Part shown: piece after piece, positions 1 to 51,223 of the stretch | Layout of the letters: each line of letters opens with the position of its first letter | Numbering within the stretch: the stretch's first letter is position 1 | Origin: Naegleria lovaniensis | Lineage: Eukaryota > Heterolobosea > Eutetramitea > Acrasida > Naegleriidae | DNA length: 51,223 nt | Direction of reading: 5' to 3' | Assembly (NCBI RefSeq): GCF_003324165.1 | Contig: NW_025407896.1 | Coordinates: 1-51,223 of the forward strand | The notes under the pieces: model-generated | Seen by the model: the letters and a program-made list of their open reading frames with translations, nothing else | Database searches by the model: none | Told to the model about the DNA's origin: nothing | Program-made: the position numbers and the translations under genes

Positions 1-1
1 T

Positions 2-76
2 GAACAACAGCAAGCCTTCCGAACCAATGATGCCCTTTTGAGAAATTCAATACGAACCATTGATGTCATTTCCTAG
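2..76 (+). CDS. Possible 3' end of an upstream gene (partial)
   Basis: From base 2 an open frame enters the window and reads 24 codons to a TAG at 74-76. The peptide (starting EQQQAFRTND, ending RTIDVIS) is helical and polar and looks like coding sequence, not noise. No domain can be recognised from so little. On the minus strand an acidic Asp/Glu/Ser-rich frame also ends here, at a TAG on 73-75, and the two stops share a CTAG palindrome, so only one of them may be real. Low confidence. Confidence 0.25.
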   Translation, partial: EQQQAFRTNDALLRNSIRTIDVIS

Positions 77-299
77 GACTCATCAGACTCTTCATCAGAA
101 GAAGTATCACTATATTCATCACCCACCCGCTCGTAATCGTGATCCGTTCCATACTTCTGCCCCTCACGGCTCGTTATTGAGTAGTCCCTTAGGGTTATTT
201 TCAAGTTTTATTGGTTGTTGTTGTTGCTGCCATTTATTAGTCCCTTATTATCATGTTTCATCCAAATATTGTTGTTCTCACGAGTTGCAAATGTTCTGC

Positions 300-336
300 G
301 AGGGCCCTTTCAAACCTGCAGCCGCAGCAAACAGCC
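300..336 (+). repeat. Left terminal inverted repeat
   Basis: 37-bp inverted repeat starting GAGGGCCCTTTCAAACC, flanked on the outside by the TSD copy TGTTCTGC at 292-299. It pairs with 1947-1983 with mismatches at two positions (G/T and G/A). Confidence 0.8.
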
Positions 337-503
337 GAAAAGGACGGCTGCCAGCTCCTGCTGACTTCCCAAACTTTGTGGAAATCCAGAATCCTCCAGA
401 ATCCGGATGTTTGTGGATTTTGGTGGTTGTTTTTGGCTTTAAAACGAGAAAAATTTTTAAAAATAAAAATGCAAAACAACAACAACAATTCCGGACAAGC
501 CTT

Positions 504-1498
504 GGCATGTTATCCTTGAACGAAATGAATTCAAATGTGGAGCTAGACAACCAATCCACATCAACTTACACCCACGAAACGAATTCTGATCTTCATCTTC
601 TCTATGACTATCTTACCGATATAAAATTCACACCATCAGACATCAATTCAGTAATTCGTATTTTTGAAGAAAATGCTATCAGAAGCATTGCTTGTTCTAA
701 AGTCTTTTATTTGATGATGAAGAGATCATGTCATTTGCACTTCCAAAATCCATCATCAAAGCAGTGATTTCTTTCCGAATGCAACCCGAAAATGATAATC
801 CAAACCAAAGATTTCACGTAAAAACAAGATTATGACTGAAGATGATGTCAAACAAATGTTCATAACAAAAGAGCTTTGTGGAATCGCTCGCATCTTCCTC
901 AAAGAAAAAGAAACAAATCATAACAATACTGACATCGAAGATGATGATGAGTCAATTTATAGTTCGACTTCAAGGTAGATAAATTGTCATTATCCATTAT
1001 TGTTGTTATTAATGATCGGTTTGTGTTTGACAATGTATAGAGTTCAATCATCACCCAACAACAGAGTATTTTTGCCTTTTCAACTGCAAGAATATATGAT
1101 CGAGAATTTTTATGGAGTGGCTTGACAACATTGTGGCTCCAACACCAATCTGAACGCTGAAAATTTCTTGAATGCTCTCAATAATTTTTTAAGTGCCTTA
1201 ATTGTTGGCTTACAATTCAACAAAGAGAAAGATCAATCCACAAGATTACCATATGAGTATTATTGTTGCTTCCCATCACCAGAACATATTAATTATATTG
1301 TTATTGGTGAATTTGAAAGAGCATGTCGCACTTTTGCCATGCTTTCAGATACTGAATATGAATCCAACCATTCATACTCTATTGTTTAATTTGAATATAC
1401 CTGGTATTGAAGTTTTACTTACAAAAGAATTCAAATTGAAACAATATTCGAATAATGACATTGTGGAATTTGATAAATTGGAGCAGCAATTGAACTGA
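504..1498 (+). pseudogene. Decayed gene with SAM-like segment inside the transposon
   Basis: A run of coding-like peptide is spread over several frames. It starts near ATG 504 (MLSLNEMNSN) and includes a helical bundle-like stretch (LLYDYLTDIKFTPSDI through KAVISF) resembling a SAM domain. That stretch continues only if a frameshift near 713 is allowed. A further block starts at MTEDDVKQMF (about 832), and a candidate GT-AG intron (975 to 1040, GTAGAT...TATAG) leads into VQSSPNNRVFLPFQ. A TGA then interrupts the frame near 1122, and more coding-like blocks run to 1498 and perhaps to 1762. The whole lies between the TIRs, so it is either the element's own dead gene or captured host sequence. 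The family is not identified, and the SAM reading rests on the hydrophobic pattern only. Confidence 0.45.
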
Positions 1499-1946
1499 AC
1501 ACATCAACCACACAACTTGCTACAAAATTTCAAAAACAAACAATCCAACGCACATATCACCATTGGAGGAATTACCTATCACAAACAACAAATTGAAAAA
1601 CCAGAAGCAAATGACTCTCAATTCCGAATATTTAAGCATTGGTGATTATGTTCTCCAATTAGATGAAAAATATCATGTCTACATCTGCCAAATTAAGCAA
1701 ATCAAACAGTGGACAAAAAGGAATAAGAAGAACAAAAACCTTTGCCTGGATGGACGTTTCTAAAGATTTTACGCAATATTTTAAGAACCGTCATTGTGGA
1801 GAACGGTTTTTTAGTCAGCAAAATAAACTGATCACCTGATCAAAATCCTACCTCAGCCGCAAAAATCCTGTTTCAACCGGATGCCAAAGGATTCTATTGA
1901 TTGCATCTGAAAATAATTTCGGCAGCGAGGACTATCCTGGCTGAAT

Positions 1947-1983
1947 GGCTGTTTGCTGTGGCTGAAGGTTTGAAAGGGCCCTC
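1947..1983 (-). repeat. Right terminal inverted repeat
   Basis: Reverse complement of the left repeat at 300-336 with two mismatches over 37 bp. It is followed directly by the second TSD copy TGTTCTGC at 1984-1991. Confidence 0.8.
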
Positions 1984-2288
1984 TGTTCTGCATGTACTGT
2001 TTGTATTTTGCCAAAAATCGTTATGCAATTCCGGGCGGATCTGCCTAAAGCTTTACAAGGCATACACCCTCTCGGTTGGAATTGAGGCAAGAGTTGTTGT
2101 GCAATAAAGTACATAAACAAAAGCACTCAAATGATGCATCAAGAAACGTTGACCCTCGCCAACTCGCCAACAAACTCGCTGGAGTATTTTGGCTCGCGTT
2201 AAACCACTGTGTGTCACTCTTAATTTCGTAAAGACATGGCAATTCATCAATGAAATTTTCCAAACATGACCATCAAACATTAAAAAAA

Positions 2289-2982
2289 ATGAGTTCATAC
2301 GACGAGGATTATGACGATGAAGATTTAGATGTAAGTGGTGGTGGTTGTTGTTTTTTTAATTAATTCATGACGAATATCATGATCATTGAATCCATGTTGG
2401 ATCTTGGTCCGTTTGAACCCGAACCAATTTTTGCTTGAATTCATGATTCATTGATCATGTAATACAACAATGATTTTATGATGTACACGCATAATCCTGT
2501 CTTCCATTTCCCGAACCGATCATCATCAAAATTTTACTTTTAATTTTTCGTATACAATTATACAATCATCATCATTTTCAATAATTTTCAATTTGATGCA
2601 ATTTTCCTTTTCGCACTCTCATATACAGGTGCCAACAACAGAAACACAAAAGCCAAAAGGAATTGGTTCACTTTCTATTGGATTATCTCTTGCCCAATCC
2701 GGTAAGAACCAGAAGGACAAGACTGAACAAGAGCTTCTGGGCGAAGAAGTAACCGTTCTCTTCAAGCTTGAATCACGAGGTGGTGAAGTTAAAAAGCATT
2801 CTGTGAATATGGGTCGTCCCATTGAATATCTCAAGCTTTTGTTGGAAAGAGAGCACGGAATTAACTTTGATAGTCAAAAAATGTTTTTGAATTCAAAGGA
2901 ATTGGCCAACTTTTTAAGTTTGCAAGATATTCCGGAAATTGATCCAAAGAAGGAGAATGTAATTGTTGTAAAGGAGGCATAA
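2289..2982 (+). CDS. Small ubiquitin-like (beta-grasp) protein, two exons
   Basis: Exon 1 (2289-2330) encodes 14 residues, MSSYDEDYDDEDLD. A consensus GTAAGT donor at 2331 and a TACAG acceptor ending at 2628 define a 298-bp phase-0 intron, and exon 2 runs 2629-2982. The spliced product is about 132 aa. After an acidic start and a linker (IGSLSIGLSLAQSG), the C-terminal 80 residues look like a ubiquitin fold: a first strand (EVTVLFKLES), a second strand (EVKKHSVNMG), a helix (PIEYLKLLLEREHGI), then MFLNSKELANFLSLQDIPEI and a last strand (ENVIVVKEA). There is no C-terminal Gly-Gly, so a ubiquitin-like conjugating role is unlikely and a domain or adaptor role more plausible. The exact family is not recognised. 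The ATG lies 305 bp beyond the transposon's right end, so the insertion sits in its upstream region. Confidence 0.8.
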
Positions 2983-3255
2983 ATGAATGACCTATTCATG
3001 TACAATTCACACAAATGTAAGTTGTATTGGCAGAGGTGACATTTTTTCACTAATTATTCCAAATAATTGAATGATTGAATGGATCATTAGATTTTGTTTA
3101 CAAAAAGCATAGTTTTCACAATCTTGTGTTGTTATGCATACATCTTGATTATTACATGATCAGTCAATTGCAAGGAACGAACGAATCGAACGAGAAATTC
3201 ACAATATTTTCAACACATTGTAGACTCACAATTTTATTACACAGATCAAAATGAA

Positions 3256-4818
3256 TTATCTTTGAGGAGGAGTCGCTTGTTGCTGTTGTTGAGGTCTTTG
3301 TGGAATTGGCATGGTCATTCCATAATTCATCAATGATTCCATGTAAGGATCTCCTAAAGAAGTTTGACCAGGCCTTGATCCATATGCCATTTGCTGACCA
3401 GGAAATTGTCCATTGTAAACCATTGGTTGCTGCTGGTTTGGTGCTGATACACCAGCTATTGACACCCATGGTTGAGCTCCACCATACATGGATGGGTTGT
3501 AAGAGTAAGGTTGACCGCCAGCTTGTTGAGGATAGTATGCTTGTTGCTGAGCTGGATAAGCGGATTGTTGAGGATAGTAGGCTTGTTGTTGAGATGGAGG
3601 ATACATTTGCTGTGGACCACCATATCCTGGATATACTTGTTGGCTTGGATAACCTTGTTGAGCAGCTGGATACATTGGTTGTTGTTGTTGACCATAGGTT
3701 GGTGGATACATGGGTGATGAAGGATATCCTTGTTGTGGAGGAGGCATTTGTTGCATACCACCTTGTTGTTGAGGAGGAGGCATTGATTGCATTCCTCCTT
3801 GCTGTTGCTGTTGTTGTTGACCTTGTTGGACTTGACCATAATTACCACTAATTTGAGTCATGAGCGATTGTAAGCTTGAAGCAACTTGTTGGAAGGTATT
3901 CCAATCGACTGATTTAGCAGCACTGACCAAGTTTGCAACAGCAGGTTTGATTTGACTTGTAATTAATTGAGAGTCCTGAGCGTTGGTCGTATTCAAGTCA
4001 TTATTCACAATGAGATCTAAATTGGATTGAATATTATTGGCAGAATCTGTAATGAGTGAACATGGTGAAATCATGGATTGAGTGAGAGTTGGTTGTGACT
4101 GAGTCGCTTGAGCATTGGGCTGACCTTGACCTCCAGCAGGCATTCCTTGCAGCGGCATTTGTGGCGAATACATTCCTTGTTGTTGAGGAGGAGGTGCATA
4201 CATTTGTTGTGGCATTTGCTGTTGAGGTGGAGGTGCATACATTTGTTGTGGAGGAGGAGCCATTTGTCGCAAACCTCGTGTCATTCGAATAGTTTGACCA
4301 ACAGGATTGTCTTGAGGTAATGGTGTTGGTGGGGCTTGACCTGGAGGAGCTGGTTGGTTGGGATCTGAGATTTGCATCACCTGAGGAGGCATTTGACCTT
4401 GAGGATATCCCTGTTGTTGAGATGGAGGATACATTTGTTGCTGCATTCCTTGTTGTTGAGGAGGAGGTGCATACATTTGTTGTGGCATTTGCTGTTGTTG
4501 TTGTGGAGGAGCCATTTGTGCTTGTTGCTGCTGCTGTTGACTATTGATGTAACAATACTGCCCAATTTTTTGGATTAATGCCAACTGAGAATTAATGTTA
4601 TTAATGTAGATGGCCAATTTGCTAGTACTGGACGGACTGGATGACGGTTGCTGAGGTTGGTTGACTTGTTGGGGCGGCGCTTGAGACGGTTGTGTGGATG
4701 ATTGCTGCTGACTTTGCTCCTGAGTTTGAGCACTCACAAAAGGAGCCGAAGATACTGCCAAGAGCAAGCATGTGGCTGCACAGAATAACAATACGGCAAC
4801 AAAAAAGGAGCGATTCAT
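3256..4818 (-). CDS. Secreted Gln/Pro/Tyr-rich low-complexity protein
   Basis: 520 aa. The N-terminus is a clear secretory signal: MNRSF, then a hydrophobic core ([20 protein letters not shown]) and a likely cleavage near APFVSAQ. The rest is dominated by Gln, Pro, Met and Tyr, with short recurring units such as [17 protein letters not shown] and [10 protein letters not shown]. These occur in two blocks (about residues 90-235 and 335-440) separated by a non-repetitive helical segment ([21 protein letters not shown] to [15 protein letters not shown]) that also contains a Cys. No catalytic domain is seen. Such proteins are often surface, adhesive or phase-separating materials, but that is inference. 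The repeats are imperfect in DNA, so length may vary between strains. The gene is divergent from the one at 5362. Confidence 0.85.
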
Positions 4819-5361
4819 GGTGACAAGAATGGGTATGAAATTTGTTTTGTTTGTAAGAAAATTATCATCAAAGATTTCTCAGATTATTGCTGTTGTACTA
4901 GAATTTGTTATGATGGATTTATTTGGAAGGTAGATTTTGTTAGTGAAACGAAGATTATGTCAAGATGTCTTTTTAAGGATTTGGATTTGTTCAGTGAATA
5001 TCCACAAGAGTAGAAACTCGCCAAATCGATTTCCTTATTTGAGTGTGATGAGAATATGTGATTTTATAATAAGGAACAGGTGCTTTTACTTTATTCAGAA
5101 TGACATAATTGGATGTTCGTATTCAAGTTGTTGCTGGCTGTAATCTTCACCAACCCTATTCAGTTAGTCAACAAGTTGCAAGATTTCGACTGATTATGAA
5201 TTCACAATTCTAAATCCAGGGAACGTTAACGAATGAGTGGAAAAATTACGGTCATTTGCAGGTTTTGTAAAACAACAATTATGTGTTTGGGAATCAAATG
5301 CTTGTGAAAAAAAACATTTCATAGTACTGAACTAGGAACTGGAGTTCACTGTCCCAAAAAA
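4819..5361. other. Divergent intergenic region (543 bp)
   Basis: Separates the minus-strand secreted-protein gene from the plus-strand gene at 5362, so it should carry both promoters. It is AT-rich, with no RNA gene and no convincing long open frame. An A-run sits just before the ATG at 5362. I see no motif I can name. Confidence 0.5.
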
Positions 5362-6840
5362 ATGGCAACACCTCCTCCACCGCCTCCCACTCTCTCAACC
5401 TCTTCGGAATCCACTCAACGCAACAAGAAAAAATTAAATTTATGTATTCAATCCAGTGATGATCATGATGATGCTAATACTGTTCATTCCGATCAAAACG
5501 TCCAATCCAAAAAACGAGTTCAATTCATCTCTCATTTTCATCATGATTTATTATTTGTAAAGAGCGGAATGGTGTTTTTAGATTCAAACAATGTATTGAC
5601 TCACTCACCGTGCGTGATGTCTTTTGGTGGAATTTATAACTTTAATGTGATTGGCAATGAAATGTTTTATTTGGATTTAGAACCGAAAGAAACTTTGATT
5701 GGCAATGAACAAAATTGTGATGAAATTGAACAGAATGATGAAAAGCATCGAAGGAAAGACAAATATCATGCATTATTTCAATGGAAGAAATTAGAAATTG
5801 AAAAGAACGAAAGAAATTTGAGACATTGGCCTTTACCTGACATTCATTACGCGATGGAATATGTTCCTTCCCGACAATGGATTGTTTTGGCAAAAAATAA
5901 TTATTTATTTGTTCTTTGTTTGAAATCATTGAAGTTTCATGCCATCGAATTGAGAAATGTGTATGCAGATGATTTTGATTTGTTTCTATGGAAGGATCAA
6001 TATTTGTTTTTCACACAAAATCAATCGTATTTTCAATATCACTTGATGAAAATAGAATTGAAAGAAATTGAGAAGGAAATGGAATATTGTGATCTACATG
6101 AACGGGTAGGGCGTTTAAAATCCATGAATAATTATTCCTTTCATTGCCTTTATACCTCTAAAAAATCAGTGGTTTTAGCCAGTATTCAAAAGAAAGCCAA
6201 GTTACTCTTCACAGACGATGAAAATTCCAAAACTTCAAATGACTTTAATTTATGGGTATTTGGAGGAAAAAAAGACGTATCCAATGAATATCGGTCCATT
6301 CGAGTGTTGAACATGACAACAACGTCCACCACAAATTTCATGACGAGAGTGCATGAATTTCCAGTGCATGATGTTGACAATCATTACAGAACCAATTCAT
6401 ACATGGCATTAATTCCAAACAAGAATTTAGAAAATAATTGTGACCAGCAGCAACGAGTGTCAATGTTGCTGAGCCATGTCGAATCGATGAATGGAGTAGA
6501 TCGAATTTTCTTTCATATTGCCCATGTCGACCGAACAAGCTCTACAAATTCCACAAATTCGAGCAAGCACAAGAATTTCGAACTTGAGCGATTAGTATTT
6601 AACAACATTCCAGTACCACCTTCCATTCAAAAATGTGTATTTCGACCCTTCCTTCATTGTTATTATGACAAGTATGGTCATCGAAAAGGAATTTACATTG
6701 TGAATAGTCATGTCATGTATTTTATTCATTTGGATTATGAGTCAGTGAGTTTTTGTTTTCAATGGAAGATTTTGTTGAACAATGAAACACATGCTTTGAG
6801 TGATATTGAAATAATCACCCAATCCATTGTGTATTTATGA
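5362..6840 (+). CDS. Protein of unknown function, 492 aa
   Basis: Single-exon gene starting at ATG 5362 after an A-rich stretch. The first 50 residues are low complexity (MATPPPPPPTLSTSS, then Asp/His-rich). From about residue 55 the protein is globular, with repeated beta-strand-like pieces separated by polar loops (FHHDLLFVKSGMVFLDSN, VLAKNNYLFVLCLKSLKFH, KDQYLFFTQNQSYFQYHLMK, NDFNLWVFGGKK, YIVNSHVMYFIHLDYESVSF). That pattern would fit a beta-propeller-like fold, and FNLWVFGGKK resembles a kelch blade. No signal peptide or membrane segment is seen. Family not recognised; the propeller idea is inference. Confidence 0.8.
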   Translation: MATPPPPPPTLSTSSESTQRNKKKLNLCIQSSDDHDDANTVHSDQNVQSKKRVQFISHFHHDLLFVKSGMVFLDSNNVLTHSPCVMSFGGIYNFNVIGNEMFYLDLEPKETLIGNEQNCDEIEQNDEKHRRKDKYHALFQWKKLEIEKNERNLRHWPLPDIHYAMEYVPSRQWIVLAKNNYLFVLCLKSLKFHAIELRNVYADDFDLFLWKDQYLFFTQNQSYFQYHLMKIELKEIEKEMEYCDLHERVGRLKSMNNYSFHCLYTSKKSVVLASIQKKAKLLFTDDENSKTSNDFNLWVFGGKKDVSNEYRSIRVLNMTTTSTTNFMTRVHEFPVHDVDNHYRTNSYMALIPNKNLENNCDQQQRVSMLLSHVESMNGVDRIFFHIAHVDRTSSTNSTNSSKHKNFELERLVFNNIPVPPSIQKCVFRPFLHCYYDKYGHRKGIYIVNSHVMYFIHLDYESVSFCFQWKILLNNETHALSDIEIITQSIVYL

Positions 6841-6944
6841 AAATAATTATTATTTTGAACTTTTTTGAAGAATGATTTCCGGTGGAACATTGAAACTCCG
6901 TTTTCCGTTTCGGAGAAGTAAAAAAAAATTATCGTAATCAGAAA

Positions 6945-9206
6945 ATGTCATCATCATCATCGTTATCGACAACGTCAGCTGAACCAATCGAAAACTCTGA
7001 AGAACGAGTGGACAACCATGTTGATAGGATCCTTCCACCTGAAAATTCATTCCATGAAAATAATATCGGAACGCAAATGACAATTGACAGCAGCATGCCA
7101 ACCACACTCTGTGAAATCATACCATCCAATATCACTCCCATCATCACCGATTCATCATTACCAGAAAATAATCATTCATCGCATCCTCCGCAAGTTCAAG
7201 AATCTCAACACAAAATTATTATTCGAGGATTTTCGAATAATGATGAACATGACACTTTCACAAAAGAAAATCATTCCAAAACTGCTCCATTGGAAAATGA
7301 CGATCATTTTCATCATGATGAAATGATTCATGAAAAAAATCACTTCTCTTCTCCGAACCGTCAACAAGTTTCCAAATTTGAAAAATTTTCAAAATTAATT
7401 TCCATTTTGAATTTTTTACTATTCGGAAATCGATGGATTTCCTTCTTGATCGGAGCTCTATTGACCTTTTTGAGTGGTACTCATTATGCCTATTCCTCTA
7501 TTTCTCCAACAATTAAGAATGATTTAAATTTTTCACAAACTCAAGTCAATCTTATTGGAACAGCCGCCAACGTAGGAACTTATTTCGCACTTCCAGTTTC
7601 CATGCTCAACGATTTTATCGGTTCACGAGTGACATGTGTCATTTCTGGACTGTTACTCTTCTCTGGTTATTTCACATTTTATCTTGTTTATATTAAGGCC
7701 ATTCCCTTAAATGGTTCTGATGCTTATATTTTCATCGCTTGCTTTATGGCAGTCATGGGACAAGGAAGTGCCGGCGCCTATGCCGCTGCCATTACCACAA
7801 ATATTAAAAATTTTGAAGAAAAACACCGAGGAAAAATTATTGGATTTATGGGAAGTTGTGTCGCTTTGAGTAGTGCAGTATTTAGTTTGATTTATAGTGT
7901 GGGATTTGAGAGAAAGTTAGGAGAGTATTTGTTATTTGTGGGAGTGTTTGGAGGAGGTGTGACCACTGTGTTAGGAACATTGTTTATGAACCAAATTGGG
8001 ATTAAAAAGAATGAAGAAAATTCCAAGAATGGAAATGTGCAAGATCACAATGCATGGATGTTGATCGATGAAGAGGAGGACGTACAAAGTTTTGTGCATG
8101 ATGAGGATTTGGAGGATGGTGATGTGGAACAGATTAATGATTTTTTAATGATGGGAAATGACAAGATGACAGAAAAAAATGATAAAAAAGAAGAAATATC
8201 GCAAGAAGAGAAGATGAAGGAAGAAAGTGAACAAATAACTCCAACTCAACCACAAGAATTGATAATGAATGTAACTTCACAACCCATGCTTTCACAAAGT
8301 GATCTAATGACAAGTGACATTTTGGAAGAGCAAGACCAATTAGAGGAACGAGAAGAGGAAATTCAAGTAGAAATCGAACAAGTCAAATCTATTGAAGATG
8401 AAATGCTGAAAAGCACTGAACATCACGAACATCCTCTCCTTTTACCTAAAATGGAAAAGAAACTAGAATCTAAATTCGACAAGATTTACAGCATTGCCCA
8501 AAAACCCATTCCCAACGCCAATCCCATCCAAATGCTCTTCTCTCTCGATTTCTACCTGACCTTCTTCGTTTACTTTGCTTGTATGGGCAGTGGACTTGTC
8601 ATTGTCAATAATTTAGGATCCATTGTCATTTCGTATGGAGGTTACGATGGTCAACAACACGTCATGGTCATTATTTTTGCATGTTCCAATGCATTGGGAA
8701 GATTACTTTTTGGCCTTACGAGTGATTCATTTAGTCGCTATGTGACCCGAACGACTTTTTTGACAGGAGCTTCAATTCTCATGTTAATTTGTCAATTAGT
8801 GGTATTGGTCTCTCCACTATGGATGTTTTATTTGATTTTAATTTTGTTGGGAAATTCATTTGGAGGAGTGGCAGTCATGATTCCATCGTTCCTGTCTGAA
8901 CGATTTGGACCAAAATATTTTGCAGTGAATTCTTCGATTTGTAGTTTGGCAAGTTCATTGGGAAGTTTCTTGTTGGCAACTCTTGTGGCTGGAGAGGTGT
9001 ACGAGAGCAATATTGCAAGTGACAACTTGTCAAAAATTTGTTATGGAAATTCATGTTTCCAAGCAACGTTTTATTTGACCACATTGTTGTGCTCCATTTC
9101 ATGTGTAGCGTGCATTGTGTTAATGTACAGAACGAGAGGTCTCTATCAAATATTGTATTATCGAAAAGTTCTCAATTTGAATCATGATCCAGTCATGACC
9201 AAATAA
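6945..9206 (+). CDS. Nodulin-like/MFS transporter with a long acidic central loop
   Basis: 753 aa single exon. An Asn/His/Ser-rich cytosolic N-terminus of about 160 residues precedes the first membrane half (WISFLIGALLTFLSGTHYAY, then ISPTIKNDLNFSQTQVNLIG and four more hydrophobic segments to about residue 350). This SG-(T/H)-Y-x-(F/Y) start and the LNFSQTQVN loop are typical of the nodulin-like branch of the major facilitator superfamily (plant NFD4, yeast Mch1). A strongly acidic, Glu-rich loop of about 180 residues follows (EEEDVQSFVHDEDLEDGD through EEREEEIQVEIEQVKSIEDE), then six more membrane segments (DFYLTFFVYFACMGSGLVIV to CSISCVACIVLMY). Substrate unknown; relatives include monocarboxylate-like transporters. 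The loop is much longer than in most relatives and is a likely regulatory region. Confidence 0.9.
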   Translation: MSSSSSLSTTSAEPIENSEERVDNHVDRILPPENSFHENNIGTQMTIDSSMPTTLCEIIPSNITPIITDSSLPENNHSSHPPQVQESQHKIIIRGFSNNDEHDTFTKENHSKTAPLENDDHFHHDEMIHEKNHFSSPNRQQVSKFEKFSKLISILNFLLFGNRWISFLIGALLTFLSGTHYAYSSISPTIKNDLNFSQTQVNLIGTAANVGTYFALPVSMLNDFIGSRVTCVISGLLLFSGYFTFYLVYIKAIPLNGSDAYIFIACFMAVMGQGSAGAYAAAITTNIKNFEEKHRGKIIGFMGSCVALSSAVFSLIYSVGFERKLGEYLLFVGVFGGGVTTVLGTLFMNQIGIKKNEENSKNGNVQDHNAWMLIDEEEDVQSFVHDEDLEDGDVEQINDFLMMGNDKMTEKNDKKEEISQEEKMKEESEQITPTQPQELIMNVTSQPMLSQSDLMTSDILEEQDQLEEREEEIQVEIEQVKSIEDEMLKSTEHHEHPLLLPKMEKKLESKFDKIYSIAQKPIPNANPIQMLFSLDFYLTFFVYFACMGSGLVIVNNLGSIVISYGGYDGQQHVMVIIFACSNALGRLLFGLTSDSFSRYVTRTTFLTGASILMLICQLVVLVSPLWMFYLILILLGNSFGGVAVMIPSFLSERFGPKYFAVNSSICSLASSLGSFLLATLVAGEVYESNIASDNLSKICYGNSCFQATFYLTTLLCSISCVACIVLMYRTRGLYQILYYRKVLNLNHDPVMTK

Positions 9207-9271
9207 CGAAAATTTCTATTGAAGAGAATTTCATTTACAGAAGAGAACATGTGAAGAATAAGGTACCGAAA

Positions 9272-12196
9272 TTACATGATGAGACACTCTCCATCTACAT
9301 TCATACTGGAAGATGAACCAAATCCTGAATATTTTTGCAAGTCAGAATGTTGATGATCTGTGATCACACTTCTACAATGAGTCGTCAACTTGTCTTCATG
9401 AGGATCCTCTAAAATATCCTTCGAACGAATGGGCATGGAAAATAGAAACGATTGACGAGTTTTCTTGTCCAATGAAATATTTCGATCGAGAGCACTCCAA
9501 AATGTTAATTCCTTATTATTGAGACATTTGAGAGAGCCCATCCAGTCTGCAGTCGTTGTGATAATTCCAAAATGGAAAGAATACATGATATGAACCAGTT
9601 GTTGAGTGGTAAACACATAATCTACAGTCAGTCTTCCAATGGGTTGTTCCGATGTGAAAATATTTTCGTACCCGTGTACCATTTCCATAAATTCACATTT
9701 TCGTTTTAGATAATGAAGACACACATTGGCACATAATTGTAAATCAGGAGCTGCTGTAATGTCGTGGGTGGTTGAGGGAGATTTCAGACGAGTAGATGGA
9801 TGTGGCATGGTCGATACGTAAGGTGATGCAAAGACATGATGTCTTGGTGATGCTGATGTTGGTAATGATTTGTTGTTGTGTTCGAAAATACTTTTCAGTG
9901 CATTTGTTTGGCGAATACTTGAATCATTGGTGCACATCTTATCAAGTTGAATGGGAGTTGTTAATTTTGTGCTAATTTCGAACCACATTTTGTGAATTTG
10001 TTTAGCCCAACTTTCATGTAAAGATGAAAAATTCACAAAATTCATAATCAATACATTGTCCATATTGAGAAATTCCAGTTTTTGCAAACGTGAAATATTG
10101 AGAGAGGATAAATCACACGGAGTTGAGTTTTCCTGCTCAGAATATAGATCGAAATGTCGACAGCCATTAAAATCAATGCTCACTAAATTTTCCAAACTTT
10201 CTAAAATGTGTAAATTCTCAACTATTTTCAATAAAGTACAAGCAAAGCTCAGTACTGTCAAGTAATGTAAATTTTCAATAGACTTGCAATCAACATTGGA
10301 GAGTGATGAGCATTCTTCAAATCGAATTACTTGGAGCTTGCAAAAATGTGTGAGCCTTGGAAATTGAGCGATGGAACACTTTTTGGCAGTAATGACTTTC
10401 AAATTAGTTCCAAAAAACGAAAATAGCGTGTTCGAAATGGAAATGGTACAATCTCCTAATTGTACTTCCTCCAATGATGGAAATATCACACTGTCATTTC
10501 TACTCGTCGTGTGGATGTCACACAATTCCATTTTGTCAATTCGCAATTTTCTCAAATTCATCATTGGCATCCAATGTGCGATAGACAAGGTGGTCAAAAG
10601 TTTCGAGTTGTCAAGTCCTTTCACGTGTAACTCATTCAAATATTTAAAAGCATGCATTGGAAAAGGTACATTTCTTTTCACCCACTGCGTCGTGGAAGAA
10701 ATGGAACAGTCACTGAAACTTAAATGAAGGCGCTTACATTTCGATATTGGTGAGACAAGCAATTCAGAGCCCTTAATAAAAGGTGAGACTTCAATCAATT
10801 CTAATTCTAGGTCGTCCAAGAATGAGCTTGACATGAGCCAGCTTAAACAATCCCATCTCGCAATGTCAATAAGATAGAATTTGAGTCTGTTCACAGAACG
10901 GAGTCTCTCAAGTTCTCTCATTAGCTTTTTCAAAAGCTTGTTCAAAATTTCCAAACTGGTACACGATTCTAACAATTTAGCCATGTTCACAGATAACACC
11001 AATTCTTTGAGCTTGTGATTGATGTGCCAATCACTATTCTTGATCATGTAAATGAAAAGTTGTACTTCTCCAATATCAGTGAAGGGAACACTACATTTAA
11101 ACGACTCCAACATACTCATCTTCTTTGTGGAGGCGGTTCCCTCTCGACCAGCAGCGTGAGGTGTTTTTATACACAACAAGTACTTGCAATAGTTAAGAAT
11201 TTCCATCATGGAAATGTGTGAACTCAAGTTTCCAATATTCAAATCGAGATGCTTTAACGCAATGGAATCATTCTTCCTACATGACTGTTTTAAAATGGAA
11301 AGTACAGTTTTTGTAAATGGAATATTGAGTGGAGCATTAATGACAAGTCCCTCTAAGCTATTAAGTAAATCAATACCGTTCGCATGGTTGGTGAGTAGCT
11401 TTGCAAGTAATCGATACGTGGTTGAATTTGAATCCAAATTATAACTGGCCGATGCTAGATTATGAGATTCCAACTCCAAAACTTTGACACATGTCTTGTT
11501 GGATCGTAAAAACATGCAAAGCATTTCTGTCAACACTCGATCGAGTGAATGATCTTTGTTATTATCATCTCCAATCACGTCACATCTGACATGTAAATAA
11601 TTAACTCTCGAATCATAGTGTGCGATATTGCTAGAAATTAAGCGCTTTTTACAAAATAGCTGAGCAGGCTTTCCAGTCAAGTGCCACCCATTTCTCCAAA
11701 CAGTGTATGGACTTTTAAATTGCATTTCCAAGCAATTGTTAATATAACTCAACTCAGATTCATAATTATTTCTAAATTTCAATGTTCTATTTGAAGATAC
11801 TCCTCCTAAAATATCATCCATTCGTTTCTTCTCCATTTTACAGTAATTATTGAAACAACCCTTGATTCCATAACTACCACCAAAATGAATACATTTGTAG
11901 AATTTCTTGCAAGTCATTGCAACCATATGAATCAAAAACCACCGATCCAGATACGAGAATATCACGATCAATAAATCATTATGGTCGTTTTGGCCTCCGT
12001 ATTCAAATAATTTTCGGAGTGTTGATGATGAGGTGTATGGGGTTGGTTGTTGTTGGTGTTGTCCGCCAATCATCGTCATTAATTGAGGATATTCCAGTTG
12101 TAGTGAGTAAAGGCTATTACCCCTGGAGCTCCTAGAGGATGTTGATGAATGTTTCATGTTTTGTACTCGGATATTGAATGATGAGGATTGAATCAT
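9272..12196 (-). CDS. F-box-like leucine-rich-repeat protein, ~974 aa
   Basis: The first ATG of the frame is at 12196 (MIQSSSFNIR). After a Ser/Gln-rich leader, an F-box-like motif is seen around residues 70-105 (DLLIVIFSYLDRWFLIHMVA, then MTCKKFYKC). The remainder is a long array of irregular leucine-rich repeats, for example LKHLDLNIGNLSSHISMMEI, LKELVLSVNMAKLL, LRKLRIDKMELCDI, LEEVQLGDCTISI and LTVLSFACTLLKIVENLHIL. F-box/LRR proteins are usually substrate receptors of SCF ubiquitin ligases; that role here is inference from architecture. The C-terminal 200 residues, including a Ser/Thr-Pro-rich stretch near SARHHVFASP-like sequence, have no recognised domain. Its 5' end faces the broken DUF4116 gene. 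Confidence 0.82.
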   Translation of the reverse strand: MIQSSSFNIRVQNMKHSSTSSRSSRGNSLYSLQLEYPQLMTMIGGQHQQQPTPYTSSSTLRKLFEYGGQNDHNDLLIVIFSYLDRWFLIHMVAMTCKKFYKCIHFGGSYGIKGCFNNYCKMEKKRMDDILGGVSSNRTLKFRNNYESELSYINNCLEMQFKSPYTVWRNGWHLTGKPAQLFCKKRLISSNIAHYDSRVNYLHVRCDVIGDDNNKDHSLDRVLTEMLCMFLRSNKTCVKVLELESHNLASASYNLDSNSTTYRLLAKLLTNHANGIDLLNSLEGLVINAPLNIPFTKTVLSILKQSCRKNDSIALKHLDLNIGNLSSHISMMEILNYCKYLLCIKTPHAAGREGTASTKKMSMLESFKCSVPFTDIGEVQLFIYMIKNSDWHINHKLKELVLSVNMAKLLESCTSLEILNKLLKKLMRELERLRSVNRLKFYLIDIARWDCLSWLMSSSFLDDLELELIEVSPFIKGSELLVSPISKCKRLHLSFSDCSISSTTQWVKRNVPFPMHAFKYLNELHVKGLDNSKLLTTLSIAHWMPMMNLRKLRIDKMELCDIHTTSRNDSVIFPSLEEVQLGDCTISISNTLFSFFGTNLKVITAKKCSIAQFPRLTHFCKLQVIRFEECSSLSNVDCKSIENLHYLTVLSFACTLLKIVENLHILESLENLVSIDFNGCRHFDLYSEQENSTPCDLSSLNISRLQKLEFLNMDNVLIMNFVNFSSLHESWAKQIHKMWFEISTKLTTPIQLDKMCTNDSSIRQTNALKSIFEHNNKSLPTSASPRHHVFASPYVSTMPHPSTRLKSPSTTHDITAAPDLQLCANVCLHYLKRKCEFMEMVHGYENIFTSEQPIGRLTVDYVFTTQQLVHIMYSFHFGIITTTADWMGSLKCLNNKELTFWSALDRNISLDKKTRQSFLFSMPIRSKDILEDPHEDKLTTHCRSVITDHQHSDLQKYSGFGSSSSMNVDGECLIM

Positions 12197-12542
12197 CAAT
12201 AATTTCTTTTTAAACAAGAAAACTTGTTAGCCATGGATCATACGTCATTCTGATGTGTTCAATGTGAAGCCGTAAGCCAAGATTATGCTTGAAATCCCTC
12301 GACCGATGAATATCAAACCGATCCTCATTCTGCTGCTGCGTGGCTGTTACGTGTCTCATGACGTCATTTTTCTTCTTTTGAAACAATACACATTACAACA
12401 AGGCAAGAAAGACAGTGATTAACACAGTTCGAGTGAAATAGAGAAATGTACAACTGAAATATCTTGTTGTTATAAATGTTCTCGAGATTGTTTCTGTTGG
12501 TTTTTCGTGCTGAATGGACTTTTGGGTTTATAAAGTAAAAAA
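12197..12542. promoter_or_regulatory. Divergent upstream region with a perfect TGACGTCA palindrome
   Basis: 346 bp between the LRR gene (minus) and the broken DUF4116 gene (plus). A perfect 8-bp palindrome TGACGTCA lies at 12359-12366, the canonical CRE/bZIP binding site in other eukaryotes. Whether it binds anything here is unknown; one 8-mer can occur by chance. Confidence 0.35.
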
Positions 12543-14088
12543 ATGATGAATTCTCATGTAATGATTTCTTTGGTGGAACAACAACAACGATATCGGAAGA
12601 TGAGCGTCAATCATTGCTGTTCAATAAATTTTTGTTGCAGAAACAATAACAACAACAACGATATCGGAAGATGGCTTGCAAATCGAGAAAAACAATACTT
12701 TGATTTCATTCCGATTGAGTGGATGAATGATCGTGAATTTATTCTCAATCATATTAAAAAATATGGCATCTAGGCAATTACAGGAAAATAAGGAGGTTGT
12801 TTTAGAGGTCGTGAAATTGAATGGCGAGCAGTTGTGCTATGCCTCTCAATCTCTCAAAAACGATTATGAAGTGGTATTGGAAGCTGTCAAACAAAATGGT
12901 CTTGCTTTAAATTATGCTTCCTATGAGCTTGCTGAAAATAAGGAAATTGTGTAGGAAGTAGTGAAACAAACGCAACATGCACTATTTTACGTTGAGCCGA
13001 AAGTGAGCAGAGATAACGATGTGTTTTTAATGTCTATATGCCCAAACCTGATGCACAAGTATTCTTATAAAAATTGGAACAATAATGAACAGTTATTATT
13101 TCAAGAATTGAATAATGACAGAGATTTCATATTGGAGGCAGTTGCACGAAATTGCAAAGCTTTTAAATTTGCATCTGGTGAATTGAAAACTGATCGACAA
13201 TTTGTGTTACAAGTGGCCAACCAACATGTTGGATCACTCGAATTTGCTTGTGATGAATTACGCAATGACAAGGAATTTATGCTCACTCTGATTGAACAAT
13301 GTGGTGGTGTAGTACTTGAATATGCATCCCATCAGTTGCAACGTGACAAGGAAGTGGTCATGAAGGCAGTGAAGAGTTATGGTTGTGCGTTGCAACATGT
13401 CTCCACAACGGACCTTGCATACGACAAAGAAATTGTATTGGAGGCGGTCAAACAACATGGATCTGCATTGAGATATGCGTCTGAAGAGATGAAACGATAA
13501 AGAAGTGGTGTTGGCAGCAATTCATCAAACTGCCTTCGCGATCTTGCAACATGATAAAAACATCATCCTTACGGCAATTCAGAAAAGCAGCCGAGTAATA
13601 GAAATAATCCCTGAGGCATTAACTCATGATAAGGAAATTATATTGCAAGCATTGGATCAATATGGCCTTGCACTTAAAAATTCGCTCCACAAGAATGGAA
13701 GGAAGACAAAGAAATTATTCTGAAAGCGGTCAAACGACACGGCACGGCATTGCGATATGTGTCCAAACCATTCATCATGCAGAATAAGGAAATTGTCTTG
13801 GAAGCAAGTATGCAAGATGCCTCTGATGTCCAGTATATTCCAGAAGAGCTGATTAACGACAAGGAGTTTATGATGCAACTGGTTTCACGAAATGGCCATG
13901 TGTTGAAACATTTACCGTCGCAACTGCAAGCTGATACAGATTTGATTGTACGCGCTGTAATTCACAGTGGTTACGCCACCATTTATTGTGAAGAGTTGTT
14001 ACAAGTACGAATGCAACATTATTATTTTGGAGCTTATCTTGGTAAACCTGAAACCTCTAGAAAAGTGTGTTTTCATGTGACCATGTGA
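12543..14088 (+). pseudogene. Broken DUF4116-repeat gene
   Basis: Tandem ~25-residue DUF4116-type units (pattern: DKEVVLEAVKQNGxALxYAS) run the whole length, but not in one frame. The frame changes near 12765 (after ILNHIKKYG), a TAG stops it at 12952-12954, it shifts again near 13497 (after SEEMKR) and once more near 13670-13690. The last part ends at TGA 14086-14088 after MQHYYFGAYLGKP. The intact paralogue at 17265-18971 has the same order of parts, including the unusual insert SICPNxxHKYSxxNWNNN and the end MEHCYFGVYLGEK, so this is a decayed duplicate. A 22-bp microduplication (AACAACAACGATATCGGAAG core) occurs near 12583 and 12651. Introns could explain one break but not the TAG plus several shifts. 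DUF4116 function is unknown; the repeats are known to be expanded in Naegleria. Confidence 0.8.
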
Positions 14089-14369
14089 CTAAGAACATGA
14101 CCACTACTTTCCATGCTTGTACCTCTTCAGTATCGTCCAAGCTTCCAATAAGCGTGTTCGCCCTTGAAAAGAGCAATGGAAAGCATGTTACAGAGTGTTT
14201 TGGATCGAAGTTGGAAAGGGCTAACAAAAAAAATAACCAACACAATAACCCGAGTTTAACCACACTTACGGAATTTTATCAGATCATCATTCCGATCGTT
14301 ACATCATCTTTTGAACGCTTTCATAGTAGTATTATTATTATCATCATAGTTCCAAGTGGATTGTTGAAT

Positions 14370-16149
14370 ATGAGTTCATCTGATTCGTTTATTGAATTTT
14401 ATGAATGTTTGATTTGTTCCGAAATTGTACAAAATAATCGAGAATGTAAAAATTGTCATAAATTATTTTGTTTGGATTGCATTATGAAGTGGTTAAAAGT
14501 TCATGAGAGTATGTAGTGTTGTTCATTTAACAACAATGTTCATGATGATTGCGAAATTTGAAATATTTTGAACCTCCGATGACACTTGGCATTTCAAAAC
14601 ATCATCTATAATTAATTCATCATCACCACAACAACTCCAATTTTTATCATTATTTGCAAATATTCAGATTGTCCTCATTGCAATCATTCTCCAGTTGCTT
14701 GCAAGAGCGCAGAGGACAACAGTGCCTTCATTCACAACCATCATTCCGAAATGATTGCAAACTCCATTACTGTACCCTGTCCCAATGCAGATTGTGGGTG
14801 CGACATTAAAAAGATTGCTCGAGGAGATTTGGCATTACATTTGGAAAAGTTCTGTACGGGTCGAACAGTGCCATGTAAGCATGCCAAATATGGATGTGAA
14901 TGGAGTGGTCAATATTTGAAATTGGAAGAGCATTTGAGAGAAGAGTGTCCATTTTCAAAAGAAATTATTTTAAAAGCGTTGGAAAAATTGGAAACAAACA
15001 TTTCTGAATTGACTCGTGAGAATGAACAATTACGTTCTGAAAAAGCAAGTAGTGAAGAAAAGATTAAGGCGCTGGAAGAGAAAGGACTTTTGAATAACAG
15101 TGGTATACCAATGAATCAATCCACCACAGTCATGGTCAATGGTGTCACAACTTTGGGAAATGACATTACACGAACTGCAACGGCTCCCATGCAGATTCCA
15201 GATTCTTCTCTTCCACCATGGGCTCAACCCAATTTTTACTCTTCCTTTAATCCTTCCTATAGTGGAACGACCTCGTTTTATAATAGTGCTGGAGTGTCGT
15301 CCTCTGTTTATCCTCCTCCACCTTCAGGTGTTCCAATGACGAGTAGTAGTAGCATGTATTCCTCCATGATGTCTTCATCCATGAGTTATAACCCACCACT
15401 CATGACTTCTTCGTCATTTATGAATGGTAGTACCATGTCCACCATGCCCATTCACACGGTAGAGTGTGGTATTTGTAAAAAGACCAACTTTTCTGGAGTC
15501 TTGTATCAGTGCACTTCATGTATTAATTTTTCCATTTGTTCGGCTTGTTACAGTACCTTACAAATAACTCAAACTCATGATAGAATGCATACTTTTTTAC
15601 CCCTTAGAAAAGTTCGAGGTAAGATAAGTGGAGTGACATGGCTTCGACTTGCCACCTGTGGAAGTTCTGTTTCATTACCTCTAGCTGATAATGATAATCA
15701 AGATTTGGAGTTTTATGTGAATGAGCGGACAGGAGCAAGTAAGTAATTGATTGTTCGTATTCAATGAATGGGTTGATATGTGTTCCTCATGAATTATTTT
15801 TGCATTCAATTTGTTATATTTAACAATGCAAAATGGTGTGAAATCCATACGGTGTGGGTTATTATGTTTGAAATATATTCACAACACAGTCACACCATTC
15901 ATGCCAATTGGAGTACCCAATGCGAAAAGCATTTCTGGATCATGGACCTCTGTATCACTTCATTTAGCCATCTATTGGCCCAACACAACAAGAGCCATCG
16001 TGATGGAAGGAAATGTTGGAACCTTGCCAACAATGAGTTGCACTTTACAAGGCTCAACGCTCAAATTTACTGTAAAAGCTTCAGGAATGGGTGGCAGAGG
16101 AGTTGCCGGTGATGGAGGATACTTGACATTGACATTGTCAGTGAGCTAG
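14370..16149 (+). CDS. RING + TRAF-type + ZZ zinc-finger protein, three exons
   Basis: Exons 14370-14508, 14668-15738 and 15890-16149. Both introns (158 and 151 bp) start GTATGT/GTAAGT, end CAG and are phase 1, and the joined frame is continuous. The order is: a RING finger (YECLICSEIV...CKNCHKLFCLDC...NCPHC); TRAF-type zinc fingers (VPCPNADCGCDIKKIARGDL, HLEKFCTGRTVPCKHAKYGC); a short coiled coil (KALEKLETNISELTRENEQL); a Ser/Pro/Met-rich linker; a ZZ-type finger (CGICKKTNFSG...CTSCINFSICSACY...H...H); and a C-terminal beta-rich domain (SGSWTSVSLHLAIYWPNTT to GGYLTLTLSVS). RING plus TRAF fingers suggests an E3 ubiquitin ligase or signalling adaptor in the cytosol, with the ZZ and C-terminal domains choosing the target (inference). 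The final domain would be missed without the second intron. Confidence 0.87.
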
Positions 16150-16364
16150 AGAAAGTAATAGGAGATCCTGCGAGATTTTTTATGAACTTTACTGCAACTG
16201 ATCAAGCAAAATATATAAATGTTTCTATTTGTGTTATGTACTATGATTATTTGTTTAAATAATTATTATCAACATGATCCAAAATAATTTTCGTTTCCCA
16301 AATTTCCAAATTAAAACCAAATTCAAAGATTTAATTTTTTAAAAAAAATCTGAAAAAAAATATC

Positions 16365-17054
16365 ATGGATTCAACCGACTCGTTGCTCCCACAAGCTCTC
16401 GAGCGTATCAGAGAGCCTGGTGATGCTGCCATGCCCACTCTCCTTCAAATCATTGGCGGAATTGTAGGAACAGTATTATTCTTCGTTTTCGTTCTTCCTC
16501 TTTTCGGTGGTACCGTTGAATTTGATGGCGACCAATGGGGTCTCATCTTTGCTTCTATTGATCCCTATTTATGGGCAGCCATTGGTACCGGATGTGTGAT
16601 TGGACTCTCAGTGATGGGTGCTGGTTGGGGTATTATGGTTTCCGGTTCAAGTATTATGGGTGGATGTGTTCGTGCTCCAAGAATTAAAACCAAAAACCTC
16701 ATCAGCGTTATTTTCTGTGAGGCCGTTGCTATTTACGGAATTATTATGGCCATTGTTATTAGTACTCAAACCAGTTGGTTCCAAGATGCAAAGGATCCAA
16801 CCAAGGCTACTCCATACATGTTGGTCGTGAGTGGATGTTATACATTGTTTGCCGCTGGTATCACTGTTGGTTTGGGTAATTTGGCTTGTGGAGCATGTGT
16901 TGGTATTGTCGGTAGTAGTTGTGCCATTGCAGATGCTGCTGAACCATCACTCTTTGTCAAGATTTTGGTTGTTGAAATTTTCGCAAGTGCTCTCGGTATC
17001 TTTGCCATCATTGTGGGTATTGTGGTTGCTTCTAGTGCCAAGTTGAAACCATAG
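16365..17054 (+). CDS. VMA16: V-type H+-ATPase proteolipid subunit c''
   Basis: 229 aa, the usual size of the c''/Vma16 (ATP6V0B, ~21-23 kDa) proteolipid. A first hydrophobic helix ([16 protein letters not shown]) marks c'' as opposed to c. The two proteolipid repeats follow: [20 protein letters not shown] with the loop [16 protein letters not shown], and [19 protein letters not shown]. The proton-binding glutamates are seen as E119 in [16 protein letters not shown] and E204 in [18 protein letters not shown]. The protein sits in the V0 rotor ring and carries protons across vacuolar, contractile-vacuole or endosomal membranes. Intronless, with an A-rich leader before the ATG. Codon use is cleaner than in its neighbours, as expected of a highly expressed housekeeping gene. 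Confidence 0.97.
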
Positions 17055-17264
17055 TTTTGTGGCATGATGATTATTTCAGAATAGACAAAGCTACTCTTAA
17101 GTGGCAATTATTTAACGAAAATAATTTACATTAAGTCAATCAATGACAATTTCTCCTTATCACCAATTCTTCCATATTCTCCTTCCCTTTTGTCAATAAA
17201 GATCTTTTTATGAATGATGCTGATTTTGGATTTGTGTTAGAACTTTCTATTTATTACCTCGTTG

Positions 17265-18971
17265 TCATACTTTTTCTCCCAAATACACTCCAAAATAACA
17301 GTGTTCCATTCTCCTTGCCAAATGATTCCTTAAAAATTCTTCGCAATATTCATCCATAACATATCCTCCATGAATGGCCGCTTCTAACATAACATCATGG
17401 TCGTTCTGATAAACATCTGGAAGGTAATCCAAGGCCCTTCCATAACGTCTCACAATCTCAACAGCTTCTTGCTTGTCCAGAACCTGCACTCCCTTCAACC
17501 CACTACCCATAGCAGCCCAAACAACATCCTTATCGGCTTTCAGTTCTTTTGTTGCATAATTAAAGGCAAGTTTGTCATGTTTGACTGCTTCCAATACAAT
17601 CTCTTTGTCATGACCCCACAATTCTGATACACACAAAAGTGCAAGTCCACACGCTTTCACTGCTGCCAACACCACATCCCTATCTTTTAGGAGAGATTTC
17701 GATGCATGTTCAAGTGTTCTATAGTGTCGATCAGCCATTGAAACTGCCTGTAGCACCACGTCCTTGTCACTTCTCAAACTATAACCCACGTATTGTAGAG
17801 CAGCTCCTCCGAATTTTCTTAATATTTTCAACACAAAATCCTTATCGTTTTTCAATGTATTGGACGCATATTCAAATGCTAGAATATTTGTGAGTAAAAT
17901 CAATTCCTTGTCGGATCGTAATCGCGTTGAAGCATATTGCAGTGAGGTACCATCTCGTTGAGCAGCTTCTAAAACGACCTCTCGATCGTTTTTTAAATCA
18001 TCGACAGCATATTTCAATGCATGTGGCTGATTTCGAACAGCCGCCAATACAATTTCCTTCTTACCTTTAAGGTCTATGGATGCATGCTCAAGTGAAAAAC
18101 CATTACGAGATACGGCGTCCATAATAAATTCTGGATCATGCTTGAGTGTTTCAAACAACCAAGTTGCATTATTGTTCCAATTTGTGTTGGAATATTTATG
18201 TGCAACATTGGGACAAATCGATGCCAAAAACACATCACTATCCAATTGTAATTCATGACAAGCATATTGTATTGCAGAAGGATCTTGCCTTACTGCCTGT
18301 AATACAATTTCCTTATCTGCTCTCAACTTGACAGAAGCATATTCAAGAGCACGACCATTTTGTTGAACGGCTTGGCTCACCACCTCTCGATCATTATGAA
18401 AATCTGTTTGTCGAAAATATGCTAATGCATGACCATCTTGTTTCACAGCCGCCAAAACAATTTCCCTATCCAATGCTTGATTGATGAAATGACGAATACT
18501 TGGACCACTGAGCTGAACACATTTTTGAATAAATTCTCGATCCTTCAACAAGTTGGGATTATCAATTGAAGAAAGATCATTGTGTTGAATGGCCTCTAAA
18601 ATCAGTTGCGGTTTACTTTTCAAGGCTTTGGAAGCAAAACGATATCCATATCCGTATTTCCGAATATGATTCAATACAAAGGCTTGATCGTCCATGAACT
18701 CGAGTGGAAAATAATGCTTGTATTTTAACTCTCTTCTGAGTAGCCATTTCTTCTTTCCGAGTTGTTGTCGGAGAAAACGATTTTTCAACCAATGTTCAGC
18801 TTTCCGGAGTGATTGTAAATTTTGTAAATGATTTCGTTCATCATCATGGGCTTCGGAAGGACAAGCAAAATCCACGAGTATTATAATAACTGCAACACGG
18901 TCATTGATATCATGATTGTTGGATATTGTGTGATTTGTTGGCAGATCTGTAACAGTTTCGAGTTTCAACAT
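17265..18971 (-). CDS. DUF4116-repeat protein, intact
   Basis: 568 aa. After a roughly 90-residue N-terminal part (a short hydrophobic stretch VAVIIILVDFACP and a basic region RFLRQQLGKKKWLLRRELKY), about 17 tandem units of 24-28 residues follow, with the pattern DREVVLEAxxxxGxxLxYAS. These are DUF4116-type repeats, predicted as pairs of short helices. One unit is replaced by the insert SICPNVAHKYSNTNWNNN. The end is MEHCYFGVYLGEKV. The broken gene at 12543-14088 shares both features and lies in opposite orientation 3 kb away, so the two arose by inverted duplication or by duplication plus inversion. The function of the family is unknown. Confidence 0.9.
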   Translation of the reverse strand: MLKLETVTDLPTNHTISNNHDINDRVAVIIILVDFACPSEAHDDERNHLQNLQSLRKAEHWLKNRFLRQQLGKKKWLLRRELKYKHYFPLEFMDDQAFVLNHIRKYGYGYRFASKALKSKPQLILEAIQHNDLSSIDNPNLLKDREFIQKCVQLSGPSIRHFINQALDREIVLAAVKQDGHALAYFRQTDFHNDREVVSQAVQQNGRALEYASVKLRADKEIVLQAVRQDPSAIQYACHELQLDSDVFLASICPNVAHKYSNTNWNNNATWLFETLKHDPEFIMDAVSRNGFSLEHASIDLKGKKEIVLAAVRNQPHALKYAVDDLKNDREVVLEAAQRDGTSLQYASTRLRSDKELILLTNILAFEYASNTLKNDKDFVLKILRKFGGAALQYVGYSLRSDKDVVLQAVSMADRHYRTLEHASKSLLKDRDVVLAAVKACGLALLCVSELWGHDKEIVLEAVKHDKLAFNYATKELKADKDVVWAAMGSGLKGVQVLDKQEAVEIVRRYGRALDYLPDVYQNDHDVMLEAAIHGGYVMDEYCEEFLRNHLARRMEHCYFGVYLGEKV

Positions 18972-19477
18972 TTTTTTAATTTTGAAATTTATAAATTGTT
19001 AAATTAATATTCATTCAATAATTATTTCACAACTCGTGATCATTTCATTCATGCAAAAGTAAAATACTTTCAAATTCACAAGTTTTTCTGGTATGTAAGA
19101 AAAATTCATTCCGACAATCGGTTACTGAGTTTGTTCATTTTTTGTAATAATGAGAGTGATGCTCATAAAAAATTACAACAATGATGGCCTGTGGTTGTGC
19201 GAGGATGTAAGTTGGAATTCGTTCTTTTTCATACAAACAATTATTACGCTGAATGAAAATGGATAAATCAAGCAATATCTTTACAATTTAAATATACTCA
19301 CCAAATTTATTTGAGTATATATATGAATGAATTTAAGCTGTCAACAAATTTTCGATTCGAGATCGATCACGGTAACGTCAACTTTAAGTTGAATTCACCA
19401 ACATTTCGTATTTTATGATAATTATAAAATGTCACATACGAGCTGTCTGTTATCCTTGTAAAAGTTTAATAAAACGT
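18972..19477. other. AT-rich intergenic region with a 9-bp hairpin
   Basis: 506 bp between the 5' end of the DUF4116 gene and the 3' end of the RGS gene. No coding sequence or tRNA is seen. An exact inverted repeat, ATATACTCA at 19292-19300 and TGAGTATAT at 19312-19320 with an 11-nt spacer, could form a hairpin or bind a dimeric factor; AT-rich DNA makes this only mildly notable. Confidence 0.4.
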
Positions 19478-21337
19478 TCAAATTTCATAGGTCAAGGATT
19501 GAGGGATCGGTTGTAGTGTGTTGCGAGTATGATATGATTGATGTTCTTTCCAATCATTTGAAAGTTTCTTAATGTTTGGATTTTGTCTCTTCAACCTTTC
19601 ATAGGCATCAATTAAATTACTCAATGCCACACTTTTGACTCGATCAAATAAATGATCGGGTAATTTGTTCACTGTGTGGTTGTTGGTATGAATCACGAAT
19701 AATATTTCTTCCCGGAGTGTCTCTATATTTCCAATATTCAATTCTTGAGGAGCTCCTTGAACAAGATAACACTGTACAATATGAAGAGCCATATCTCTTC
19801 TTTGTGTACTACTCGAACATTGCTTATACTTTTCGAGGTCCTTGTAGAATAGCAAACCTTCAGCACAAAAGCTTCTACGGCAATGATCCAAAAAGCTTTC
19901 AAATGCTTGCTTATTGTTTAAAATCATTTCCATCTCTGTGTCGTAAACTTCGGATTTTGGTTTTTCGTCTTGATAAATGGCGTAACAAATTGGAAGAAAT
20001 ATTGTCACAAATATTTCAATACCCGTATAGGTTGTCATGATAGTTCCAGATGGAACAATGTGGTCCAATATTCGGAAAATTTCAACAAACTCTGTGACCA
20101 AAAACAAACTCCCAAGCAATACTTGAATTGGTATGAGGCAGAGAGCTTCCTTTTTGATGTACCATGTGTCACTATCTGTTCTAACAAGCAATAATACGGC
20201 ACAGAGGCATTCTATACAAAAAAATCCACAATATATAAACAAGGCAAGAACGGACGGAAAATATTGAGCTCCACAACCGAATAAGCTCATAGAATCATTT
20301 GTCATGAAAAATCTATCTTCTGCAAAGAATGAATTCTCAATCACTGTAATACAAAACCACAAAACAACGTGAACGCCTAGTATGGCAATGAGAAACATCA
20401 TAATATAGGTGTGTCGTGAAAGTAAATCATTCATTCTGTACCATATTCTCTCTTTGAATCCAAGTTTGTATTGTTGCATAAAATTATTGGATGTACGGGA
20501 TGTACATTTCACAGACATGGAAGGTGAAGAAATTTGAGTTGATTGTTGGCGTTGATTCATGTTCTTCATCGAGTTGTCTCTTGGAGAGACGAGATCCGAA
20601 TTGTTATTCTCGGTGGTGGAAAGTTCACCCCTCATCGTTTGGTCACTCAGCTGATCTAAGTGAGTCAATTGTTGAGATTTCATTTTGCTCACCTGAAATT
20701 GAGCATAGAACCTTAATAACCTCAAAATGGTAGGCATTGCAACACATGGAGGCATTACCACAAAGAAAATACTATACAATATACACGGGTACACTGCTCT
20801 TCCAATCACATATCTGATTTGTATTCCCAATACGAATAAAAAACTGCTAATAATCGTGAAAATCATTCCCGAAACTGTTCTTGCTCGAATGTGACCTGAA
20901 TTTCGCTTCCAAATCAGCCCCACAATACTTGCTACTATAAGTGTCGAATAACCCAATAAAAACAAACCAGAAGAGATGGGAACCATGATCGTATCTGGAC
21001 AATTTCGTACTTGTTCCTGTGTTGTGTTCTGAAATGTAGAAGTGTTTGTAAGTGATGAAAGAACAAGAGGAAATGAAAAAATCCATTCTGCACAAGGTTC
21101 GGAGAATGATGTTGTCATGATGGGAGGCGTTGAATTCAGGTGGTTCATACCATCATTCGGTTGCAGTACTTGTGCCAGATGGTTATTATTGACAATCGAC
21201 GAAGAAATTATTCCAATCATTTCAAGTGTTGTCGAAAAAGTCATGTTGGACTCTTTTTCTCGTGTGGGGAGTGATGATATGCTTGTTGTCTTCACAAAAT
21301 CAACTTGTCGTCGTCTCTCCAAAATGTATCGCACCAT
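19478..21337 (-). CDS. Seven-transmembrane protein with C-terminal RGS domain
   Basis: 619 aa. Seven hydrophobic helices can be laid out: ISSGLFLLGYSTLIVASIVG; SGMIFTIISSFLFVLG; CILYSIFFVVMPPCVAM; YIMMFLIAILGVHVVLWFCI; VLALFIYCGFFCIECLCAVL; LIPIQVLLGSLFLVTEFVEI; IEIFVTIFLPICYAIY. A long polar Ser/Gln-rich cytosolic loop lies between helices 3 and 4. From about residue 470 comes an RGS domain (LNNKQAFESFLDHCRRSFCA, ENLLFYxD-type GLLFYKDLEKYK, ... LFDRVKSVALSNLIDAYERL). RGS domains accelerate GTP hydrolysis by G-alpha subunits. The 7TM-RGS layout is that of plant RGS1 and is common in amoebae. An alternative start is the Met of MTFSTTLEM, 31 codons in. Ligand unknown. Confidence 0.92.
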   Translation of the reverse strand: MVRYILERRRQVDFVKTTSISSLPTREKESNMTFSTTLEMIGIISSSIVNNNHLAQVLQPNDGMNHLNSTPPIMTTSFSEPCAEWIFSFPLVLSSLTNTSTFQNTTQEQVRNCPDTIMVPISSGLFLLGYSTLIVASIVGLIWKRNSGHIRARTVSGMIFTIISSFLFVLGIQIRYVIGRAVYPCILYSIFFVVMPPCVAMPTILRLLRFYAQFQVSKMKSQQLTHLDQLSDQTMRGELSTTENNNSDLVSPRDNSMKNMNQRQQSTQISSPSMSVKCTSRTSNNFMQQYKLGFKERIWYRMNDLLSRHTYIMMFLIAILGVHVVLWFCITVIENSFFAEDRFFMTNDSMSLFGCGAQYFPSVLALFIYCGFFCIECLCAVLLLVRTDSDTWYIKKEALCLIPIQVLLGSLFLVTEFVEIFRILDHIVPSGTIMTTYTGIEIFVTIFLPICYAIYQDEKPKSEVYDTEMEMILNNKQAFESFLDHCRRSFCAEGLLFYKDLEKYKQCSSSTQRRDMALHIVQCYLVQGAPQELNIGNIETLREEILFVIHTNNHTVNKLPDHLFDRVKSVALSNLIDAYERLKRQNPNIKKLSNDWKEHQSYHTRNTLQPIPQSLTYEI

Positions 21338-21483
21338 CGCGAGAGAGATGTTTCAATTTTCTTCGTTTCAGGTCAGTTTTCGTGCAAACAACATCACAAA
21401 TGCTCGCGAGACAATCTCTGTCTGAGGTTAAAATCACCGTTGGTAAAGCGCACACAATAATAAGAGAGCTCTCTTGAACAATA

Positions 21484-22470
21484 CTATTCCGTTCCAATTT
21501 GAATCCAGTCGTAATGATTATTCAACTGATTGAATGCCAGCCATACAGTAATCACCTTTTCATCCTTATCTGTTGTCGATAGCATTGGTGATTGAACATC
21601 CACAATGGATTCAATTTTCTGATTTCCTCTCCGGGCAACACCATAATTATGACGACTCAAGATGGCAATTTTAAAGTGCACTCGGGGTTGTTTCAAACAG
21701 TGTGCAAGAGCAACCAGACAATTAAAATCTCCCCATACCCCCAAGCATTGCATATTTCTTAAATAATACCTCTCAATATCGTTGTTGTTGTTATTATCTC
21801 CTGGTCCATCTAGAATTAATGCATGCCTCAATCGGAGACCTTTATCAATTTCAGTATCTAGATGCGATCTCATCCAATCTACGGCTGCTAATCGTAGCTG
21901 GAGATGATACTCTTCTGTGTTGTAGAGGCCCATAGATACTGCTCTGAATAGACAATTACCATCAGGCTTGACTTTGATGATTTTCATTTTGGGAGGCTTG
22001 TGGTTGGATGTGTTCGAATTAGGATGATTATTGATTATAGAGCTTGATTGAGCCATAGTTCCATCATGATTATCATTGGGATTGGATGATGGAGGTTGGG
22101 GATCGGTCGTTCCCGATGATTGTTGGGTCTTTTTACTGCCCCATAAGAAGAGAAGCTTTGAAGAATCGGAATAGGGTTGATTCAATACGTTTGTATTCAT
22201 CAACATGTATAATCCAATGGAAATGTTCAAAACTGTTCTCGTTTGTGTTGCTGCCCTTGATAGTAAACTTGTCGTCTTGTTATGTGTTTGAAACGATGAT
22301 GATGAATGAAATAAATCGAAAGCATTTATCCGTTTGGAATTGGTACATTTACTCGCTTTCAAAAAGTGGTCAAATCTAAAGGATCCTAACACATTTAATC
22401 CACGTGATGACGCTAATTTCATGAACGTGTTGCTCCAACTGTTGTTGGTGAAGATAAAGCTTGGACCCAT
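21484..22470 (-). CDS. OTU-domain cysteine protease (probable deubiquitinase)
   Basis: 328 aa. The OTU domain covers about residues 162-327. The catalytic motif is PDGNCLFRAVS with Asp170 and Cys173; a middle block (VWGDFNCLVALAHCLKQPR) and the C-terminal catalytic His in NNHYDWIQIG (H319) follow. OTU enzymes cleave ubiquitin from substrates. The first 160 residues are low complexity, with an Arg/Ser-rich, acid-poor start (SSRGLNVLGSFRFDHFLKAS) and a hydrophobic helix (VLNISIGLYMLMN), so mitochondrial or membrane targeting is possible (inference). It is followed downstream by the RGS gene on the same strand. Confidence 0.9.
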   Translation of the reverse strand: MGPSFIFTNNSWSNTFMKLASSRGLNVLGSFRFDHFLKASKCTNSKRINAFDLFHSSSSFQTHNKTTSLLSRAATQTRTVLNISIGLYMLMNTNVLNQPYSDSSKLLFLWGSKKTQQSSGTTDPQPPSSNPNDNHDGTMAQSSSIINNHPNSNTSNHKPPKMKIIKVKPDGNCLFRAVSMGLYNTEEYHLQLRLAAVDWMRSHLDTEIDKGLRLRHALILDGPGDNNNNNDIERYYLRNMQCLGVWGDFNCLVALAHCLKQPRVHFKIAILSRHNYGVARRGNQKIESIVDVQSPMLSTTDKDEKVITVWLAFNQLNNHYDWIQIGTE

Positions 22471-22500
22471 TTTTTGGTGTGAAATTATTATTATTGCTGC

Positions 22501-23961
22501 TCATCGATTGCAAAGTTGGTTGACTGCATGCACCAACGAAGAAATAACCTTATCTTGTTTTTGAATATGTACTATGAGATCTTCGTGTCTCTTATTCATT
22601 TGTTCTATTTCGTATCTTTGTTGTTCAATCAACTTGAGCAGAGAAAGATCGAGAAGTGACATTTCACAACTCGTGTTTGAAAGTGTTGTTCCCAGACAAA
22701 TGGCATTGACAATCTCTTGAGCATTTTCGTCTCCAAATCGGTCAATAAATCGATCTCTAAGGTGAGGGAGTTTCAATGTCAACATTCTAATCCTTTCTAA
22801 ATATTCCATTCTCTTTTTCAAACTCTTCTCTTGTTTGTCGTTATTTGTTAGTAAATTATCATCACTAAAGAAATCAATTTCCGCACTAGTTGAGGTTGCT
22901 TCTCGATCTATTGTATAATCATCCACAATAGAAAAGCAAATTTCTGCTGTCAATTCTAAAAAGCAATTTTCTGAGATGGTAGTTCCATATTTTTCAAACA
23001 TTTCAATCAACCACTCTTTTCGAAATGTATAGATTTGAGACCATTGATTTTTCTCTTTCACTTGTATGCCACAAGCATTAATAATTTCTTCATACAGTGT
23101 CAAATCCACATTATTTTCAAAAGTATGTCTATTGCGTGCAATGAGATCAAACATTACAAATGCATGATTTCCAGCAATGAGATAGGATCCATATGCGTTC
23201 AATACACATCCTATAGTTTCTTCAGAAGGCGAGTTATATGCAAAAAACCAGTCCACAATGTCAAGAAAATCCTCATAACGGTGTTGTGAATTTTCTGCTG
23301 CCAAGAGATATTGAATGTAAAGAGCATAATTTTCCATATTTTTTAGATCCATAAAGCACATGCTAGCATCATTGGTCTCTTCTGTTTTGTTGTTGCACTT
23401 GTTATCCTCTTCTGCTATGGGTAGGAAAGATTTCAACAAATTTAAACCCGTTGACCAAACAATTTCATTCACGCTCTCTTCTTCCGATATCAAGTGTGAG
23501 AATTGATTCGACCATTCTCTCCAAACAATATTTGCAAAATTTTCTCGATTTTGTTTGATACATTGTTGAATTAGAATCAATGCTCGTTGGTTGGTATCGT
23601 TGAGTTTTTCTAGTTTGTTTTCATGATGATTATGAAAGGACGCTTTGGAAATATCATTCTCATCATCGGCATTATATCCAATTTTCATCAATTGTTCTTT
23701 CAAATCTTCTTCAATTTGTGATTGCAACAATGAATCATCAAAAGTGTCATGATCATGCAAAAAGGAACGTTCACCACTATGCATTTTGTCATCCAGTAAT
23801 TCCGATTTTTCATCATGACACCTTTCCGAATCATCCAGCTCCAAATCATCATGTTCTAATTTTTGTTGAATAAATTTCAAACATCCAACAACCATTTCAT
23901 TCATCTCATCATTATGTTCCATCAAAAAGGTGCGACTCAGTGGGTGATTGTTTGGGATCAT
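22501..23961 (-). CDS. Helical protein of unknown function with C-terminal coiled coil
   Basis: 486 aa, ATG at 23961. The N-terminal 120 residues are acidic (Asp/Glu/His-rich). The central region is helical with paired-helix character (YEDFLDIVDWFFAYN, SEETIGCVLNAYGSYLIAGN, HAFVMFDLIARNRHTFENNV, LYEEIINACG), loosely like helical-repeat proteins of the PPR/TPR type, but no firm repeat register can be set. The end is a coiled coil (LLKLIEQQRYEIEQMNKRHE to SSLVHAVNQL). No catalytic motif is seen. It ends 30 bp before the OTU gene starts on the same strand. Confidence 0.8.
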   Translation of the reverse strand: MIPNNHPLSRTFLMEHNDEMNEMVVGCLKFIQQKLEHDDLELDDSERCHDEKSELLDDKMHSGERSFLHDHDTFDDSLLQSQIEEDLKEQLMKIGYNADDENDISKASFHNHHENKLEKLNDTNQRALILIQQCIKQNRENFANIVWREWSNQFSHLISEEESVNEIVWSTGLNLLKSFLPIAEEDNKCNNKTEETNDASMCFMDLKNMENYALYIQYLLAAENSQHRYEDFLDIVDWFFAYNSPSEETIGCVLNAYGSYLIAGNHAFVMFDLIARNRHTFENNVDLTLYEEIINACGIQVKEKNQWSQIYTFRKEWLIEMFEKYGTTISENCFLELTAEICFSIVDDYTIDREATSTSAEIDFFSDDNLLTNNDKQEKSLKKRMEYLERIRMLTLKLPHLRDRFIDRFGDENAQEIVNAICLGTTLSNTSCEMSLLDLSLLKLIEQQRYEIEQMNKRHEDLIVHIQKQDKVISSLVHAVNQLCNR

Positions 23962-24118
23962 TTTTTTAGTGTTAAAGACTCCGAAACGAGGCCAATAAAT
24001 GTTTAATGAACATCTGTTCAGATCACAATATTGCTAAAGATGTGAAACTATTTCAAAATGACATAGTATTAGAACAGTGTGAGCCCTACCTCTTACAATG
24101 AAGTGATTTTGAATGTGC

Positions 24119-25637
24119 TTAATCATTTCTAATGACACAACAATGTGCTTCAATAATTTTCTTGTGATCTGGATTTGATAGAAAAAGAGGATAACCATTA
24201 CCAAGAAAATTCCATGTCACAGCCTCAGGGTTATTCATTTTCCAATGAACCATAGTCATGGTTAATCTCAATAACATATTCCGTCCTGAATCGAATAACA
24301 TAATTTCTTCCTCATTTCTGGATTGTTCCGTGAATGTTGCAAATGGTCGGTCACCATGTCTCTCTAACCACTCTTTTCCTCTCACATTCTCAAAGCTTGA
24401 TCGGTTAATAACGTCTGGGCCAATGACATAATAGTGTGCGTCTTTCAAGGAAGAGGAGTCTTGTTGAATGCGACTTGAAAAGCATTCGTTGTTCAATGAA
24501 GACTCATTGATACTGCATGTATTGTTCATACATTTTGAAACTCCAGTGAATACTGGGTGATTCAGGATAATTTCAATACTTGAATCTTCCCAAAATGCTC
24601 CCAATGGTTGGATTTACATCACCCGGTTCTGAAATGACGAAAAACCGGTTAAAGTTATCAAAACCTCTTGCCATAATACCACCAGGAGTATGAGGGCATC
24701 CAAAACAGTGACCAACCTCATGCATACTTGCCCCCAAGCAAGTTGCAAAATTTGCCCAAAAGGTTCCTCTTCCACAGCTGTCATCTCTCACTTGGTTGAC
24801 ATCAACCCGACGTGAGTCTTGCCAACACGCGACTATTTCATCTACACTTGAGGGATATGTATGCAAGGCAACATCAGCGAAAAGACCCAGTTTACCACCT
24901 CCCAACGCAGTGGCCATTCTTGTCTTTTTTGTCACAGGATTATAGAACGAACCTCCCAGTATTGCAAAATAGACCACGCTCGAATTATTTTGATCATACT
25001 CGTTCAACTCTGAAAGGAGAGCATTATACCCAGCAAAACCTCCGTCTTGTTCCCAATCGTTGGATAAGCTGGCCAAATCTTCTCTTTTCCAATGTTTCAA
25101 TTGCAATACAGTCACATGAGGTAAACTTGAATCAGTCTTGTCAACTTCCAATGCAAAGGTTTTTTGACTTTTCAACGCCTCGGCACAGAAAGTTTGCAAC
25201 AGCAATGCAGCAATTTGCATCTTTCGAATGGCAGCCGATAAATCATTACCTCCTGTCTTACCGTCCTTCATTGTATGGAACGAGCCATCATGATCTCGGC
25301 AATACACATACACCGGTCTTACACGTTGAATATTTCTCGAAGTATACTCTGTGGTATTGATGAGAGAGCTATCATACGTAAGAGTCCATTGCAACGGAGG
25401 AGGCGATTTCTCCTCATCCGTATCACATAGAAGCTTTAAATGATTTGCTCCTTCCTTGAGCAAGATCAAAGCCTTAAAATATCCTCCTTTAATTTCCCAT
25501 TTCGTTTTCTTATTACCTGGATCTTGTATTATCGTGAGTGTTTGTGCTGATCCGGACAAGACTTTTCCAACAAGACGTACCAAGCTGTATCCGAGAACAC
25601 TTTCGTTGGGATGATTCAATATGGAGATGAGGGTCAT
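24119..25637 (-). pseudogene. Zincin metallopeptidase gene split by a frameshift
   Basis: First ATG at 25637 (MTLISILNHPNESVLGYSLV). The first frame reads 354 residues to a stop at 24573. It carries the zinc-binding motif HEVGHCFGCPH (HExxHxxGxxH) followed by TPGGIMARGFDNFNRFF, typical of a eukaryotic zincin family (yeast YIL108W-like). Just after ISEPGDVNPTIG the frame ends, and the family's next block continues in another frame as GAFWEDSSIEIILNHPVF and on to 24119. A single-base shift near 24600-24615 explains this. No intron of credible length with the right phase can restore it (the best alternative is 25 nt). The cause is a real mutation or an assembly error; the active-site half is intact. 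Role: an uncharacterised, probably cytosolic metallopeptidase. Confidence 0.75.
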
Positions 25638-26179
25638 TAGGAGTGAGAGATCAAGTAAGGATTTTTTTTGTGTGTTTTGAACTTGTTGAGAAAAGTTCAC
25701 CCAACTTTAGAGATATAAAACGTGTTGAAGGCATAGGGAAAGTATACTGAGCTATGTTTCAATTGAATCAAGGTTAAAGTATGGGTTTGATCCAGACCTG
25801 TCATAAAATTGGTTGATTTTGTGTGAATCTGTCCATCGTCAAAGGAATTTGTTTAACCAATGACCAATGGTTTCTTAATCAATTCCAGTACGCTTGTTTA
25901 CATTCTCAGAATGTTGTGAATATTGCGTATGGCTCATATTTCGAAAATTCGAATTAATAATTTCCTTATTTTTCCTAACCCAGAATGTGAATCCTTTTTT
26001 TCCTTAGTCATGCCATTAAGTACCATTTGAAACAGGTTCATGCTAATCAGTTCATTTGATGCATATTCAAGGCATCAAAGGGACTGATTTTGATGTTCGT
26101 GATGGTGTGTCTACTCCACATCTCAATTCTTGCGTGTTGTTTTACACAAACGTTTCACCGATTCCAAGCAGCACATTCA
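25638..26179. other. Intergenic region, nothing recognised
   Basis: 542 bp between the start of the metallopeptidase gene and the end of the F-box/DUF4116 gene. AT-rich. No ORF with coding character, no tRNA and no repeat noticed. Confidence 0.5.
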
Positions 26180-28051
26180 TTATCCATTACGACAAGAATG
26201 TGTAAAATTAATGACTTCTGGTGATACTTGTAAACGAGAGGAAACATAATCAATGGCTCCAATATTTTGCTTGAGCGCAATCAAGACCATGTCCAAACAA
26301 TCTTGTATTTCTTTCGAAGCATATTTCAAAGCGAGTCCATCATTCTCCAGTGCAACCTTTACCATTTCAAAATTATTTCTCCATGTAGGGGGTGCAAATC
26401 GAAGTGCAAACCCGTCCTGTGTGACAGCTGTCAAGACAATTTGCCAATTTGTAATTTCATAATTATGATTCATGTTTGGATGATCTTCACTTCGTAACTC
26501 TTTTGGTACAAATTCCAAGACACTTCCATTCAATGAGACTGCTTTTAATGCCACTTGTCGATCTCGTTTTAATCGATCTGAAGCATGTTCATAAGAAAAC
26601 GGGTCAATTTCAATCATTTTCATGACAAACTCTTGATCATCTTGCAATTCTATACTGGCATTCTGTAAATTTTTTGAGAGCATTACCAATTCCTTGTCCT
26701 GTTTGAAGGATTGATATAATTCCTGATTTGTAGAACATGTGACTGTGAGACATGCAAATGCTGTTGGATCTTGTGAAACTGCCAATGTTGCAATTTCTCG
26801 ATGATTTTGTAAAATCAAAGGAGAAACGTTTGCGAGGGCGTGTGGAAAATTTCGAACTGCTTCGAACACAATTTCATAATCTTGACGAAATTTTGGATCT
26901 GCAGCTGTTAATGCTTGTCCAGTATTTTTGACAGCTGTCAACACCAGTGATCGATCGGATCGTAAAGTATCGCTACAAAATGCAAGTGAATTACCATCTT
27001 GTTGAAGAGCAGTCATGACGACCTGTTGGTGATCTTGTAATCGTGTTGAGGCAAATCTTAATAGTTGTCCTGATTTGGAGACTGCCAATTTGACTGCTTT
27101 TTCATCATCTCTTAATTCAGGTGATAACAATGTAAAATAATTTGGATATTGTTCGAGAACAATTTTTGCAATTTCTCGATCCTGGTTGAAATGTCTGTTC
27201 ACATATTTAAAAAGTGCAGGATTTCGTTTCATCAGTCGAGTGATAAAATTTCCATTCGATAATACTTCTTTTGGAGAATAATTCAAACAGTATGCATTGT
27301 TCATGAATTGGAATTCAGAAAGATGCAATGGAAGGGAACTGTCACGTGTCAATAGTTTAACAACCCTTAAATCAGAAGCGGCTCGTTTGATGTCTTTGAA
27401 CGTTTCTGGGCTGCACTGTGTAATTACCCAATATTTAAAATGGATCCATTCCTTGCTGTTATCCTCAACACAGATAAGTGGTCCGTCAAGGAATACTCTT
27501 TTATCATGATAGGTCATTCCAACAACCCAACATTCACGTTTTGTTTTTTCAAAAAATGTTCGCTTCCAATTAGAGAATGGTACCAAGACACGACTGGGAT
27601 GAAGCAAGGCTCCAAAACTACGCTTTTGTTTTCTGTTATTCATACATGTTCCATTATTAAATTTTAGAAATTCTTTGACATGAAATGATAAATTTGGTAA
27701 ATCTGGATGTTGGTGAAAATATTCTTGAAATTCATCATCATTGGTAAATGCAGGTGCTTCTACCAGTGGTGCTTTTAAAAACATATTGACAATTTTCCAC
27801 CATTCTCTCAACTCTCTTCGTTCGACTTGATTACATGCCTCATGAAATTTTGAACACACCCATTCCGATTGCATTCGAGAATGATCATCCAAGAATTCGA
27901 AAATAATTTCAACAAGTTCTTGCGGAAGTGCTACCAAGTTGGTTGTTGTTGTATTTTGTAACAAGGTCATTTCTTGATGTAATGACGATGAGCGAACACA
28001 AGCCTCTCGGGATGATGTGTATGATGATGTGTTTGGGTAGTTGGTTGACAT
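26180..28051 (-). CDS. F-box protein with DUF4116 repeats
   Basis: 623 aa from the first ATG at 28051 (MSTNYPNTSSY). An F-box lies near residues 37-75 (LVALPQELVEIIFEFLDDHS, then MQSEWVCSKFHEACNQVERR). A middle region of about 150 residues is unassigned. From about residue 255 to the end some 13 DUF4116-type units follow (pattern DREIAKIVLEQYPNYFTLLS; QQVVMTALQQDGNSLAFCSD; NFEMVKVALENDGLALKYAS). F-box proteins link substrates to SCF ubiquitin ligases, so the repeats would be the substrate-binding part (inference). Only 34 bp separate its ATG from the stop of the upstream gene on the same strand. Confidence 0.9.
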   Translation of the reverse strand: MSTNYPNTSSYTSSREACVRSSSLHQEMTLLQNTTTTNLVALPQELVEIIFEFLDDHSRMQSEWVCSKFHEACNQVERRELREWWKIVNMFLKAPLVEAPAFTNDDEFQEYFHQHPDLPNLSFHVKEFLKFNNGTCMNNRKQKRSFGALLHPSRVLVPFSNWKRTFFEKTKRECWVVGMTYHDKRVFLDGPLICVEDNSKEWIHFKYWVITQCSPETFKDIKRAASDLRVVKLLTRDSSLPLHLSEFQFMNNAYCLNYSPKEVLSNGNFITRLMKRNPALFKYVNRHFNQDREIAKIVLEQYPNYFTLLSPELRDDEKAVKLAVSKSGQLLRFASTRLQDHQQVVMTALQQDGNSLAFCSDTLRSDRSLVLTAVKNTGQALTAADPKFRQDYEIVFEAVRNFPHALANVSPLILQNHREIATLAVSQDPTAFACLTVTCSTNQELYQSFKQDKELVMLSKNLQNASIELQDDQEFVMKMIEIDPFSYEHASDRLKRDRQVALKAVSLNGSVLEFVPKELRSEDHPNMNHNYEITNWQIVLTAVTQDGFALRFAPPTWRNNFEMVKVALENDGLALKYASKEIQDCLDMVLIALKQNIGAIDYVSSRLQVSPEVINFTHSCRNG

Positions 28052-28085
28052 TTTTTGTATGAAGAAACGAAGTGATGTGAAAAAG

Positions 28086-29216
28086 TCATACAACTAGTTG
28101 ACATTTAGTTTCTCCTGGAAATACTACATGGATTCCTGAATGTTCCTTGAATGAATCAGCTGTATAAGTCTCTACATAATGTGAAAAGGTTCCATGATGA
28201 ACAATGAGAGTTTTCTTTGGCATTAATTTGCGATGTAGTTCAATAATTTCGTGAGAACTGTTGGTGATGTTACCTACAAGGAATTTTGCCAAGCCACCAA
28301 TAAGTTTGGTTTTCTCTACGGATGCTTCACCTCCGTTGGTGATGATAAAATCAAAAGTGTCACTTGTCAGTGCTTGTAAATCTTCTTGTATATTGCATTC
28401 TGTAAAGACGGAATCTCCAGTCACATAAAATTTACTTAAACGAGCATCACTGTTCTTCTCTTTGACTTGTACAATGTATCCATTTCCATTCCCAATAGCA
28501 GCACCAACCTTTTTGGATTTTGCATGAATAGCATTCACTGAATGAATCTTGACACTAAAATGTTCCAAATCCTCAATGATCAAATCTTGTTGTGGTTCCA
28601 TCCAATACACCTTTCGATCATTTCCAAAAACTGTTTCCATATTTGTTTGATTTAACACATTTTTCAATAATTTTTCGACACTTGGATGCGCGACAATAAT
28701 AGAATTGTTTTTTCCTCTCACAATTTTTTCCAGTCCCAATTGATCCAAATGATCTTCATGACCATGAGTGAGAAGCCATACATCTACTTGTTCTAAATCC
28801 TGGTCGCCACTGAGAACAGGGTCTTGTAAACGTGTGGATTTAAACAAACCATAGTCTTGAGAGTGATTTTTGGGGCATAGTACTGGATCGCATGCTATTT
28901 GAAGCGAATGGGGACTTGTAGAAGAGGTTGTTTGAAATATCCAGGTTGCTCCTCCAACAGCGCGGACATGTTGAGTTGTGGAGGTGTTCGACGAGCTCAT
29001 TGTGATTACTGTGAAAGTGTGGAATTTTTTTTGTTGTTTGAAAAACGCTAACTCCAAAGAGGTTGAGCTCTTATCGATGCGTGAGGATAAATACACTGTT
29101 CGAAAACAATGTGAATTGGAGAAGGCTGCCCGGGTATTAAAGATGCATATTCCTAACAGTGTAGCATTTAGTATAATTACGTATTGAAAGCGATGTAGTT
29201 TGAAAAAGAGATTCAT
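28086..29216 (-). CDS. Metallo-beta-lactamase-fold hydrolase
   Basis: 376 aa from ATG 29216. The metal-binding motif THGHEDHLD (H151, H153, D155, H156) is followed by later strands and metal ligands (VTGDSVFTECN with Asp; LIVHHGTFSHY with His). The compact HxHxDH form and the order resemble the UlaG/L-ascorbate-6-phosphate lactonase and N-acyl-PE phospholipase D-like branch; the substrate cannot be told. The first 72 residues include a hydrophobic helix (YVIILNATLLGICIF) that could be a signal anchor. An in-frame Met at 29000 (MSSSNTSTTQH) sits just before the catalytic domain and may be the start of a cytosolic form. Confidence 0.88.
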   Translation of the reverse strand: MNLFFKLHRFQYVIILNATLLGICIFNTRAAFSNSHCFRTVYLSSRIDKSSTSLELAFFKQQKKFHTFTVITMSSSNTSTTQHVRAVGGATWIFQTTSSTSPHSLQIACDPVLCPKNHSQDYGLFKSTRLQDPVLSGDQDLEQVDVWLLTHGHEDHLDQLGLEKIVRGKNNSIIVAHPSVEKLLKNVLNQTNMETVFGNDRKVYWMEPQQDLIIEDLEHFSVKIHSVNAIHAKSKKVGAAIGNGNGYIVQVKEKNSDARLSKFYVTGDSVFTECNIQEDLQALTSDTFDFIITNGGEASVEKTKLIGGLAKFLVGNITNSSHEIIELHRKLMPKKTLIVHHGTFSHYVETYTADSFKEHSGIHVVFPGETKCQLVV

Positions 29217-29264
29217 GCGCTTTAATTGAGGTAATCAATTAATCAATGGAGATGAGGAGCATGC

Positions 29265-32200
29265 TTATTTGTTGAATGTGTCACGCAGCTTATTTCCAAG
29301 AGCACTGGCAAAGGTGGCACCACGTTCTCGCATGGTATTTAAACGAGAGGTTGATGAAGTGGAGCTCGAGTTTGATGGATTGGATGATGACAATGAAGTG
29401 GATGAAGAGGAACTTCGCATACCCGAGGTGCCACTATTACCACTGTTTGGTGGTGCTACTGGTAGTTGTGGCAAGTGCTTTGGAGGTATGTGAGGGAGTG
29501 GTTTTTTGTCATCATGATGAATTGGAGAGTATACACTTTGACTTCGTTGCTGACTTCTAAAACTAAGCACAGTTTCTAATTTGAGGTCATCGCTTGGAGT
29601 GGTTGCTGTGATGGAAGCTGTGATGGAAGTATCTGTGTTGGTCGTTGTAATTGAATCATCCTTACCAATAGTGGTATCAGATGCAGTTCTGGATCCCAAT
29701 AAACTTTCCTTTTCAGCCAATTTCATTCCCAACTCCATATTTTGCATTTGCAGTATTTGGTTTTGCTCTTTAAGCTCCGCAAGTTGCACATAAAGATCAG
29801 AAATAATATTCTTCAACTCGCTGTTCACTAATTGTTGATCTGAAATTTCTCCTCTCACAATTTGTGAAGTTTCATTCTTCTTTTCCATTTTGAGAGCTCG
29901 TTCTGTTTGTTGAATTTGTCTCTTCACAAGAATGTTATATTCCTTCTCAACTTTGCTCTTATCAATTTGAGTTTTTTGTAACTCTTGCTGTAACTGCAGA
30001 ATATGTTCACGTAGTGTTCGATGTAATGCATTTGTCTCTTCCTGAGCCTTTTTGAACCGCTTCTTTTCCTCTTTCAACTTGTTTTCCAAATCTCTAATTT
30101 TATGATCTCTGAAATCACATTCAGATTGTAACTTTTTTGTATGTAATTTTTGCTCCGCTAAAAGTTTACGAGTCTCACTTTCTTGAGCCAAGAACGTTGA
30201 AATACTCTGTTCACGTTTTTCTTGCTCATTTCTAAACGATTGAATATACTCATAGAGTTGACTAAACTCAATTCTTAATGCAAACTCCTCTTCAGCGGCT
30301 AATCGTAAACAATCCTTAATGGTTTCAAATTGTTTTTGCATTTGTCGTAACTCACGATTTTGATATTCGATCGTTTCGTCAGTGAGAACCTTATTGATAA
30401 TTTCATCATGTTTGCTTGAGTCATTTTCCTTCTTTTCAAAAAACTCTCTTGAGATATCTGTCTGCACGCAAATATCAATTCGAAGATTCTTTAAACGAAG
30501 TTCCTCTATGGTTCTTGTTCCAAGTCTAACCCAATCCTTTAATTGATTGGCTGTTTCTGGATAAATAAAGAGTCTCTTTTCATTTCCATTAATCAGTGCA
30601 AAAACTTCTTTTGGCATTCCATCATCAACAGGAACATGTGTTTGAATGTACTCGGTTGTATCTTTGAGAGGCATGTGATAAAATAGAACCTTATCTATTG
30701 AAGCTGTGGAATCTTTCACAAAGCTATTAGGTGGTAATTTTTGAGTGAGACACAAAATCTCACAAGTATCTAACATGACGCAGTGAACTCTCTTAAAGTC
30801 TTGCGTCGAATGAGTCAACACTTTGCAAGGTCCTTCAATCAAAATTTGTTTCTTGTTATCTTCAACTTTAGGAGTCGAAGATTGAGTAGTTGTTGTTGCA
30901 GTAAGTGTTGATTTTGAGGGTGTCCTGATAAGAGATTGTTGATTTTGCATTTCTGCCAATATCTCTGTGAGGTGAATCTTACTCTGAATTGCAGACTCTA
31001 ACGCCTCAGTTTTATCATTTAGCTCTGTTTGCATGTTTGCTACCAATTTGGTGAGATTGTAGTGCTCTACCAGTGTTTTCGTGAATGATCTCTGTGATTC
31101 AGAGATTAAATCTCCCAAGGTCTGGAACTTTTTAATGATGAGGAGAGTTCTCTTATCAGCGAAAAGTGCAAAGTATCCTTGCAACATGTCTGCCCATTGT
31201 TTGATATCCTTAAATTGACTTCGAAGTAACTTGGAAATCACATAAAGCATTTCAGGTTTGATCTCAATACGAAGAGAGTCTTTGGAGTGACCAATAGAAG
31301 GATCCATAGCTTGGAACCAAATACCTCTCTTACTCAGTGGTTTTGTGTAGTCATTTACCAAACCAAGCATAAAATCAACAGGAGCTGATGTTAATGGTAC
31401 AACTTGTAAATTATTCTCATCAAGTGATGGTGACCTTATTGTACCATTATTATTGATATCGTCCAATGATTTGAATGGTAAATCTGTTCTAATGAGACAA
31501 TGCACATTAGTTTCACTTCCGAAAAGTTTCAATTCGTACTCATGAGATCTATTGCTAAAGCTTTGAATAGTTTGTTTTGAACTTCTATCCAAATGCTCAA
31601 TTCTATAAAGGTTATCGAATTTTGGTGTAGCTTCTGTCTCCATTATGGCACGAGTAGGTACGTGAACAACACCCAGAGTCTTAATCTCAAAACCAGCAGC
31701 ATTTGGAGCTGGTCCTTTTCCAATAATATAGACCTCCAAACCCTCTATTGAAACATCAAAGAGCATGGGATAAAATGTTTTACGAGTGGAGGCCAAGTAG
31801 GCTTCGTCTTTTGGATGATCCTCATCGTCTTCGTCACCTTCGTGATGTGATCTATTTTCTGTTTCAATCTTTGGTTTGTTCTTCTTGTCTTTGATCTTTT
31901 TAGCCACAGTCTTAATGGTTGGTATTAATTCTTCCTTGATGACAGGTATTATTTCTTCCTTGATGACTGGAATAATTTCACTTGTACTTTCTTTTGGTTT
32001 TCGCAAAATTGTTGCTGGCTCAATAGCACGTTCGACATGTGGTGATGAAGATGGATCAGTTGTTGCAGTGACAGTTTCATTCGTTGTTGTAATTATTGGA
32101 GTGGCAGGTGTAACTGAACTATTCTGCTTTGAAGTGATAGTGGCCATTCCTTTTTTCGCTTGCTCCTCCTTCTCAACCATATCCACTAAAGAGAAACCGT

Positions 32201-35200
32201 CATCATCGATGGTCAATGTAATTTGTGGAGAATGAGCAAGTGGACTTGTTTTCTTTTCTTGTACATCACAAGATGTTATAATCTCAAAATCATCTTCATG
32301 ATGTTCTTCGGTATTTTCCGGTGTAACTGGAGTGGCAGCGTTGACACTAATGTCCACTTTTTCAACGTCATCCATGGTTGTTGCTACGACAGGTATTTCA
32401 GAAGGTGTTTCATCTTGTTGATCGTATAATGCAGGAGTTTGGAAATCTTGTGAAGAAATAACTTGTGGGTGAGTGTCTTCCGTTGGGGAGAGAAAATCAG
32501 CTGGTAAAGATGAAGTGGATAGCTCTGATGCAGCACTGTCTCCTGATTTCTTCTTTTCAGGTAAATACTTTTCTCTAATTTTGCTGTACGTTCTTTTCAC
32601 AGTTCTGTTCATAATTTCCATTGGAGAAATGTCAAAAGCATTTTCTCTCGAGTTTAAGAAATGAAAGACATGGTATGCTGTGTCCGTATTCAATCCAACG
32701 TGAATTCCATTAGCGCGAAGTATGAGCCTTGCATTTCTCAAGTACTTTAAATTTACATGAGGCTCAATTGAATGGTCGTCTTTCGAGGTAGGTGTTGTTA
32801 CCTTGGTATCAGCTGGACTTAAATCTACTGGATGTTCATATCTGAATACAACCATATATTTTGGGGTATTGGATGAAAATTTCTTTGGATTCATTGCAAA
32901 AACATAGGGACTCTTTTGTGAGGTTTTGGAATTAATGTGGCTGACCATAATAGAGGATGGATTCTGTCCATTTTGTGGTGATGTAATCTCGAAATGAGTA
33001 ATCTTACTCTTTACCGTAACAAAATTACTTGTTTTTGTGATATTATTTGTCTCAACCAGCACTTCAGCTCCATTCAATTGTAATGTCAATAACTTGGCAT
33101 CCATAGATGGATCATATTTTGACGAGAAGAATGCTTCCATGCTTGTTGCAGATGAAGCAGTTATGGATAACTCAAGTGATGCAATCTTTGACATGAACAT
33201 GAGAGGTATGAGCCGAATATCTTCTTTAGGTGTTTCTATGACCGGTTGTTGGCTTGACTTTTTAAATAAATCAATATTATGTGCGTGGAATGATTTGGTA
33301 CTTTGAATGAGTAATGACTTGATCATTGGTGGGTCATCCACAAATGTTCTAATAAACTCCAATAATAAAATTACTTGAGATTGATTCATGTGGAAATTCA
33401 AATTCTCAATAAATGTTAATAATACAATCTTTGGTAACTTGGCATGATACTCTGATATTGACTCATCATTAACACCCAAGTCAAATGTCAATGAAAGAGG
33501 TTCCATAATTCGTTGAGGAGGTGAATGAATAGAAGGCATGATTTGAATTAAAAAATCAGAGAGCTTCACTTTGAACTTGTGAGGCAGTAATTCCCATAAA
33601 GTACCATGCTGGGAGCTGTAATCTGTACCACAGGATGGAAAACTGTCAATGGACTTGGGTGCGAATAGAGAATCTTGATCTTTTTTACCCCATTCTGATT
33701 GTTTCTTGATTCGAGGATCACTAGTAATGATTAACTCCCTGCTATCAATACACATTATTTCATTCACATCTGAGAAACTATTGACACTGTAATTGGATGG
33801 AACATATATCTTTGGGCTTCTAATTTCGACAAGGAATGAAAAACTTTTCTCATCACCATCATCATCAGAAGTATAATCCGATGAAGTTAGGGAGCCAGTT
33901 GAAGGAGATATCTTGAGCTTGTCACTACTACTCTTAGCACTCTTCAGTGAGGAAGCGCTTTGTGAAGGTTGTATAGGCTTATTAATCAATATAACCGTTT
34001 CAGGTGGTGGTTTGATAGACATATCTGGTAAACATTCTAAACAATATTCAACCAATCGAATTATTCTTCTCACATCCAACATTACTTGAATTGGATTAAT
34101 TCTACACTCCAAAACAAATTCCATTCCTTCTCCTTTTACAAATTTAAATCTAACCATTTCTTTTCCCTCTTCAAAAAATTTTCTCTTCAAAATTGAGTTA
34201 TGTGGTCTATACACTCTCTCTACAATTTTATGGTCAGGATAGTAACGATGTGTTGACAAAAATTCTGGCCATATTTCTAAATTTACAGTGTATGCGTGGT
34301 GATGAGGCTGATTCGGCGAATTCAATCTGTTTGTGTGGCTTATAATTTCATCTTCTTCATACTCTTCACGGAAAATTTGAGGTTGAATAATATAACTTTC
34401 ATCCTTCATTTCATTGTCAACTGTATTGAGATTGCTTAACAATTCAAGATCCAAGAAAGATGCTGCATTATCAGTTAAATTTCCTTGTCCTTTAAAACTT
34501 GTGGTAATTTCTTTGAATTGTATAAATGGAATTCCGAGTTGAACATTCGTTTCTGTTGGATTATCTTCTGGAATTACAACTCCAAGTTGGAAGCCAAGCA
34601 TTTCAAAAAAGTATCCAAGAACTCGCTTATTTTCTCTTCCTACTACTTGTTTTGGTTGATTATTGCTGTCACGACTGTACAGGAATGTCATTTGAAACTC
34701 ATTTAAATTTACAACTATTGTTTTACGAGCAGCTTCTTGAGGCTGTGCATTAGCTTTTTTGATTGTCTCGTCATTAATGATTTCCATATCACCTAAATCC
34801 GAATCCAACTCAGCCAACTCCTCTTCTAATTTAGCTTCATCGTCAGAATCCTCTGCCGCCTCTGCATTATCTTTGGATTCCACAAAGAATTTAGAAATTG
34901 CCTTTGATTGTTTTCCTGAATTCGTGGTTGTCATGGAAGTCTTGCTTGAAAGACTTGTTTGACTGTTGGATCTCTTGTGTTTTTTGACATAGGTAGAAAG
35001 AACATCTTTAGGTTGTTTCAAATCCTCTCTTGCTGATGCTGCTTTAAAAGCTAATAAAACGCTTATTAAGCCTTTGATATCCTCTTGTCGTAGTGTTATG
35101 GCAATTCGAGGAAGCACAATTTCGGCTGTTACACTCAATAAGGAGGATTGTTTTCCTACGGTCACAGCTCGTTTTTTCATAGTAATAAACATTTGACAAT

Positions 35201-35951
35201 AAATATCATCCAGTAATCGAATTGGAGGTAGTGGTACAAAAGTTGATGGCTTTTTCTGATTGGATGGATAAAAACTCAAGCTAGGAATGAGTGAAATGGA
35301 AATAGATTCTACAGATCCCAAACGATGAACCCACACAAATGGATGATTCTTCTCCACTTTAGGAATTGCCAGTTTCAAATCTGTCACTGGTTTAAATCTA
35401 TAATCTGTTGTTTGTAGTGAAAATCCTTTCACTAAAATTTGTAACACATGTGGTGTGTATGGACCAATTGTTGTTGAAGGAATTTGTCCCAATGTTTTGA
35501 CATTAATTTCCACCCAATTCACCACTATTTTTATACCATCAATAATTCTATCTACGAATCCATACTTGCTGGTTCCGGTTGAACTTTTTGATGCATCATC
35601 ACCTTGCGAGCCTCTATTTTTCTCTAGAAAATCCTTTAGAGGAGTCTTTTTAACGAATGGCTTTATAGGCTCTTCTAGATTAATGACGAGTCGATCCAGT
35701 GTTAGGACAATGGGATCGTTTGTGAGCCGTGTTAGACCAGGCAATCGTATTGAAAGCTGATTTACATGAGCATCCATCACTTGAAGAAAATCAATCGGAA
35801 GAACTTCTTGAATGACTTGTTCATTCACTTGAAGATTTGTTAGAGCACCTGTTCCCTTTAGGAACGACAAGGAGAGAGCGTCTTTTCCCCAATTTTTGAT
35901 AAAGACGGAAAGGTATTTTCCCAATACATTTGATATGAGTCGATCAGTCAT
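29265..35951 (-). CDS. BLTP3/VPS13-like bridge lipid-transfer protein with PH domain
   Basis: 2,228 aa single exon. The N-terminus is a chorein domain (MTDRLISNVLGKYLSVFIKN; LSFLKGTGALTNLQVNEQVI; IRLPGLTRLTNDPIVLTLDR), closest by eye to BLTP3/UHRF1BP1 (SHIP164). That family forms a hydrophobic groove that moves lipid between membranes at contact sites. Beta-strand-rich RBG-like segments with low-complexity acidic inserts run to about residue 1590. A coiled coil (about 1610-1690), a PH domain (about 1698-1820, from ILIEGPCKVLTHSTQDFKRV to TANQLKDWVRLGTRTIEELR) and a long coiled coil (about 1830-2110) follow, then a Pro/Ser-rich tail. The PH domain between two coiled coils is unusual compared with the animal proteins I know; it probably binds phosphoinositides (inference). 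Confidence 0.9.
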   Translation of the reverse strand: MTDRLISNVLGKYLSVFIKNWGKDALSLSFLKGTGALTNLQVNEQVIQEVLPIDFLQVMDAHVNQLSIRLPGLTRLTNDPIVLTLDRLVINLEEPIKPFVKKTPLKDFLEKNRGSQGDDASKSSTGTSKYGFVDRIIDGIKIVVNWVEINVKTLGQIPSTTIGPYTPHVLQILVKGFSLQTTDYRFKPVTDLKLAIPKVEKNHPFVWVHRLGSVESISISLIPSLSFYPSNQKKPSTFVPLPPIRLLDDIYCQMFITMKKRAVTVGKQSSLLSVTAEIVLPRIAITLRQEDIKGLISVLLAFKAASAREDLKQPKDVLSTYVKKHKRSNSQTSLSSKTSMTTTNSGKQSKAISKFFVESKDNAEAAEDSDDEAKLEEELAELDSDLGDMEIINDETIKKANAQPQEAARKTIVVNLNEFQMTFLYSRDSNNQPKQVVGRENKRVLGYFFEMLGFQLGVVIPEDNPTETNVQLGIPFIQFKEITTSFKGQGNLTDNAASFLDLELLSNLNTVDNEMKDESYIIQPQIFREEYEEDEIISHTNRLNSPNQPHHHAYTVNLEIWPEFLSTHRYYPDHKIVERVYRPHNSILKRKFFEEGKEMVRFKFVKGEGMEFVLECRINPIQVMLDVRRIIRLVEYCLECLPDMSIKPPPETVILINKPIQPSQSASSLKSAKSSSDKLKISPSTGSLTSSDYTSDDDGDEKSFSFLVEIRSPKIYVPSNYSVNSFSDVNEIMCIDSRELIITSDPRIKKQSEWGKKDQDSLFAPKSIDSFPSCGTDYSSQHGTLWELLPHKFKVKLSDFLIQIMPSIHSPPQRIMEPLSLTFDLGVNDESISEYHAKLPKIVLLTFIENLNFHMNQSQVILLLEFIRTFVDDPPMIKSLLIQSTKSFHAHNIDLFKKSSQQPVIETPKEDIRLIPLMFMSKIASLELSITASSATSMEAFFSSKYDPSMDAKLLTLQLNGAEVLVETNNITKTSNFVTVKSKITHFEITSPQNGQNPSSIMVSHINSKTSQKSPYVFAMNPKKFSSNTPKYMVVFRYEHPVDLSPADTKVTTPTSKDDHSIEPHVNLKYLRNARLILRANGIHVGLNTDTAYHVFHFLNSRENAFDISPMEIMNRTVKRTYSKIREKYLPEKKKSGDSAASELSTSSLPADFLSPTEDTHPQVISSQDFQTPALYDQQDETPSEIPVVATTMDDVEKVDISVNAATPVTPENTEEHHEDDFEIITSCDVQEKKTSPLAHSPQITLTIDDDGFSLVDMVEKEEQAKKGMATITSKQNSSVTPATPIITTTNETVTATTDPSSSPHVERAIEPATILRKPKESTSEIIPVIKEEIIPVIKEELIPTIKTVAKKIKDKKNKPKIETENRSHHEGDEDDEDHPKDEAYLASTRKTFYPMLFDVSIEGLEVYIIGKGPAPNAAGFEIKTLGVVHVPTRAIMETEATPKFDNLYRIEHLDRSSKQTIQSFSNRSHEYELKLFGSETNVHCLIRTDLPFKSLDDINNNGTIRSPSLDENNLQVVPLTSAPVDFMLGLVNDYTKPLSKRGIWFQAMDPSIGHSKDSLRIEIKPEMLYVISKLLRSQFKDIKQWADMLQGYFALFADKRTLLIIKKFQTLGDLISESQRSFTKTLVEHYNLTKLVANMQTELNDKTEALESAIQSKIHLTEILAEMQNQQSLIRTPSKSTLTATTTTQSSTPKVEDNKKQILIEGPCKVLTHSTQDFKRVHCVMLDTCEILCLTQKLPPNSFVKDSTASIDKVLFYHMPLKDTTEYIQTHVPVDDGMPKEVFALINGNEKRLFIYPETANQLKDWVRLGTRTIEELRLKNLRIDICVQTDISREFFEKKENDSSKHDEIINKVLTDETIEYQNRELRQMQKQFETIKDCLRLAAEEEFALRIEFSQLYEYIQSFRNEQEKREQSISTFLAQESETRKLLAEQKLHTKKLQSECDFRDHKIRDLENKLKEEKKRFKKAQEETNALHRTLREHILQLQQELQKTQIDKSKVEKEYNILVKRQIQQTERALKMEKKNETSQIVRGEISDQQLVNSELKNIISDLYVQLAELKEQNQILQMQNMELGMKLAEKESLLGSRTASDTTIGKDDSITTTNTDTSITASITATTPSDDLKLETVLSFRSQQRSQSVYSPIHHDDKKPLPHIPPKHLPQLPVAPPNSGNSGTSGMRSSSSSTSLSSSNPSNSSSTSSTSRLNTMRERGATFASALGNKLRDTFNK

Positions 35952-36649
35952 ATTATTATGTCGTTGCTACAAAAATCATGTGCTTGGTCGTTACTCAATA
36001 TGTTGTAGTAATTATTTTTTTTTAATATGATGATGTTGTAAATTATTAGATTTGTATAAATCAAAATATTACTAATGTACGTAGTTGTTGTTTGGATGAT
36101 GATGATAACGATGATGGTTCCGACCCGTTCGAACTCGATGTGGACTTTAGCACAATGATAATGAAAGATTTTTTTTTATCTTCCTTGTGGTTCCCGTCGA
36201 ACCTGCTTTCTATTTGAGTAATATTTCAAATTCTAAAACAATGCATAACTGTCCTAATAAAGATGGTAAATTCTTCCTCACTGAGACCCTTGCCTTGTTG
36301 TTGATGCCTTTTGCATTGATGATTGAGCAGTACATTGAGGTGTGCTTGTGCCACTTGTTGTTGTTGAAACTGCGGCTGCTTCTTTTTTCCTTCTCCGAAT
36401 ATTTGATAAATGCTTGCTGGGTGGCGTTGGCTTATCACCAAGGTTTAACGGGCGATCAAATTACTGCAAAAAGATACAAATTATTACATGTGGAAGTAAA
36501 ATTGTTATCATTGAGATCGTTTTGACACAGTCTTTCACAAACTTACCGTGTTAAAATGTGGAAAGGTTGCACAATCGTCAGTAGTTGTTGTAGATATCGT
36601 TTCGATTTCGTTCAAAGGAGATATCTTACGTGATCAGTGAGCTTTCGAC
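35952..36649. other. Intergenic region, no firm gene
   Basis: 698 bp upstream of the lipid-transfer gene and of the small ORF at 36650. Overlapping open frames of 70-112 codons exist on both strands between 36187 and 36554 but show no coding character or domain. It must hold the promoter of the 2,228-aa gene; no specific element is recognised. Confidence 0.45.
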
Positions 36650-36946
36650 ATGTTGACAAATGTCTTGCCATACCAGTGGTTCTTCATGTTCTTCTTCACC
36701 TTTTGCGCAGTCTACGGTTTTCGACAACGCCTTCAAAATAGTGAACGCTGGTTAAAGACAAAAACTGTTTCTAAAACTCAATATCGAGAATATTGTTTTC
36801 AATCGCTAGCTGCACCATCTGTATGCGTGTTGTGTCGGGGCAGCGCTTTTCTTCACAAGCTGATTTTAATGACAGCAATTTTTGTTCTCATTATTGTCAT
36901 TTGTTTGATGAGGGTTGTTTCTGAAGTTGAAAGAAAAAATAATTGA
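36650..36946 (+). CDS. Possible small membrane protein, 98 aa
   Basis: ATG 36650 to TGA 36946. Two hydrophobic helices (WFFMFFFTFCAVYGF and LILMTAIFVLIIVICLM) flank a basic middle with a Cys pair (SVCVLCRG). The stop lies one base before the ATG of the next gene, so it could be a separate small gene, an upstream ORF, or a first exon whose splice I cannot place. No homologue recognised. Confidence 0.4.
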   Translation: MLTNVLPYQWFFMFFFTFCAVYGFRQRLQNSERWLKTKTVSKTQYREYCFQSLAAPSVCVLCRGSAFLHKLILMTAIFVLIIVICLMRVVSEVERKNN

Positions 36947-36947
36947 A

Positions 36948-38507
36948 ATGTGTCCTTGTTTTCCTCTTTGGAGCAAGAGCAATATAAAATACAAACACCT
37001 CCTTGATTCTTCTTTTGATGATATTGCTTTCATCATCATTCCATTTTTAAATCAAAATGAGATCATCAGATTTGCTGGTGTTTGTTCATCATGGAGAAGA
37101 ATTGTAATTTCTTCTTCCGAGAACAAATTCTCCAATATTTTGTATTCTAGAAAGAGTTTCAAGGAAATACCAATGGAAACAAAACTCAAAAATGATAATC
37201 AACAAGTTTTATCAATGTTTTCACATTTTGAATTCTCTAAATGTCATTTAACTTCATCACAATTCAAAACAATATTCTCTTCTCCCAAGCTATCATCATT
37301 AACATTGACACGCACAAACTTTACTCTTTTCCCTTCTGACACGCTTTCACTGTTGTCTATTAGCTACATCACTCTTTCTCTTGACATTATTGAGCTTTTT
37401 GTAGAATTGAAGAATTTGAAGAAACTACATTTATCATACACAAATATTGATTGTGATTGCATTGATTTTATTGTTAATGGTCCATTAAAATTAGAAAGTC
37501 TTAAGATTGCAGATAAGGTAATACCTCGGAGAGGTCTCATTATCATATTCAATCCTCATGTTCCATCATCACTCAATACCCTTACTATTGAGAGCTATGA
37601 TAGAGAGCAAATTCATAGTTTTAATATTGATACAGTCAATTTTCCTCATTTAAGAACATTATACATCACTGCAATACTACATAGTTCAGTGATTGAGAAA
37701 ATATTCAATCATGGACTCGAATTAACCTTGCTGAAACTAGAGAATACTGATCAAAGTTATAGTTATAACTTCGATTTTTCAAATGCACATCAAATACCCT
37801 CTCTCAGATCATTTTATTATAACGATATCATCAATATGGATATTATTCCACAAATGCTCAATGAAGACATTGAAAATCTCACAATTGCACGTCTTGATGC
37901 AATATCATCACTGACTTTATCTCGAATACTTTCTGATCAATTCACAAGTTTGACATCATTGACCCTTTTTGTAAGCCAATTGATGACAGATTGTGGAAAA
38001 TATATATTCAATTTAAAACACTTGACACGACTAGATATTTCTGGATGTAAACCACGACCTGAAATCTGTAAATATATTTTCAACATGAAAAGTTTGACAT
38101 ATATTGATCTTACAAATTGTGAAATTGGAGATGAAGGATTGAAATATTTATCAAATCATAACTTGGACAACATACAGACGCTAAAACTAGACTTTAACAA
38201 TTTAACTTATGTTGGAGTTGAATATTTGATGCGTGTAAAGTTCAAACGTCCATTGTTATATCTTTCTCTCAATGACGAAATTAGTAATAATGGAACCATT
38301 CATTTTGAGAGTGGATTCAATTTCAACGTAAAAACCCTCTTTATTATAGATGGGGGCATGGATTTTAGGGATGTAATTTCAATTCTACAAAACTGTATCA
38401 TAGAAGAATTGATTATAAGGAAACCACAGAAAATGCTTCTTGGATCACTGGCTATTAAAAAGCTTTCAAAGAAGAAACAGGTGAAAGTAGTAATGCTTGG
38501 CCAATAA
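36948..38507 (+). CDS. F-box/leucine-rich-repeat protein, 519 aa
   Basis: First ATG at 36948 (MCPCFPLWSKSN). An F-box-like motif is at about residues 22-55 (SSFDDIAFIIIPFLNQNEII, then RFAGVCSSWRRIV). Leucine-rich repeats fill the rest: LKKLHLSYTNIDCDCIDFI, LRTLYITAILHSSVIEKIF, LTRLDISGCKPRPEICKYIF, LTYIDLTNCEIGDEGLKYLS, IQTLKLDFNNLTYVGVEYLM. Cys/Asn-ending repeats of this kind fit FBXL-type SCF substrate receptors (inference). It is the last core gene before the subtelomere. Confidence 0.85.
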   Translation: MCPCFPLWSKSNIKYKHLLDSSFDDIAFIIIPFLNQNEIIRFAGVCSSWRRIVISSSENKFSNILYSRKSFKEIPMETKLKNDNQQVLSMFSHFEFSKCHLTSSQFKTIFSSPKLSSLTLTRTNFTLFPSDTLSLLSISYITLSLDIIELFVELKNLKKLHLSYTNIDCDCIDFIVNGPLKLESLKIADKVIPRRGLIIIFNPHVPSSLNTLTIESYDREQIHSFNIDTVNFPHLRTLYITAILHSSVIEKIFNHGLELTLLKLENTDQSYSYNFDFSNAHQIPSLRSFYYNDIINMDIIPQMLNEDIENLTIARLDAISSLTLSRILSDQFTSLTSLTLFVSQLMTDCGKYIFNLKHLTRLDISGCKPRPEICKYIFNMKSLTYIDLTNCEIGDEGLKYLSNHNLDNIQTLKLDFNNLTYVGVEYLMRVKFKRPLLYLSLNDEISNNGTIHFESGFNFNVKTLFIIDGGMDFRDVISILQNCIIEELIIRKPQKMLLGSLAIKKLSKKKQVKVVMLGQ

Positions 38508-39180
38508 AGTTGATTGAGCAAACTTTGGGATTTTGACCCACGTAGGGAAGACTAAAATTTAATTTTAATTATTAAACTCAATATTATGCTCTTATCCAAC
38601 ATTATAAGAACGAATCTAGCGTCATTATTACCGCTGACATGTCGTTCTCGAGAAAAATAAAAAACGCAGGTTTTCGCTGAAAGTTCGTGAGCGTAGCTTT
38701 TTTAGCTCCAAAGTCGATATGGTCCAAAGTCAGACGCAGACATGAAACCATCCCAGATAACTCTATTATGATAGCATCCCTTACGAATGATAGATATATC
38801 AATTTAGAAGGGTTGGCTCAACCTCTCTCGGACCCTGTCTCTTCCCAAAGCGAGGTACCTATAGTAGCCTCAGCGAAAAAACCAATCACTGGGAGGAGAC
38901 GGACACCATTAGTAACACATAGTTATATGATGCAAGATATTACAACAGCATGTTATATACATCACTTAAAGCATATTATGATTTTTGTAACGCTTGTCCA
39001 TGTCCATGATCACTACCATGGTATGTTATATGAAGAGTGAGTCCTATGATAGTTATAGTGGTTGTCAAGAAATACAACTTGATATATACGTCGTTCATGA
39101 GTGCTTGTGTATGTTTCTATTGTTTGTGACGAGAAATTCGAACTGTGTGTTGAACAGAACAGCTCCTGTCTCAAGCAGTC
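38508..39180. other. Start of subtelomeric DNA, no gene recognised
   Basis: 673 bp after the last core gene. A 117-codon open frame (38687-39040) includes a Pro/Ser/Lys-rich stretch of somewhat higher GC, but has no domain and no good start context. The rest is AT-rich. Confidence 0.4.
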
Positions 39181-39532
39181 AGGTTTTTGAGGACTTTGAA
39201 ATTGTTTTTTAAAAAATGTTTTGGACTCAAAAATTTCCAAGTTCAAAATGATAGAGAGGTCCAGCGAAAACATGAAATATGGCTCTTTTTCTATAAATAC
39301 TGATCAATTGTGTCTCAAATTGATATGTGAAGTGTTAATCACCATGTAGAACACTAATATTATGCTTGTGTGCTGATGACTGACTCCTGACGTGGAAATG
39401 TGGTACTCCTAACTGCTGAGTGTGTCCGTGAGGGTGATGTTGCTTGACATGTTCCTCTCCTGGTAATTAAACGTAGAGTGTAGTGTGTGTGTGAGATTTG
39501 TAGAGTATTTGTATTGTTTGTGACATGAATAG
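39181..39532 (+). repeat. Subtelomeric repeat module B, copy 1
   Basis: About 350 bp, repeated in the same orientation at 47528-47871 with scattered differences. Long identical blocks include CCAAGTTCAAAATGATAGAG, CACCATGTAGAACACTAATA and GTGAGGGTGATGTTGCTTGA. The two copies part exactly after the shared GACATGAA(T/C)AG: here unrelated sequence and the assembly gap follow, while in copy 2 a telomere-like motif and module A follow. Confidence 0.9.
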
Positions 39533-39613
39533 TGATGTATTTGTTGAATGAATCAGCTCCAGTGTTGGAGAGTCATTTTGTTGCTGGAGGTGGAATTTTT
39601 TAAAAAAATTTCA

Positions 39614-39623
39614 NNNNNNNNNN
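39614..39623. other. Assembly gap (10 N)
   Basis: Ten N bases between TTTCA and GTTTGGGTTTG. The true length of missing sequence is unknown. It falls right at the inner (3') end of the retroelement, where telomere-like repeats would be hard to assemble. Confidence 0.99.
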
Positions 39624-39642
39624 GTTTGGGTTTGCAACACTA

Positions 39643-39663
39643 GCAGGGGCCGAAGGTCCCTGC
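39643..39663 (+). other. Stable short hairpin near the 3' end of the retroelement
   Basis: GCAGGGGCC-GAA-GGTCCCTGC forms a 9-bp stem (one G-T pair) with a 3-nt loop as + strand RNA. On the element's own strand one pair becomes A-C. It lies about 20 bp inside the telomere-like 3' terminus and is much more GC-rich than the surroundings, so it may be a 3' RNA structure used by the element or a termination/processing signal (inference). Confidence 0.5.
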
Positions 39664-39837
39664 TTAACACTACTGAGTGAGATGAGCTGTGTTTTGAATG
39701 GAGTTTGACTCGGGAGAAGAGCACAACAATTTACTTGGTGGCTATCCGGGCCAGAGTATTTTGTTTTTATTGCGAAAGCAACTTATGCTTCTTCTTAAAG
39801 GATTCGTTGGTGGTAACCTCAAATTGATTGAGGTACC

Positions 39838-40674
39838 TTATTGATTGAGTTTGGTTGATTTCTTACTGTTCCCGCCACCGGAATCATCGGAATCATCGGA
39901 ATTTTGATTGTTGGAATTCGACTTTGTAAAAAATGAATCAATACATTTCTGTTTCAAAGTTCGTTTCTTCTCTTCATTCGATGATTTCTTCTTCTTCTTC
40001 CTATTTGATGGAATTGAGGAAGGAGTTTCATTCGATGAAGCTTGTGGTCGTTCCACTCGCTTTCTTGGTGGTGTTAGTTCGGTACCAAGCCTTGTAATTC
40101 GTCCAAGTATATCATCAGGTGGTTGTGAACTTCCTGGATTGTTACTTGGTTGATGGTTTGGTTTGGTTTGGGTTAGTAAGCGTAGTATTAGTGGGGTTGG
40201 AGGGTTCGCTGGGGTGTTGGGGGGTTTAAGATCCTCCAAAAGATCCTTTCCTCCAACCCTTCGTTGTGTAATCTTGTTGAGGTGAGTTCCTCTTTTCAAA
40301 GCTAAAAATTTGTTAGCAATGAACTTATAAAATTGTGTATCAATCTGTTGTTGAGTACAATCAGGATTGAGATATTTGAAGAATTCAATCTTCTTTTGAA
40401 ATGCTCTGAGCAATTCAATAATTGTAGGCATTCTGATATTACAAATGATCACTTTTGAAGGATCATTCACAAATGTAATACCCTCACATACATGATTGAG
40501 AATTTTCCTATAAGGAATATGATTGTCAGTTCCCTTAAAGACCACTCTCCAAACTGGTGGAGGTTTCTGTTCATGAAGAAACAATTGTGATCTTGCTCTC
40601 TCAATTTTCACTTCAATGGAAGTTGAATTTAGAGGATATTTCCTCTTGAGAGTAAAAAAATTGAGATGTTTCAT
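39838..40674 (-). CDS. Retroelement C-terminal ORF: RT thumb remnant and basic tail with PIP box
   Basis: 278 aa. Its ATG overlaps the stop of the RT frame in the tetranucleotide ATGA (40671-40674), a -1 frame step. Residues 25-95 (VWRVVFKGTDNHIPYRKILN to IRMPTIIELLRAF) match the region that follows the RT in Penelope proteins (P..I.KIL..H...L..D...V..RR..NL.DLL), so this is the continuation of the same polyprotein, split by a frameshift or by coupled translation. After residue 150 comes a Pro-rich then Lys-rich tail (RKKKKK at 225-230). At 242-249 the tail has QKCIDSFF, which fits the PCNA-binding PIP consensus Qxx(I/L/M)xx(F/Y)(F/Y) exactly (bases 39928-39951). No GIY-YIG or Cys/His endonuclease residues are present. 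The last part is Ser/Asp-rich. Confidence 0.75.
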   Translation of the reverse strand: MKHLNFFTLKRKYPLNSTSIEVKIERARSQLFLHEQKPPPVWRVVFKGTDNHIPYRKILNHVCEGITFVNDPSKVIICNIRMPTIIELLRAFQKKIEFFKYLNPDCTQQQIDTQFYKFIANKFLALKRGTHLNKITQRRVGGKDLLEDLKPPNTPANPPTPLILRLLTQTKPNHQPSNNPGSSQPPDDILGRITRLGTELTPPRKRVERPQASSNETPSSIPSNRKKKKKSSNEEKKRTLKQKCIDSFFTKSNSNNQNSDDSDDSGGGNSKKSTKLNQ

Positions 40675-42250
40675 ACACTTATTAATAAATTTGTAGGAGT
40701 ATCCTCTGTGTGAAGTCTCTCCTTGAAACGATCTCTAATTCCAACCCATAGTTCAAATGTTGAACATCTCTTTGCATATCTAATCAATTCTCCATGAATG
40801 AGTCCCTTTACAACACCAGGAGCTGCACAAGAATCTTTTCTTGTATATTGATACAAGTTGAGTTCCTTTTGATGTGTTGTTGTTTCAATTCGAAATGGTT
40901 CGGATTCATCATTTTGAGGATTGAAAAAGAATTTGATATCAAGGAATGAATCTGTGGATGCGTCATTGAGAATTAGAGATTTTGGATAATATCTCTTGAG
41001 ATTTCTGATATATTTTTGAAGTTGACCACGTCTTCCTTCATTTACACGATGGAAGTGAATTGTGAAAATGTCATCAATATATCTCTCAAGATGTAATTTG
41101 TTATTTCTCAATTTTCCAAGAGCGTCTTGGTCATGACTAGTCCATTCCAATTCATAATAACAAAGAGTGAGATTTGCAATGTTTGGAGCTGCATTGGTTC
41201 CCATTGGAATACCTTTCTTTTGATGATAGAACTTGTCAAGTTCTGGTACTTTAAAGTATGTAGTTCCCAGAACGATTTGGAGCATGTGCAATGTTGCCTT
41301 ATTATGTTGAGGATTGAACATGGAATTATCAATACTCCGTCCATATTCAAGCATGTTAATCATTGCATTAATGATATCGGAGTGTTCGAGTTCTGTATAA
41401 AGAGAGGTGAAATCCATTGATTTCATATTTGCATAATTCCTGTGAGGAAGTCCTGCTCTTTCATAACATTGCATGATTCTGAATTGAGATTCATCTGCAC
41501 TTTCTGAGATGAAAATTCGTTTGTAGAATCTTGATTGAGGGTTGTCTGATTCTCTTCTTAATAATCTAATTAATAGAATTAATCTTGCATTAAGAAGTTT
41601 TGAAATGATTGTATTATGACAATCAACAGAACTGACGATTGGTCTACCAACAATTGGATTCTTATGAACCTTTGGAATCATATAGAATCTTGGAAGTGGT
41701 TTTGATAACAAGTTTTCCTTCTTGTGATGTGTCTCCACTAAATTGAACACAATCTCTGAATTTGTTTTGATATGAGGAATGTGCTTTGCCAAATTTTCCT
41801 TAATTTGTTATTTTGCATCATTCTCTGTGGAAATTTCAGAGTAGTGAGTTGAAGTGCTCAATTGACGATTGAGTTCTTGGATATAAGAGGATTTACTCCA
41901 GAGAGTTGTACCAAGATTCTTGTCAGATGGAGTCACAATAATGTTAGGATTACTTCCGAGAGTTTTGATACTATTCAATTCTTCCTTTGAGAGATTTGAA
42001 ATTCTTGGTTTGAATTTCTTGTAATAATCGGAGAGAATCTTTGGAATAGTCATTGTTGGATTTGTTCTGTTCCAGGGAATGTTTGTTGCTCTCATTTGTT
42101 TATAGACACGTTCAAATGATTCAGTGTCAAATTTGAGAGCTTGAGAAGAGTTTGAAAAGGTACATGGAATTTTGTACCTTTATTAAGGAGTGAAATGTCA
42201 TTTTGAGTAATTTCAAAATTATCCATTCCAATGAGATGAACGGTTTTCAT
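40671..42250 (-). pseudogene. Penelope-type reverse transcriptase, broken reading frame
   Basis: From ATG 42250 (MKTVHLIGMDNFEITQNDIS) through LLNKGTKF, the frame is lost near 42170-42180 and resumes as IPCTFSNSSQALKF. A TAA at 41808-41810 stops it, and reading goes on in that frame to 40671. Motifs in order: PSDKNLGTTLW (the PLE DKG-like motif); FYMIPKVHKNPIVGRPIVS (RT1-2); MKSMDFTSLYTELEH (motif A, catalytic Asp); KGIPMGTNAAPNIANLTL (motif B); LERYIDDIFTIH (motif C, catalytic DD); STDSFLDIKFFF (D/E); GVVKGLIHGELIRYAKR (PLE thumb signature). These place it with Penelope and near telomerase RT. All catalytic aspartates remain, so decay is recent. The breaks make this copy non-functional unless bypassed. 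Confidence 0.88.
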
Positions 42251-42289
42251 CTTCTCCTTAATAGAATTATTGTATGTGAGGGGAACTTG

Positions 42290-42589
42290 TCAATTACGAG
42301 GAGATGAGAGATTCCTCTTCCTTTGAGGAGTATTTCTTCTCGAGTTGGATGATGAATTCTGAGAGTTATTCTGAGAGTAATTCTGAGAATTGTTCTGTGA
42401 ATTCTTCTTGAATTTTGAAGAGTTTCTCTTGTGTTGTTGATGAGATGATGAATTGGTTCTCTTTGAAGAATTTGATTGAACATTTCTGTTGAAGGAGACA
42501 GATTTCCTTGGAGATTTGTTCAATTGTTGAGAGGTTTTCTTCAAATTTGAATTGACTCGGGTTTTTCTTGGTTTGAACTGTCTGTTCAT
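42290..42589 (-). CDS. Basic Ser/Asn-rich N-terminal ORF of the retroelement
   Basis: 99 aa, MNRQFKPRKTRVNSNLKKTS onward, rich in Asn, Ser, Lys and Arg, with a repeated SQNNSQN run. It ends in TGA 42290-42292; the frame then continues openly through QVPLTYNNSIKEK into the RT ATG at 42250. So it is either a separate small ORF1 (nucleic-acid-binding, as in some telomeric PLEs) or the N-terminus of one polyprotein with a stop mutation. No fold is recognised. Confidence 0.5.
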   Translation of the reverse strand: MNRQFKPRKTRVNSNLKKTSQQLNKSPRKSVSFNRNVQSNSSKRTNSSSHQQHKRNSSKFKKNSQNNSQNYSQNNSQNSSSNSRRNTPQRKRNLSSPRN

Positions 42590-42646
42590 AACCTTTGATG
42601 GTTTCTTCTTCTTGTTGTTGTTGTTGTTTGAAGAAGAAGGGTTTGG

Positions 42647-43433
42647 TAGGTGACCAGCTTGACTTTTAATCTTAATTTTTCGACATGCTTAATGATGGGA
42701 TTTTTAATTTTTTTTTAAAGATCGTGTATGGAGCTATATCTATGTGTTGACATTACTTTCATCCATTAATTAAGGGTAGTTATTGAACTGTATTCGCTTA
42801 AAGTAGACCTCTTTTGCATGGTCGGGTTTTTCGTCATCTTTGATGTTGAGCTTGATCCAAGCACATCATTCGATAGATTTTGAAGAGTAGTACATTCGTG
42901 CTAGCGACATCATTGGATAGTGAGCTAAGTTGGTTGCGTTGTTCAACAAATGGTGACAGGTGTCAAAATGTCGATAGAGTTTAAGCGACACCTTTTTTGT
43001 AGATCTCACGAAAATAATGGGGGTCATGATAGAGCATTCGATCAGGTTTAGGGTAGTTTTCGAGAAAATCAAGTTTGAAGGAATTTCAACGAGGTCAAAA
43101 ATGACATGAAAATTTTTCAAAAAAAAATTAAAAAAAAATGAAGCCAAAACTCCCTGCATTTTTGAGGTGATCATCATCAACATCGGGTCATGTTTTCATT
43201 CATCATCATGTCATATTTATATTGATCACATCGAATGTGCACATCATGATCAACATTCATCAGGAATATTTTGTGTGTATGAATACACATGGAAATGATA
43301 ATCATCAAATAGTAGCGGTTAGAATTGTAGTGAACTGCTCCGTTGGATATGATGATCATGGAATGAATCTGATGATCGGAATGTTGTTACAGTGATCAGA
43401 AACCATGGAATTGATTGTTGGTTCAGTTCAAAG
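42647..43433 (+). repeat. Subtelomeric repeat module A, copy 1
   Basis: 787 bp, over 90% alike by eye to 47886-48673 in the same orientation. It begins TAGGTGACC directly after GGGTTTGG and ends GTTCAGTTCAAAG. After that point copy 1 continues into ordinary subtelomeric DNA, whereas copy 2 is cut off by GGGTTTGG. A 105-codon minus-strand frame is open in both copies (42866-43183 here) but its differences are mostly amino-acid-changing. Confidence 0.92.
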
Positions 43434-43641
43434 TGATGGTCATTTCATGACTTTGTGTAATGTGAAGTGTGATGGTGGCTCTATGGTAGTGTTGAAAAGT
43501 ACGATCGAGACAAGCACTTTATAGAACTACATGAAATTGATATGGATGGATGTCCTGATCATCCAAACAACAAATCATCAGTTTTATTCATTGACATGAT
43601 TGTTTCATGGAATGGGAGCACTTCGCTTTTCTCGGGGGTAT

Positions 43642-45812
43642 GGGAAAGAAATACGAAGGAAATTGCAAAAACACCAGAAAATTTTAGACAATTCATAACT
43701 TTCCCATGCTTTCCGAATGCTTCAGCCTCTTTCTCGGTATTTCCAATCAGTTTTGCAAAATTCCGAAAATTTGAACGGAAATTCATAAAACGTGAAGAAG
43801 CAAACGGAATCCTCAGTCAAAAACAGATAAAAAAACAGCAGCACACCATGGAGAAAAATTGTCCTATTTGCAACACCAACATTGATGCATTTGCGTTCAA
43901 TCGTCACATTCCCAAATGCTATCATCAGTCATGTGTTGCCAATGAAGAGATTCCACTGTGCACATGTTTGACATGAAAAGGAACAAAGACACATGATGGT
44001 GATTTTCTCCACAAAATACAAAATTCAACCACTCCCCATAAAAGAAGGTCTGTAACGGCTCCAGCGACATTGGGATCAATGTCTCAAACACAATCCTTAG
44101 GGACTTTCAGCGAAGATGTCTCTCCAAAGCTTCATCCTGATAAACTTAGCGGTAAAGAATGTATTTGTTGCACCATCCGTACGGCTGCCAAAGGATTCCC
44201 CAAAATTTACGTCGGAAAATATCGAACACTAATACTATGCAAGAAATCTCATGCTCTGGACAACACTGAGAATAAAAGATTGGCTGAAATGATTGACAAA
44301 ATCAATGATGAGGTCATTTCAACCAATGATTCAAAGCAGTCAATTCTTGATGGAGAATCTGATGAAGAGAATGCTATTGAAGACGTTATGTGTAGTGGTT
44401 GTAAAAATGTTGACTCTTCTTCAATGTGTGGCGCTGTTTGTAAGGGAACCCTTTACATTAAGGAAAAAAAAGGTCAAACCGAGTCTAATATTTTTTTCTG
44501 TAAAGGTTCTCACTTAATCAAATACTTGGTTCGCCATTATTGCTCCCATAAATCAGGTAAAAAGAAAAAAACTAACCCCAATTCATCCGTAACTAACAGA
44601 TCATCCAAAAAACGAACCAAAGATCAAATTATTGATGAAAGTGAAACGGATGATGAATGTGAGCATGATGTAATTGAAACTCATACCACTCCAAGTAAGT
44701 TGATCAAAAAATAAATTTTTCTAATATTTCAAATTCTCCTCATGTTTTCGAAGGTAATTTCACTCAGTATGTCATTGATTGCAATGTAATTCATAAAATT
44801 ACTGGAATATGTGAAAAAGGTTTTCATGAATTAATCCAATTGAGAAAGCAAACACGACTCAATGCGTTAGGAAGACCAATAGAAATTCCAGTGGAAGATG
44901 AAATTATGATAACACTTACACATTTGCGGCAATATTGTACGGACCAATTTTTAAGTTGCATTTTTCAAATTGAAAAACGAGCAATAACCGCTATAAGAAT
45001 TAGAGTTCTTGATTGGTTGTATATCGAGCTAAAACGTTATATATGTATGCAAACCTTGCAATTCAGAATGGATAATAGTGAAGAATATTTTAAGCATTTG
45101 ATTACCATAATAATAGACGGATCAGAACAGCCTGCATTTTGTTGTGATTCCGCAATTTTGGATTTTGAATTCTATTCTGCAAAAAAAAACCAACACAGCA
45201 TCACAATCCTGATGGCAATGACTCCTTCTGGCCATATTGGATATCTTTCGCCTTGTTTTCCAGGAAGAGTTAATGATAATGAATTGTTCAACAAAACCTC
45301 TTCTCATTGGTTGAGTGAAATGGATGCATCAGAATTCATTTTTGGCGACAGTGGTTTTAAAGGGCTTCCTCGTGTAATTACTCCTCCAGACGACCCATCC
45401 TTGCGCAAAATTTTCTCTAGTGTTCGTATTAGAGTAGAAAATAAGTTCAGGGAAATCAAGATATTCAAATCTTGCAAAGAACGAATTAGAATCAAAACCC
45501 AAAGCAAAACTGAAGTATTACGCATTGCTCATATGCGATGGGTAGTTGTTGGTGCTTTTTGCAACTTAAATTGGACGAGATATAGTAATAAAGACTTTGA
45601 AATGTCTTGCCCATAAAATCCGATGGAATTTAAAAGAATTTAACAGAATCCGAACAAATTTGAAAGAATTTGAAAGAATTTCACAAATACAACAAGACGA
45701 AGCATTTTTTTTGATGATTCTTTGAAATTTGATGGAAGAGCAAAGAAAGCTTTGGAAAAGAACAGACAAAATTTGCCAAAAATTTCTCATTTCGCCTTCG
45801 TATTTCTCGCCC
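43642..45812 (+). mobile_element. Harbinger-like DNA transposon, ~2.2 kb
   Basis: Encodes a DDE transposase (43848-45616). Candidate terminal inverted repeats are GGGAAAGAAATACGAAGG at 43642-43659 and the reverse complement of 45795-45812, GGGCGAGAAATACGAAGG (16 of 18 identical). No target-site duplication is obvious next to these, so the outer ends may lie some bases further out. Internal DNA near both ends is rich in GAATTTGAAAG-like repeats. It lies just telomeric of module A copy 1. Confidence 0.7.
43848..45616 (+). pseudogene. PIF/Harbinger-type DDE transposase with in-frame TGA
   Basis: Exon 1 43848-44694, intron 44695-44753 (59 bp, GTAAGT...GAAG, phase checked), exon 2 44754-45616. 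The start has a C2HC finger (CPICNTNIDAFAFNRHIPKC). A TGA at 43974-43976 interrupts, but the same frame then runs on through KGTKTHDGDF, Cys-rich segments (LSGKECICCTIRTAAKG; VMCSGCKNVDSSSMCGAVC) and a basic NLS-like run. Exon 2 has a helix-turn-helix region (IMITLTHLRQYCTDQFLSCI) and the DDE_4-type catalytic domain: IIIDGSEQPA (D), EFIFGDSGFKG (D), RIRVENKFREIK (E). Either the element is dead from a nonsense mutation, or translation starts at a later Met (44079). The catalytic residues are all present. Confidence 0.8.
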
Positions 45813-47527
45813 TCGTCTCGGAAATGATCATTTCTTGAGGAAGGGTACAACTCTCCTCTCTGGTTCATGTCATTCATTCTATCATCATGACACGTTATGA
45901 TCACCATTGTAGAAGTGTTTTATGTGATTGTGAGTGGTTGAATGTGATCATGATGAATTGTTGTTGGTATGTATTGTTGTATGATTGAATGATCATTTTA
46001 TAACAATTGATTGATTAAGTTTTTCGATAAACCGATGATTGTAATGTTGTATAATACATTGTGAAGAACATTTCTATGACTATTGATGATGGATATGATC
46101 ATTATTGGTGGAGTATCATGATGAATGTTGTAGAGGTGTGATACCATATCCTTCCAAGAGCGATTGTGTCATGAACAATACACATCAACATGTTCATCAT
46201 GATGAGTATGACACATCCATGTTGGTTGTACTCACTGAATCATCAATTTATGGAAGTGGTGTCTCACTCTTTCAATTCATTTTTCTTTTTCACGTGATAT
46301 TACGATACTGAATAATTTTAAGAATATCACAGTGACTTTATATGATAGTATATAGTGTGATATTGTTATTTTGAAATTTGTGGAATTTATCTATATGAAT
46401 TGATTTTGTTATGAGGCACATGAGCTGTGTTGAAAATGATTATTAATTAATTTTTGAAGAGTTGTCAGGAGAGTGATGCAGATAGTTTTTTATGGTAGAT
46501 GAGATGGTGTACAACACATTGACATTAATTCTTGTATTTGTTCATGTCTAGAATGTATTGTTGTTGAGCACCTGAGAAGATTTTGTCATGAAGTGCATTA
46601 CAATGTGAGACATGGTTTTTTCCTTGAGTTGTAGCAATCATTCATGTGTTGATCTTGTTCTATTGTGTTATTATTGATGTTGTGGAGTGTTGTGATTCAT
46701 TGTGTGATGGAAGTATTCACTTATGTCACATTTGACACTTTTTCATGGATAGCCTGTGTTGATTCATGATGGCTACGTTGAAAATAAAGAATTAATTCAG
46801 TGATTTTCATGATCAGTGCATGTGAAATGTATGGTGTATGTGGTTGATATGCGTCAATGTTCATGTCATCTTGATTTTGAAATTTGTCTGGATTTTTGAC
46901 CCTATTCTTCCGCATTTAGAATTTATCCAAAAAAATGTTGTTGTGATTGATCAGTGTTGTTTGGTGTTGTGATGACGGAATCATGATTGAAATCATTTGT
47001 AGCGATTGTAGATGTGTCCTTCAACAGTATTGGATACGTCTACCATGTTCGTTGTTATCACCAAACGGATGAGTGTTCAAAGTTGTTCATGAAGAGTGAT
47101 GTGATGAAACATGGTTGTTTCGATAATGTAAACAACAAGAGTTTGGAATTAATTGGAGGAAAACTAATGGGTTTGTAACTCGCCAAACATCCATTGGGTT
47201 TGGCTCCACCTACTCTTTTTTTTGAGCCATTTTAACGACTTTACTATCAAAAAAAAATTTTGATTTCAATAAGTCCTGTCCACGGTCCGAAGTTAACTGG
47301 TGAGGACGAGATATACTCAAATCCTAGGCTAATTTTCATTTGCTTTCTAATGGTGTTGAAATTTCTAAGAGATGTGAAGTGGTTGTTGAGTTATTTCACT
47401 CTGAATTTTGAAGGTAAATTGGCCCAAAAAAAAATTTAATGTTGTAAATGAAGAGAGGATGATTATTTATTATCGGACTGGTGTTTCAAACTGTAAAACC
47501 AGAGAGCAGCAATGAAATTGGAACACA
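45813..47527. other. Low-C subtelomeric DNA, no gene recognised
   Basis: About 1.7 kb of AT-rich DNA, visibly rich in TGATGA, TGATCATGATG and GTTGTTG on the + strand and poor in C. Short open frames have no domains. Two telomere-like octamers or heptamers occur near its right part: GGGTTTG at 47169-47175 and GGGTTTGG at 47196-47203. Confidence 0.5.
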
Positions 47528-47871
47528 AGGTTTTTGAGGACTTGTAAATTTTTTTTAAAAATATTTCTCAAAAATTCCAAGTTCAAAATGATAGAGAGGT
47601 CCAGCGAAAACATGAAATATAGCTCTTTTTCAATAAATACTGATCAGCTGTATCTCAAATTGATATATGAAGTGTTACTCACCATGTAGAACACTAATAT
47701 TATGGTTGTGTGCTGATGACTGACTCCTGACGCGGAAATGTGGTACTCCTAGCCGCTGAATATGACCGTGAGGGTGATGTTGCTTGACATGATCCTCTCC
47801 TGATAATTAAACGTAGAGCGTTGTGTGTGTGAGAGATTTGTAGAGTATTTGTATTGTTTGTGACATGAACA
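47528..47871 (+). repeat. Subtelomeric repeat module B, copy 2
   Basis: Second copy of 39181-39532, same orientation. It ends in GACATGAACA and passes straight into the telomere-like GGGTTGGGTTTGG and module A copy 2. It therefore shows the B-A junction without the retroelement. Confidence 0.9.
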
Positions 47872-47884
47872 GGGTTGGGTTTGG
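47872..47884 (+). repeat. Interstitial telomere-like motif at the B-A junction
   Basis: GGGTTGGGTTTGG, two degenerate units of the terminal TTTGGG repeat in the same orientation as the telomere. It joins module B copy 2 to module A copy 2. Confidence 0.8.
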
Positions 47885-47885
47885 A

Positions 47886-48673
47886 TAGGTGACCGCCTTG
47901 ACTCGTAATCTTAATTTTTCGACATGCTTAATGATGGGATTTTTAATTTTTATGAAATCGTCGGGGATGGAGGTATATCTATGTGTTGATATGACTTTCA
48001 TCCATTAATTATGGGTAATTATTGAACTGTACTCGCTTAAAGTAGACCTTTCGTGCATGGTCGGGTTTTTCGTCATCTTTGATGTTGAGCTTGATCCAAG
48101 CACATTATTCGATAGATTTTGAGGGGTAGTACATTCGTGCTAGCGACATCATTGGATAGTGAGCTAAGTTGGTTGAGTAGTTCAACAAATGGTAACAGGT
48201 GTCAAATTTTTGATAGAATTTAAGCGACACCTTTTTTGTAGATCTCACGAAAATAATGGGGGTCATGATAGAGCATTCGATCAGGTTTAGGGTAGTTTTC
48301 GAGAAAATCAAGTTTAAAGGAGTTTCAACGAGGTCAAAAATGACATGAAAATTTTTCAAAAAAAAATTAAAAAAAAATGAAGCCAAAACTCCCTGCATTT
48401 TTGAGGTGATCATCATCAACATCGGGTCATGTTTCCATTCATCATCATGTCATATTTATATTGATCACATCGAATGTGTACATCATGGTCAACATTCATC
48501 AGGAATATTTTGTGTGTATGAATACACATGGAAATGATAATCATCAAATAGTAGCGGTTAGAATTGTAGTGAACTGGTTTCGTTGGATGTGATGATCATG
48601 GAATGAATCTGATGATCGGAATGTTGTTACAGTGATCAGAAACCATGGAATTGATCGTTGGTTCAGTTCAAAG
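47886..48673 (+). repeat. Subtelomeric repeat module A, copy 2 (capped)
   Basis: 788 bp matching 42647-43433. It stops at GTTCAGTTCAAAG and is followed by GGGTTTGG (48673-48680) and unrelated sequence, as if a broken end had once been capped with telomere repeat. Confidence 0.92.
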
Positions 48674-48972
48674 GGTTTGGATTCCTCTCAGTAGGATTTT
48701 TAAAAAGATTCAATATAACAATATATAACTTGTTTTTAATATCAATTAGTCCCACGCAGAGAGGAAGGAGATATTAAGCGAAAGATTTCTTGTTGTTATA
48801 GTGGATATCGAGATAACCCCTATTTTTGTACTAAAAAATCAGGTCCTGTGGTGGTTGACCATCCTTAAAAATTATCGTTGAATGATCAAAACTTGAATAT
48901 TTCCATCAATTAAGATATAAGGAAGTAAGGTGCTGCTGTTTCGTTCGAGTTGAATGTGAAAATAGTTAAATA

Positions 48973-49055
48973 TTTTGTGCGTCCAAGTAGGTGATATGTT
49001 ACTCTTAAAGTTGGTCATAATTCAAATATGGACGAGCAAAAGTCGGTATTCCCTC
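48973..49055 (+). repeat. Short repeat C, copy 1, with MDEQK start
   Basis: About 83 bp related to 49668-49755: shared TTTTG(T/C)GCGTCCAAGTAG, then an A/T-rich stretch and ATGGACGAGCAAAA, then TTCCCTC. The ATG at 49028 opens a 37-codon frame (MDEQKSVFPRNWIPL...) to 49141. The match covers an upstream block plus the first codons, as in a duplicated promoter and 5' end of a gene. Confidence 0.65.
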
Positions 49056-49667
49056 GAAATTGGATACCGTTAACGTTGATTGAAGAGTCGTTTCGTGATA
49101 TGTTGGCCTTGAACAGCTTCCATGATGGATCTCCAAAGTAATGAATATTGAATTATCGTTGTTGAGTATCCCGAAACATTGTTATGGAATCTTAATGCGA
49201 GTGAGTCTTTTTGATGACTGAATCATTGAAATTGAGTTGAGTTTCTATTGTAGTTGTGAGTGATGAAAGTTGCTACTGTTCTACATTATCATCATAAAAT
49301 GTATACCAGACACAAATGAACATTGAATTCATTTAAGACGATAGAGGGAGGTGTGTTCTTGTTTTTCTGTGTTTAGCTTCATTCAATGAAAAGGGTTGTA
49401 TTGATCATGATGAGATTGGATCTAAACAATGCCTTGAATTCGACAACGCTTCATCAAGGGTGGTGATTTATTCACTAAATGTCATGAGTACAAACCAGGA
49501 ATTGAACAGAATCACCTCTGGTTCATACCTGATTGAAATTTGAACAGTTCCTTTTTCATGTATTGATTATTGAGTGACTCCGATTGTTTGGTAGTTGTTG
49601 TTATTGTTGAACATTGAGTGCCCTCATCTTAATAGTGGTATGAATAGCCGGTGAACATGTCCTGTAA

Positions 49668-49755
49668 TTTTGCGCGTCCAAGTAGTTGATGTTAACTCTT
49701 GGAGTTTGTTACGATTTTTAAATGGACGAGCAAAAATTCGTTAATACATTCCCTC
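49668..49755 (+). repeat. Short repeat C, copy 2, with MDEQK start
   Basis: Second copy. GCGTCCAAGTAG lies 48-49 bp before an ATG in both copies. Confidence 0.65.
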
Positions 49756-49823
49756 CAAAACGATTACGGATGAACCATTCACAAACAACAGCAGGAATGG
49801 TTCAGTGTTATACTGTTCAGCAA
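49722..49823 (+). CDS. Possible first exon of a small subtelomeric gene
   Basis: ATG 49722 encodes MDEQKFVNTFPPKRLRMNHS and on to VQQ (34 codons), ending exactly before a consensus donor GTAAGT at 49824. Unspliced, the frame runs to 49913 (63 aa). No downstream exon could be identified, so it may be a gene remnant. The conserved MDEQK start with copy 1 at 49028 is the main reason to list it. Confidence 0.3.
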
Positions 49824-49913
49824 GTAAGTGATGGAATCATGATCGATACAATTTCACAATTTGAACTTGTATTCGTCCTGGTCTGCAACTATTTTGGATC
49901 TTTCATCGAATGA

Positions 49914-50860
49914 ATTCAATGTTTAATGATACATTCATCAGTATGTCATGAGATTCTAACTATGATAGATGTACTTGATCACTGAGTGTTTATTGTTGTG
50001 TCATCTGTATCGAGTTGGTGGAGCGCTCTCATCTGTTGTATGATTCATTGCAAGAAGTTACCTTGTTGTATTTTGCATTTGTTTGCTGTGATTTATTGTT
50101 GGAAACAAATGTTCAATATGATGATTTTCATGATTTGTGCATGTACTACATGGATGGTGTGCAAGGTGTGTTCATGTTTGTGGTCGTCATCTCATTTTTT
50201 GAATTTCGTTCAGCAAGTGATCATGTTTATAGTTGATGGATTGTATCATTTTGAATAAATCATGATGAACTACATTGATAGCGATCATCTTTATGTGTGT
50301 TTCAAGTGTGTTGTTTGATTCATTTGACTAATCTCTACAGACTGTACTGACCATAACATTTGGCGGATGAAACATAAGATGAAAATGTGTGTGGTAGATT
50401 TCATGTTTTCCAAATTCTGATATTCATTGGAGTACATGTTGACCATGATGATGTCATGATATGGGATTGATTTCGGGGATCCATCTTTTATGTTCATTGT
50501 GAAGTATGCAATAAAATGTTAAATAGTTGATGGAGTTGTGCACCACAGAGATGACATGAATTTTGATTATTCTGTCATCATCATGAAGTAATCATGGTAT
50601 ATTATATGTTACATCAATTTGAAGTGTTGTTAGTTGTTGTGTGCATGATGTGATATGAATGTTTGAAAAAAATGTGACATGTTGTTTGTATGTTGTGATG
50701 ATGTTGACCACTCCTTATGAAAGTGATATTACATCTTTATAATAGGTAGTACAACATATCTATGAAGTTATATTGAATGTCTATTGATACTTGTGGAGAT
50801 AATTAATAAATGTTGACTTTGAATGTTTGTAATTTGGTCTTGGTCTTGGACATTTCTGAT
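49914..50860. other. Telomere-adjacent low-C DNA
   Basis: About 950 bp rich in T and G on the + strand (TGTTGTG, GATGATG), with few C. Open frames here look like composition artefacts. No RNA gene recognised. Confidence 0.5.
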
Positions 50861-51223
50861 TGGGTTTGGGTTTGGGTTTGGGTTTGGTTTGGGTTTGGGT
50901 TTGGGTTTGGGTTTGGGTTTGGGTTTGGGTTTGGGTTTGGTTTGGGTTTGGGTTTGGGTTTGGGTTTGGGTTTGGGTTTGGGTTTGGGTTTGGGTTTGGG
51001 TTTGGGTTTGGGTTTGGGTTTGGGTTTGGGTTTGGGTTTGGGTTTGGGTTTGGGTTTGGGTTTGGGTTGGTTTGGGTTTGGGTTTGGGTTTGGGTTTGGG
51101 TTTGGGTTTGGGTTTGGGTTTGGGTTTGGGTTTGGGTTTGGTTTGGGTTTGGGTTTGGGTTTGGGTTTGGGTTTGGGTTTGGGTTTGGGTTTGGGTTTGG
51201 GTTTGGGTTTGGGTTTGGGTTTG
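50861..51223 (+). repeat. Telomere, (TTTGGG)n
   Basis: About 60 tandem copies of TTTGGG run to the last base, G-rich strand 5'->3' toward the end of the window, as at a right chromosome end. At least four variant units (TTTGG or a TTGG-shortened unit, near 50884, 50936, 51066 and 51137) break the perfect array. The proximal boundary is sharp after TTTCTGA. Confidence 0.96.

Follow-up and report, generated by a model that had tools for sequence, protein, structure and literature searches.

Element P and its coding state

The window, a stretch of 51,223 nucleotides from Naegleria lovaniensis, ends on its right side in a telomere array, (TTTGGG)n, at 50,860-51,223 (plus strand), toward which the 5' side of a decayed Penelope-type retroelement, P (39,624-42,638, minus strand), is directed, as the original prediction had stated. 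The reverse transcriptase (RT) motifs named in that prediction (PKVHK, MDFTSLYT, MGTNAAPNIAN, YIDD and GVVKGLIHGE) were all confirmed inside a 378-codon frame at 40,671-41,807 (minus strand), where PKVHK, MDFTSLYT, GIPMGTNAAPNIAN, RYIDD, FLDIKF and GVVKGLIHGE are read in an order that we take to be that of Penelope-like elements (PLEs). Downstream lies a C-terminal frame of 298 codons (39,838-40,734, minus strand) with a Lys/Ser/Pro-rich end and no GIY-YIG match, and upstream lie N-terminal frames in two registers (42,092-42,289 and 41,808-42,179, minus strand), with an in-frame stop ahead of the RT frame. At the 5' end, an Asn/Ser/Lys/Arg-rich frame (42,290-42,638, minus strand) stays open into the next unit, and its boundary may be either the native 5' end of P or a truncation point; the distal limit of P is placed at 42,638, with 42,639-42,646 belonging to the next unit as its telomeric stub, GGGTTTGG. 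The coding sequence of P is broken in the window, by the stop before the RT frame and by register shifts upstream and at the 3' end of that frame, for which single-base assembly errors might be responsible.

Profile matches to the RT are weak, with Pfam RVT_1 reaching E 1.6e-4 and 21.9 bits (cut-off 29.6) against P and a group II RT model reaching E 1.9e-6, below its cut-off, against the RT frame. The predicted structure of the RT has a pLDDT of 33, and a PDB sequence search returned nothing better than a terpene synthase (E 0.12). Viral contigs searched for relatives of the RT, and then with degenerate RT-motif patterns, gave no lead, and phage records gave nothing useful; a degenerate RT-motif pattern matched two contigs among GTDB genomes, where the frames at the match site are not RT-like. 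An Rfam scan of 36,000-51,223 gave a single match, far under the gathering score.

The absence of a GIY-YIG domain, which had also been claimed, held in all seven frames of P lying 5' of, within and 3' of the RT at E values up to 10, a range in which HMMER filters remove most matches above E ~0.1. The GIY-YIG profile had no match at E<=1 across the 30.7-Mb assembly, and a control search was positive in 12 of 14 genomes, every positive one being prokaryotic. Because a GIY-YIG repair gene is common in eukaryotes, the empty genome-wide result may reflect sensitivity or introns, and P may have lost part of its 5' end, and with it possibly an N-terminal domain. On balance P looks most like a decayed endonuclease-less (EN-less) PLE, either a passenger or a founder of the array in which it lies.

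Copies of P and their 3' junctions

At its 3' end P carries a telomeric motif, GTTTGGGTTTG in plus-strand reading (39,624-39,634), preceded by seven nucleotides and a hairpin, AGCAGGG...CCCUGCU (39,642-39,664, minus strand). The motif directly adjoins an assembly gap of 10 N (39,614-39,623): the telomeric motif expected from the original prediction, CAAACCCAAAC, is present, while the junction of P is hidden and cannot be read from the window by itself. The folding of the 97-nt 3' end has a z of -2.2, with 4 of 200 shuffles equally good, and a 3' hairpin, clear in two of four cases (strong in D but not in B or C), is not a general feature of the units described below.

The only other copy of P found in the 30.7-Mb assembly, at contig C21:648,516-650,194 plus its telomeric motif, is 99.2% identical to that in the window and has no gap at this place, its junction reading GGGTTGGGTTTGGGTTTGGGTTTG and then CAACACTAG. 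Its 24 nt of telomeric repeats form the longest tract noted at the starts of classified units, variant repeats on contig C43 aside. This copy is 5'-truncated, starting inside the RT and lacking the N-terminal part of that domain, and neither copy has the complete coding sequence of a working telomere-primed retroelement. Both are less than 12 kb from a contig end, with the 5' side outward, in agreement with the subtelomeric placement that had been proposed; the end of contig C21 is without telomere repeats, the contig stopping inside a unit. Relatives at internal sites or with a GIY-YIG domain, which would have spoken against that proposal, were looked for in the assembly and not found.

The proximal flank of P in the window, 38,524-39,613 (minus strand; proximal limit set by the match to contig C17), consists of subtelomeric sequence of E/B type that breaks off at the junction with P. 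The same neighbour is found beside both copies, cut at about the same place (the base in the window is hidden by the gap), so that the two may go back to one insertion event. Identity is 90.1% between the flanks as against 99.2% within P, with the border at the stub or at the gap concealing it, and one copy of P can therefore derive from copying begun at the stub.

Subtelomeric units and their boundaries

Directly distal to the 5' end of P lies a C-family unit (42,639-47,195, minus strand) with its GGGTTTGG stub at 42,639-42,646. Homology to the C-family reference stops at 47,120, and the unit contains a DNA transposon (43,636-45,815, plus strand) with an ORF for HTH_Tnp_4 and DDE_Tnp_4 domains at 44,840-45,616. 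It is followed by the first 680 positions of a B-family unit (47,196-47,871, minus strand; stub GGGTTTGG at 47,196), by a C-family unit cut at about position 797 (47,877-48,672, minus strand; stub GGGTTTGG at 47,877) and by the terminal unit, of the D family (G family from position 559; 48,673-50,859, minus strand; stub GGGTTTGG at 48,673), which reaches the distal end of its family and is internally about 82 bp shorter than the copy on contig C78. Apart from the transposon insertion, the ORF list for the window has no entry of 150 codons or more within its B, C and D units.

The same organisation extends to the other sampled subtelomeres, which are mosaics of units of families B, C, D, F and G, nearly all in one orientation; a C-like stretch far inside contig C39 and an inverted 185-bp D fragment on contig C91 do not fit this picture. 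Unit tables were compiled by hand from the best-scoring candidates, with 93 rows for start positions and, P left out, 78 rows for stubs and truncation, of which 47 unit starts were checked at the sequence level. Fragments of single units were joined (B to the C-like part at its distal end; contig C97 around the transposon; contig C6), and 559 was entered by hand as the start of the D unit in the window, the alignment having given 235 by running on from the preceding C unit. The 93 rows exclude low-identity or fragmentary rows, among which are contigs C39:225,532-226,268 (75%, minus strand, far internal), C62, C15:1-804 (left end), C24:632,867-633,900 (B-type distal part), C25 (distal rows), C43:390,256-390,883, C91:16,810-16,994 (inverted) and C10:744,392-744,957 and variant-repeat rows; the 78 rows further exclude contigs C12, C8, C27, C56, C74, C50 and C19:669,923 and B rows beginning at 267, 333 or 570.

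In units other than P, GGGTTTGG stands at the proximal boundary in 43 of the 47 checked starts, and in 129,160 bases of sampled subtelomere it occurs 53 times toward the telomere and never away from it, about two occurrences being expected by chance (shuffling of non-overlapping base pairs). One reverse site is present at window position 31,736, outside the examined part. A second motif, GGGTTTGGATAGGTG, was found 31 times forward and once in reverse (left end of contig C12), always at the start of a C unit. Starts are fixed and ends scattered: the C family begins at position 1 in 34/39 rows, the B family at 1 or 2 in 24/36, and G/D units at 559 in 14/18 (that of the window set by hand) and at 1 in 4/18. 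The distal parts of the B, C and G families are related and common to several chromosome ends, with variant repeats such as TTTACTCTTTGGG at the outermost part of units. With P, the B and C references have only 14-17-nt chance matches and the D, F and G references none.

Classified units with telomere sequence read next to them are at least 98% of family length in 10/10 cases, against 2/33 units followed by another (Fisher p 3e-8), in rows that are not independent and with the junction common to contigs C21 and C3 entered twice among the 33. Leaving aside contigs C3 and C28, the source of the two reference copies, terminal units are full length in 8/8 (p 5e-7). The terminal count omits contig C4, whose last unit fits no family, and contigs C7, C10, C16, C24, C30, C39 and C44. 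Plain failure of reverse transcription was rejected as the cause of 5' truncation, the classified telomere-abutting units being full length.

One clear case of transfer of a distal tract between ends, as in break-induced replication (BIR) of Y' type, was found: contig C21:652,937-656,124 equals contig C3 across 3,188 bp with no mismatch. This tract spans a complete unit of truncated type and a portion of another, and its flanks diverge right up to the stub. A tract of this kind starting at a stub probably reflects copying at the DNA level, and since contig C21 ends within a unit, the identity could partly reflect assembly. Other joins at the fixed unit starts have little or no stub, namely on contigs C5 (none), C91 (GG) and C11 (GGGGGTTGG); on contig C44 the recipient's own TTTTTGG takes the place of the stub, at an internal join of the B family E-type sequence meets F at GG, and on contig C43 one C-family start shows a 15-nt reiteration. 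The joins on C5 and C91 and the internal B join led us to reject the idea that each template includes a complete stub. That a few joins with almost no stub fall at these same positions suggests a template whose end is set (RNA), and a GG join may also result when a stub shrinks by one hexamer.

Origin of the array and of P

In the original prediction, outward orientation and the telomeric motif were taken as hallmarks of priming by a PLE. Nearly all sampled units have both, and most GGGTTTGG sites are boundaries of other units, so the motif is no special mark of P, the two features are not diagnostic of PLE priming here, and the priming interpretation is only partly supported. The notion that telomere geometry singles out P was rejected on the same 43 of 47 starts. 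The further claim was that chromosome ends have been extended by retroelements beside telomerase. A TERT gene is present (on contig C15), and the 3' junction and the orientation of P are as stated; with frames broken in the window and the N-terminal RT part missing on contig C21, nothing shows P to be, or to have been, the engine of such growth.

The telomere-facing layout of nearly all sampled non-coding units suggests that ends are rebuilt by copying from short telomere seeds. From the observed anatomy, orientation, stubs, truncation pattern, identical tract and TERT gene, we favour, with evenly balanced confidence, the reading that P is a decayed EN-less Penelope-type element and belongs, as a single unit, to a subtelomeric array that grew through successive rounds of end repair. 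A chromosome end would break or erode inside a unit or unique DNA, telomerase would add a short seed, typically ending in GGGTTTGG-3', the 3' end of this seed would prime copying of a unit, from whatever kind of template, that begins at the same kind of seed, and telomerase would cap the newly made end. EN-less PLEs are thought to reverse-transcribe their own RNA from telomeric 3' ends, and P would most likely have first arrived in this way, a mode of arrival that rests on perhaps one event because the two copies have one common proximal neighbour. At founding junctions, units of families B, C, D, F and G would have been copied from a template whose 3' end is fixed, and they may then have spread between ends by BIR-like DNA copying from stubs, much as in MoTeR arrays; in the G and D families these events may have come in another order. 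An unlikely variant gives chromosome ends two layers of maintenance, TTTGGG repeats made by telomerase and, at each break, RNA-templated copying of the kilobase non-coding units primed by a short telomerase seed; the unit RNA would end in CCAAACCC, the enzyme would be telomerase or a Penelope-type RT acting in trans (P or intact kin), and P would be a relic of that RT.

That BIR, microhomology-mediated replication or end joining seeded by short telomere tracts carried all units from one chromosome end to another, as for yeast Y' elements, with P an ordinary subtelomeric insertion that was never telomere-primed, is a genuine possibility that we nevertheless doubt. It would explain why the 3,188-bp tract begins at a stub and crosses into a second unit, why P copies are more alike than their flanks with the border at the stub or the covering gap, why terminal units are full length and internal ones mostly truncated, and why distal parts of B, C and G recur at several ends; yeast Y' elements are moreover described as needing homologous recombination including BIR (PMC13177704). 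Eight-nucleotide stubs are, however, short for strand invasion, some joins at a unit start have GG or nothing, and the 3' untranslated end of P coincides with a 24-nt telomeric tract.

Another proposal, that P or intact kin beyond the assembly drove the array, the units being non-autonomous retroelements reverse-transcribed by the P enzyme onto telomeric 3' ends beside telomerase in the manner of HeT-A or Athena, appears quite improbable. Several families have fixed 3' starts and variable 5' ends, and P is the sole RT noted in the mapped arrays, from a comparison of 42 RVT_1 places by coordinates only, in a list that misses P itself. Priming of EN-deficient PLEs at exposed termini (PMC3846280) and internal initiation of reverse transcription in another PLE (PMC11167929) have also been reported. 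Against this, truncation is not simply failed reverse transcription given the full-length terminal units, neither P copy encodes a complete RT, the termini of P and the units are not alike, and a tract longer than one unit moved in one piece. A scaffolding error or ordinary insertion at the gap beside P is very improbable indeed: the 10 N lie at the junction, but contig C21 has the same junction free of gaps and 43 of 47 checked unit starts have the same anatomy.

Comparison with known systems

Telomeric priming by P, if it took place, would extend EN-less PLEs to the Discoba and bear on how old the association of PLEs with chromosome ends is. In a TERT-bearing protist, these arrays keep a unit-by-unit account of how chromosome ends broke and were repaired, and the neighbouring units act as a control absent from the original prediction: orientation and a telomere motif cannot alone identify a telomere-primed retroelement where other units match it.

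P resembles canonical GIY-YIG Penelope elements in RT motif order, which we presume to be the same, and differs from them in that neither a GIY-YIG domain nor a tandem pLTR was seen. The HeT-A and TART elements of Drosophila likewise form units of one orientation at chromosome ends, whereas here there are a TERT gene and terminal TTTGGG arrays. In the EN-deficient PLE family (Athena of bdelloid rotifers and its fungal, protist and plant relatives), telomeric repeats stand at the 3' junction. P is like these elements in its presumably PLE-type RT motifs, in having no GIY-YIG domain found, and in lying near a chromosome end, directed outward by its 5' side, where it has a telomeric stub, and with telomeric repeats at its 3' junction; it is unlike them in that it exists in two incomplete copies, perhaps from one insertion, among units of the same geometry. 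According to one account, EN-deficient PLEs prime at exposed chromosome termini, after which the truncated 5' end receives telomeric repeats (PMC3846280).

The Y' elements of Saccharomyces share with the units here their subtelomeric arrays, often with telomeric tracts between them, and amplification by recombination including BIR, as described in one study, in which interstitial tracts of 20 to about 500 bp occur at 62% of tandem junctions and no contribution was found from truncation through de novo telomere addition (PMC13177704). Stubs here are mostly 8-24 nt, and Y' elements, unlike the units, contain ORFs. In Magnaporthe oryzae, one report describes MoTeR arrays as head-to-tail and 5' outward, with short interstitial telomere tracts, healing of truncated elements through de novo telomeres, a partner that lacks RT but shares 5' sequence, telomere-like repeats at one terminus, and BIR (PMC7367193). 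The RT of MoTeR1 resembles those of SLACS and CRE1, unlike that of P, and MoTeR1 and MoTeR2 share both termini whereas P, possibly lacking its own 5' end, has no terminus in common with the units; the arrays themselves are alike, in that head-to-tail units, 5' ends directed outward and interstitial telomere stubs are found in both.

Element P: a decayed, putatively Penelope-type element

Element P (39,624-42,638, minus strand) is a reverse transcriptase (RT)-coding element in which N-terminal pieces are followed by the RT frame (40,671-41,807, minus strand) and then by a 298-codon frame. All of the RT motifs quoted in the original prediction, which described P as an endonuclease (EN)-deficient, telomere-primed Penelope-like element (PLE), are present in this RT frame, and in their order we take them to be of the Penelope type; the frame also matches both the RVT_1 and the group II RT models, in each case below the model cut-off. 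The window copy is not intact, because the register changes between coding pieces and an in-frame stop lies ahead of the RT frame. In agreement with the claimed lack of a GIY-YIG (EN) domain, there was no match in the seven P frames searched or, at E<=1, in the whole assembly; the control detected the domain in 12 of 14 genomes and does not establish sensitivity in eukaryotic genomes, because all 12 are prokaryotic. Judged from its sequence, P is a real, decayed and apparently EN-less element, probably of the PLE type.

When the whole genome was searched by DNA and by protein (E<=10), one further copy of P was found, on the minus strand of contig C21 (648,516-650,194), with 99.2% identity to the window copy. 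This second copy is incomplete, breaking off inside the RT at the point that corresponds to window position 41,312, where it is followed directly by TGGGTTTGG and then by a C unit, one of the subtelomeric repeats described below. The telomeric motif CAAACCCAAAC, originally reported at the 3' end of P, adjoins 10 N in the window, though it is real, because the C21 junction, GGGTTGGGTTTGGGTTTGGGTTTG joined to CAACACTAG with no N gap, shows a telomeric motif there, in a tract of 24 nt.

Putatively telomere-seeded units at many chromosome ends

The assembly comprises 30.69 Mb in 97 contigs, of which the window is one complete contig (C97), ending on the right in a (TTTGGG)n array of 364 bp. Across the assembly the (TTTGGG)3 18-mer has 1,190 forward occurrences and a single reverse one, so that telomere arrays read almost only rightward. 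C15 carries a TERT gene, whose Telomerase_RBD (128.8 bits) and RVT_1 pieces fall in a single 1,250-codon frame. The window also encodes three DUF4116-repeat proteins (17265-18971, 26180-28093 and 12961-13500), which we take to agree with the earlier label of a heterolobosean-like genome.

The DNA flanking P recurs at many contig ends, and the larger finding is that many chromosome ends bear arrays of units that appear to be telomere-seeded. The families include C (~2.9 kb), B (~3.1 kb, its distal part 91-95% like C) and G (~2.8 kb, its distal part 73-81% like C), while D equals G from position 559 and F equals B from position 915. Proximal unit starts, away from the telomere, are fixed and distal ends scattered: of 39 C rows, 34 start at position 1, of 36 B rows, 24 start at position 1 or 2, and the 18 G/D rows start at position 559 (14) or position 1 (4). 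GGGTTTGG lies <=25 nt from the unit start in 43 of the 47 starts with sequence examined, the other four being on C44 (TTTTTGG of the recipient itself), C11 (GGGGGTTGG), C91 (GG) and C5 (none). In 129,160 bases of sampled subtelomere, GGGTTTGG occurs 53 times telomere-ward and never in the opposite direction (~2 expected), and a 15-mer of the C start and its stub, the short telomeric motif at the proximal start of a unit, turns up 31 times in the forward direction, its one reverse occurrence being at the left end of C12.

Because unit starts are fixed and GGGTTTGG accompanies 43 of 47, the geometry of P is that of nearly every sampled unit. Orientation and telomeric motif, offered in the original prediction as PLE hallmarks, are therefore unspecific; the prediction holds in part, for an apparently EN-less PLE-type element, but not for the claimed hallmarks as features particular to P. 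No termini shared between P and the units were found, which leaves the telomeric motif as the sole indication of trans-mobilisation by P.

The sole clear exception to end location is a C-like stretch (75% identity) deep inside a contig (C39:225532-226268, minus strand), and a 185-bp D fragment on C91 is inverted; the location and orientation survey covers ends other than those of C50, C62 and C74, which have unit matches. A ~120-bp terminal unit after a stub (C4:835273-835404) fits none of the families. The C unit of the window contains a DNA transposon (43636-45815; HTH_Tnp_4 and DDE_Tnp_4) with imperfect terminal inverted repeats, whose extra ORF (44,070-44,714) matches no Pfam family. The 3' end of the D unit (48673-48780, minus strand) forms a strong hairpin (z -3.25, equalled by 0 of 200 shuffles) that stops immediately short of CCAAACCC, and the same folding comparison gave no such strong hairpin at the 3' ends of B and C units. 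Elsewhere, C22:648120-648488, one of eight RT places tied in score (676-codon frames), lies ~10 kb from the contig end, proximal to the units mapped there.

Truncation and the template of unit copying

In 33 of 35 pairs of adjoining units the proximal member is non-P, and of these 33 only two reach 98% of family length and four reach 95%. All ten classified units seen to adjoin a telomere array reach 98% (Fisher p 3e-8 vs 2/33), as do 8/8 without the two copies that served as references (p 5e-7), in a test whose rows are less than independent owing to shared descent. This pattern fits ends breaking, getting seeded and then being re-extended. Truncation during each unit addition does not fit the contrast between full-length terminal and mostly truncated internal units.

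Copying at the DNA level is favoured by a tract of 3,188 bp shared by C21 and C3 with 0 mismatches, which spans a 1,327-bp unit plus 1,859 bp of the unit after it, where the C21 contig ends, and whose homology starts at the stub, with differing proximal flanks. It is also favoured by the P copies, which are 99.2% alike next to adjoining flanks that are 90.1% alike. In turn, an RNA, or some other template fixed at its 3' end, would account for joins that fall precisely on the usual unit starts yet carry little stub or none (C5, C91). Within B, GG marks the join of E-type sequence to F, a point through which the E copies of C44 and C17 continue, and G and D similarly differ at GG, whichever of the two came first; a GG could also remain after a stub had lost one hexamer. 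One C start on C43 is moreover reiterated by 15 nt (C43:390905-390934, GGGTTTGGATAGGTT/GGGTTTGGATAGGTG), which resembles initiation stutter. On this analysis, DNA-level copying and fixed-3'-end (RNA) templating are likely both at work.

Comparison with known systems

In the titles and abstract openings of openly licensed papers (CC0, CC BY, CC BY-SA), no description was found of a P-like element, for Penelope with Naegleria or Heterolobosea, or of such arrays, for Naegleria telomeres, telomeric repeats and subtelomeres. The available portions of PMC5055719 and PMC3266345 describe neither P nor its arrays, and the accessible part of the list of telomere-associated elements in PMC10088271 names no heterolobosean; the novelty of P and its array in this lineage is unproven.

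EN-deficient PLEs have been described, in the available text of PMC3846280, as using deprotected telomeres or breaks for priming, the truncated 5' end later receiving telomeric repeats. P, with its 24-nt telomeric tract at the C21 3' junction, agrees with this description and may be a telomere- or break-primed EN-deficient PLE, a case resting on perhaps one event. For the MoTeR arrays (telomeric retrotransposons) of Magnaporthe, the portion available of PMC7367193 discusses break-induced replication and transposition jointly with truncation and with de novo telomeres that form on seeds of 1-4 nt; both processes are described there, and both are likely for the units here. Variant telomere-like repeats, for example TTTACTCTTTGGG, TTTATTCTTTGGG or TTGGGTTTA, between unit and telomere on C3, C19, C24, C25, C28, C40 and C44, at distal unit ends, recall the ends of MoTeRs.
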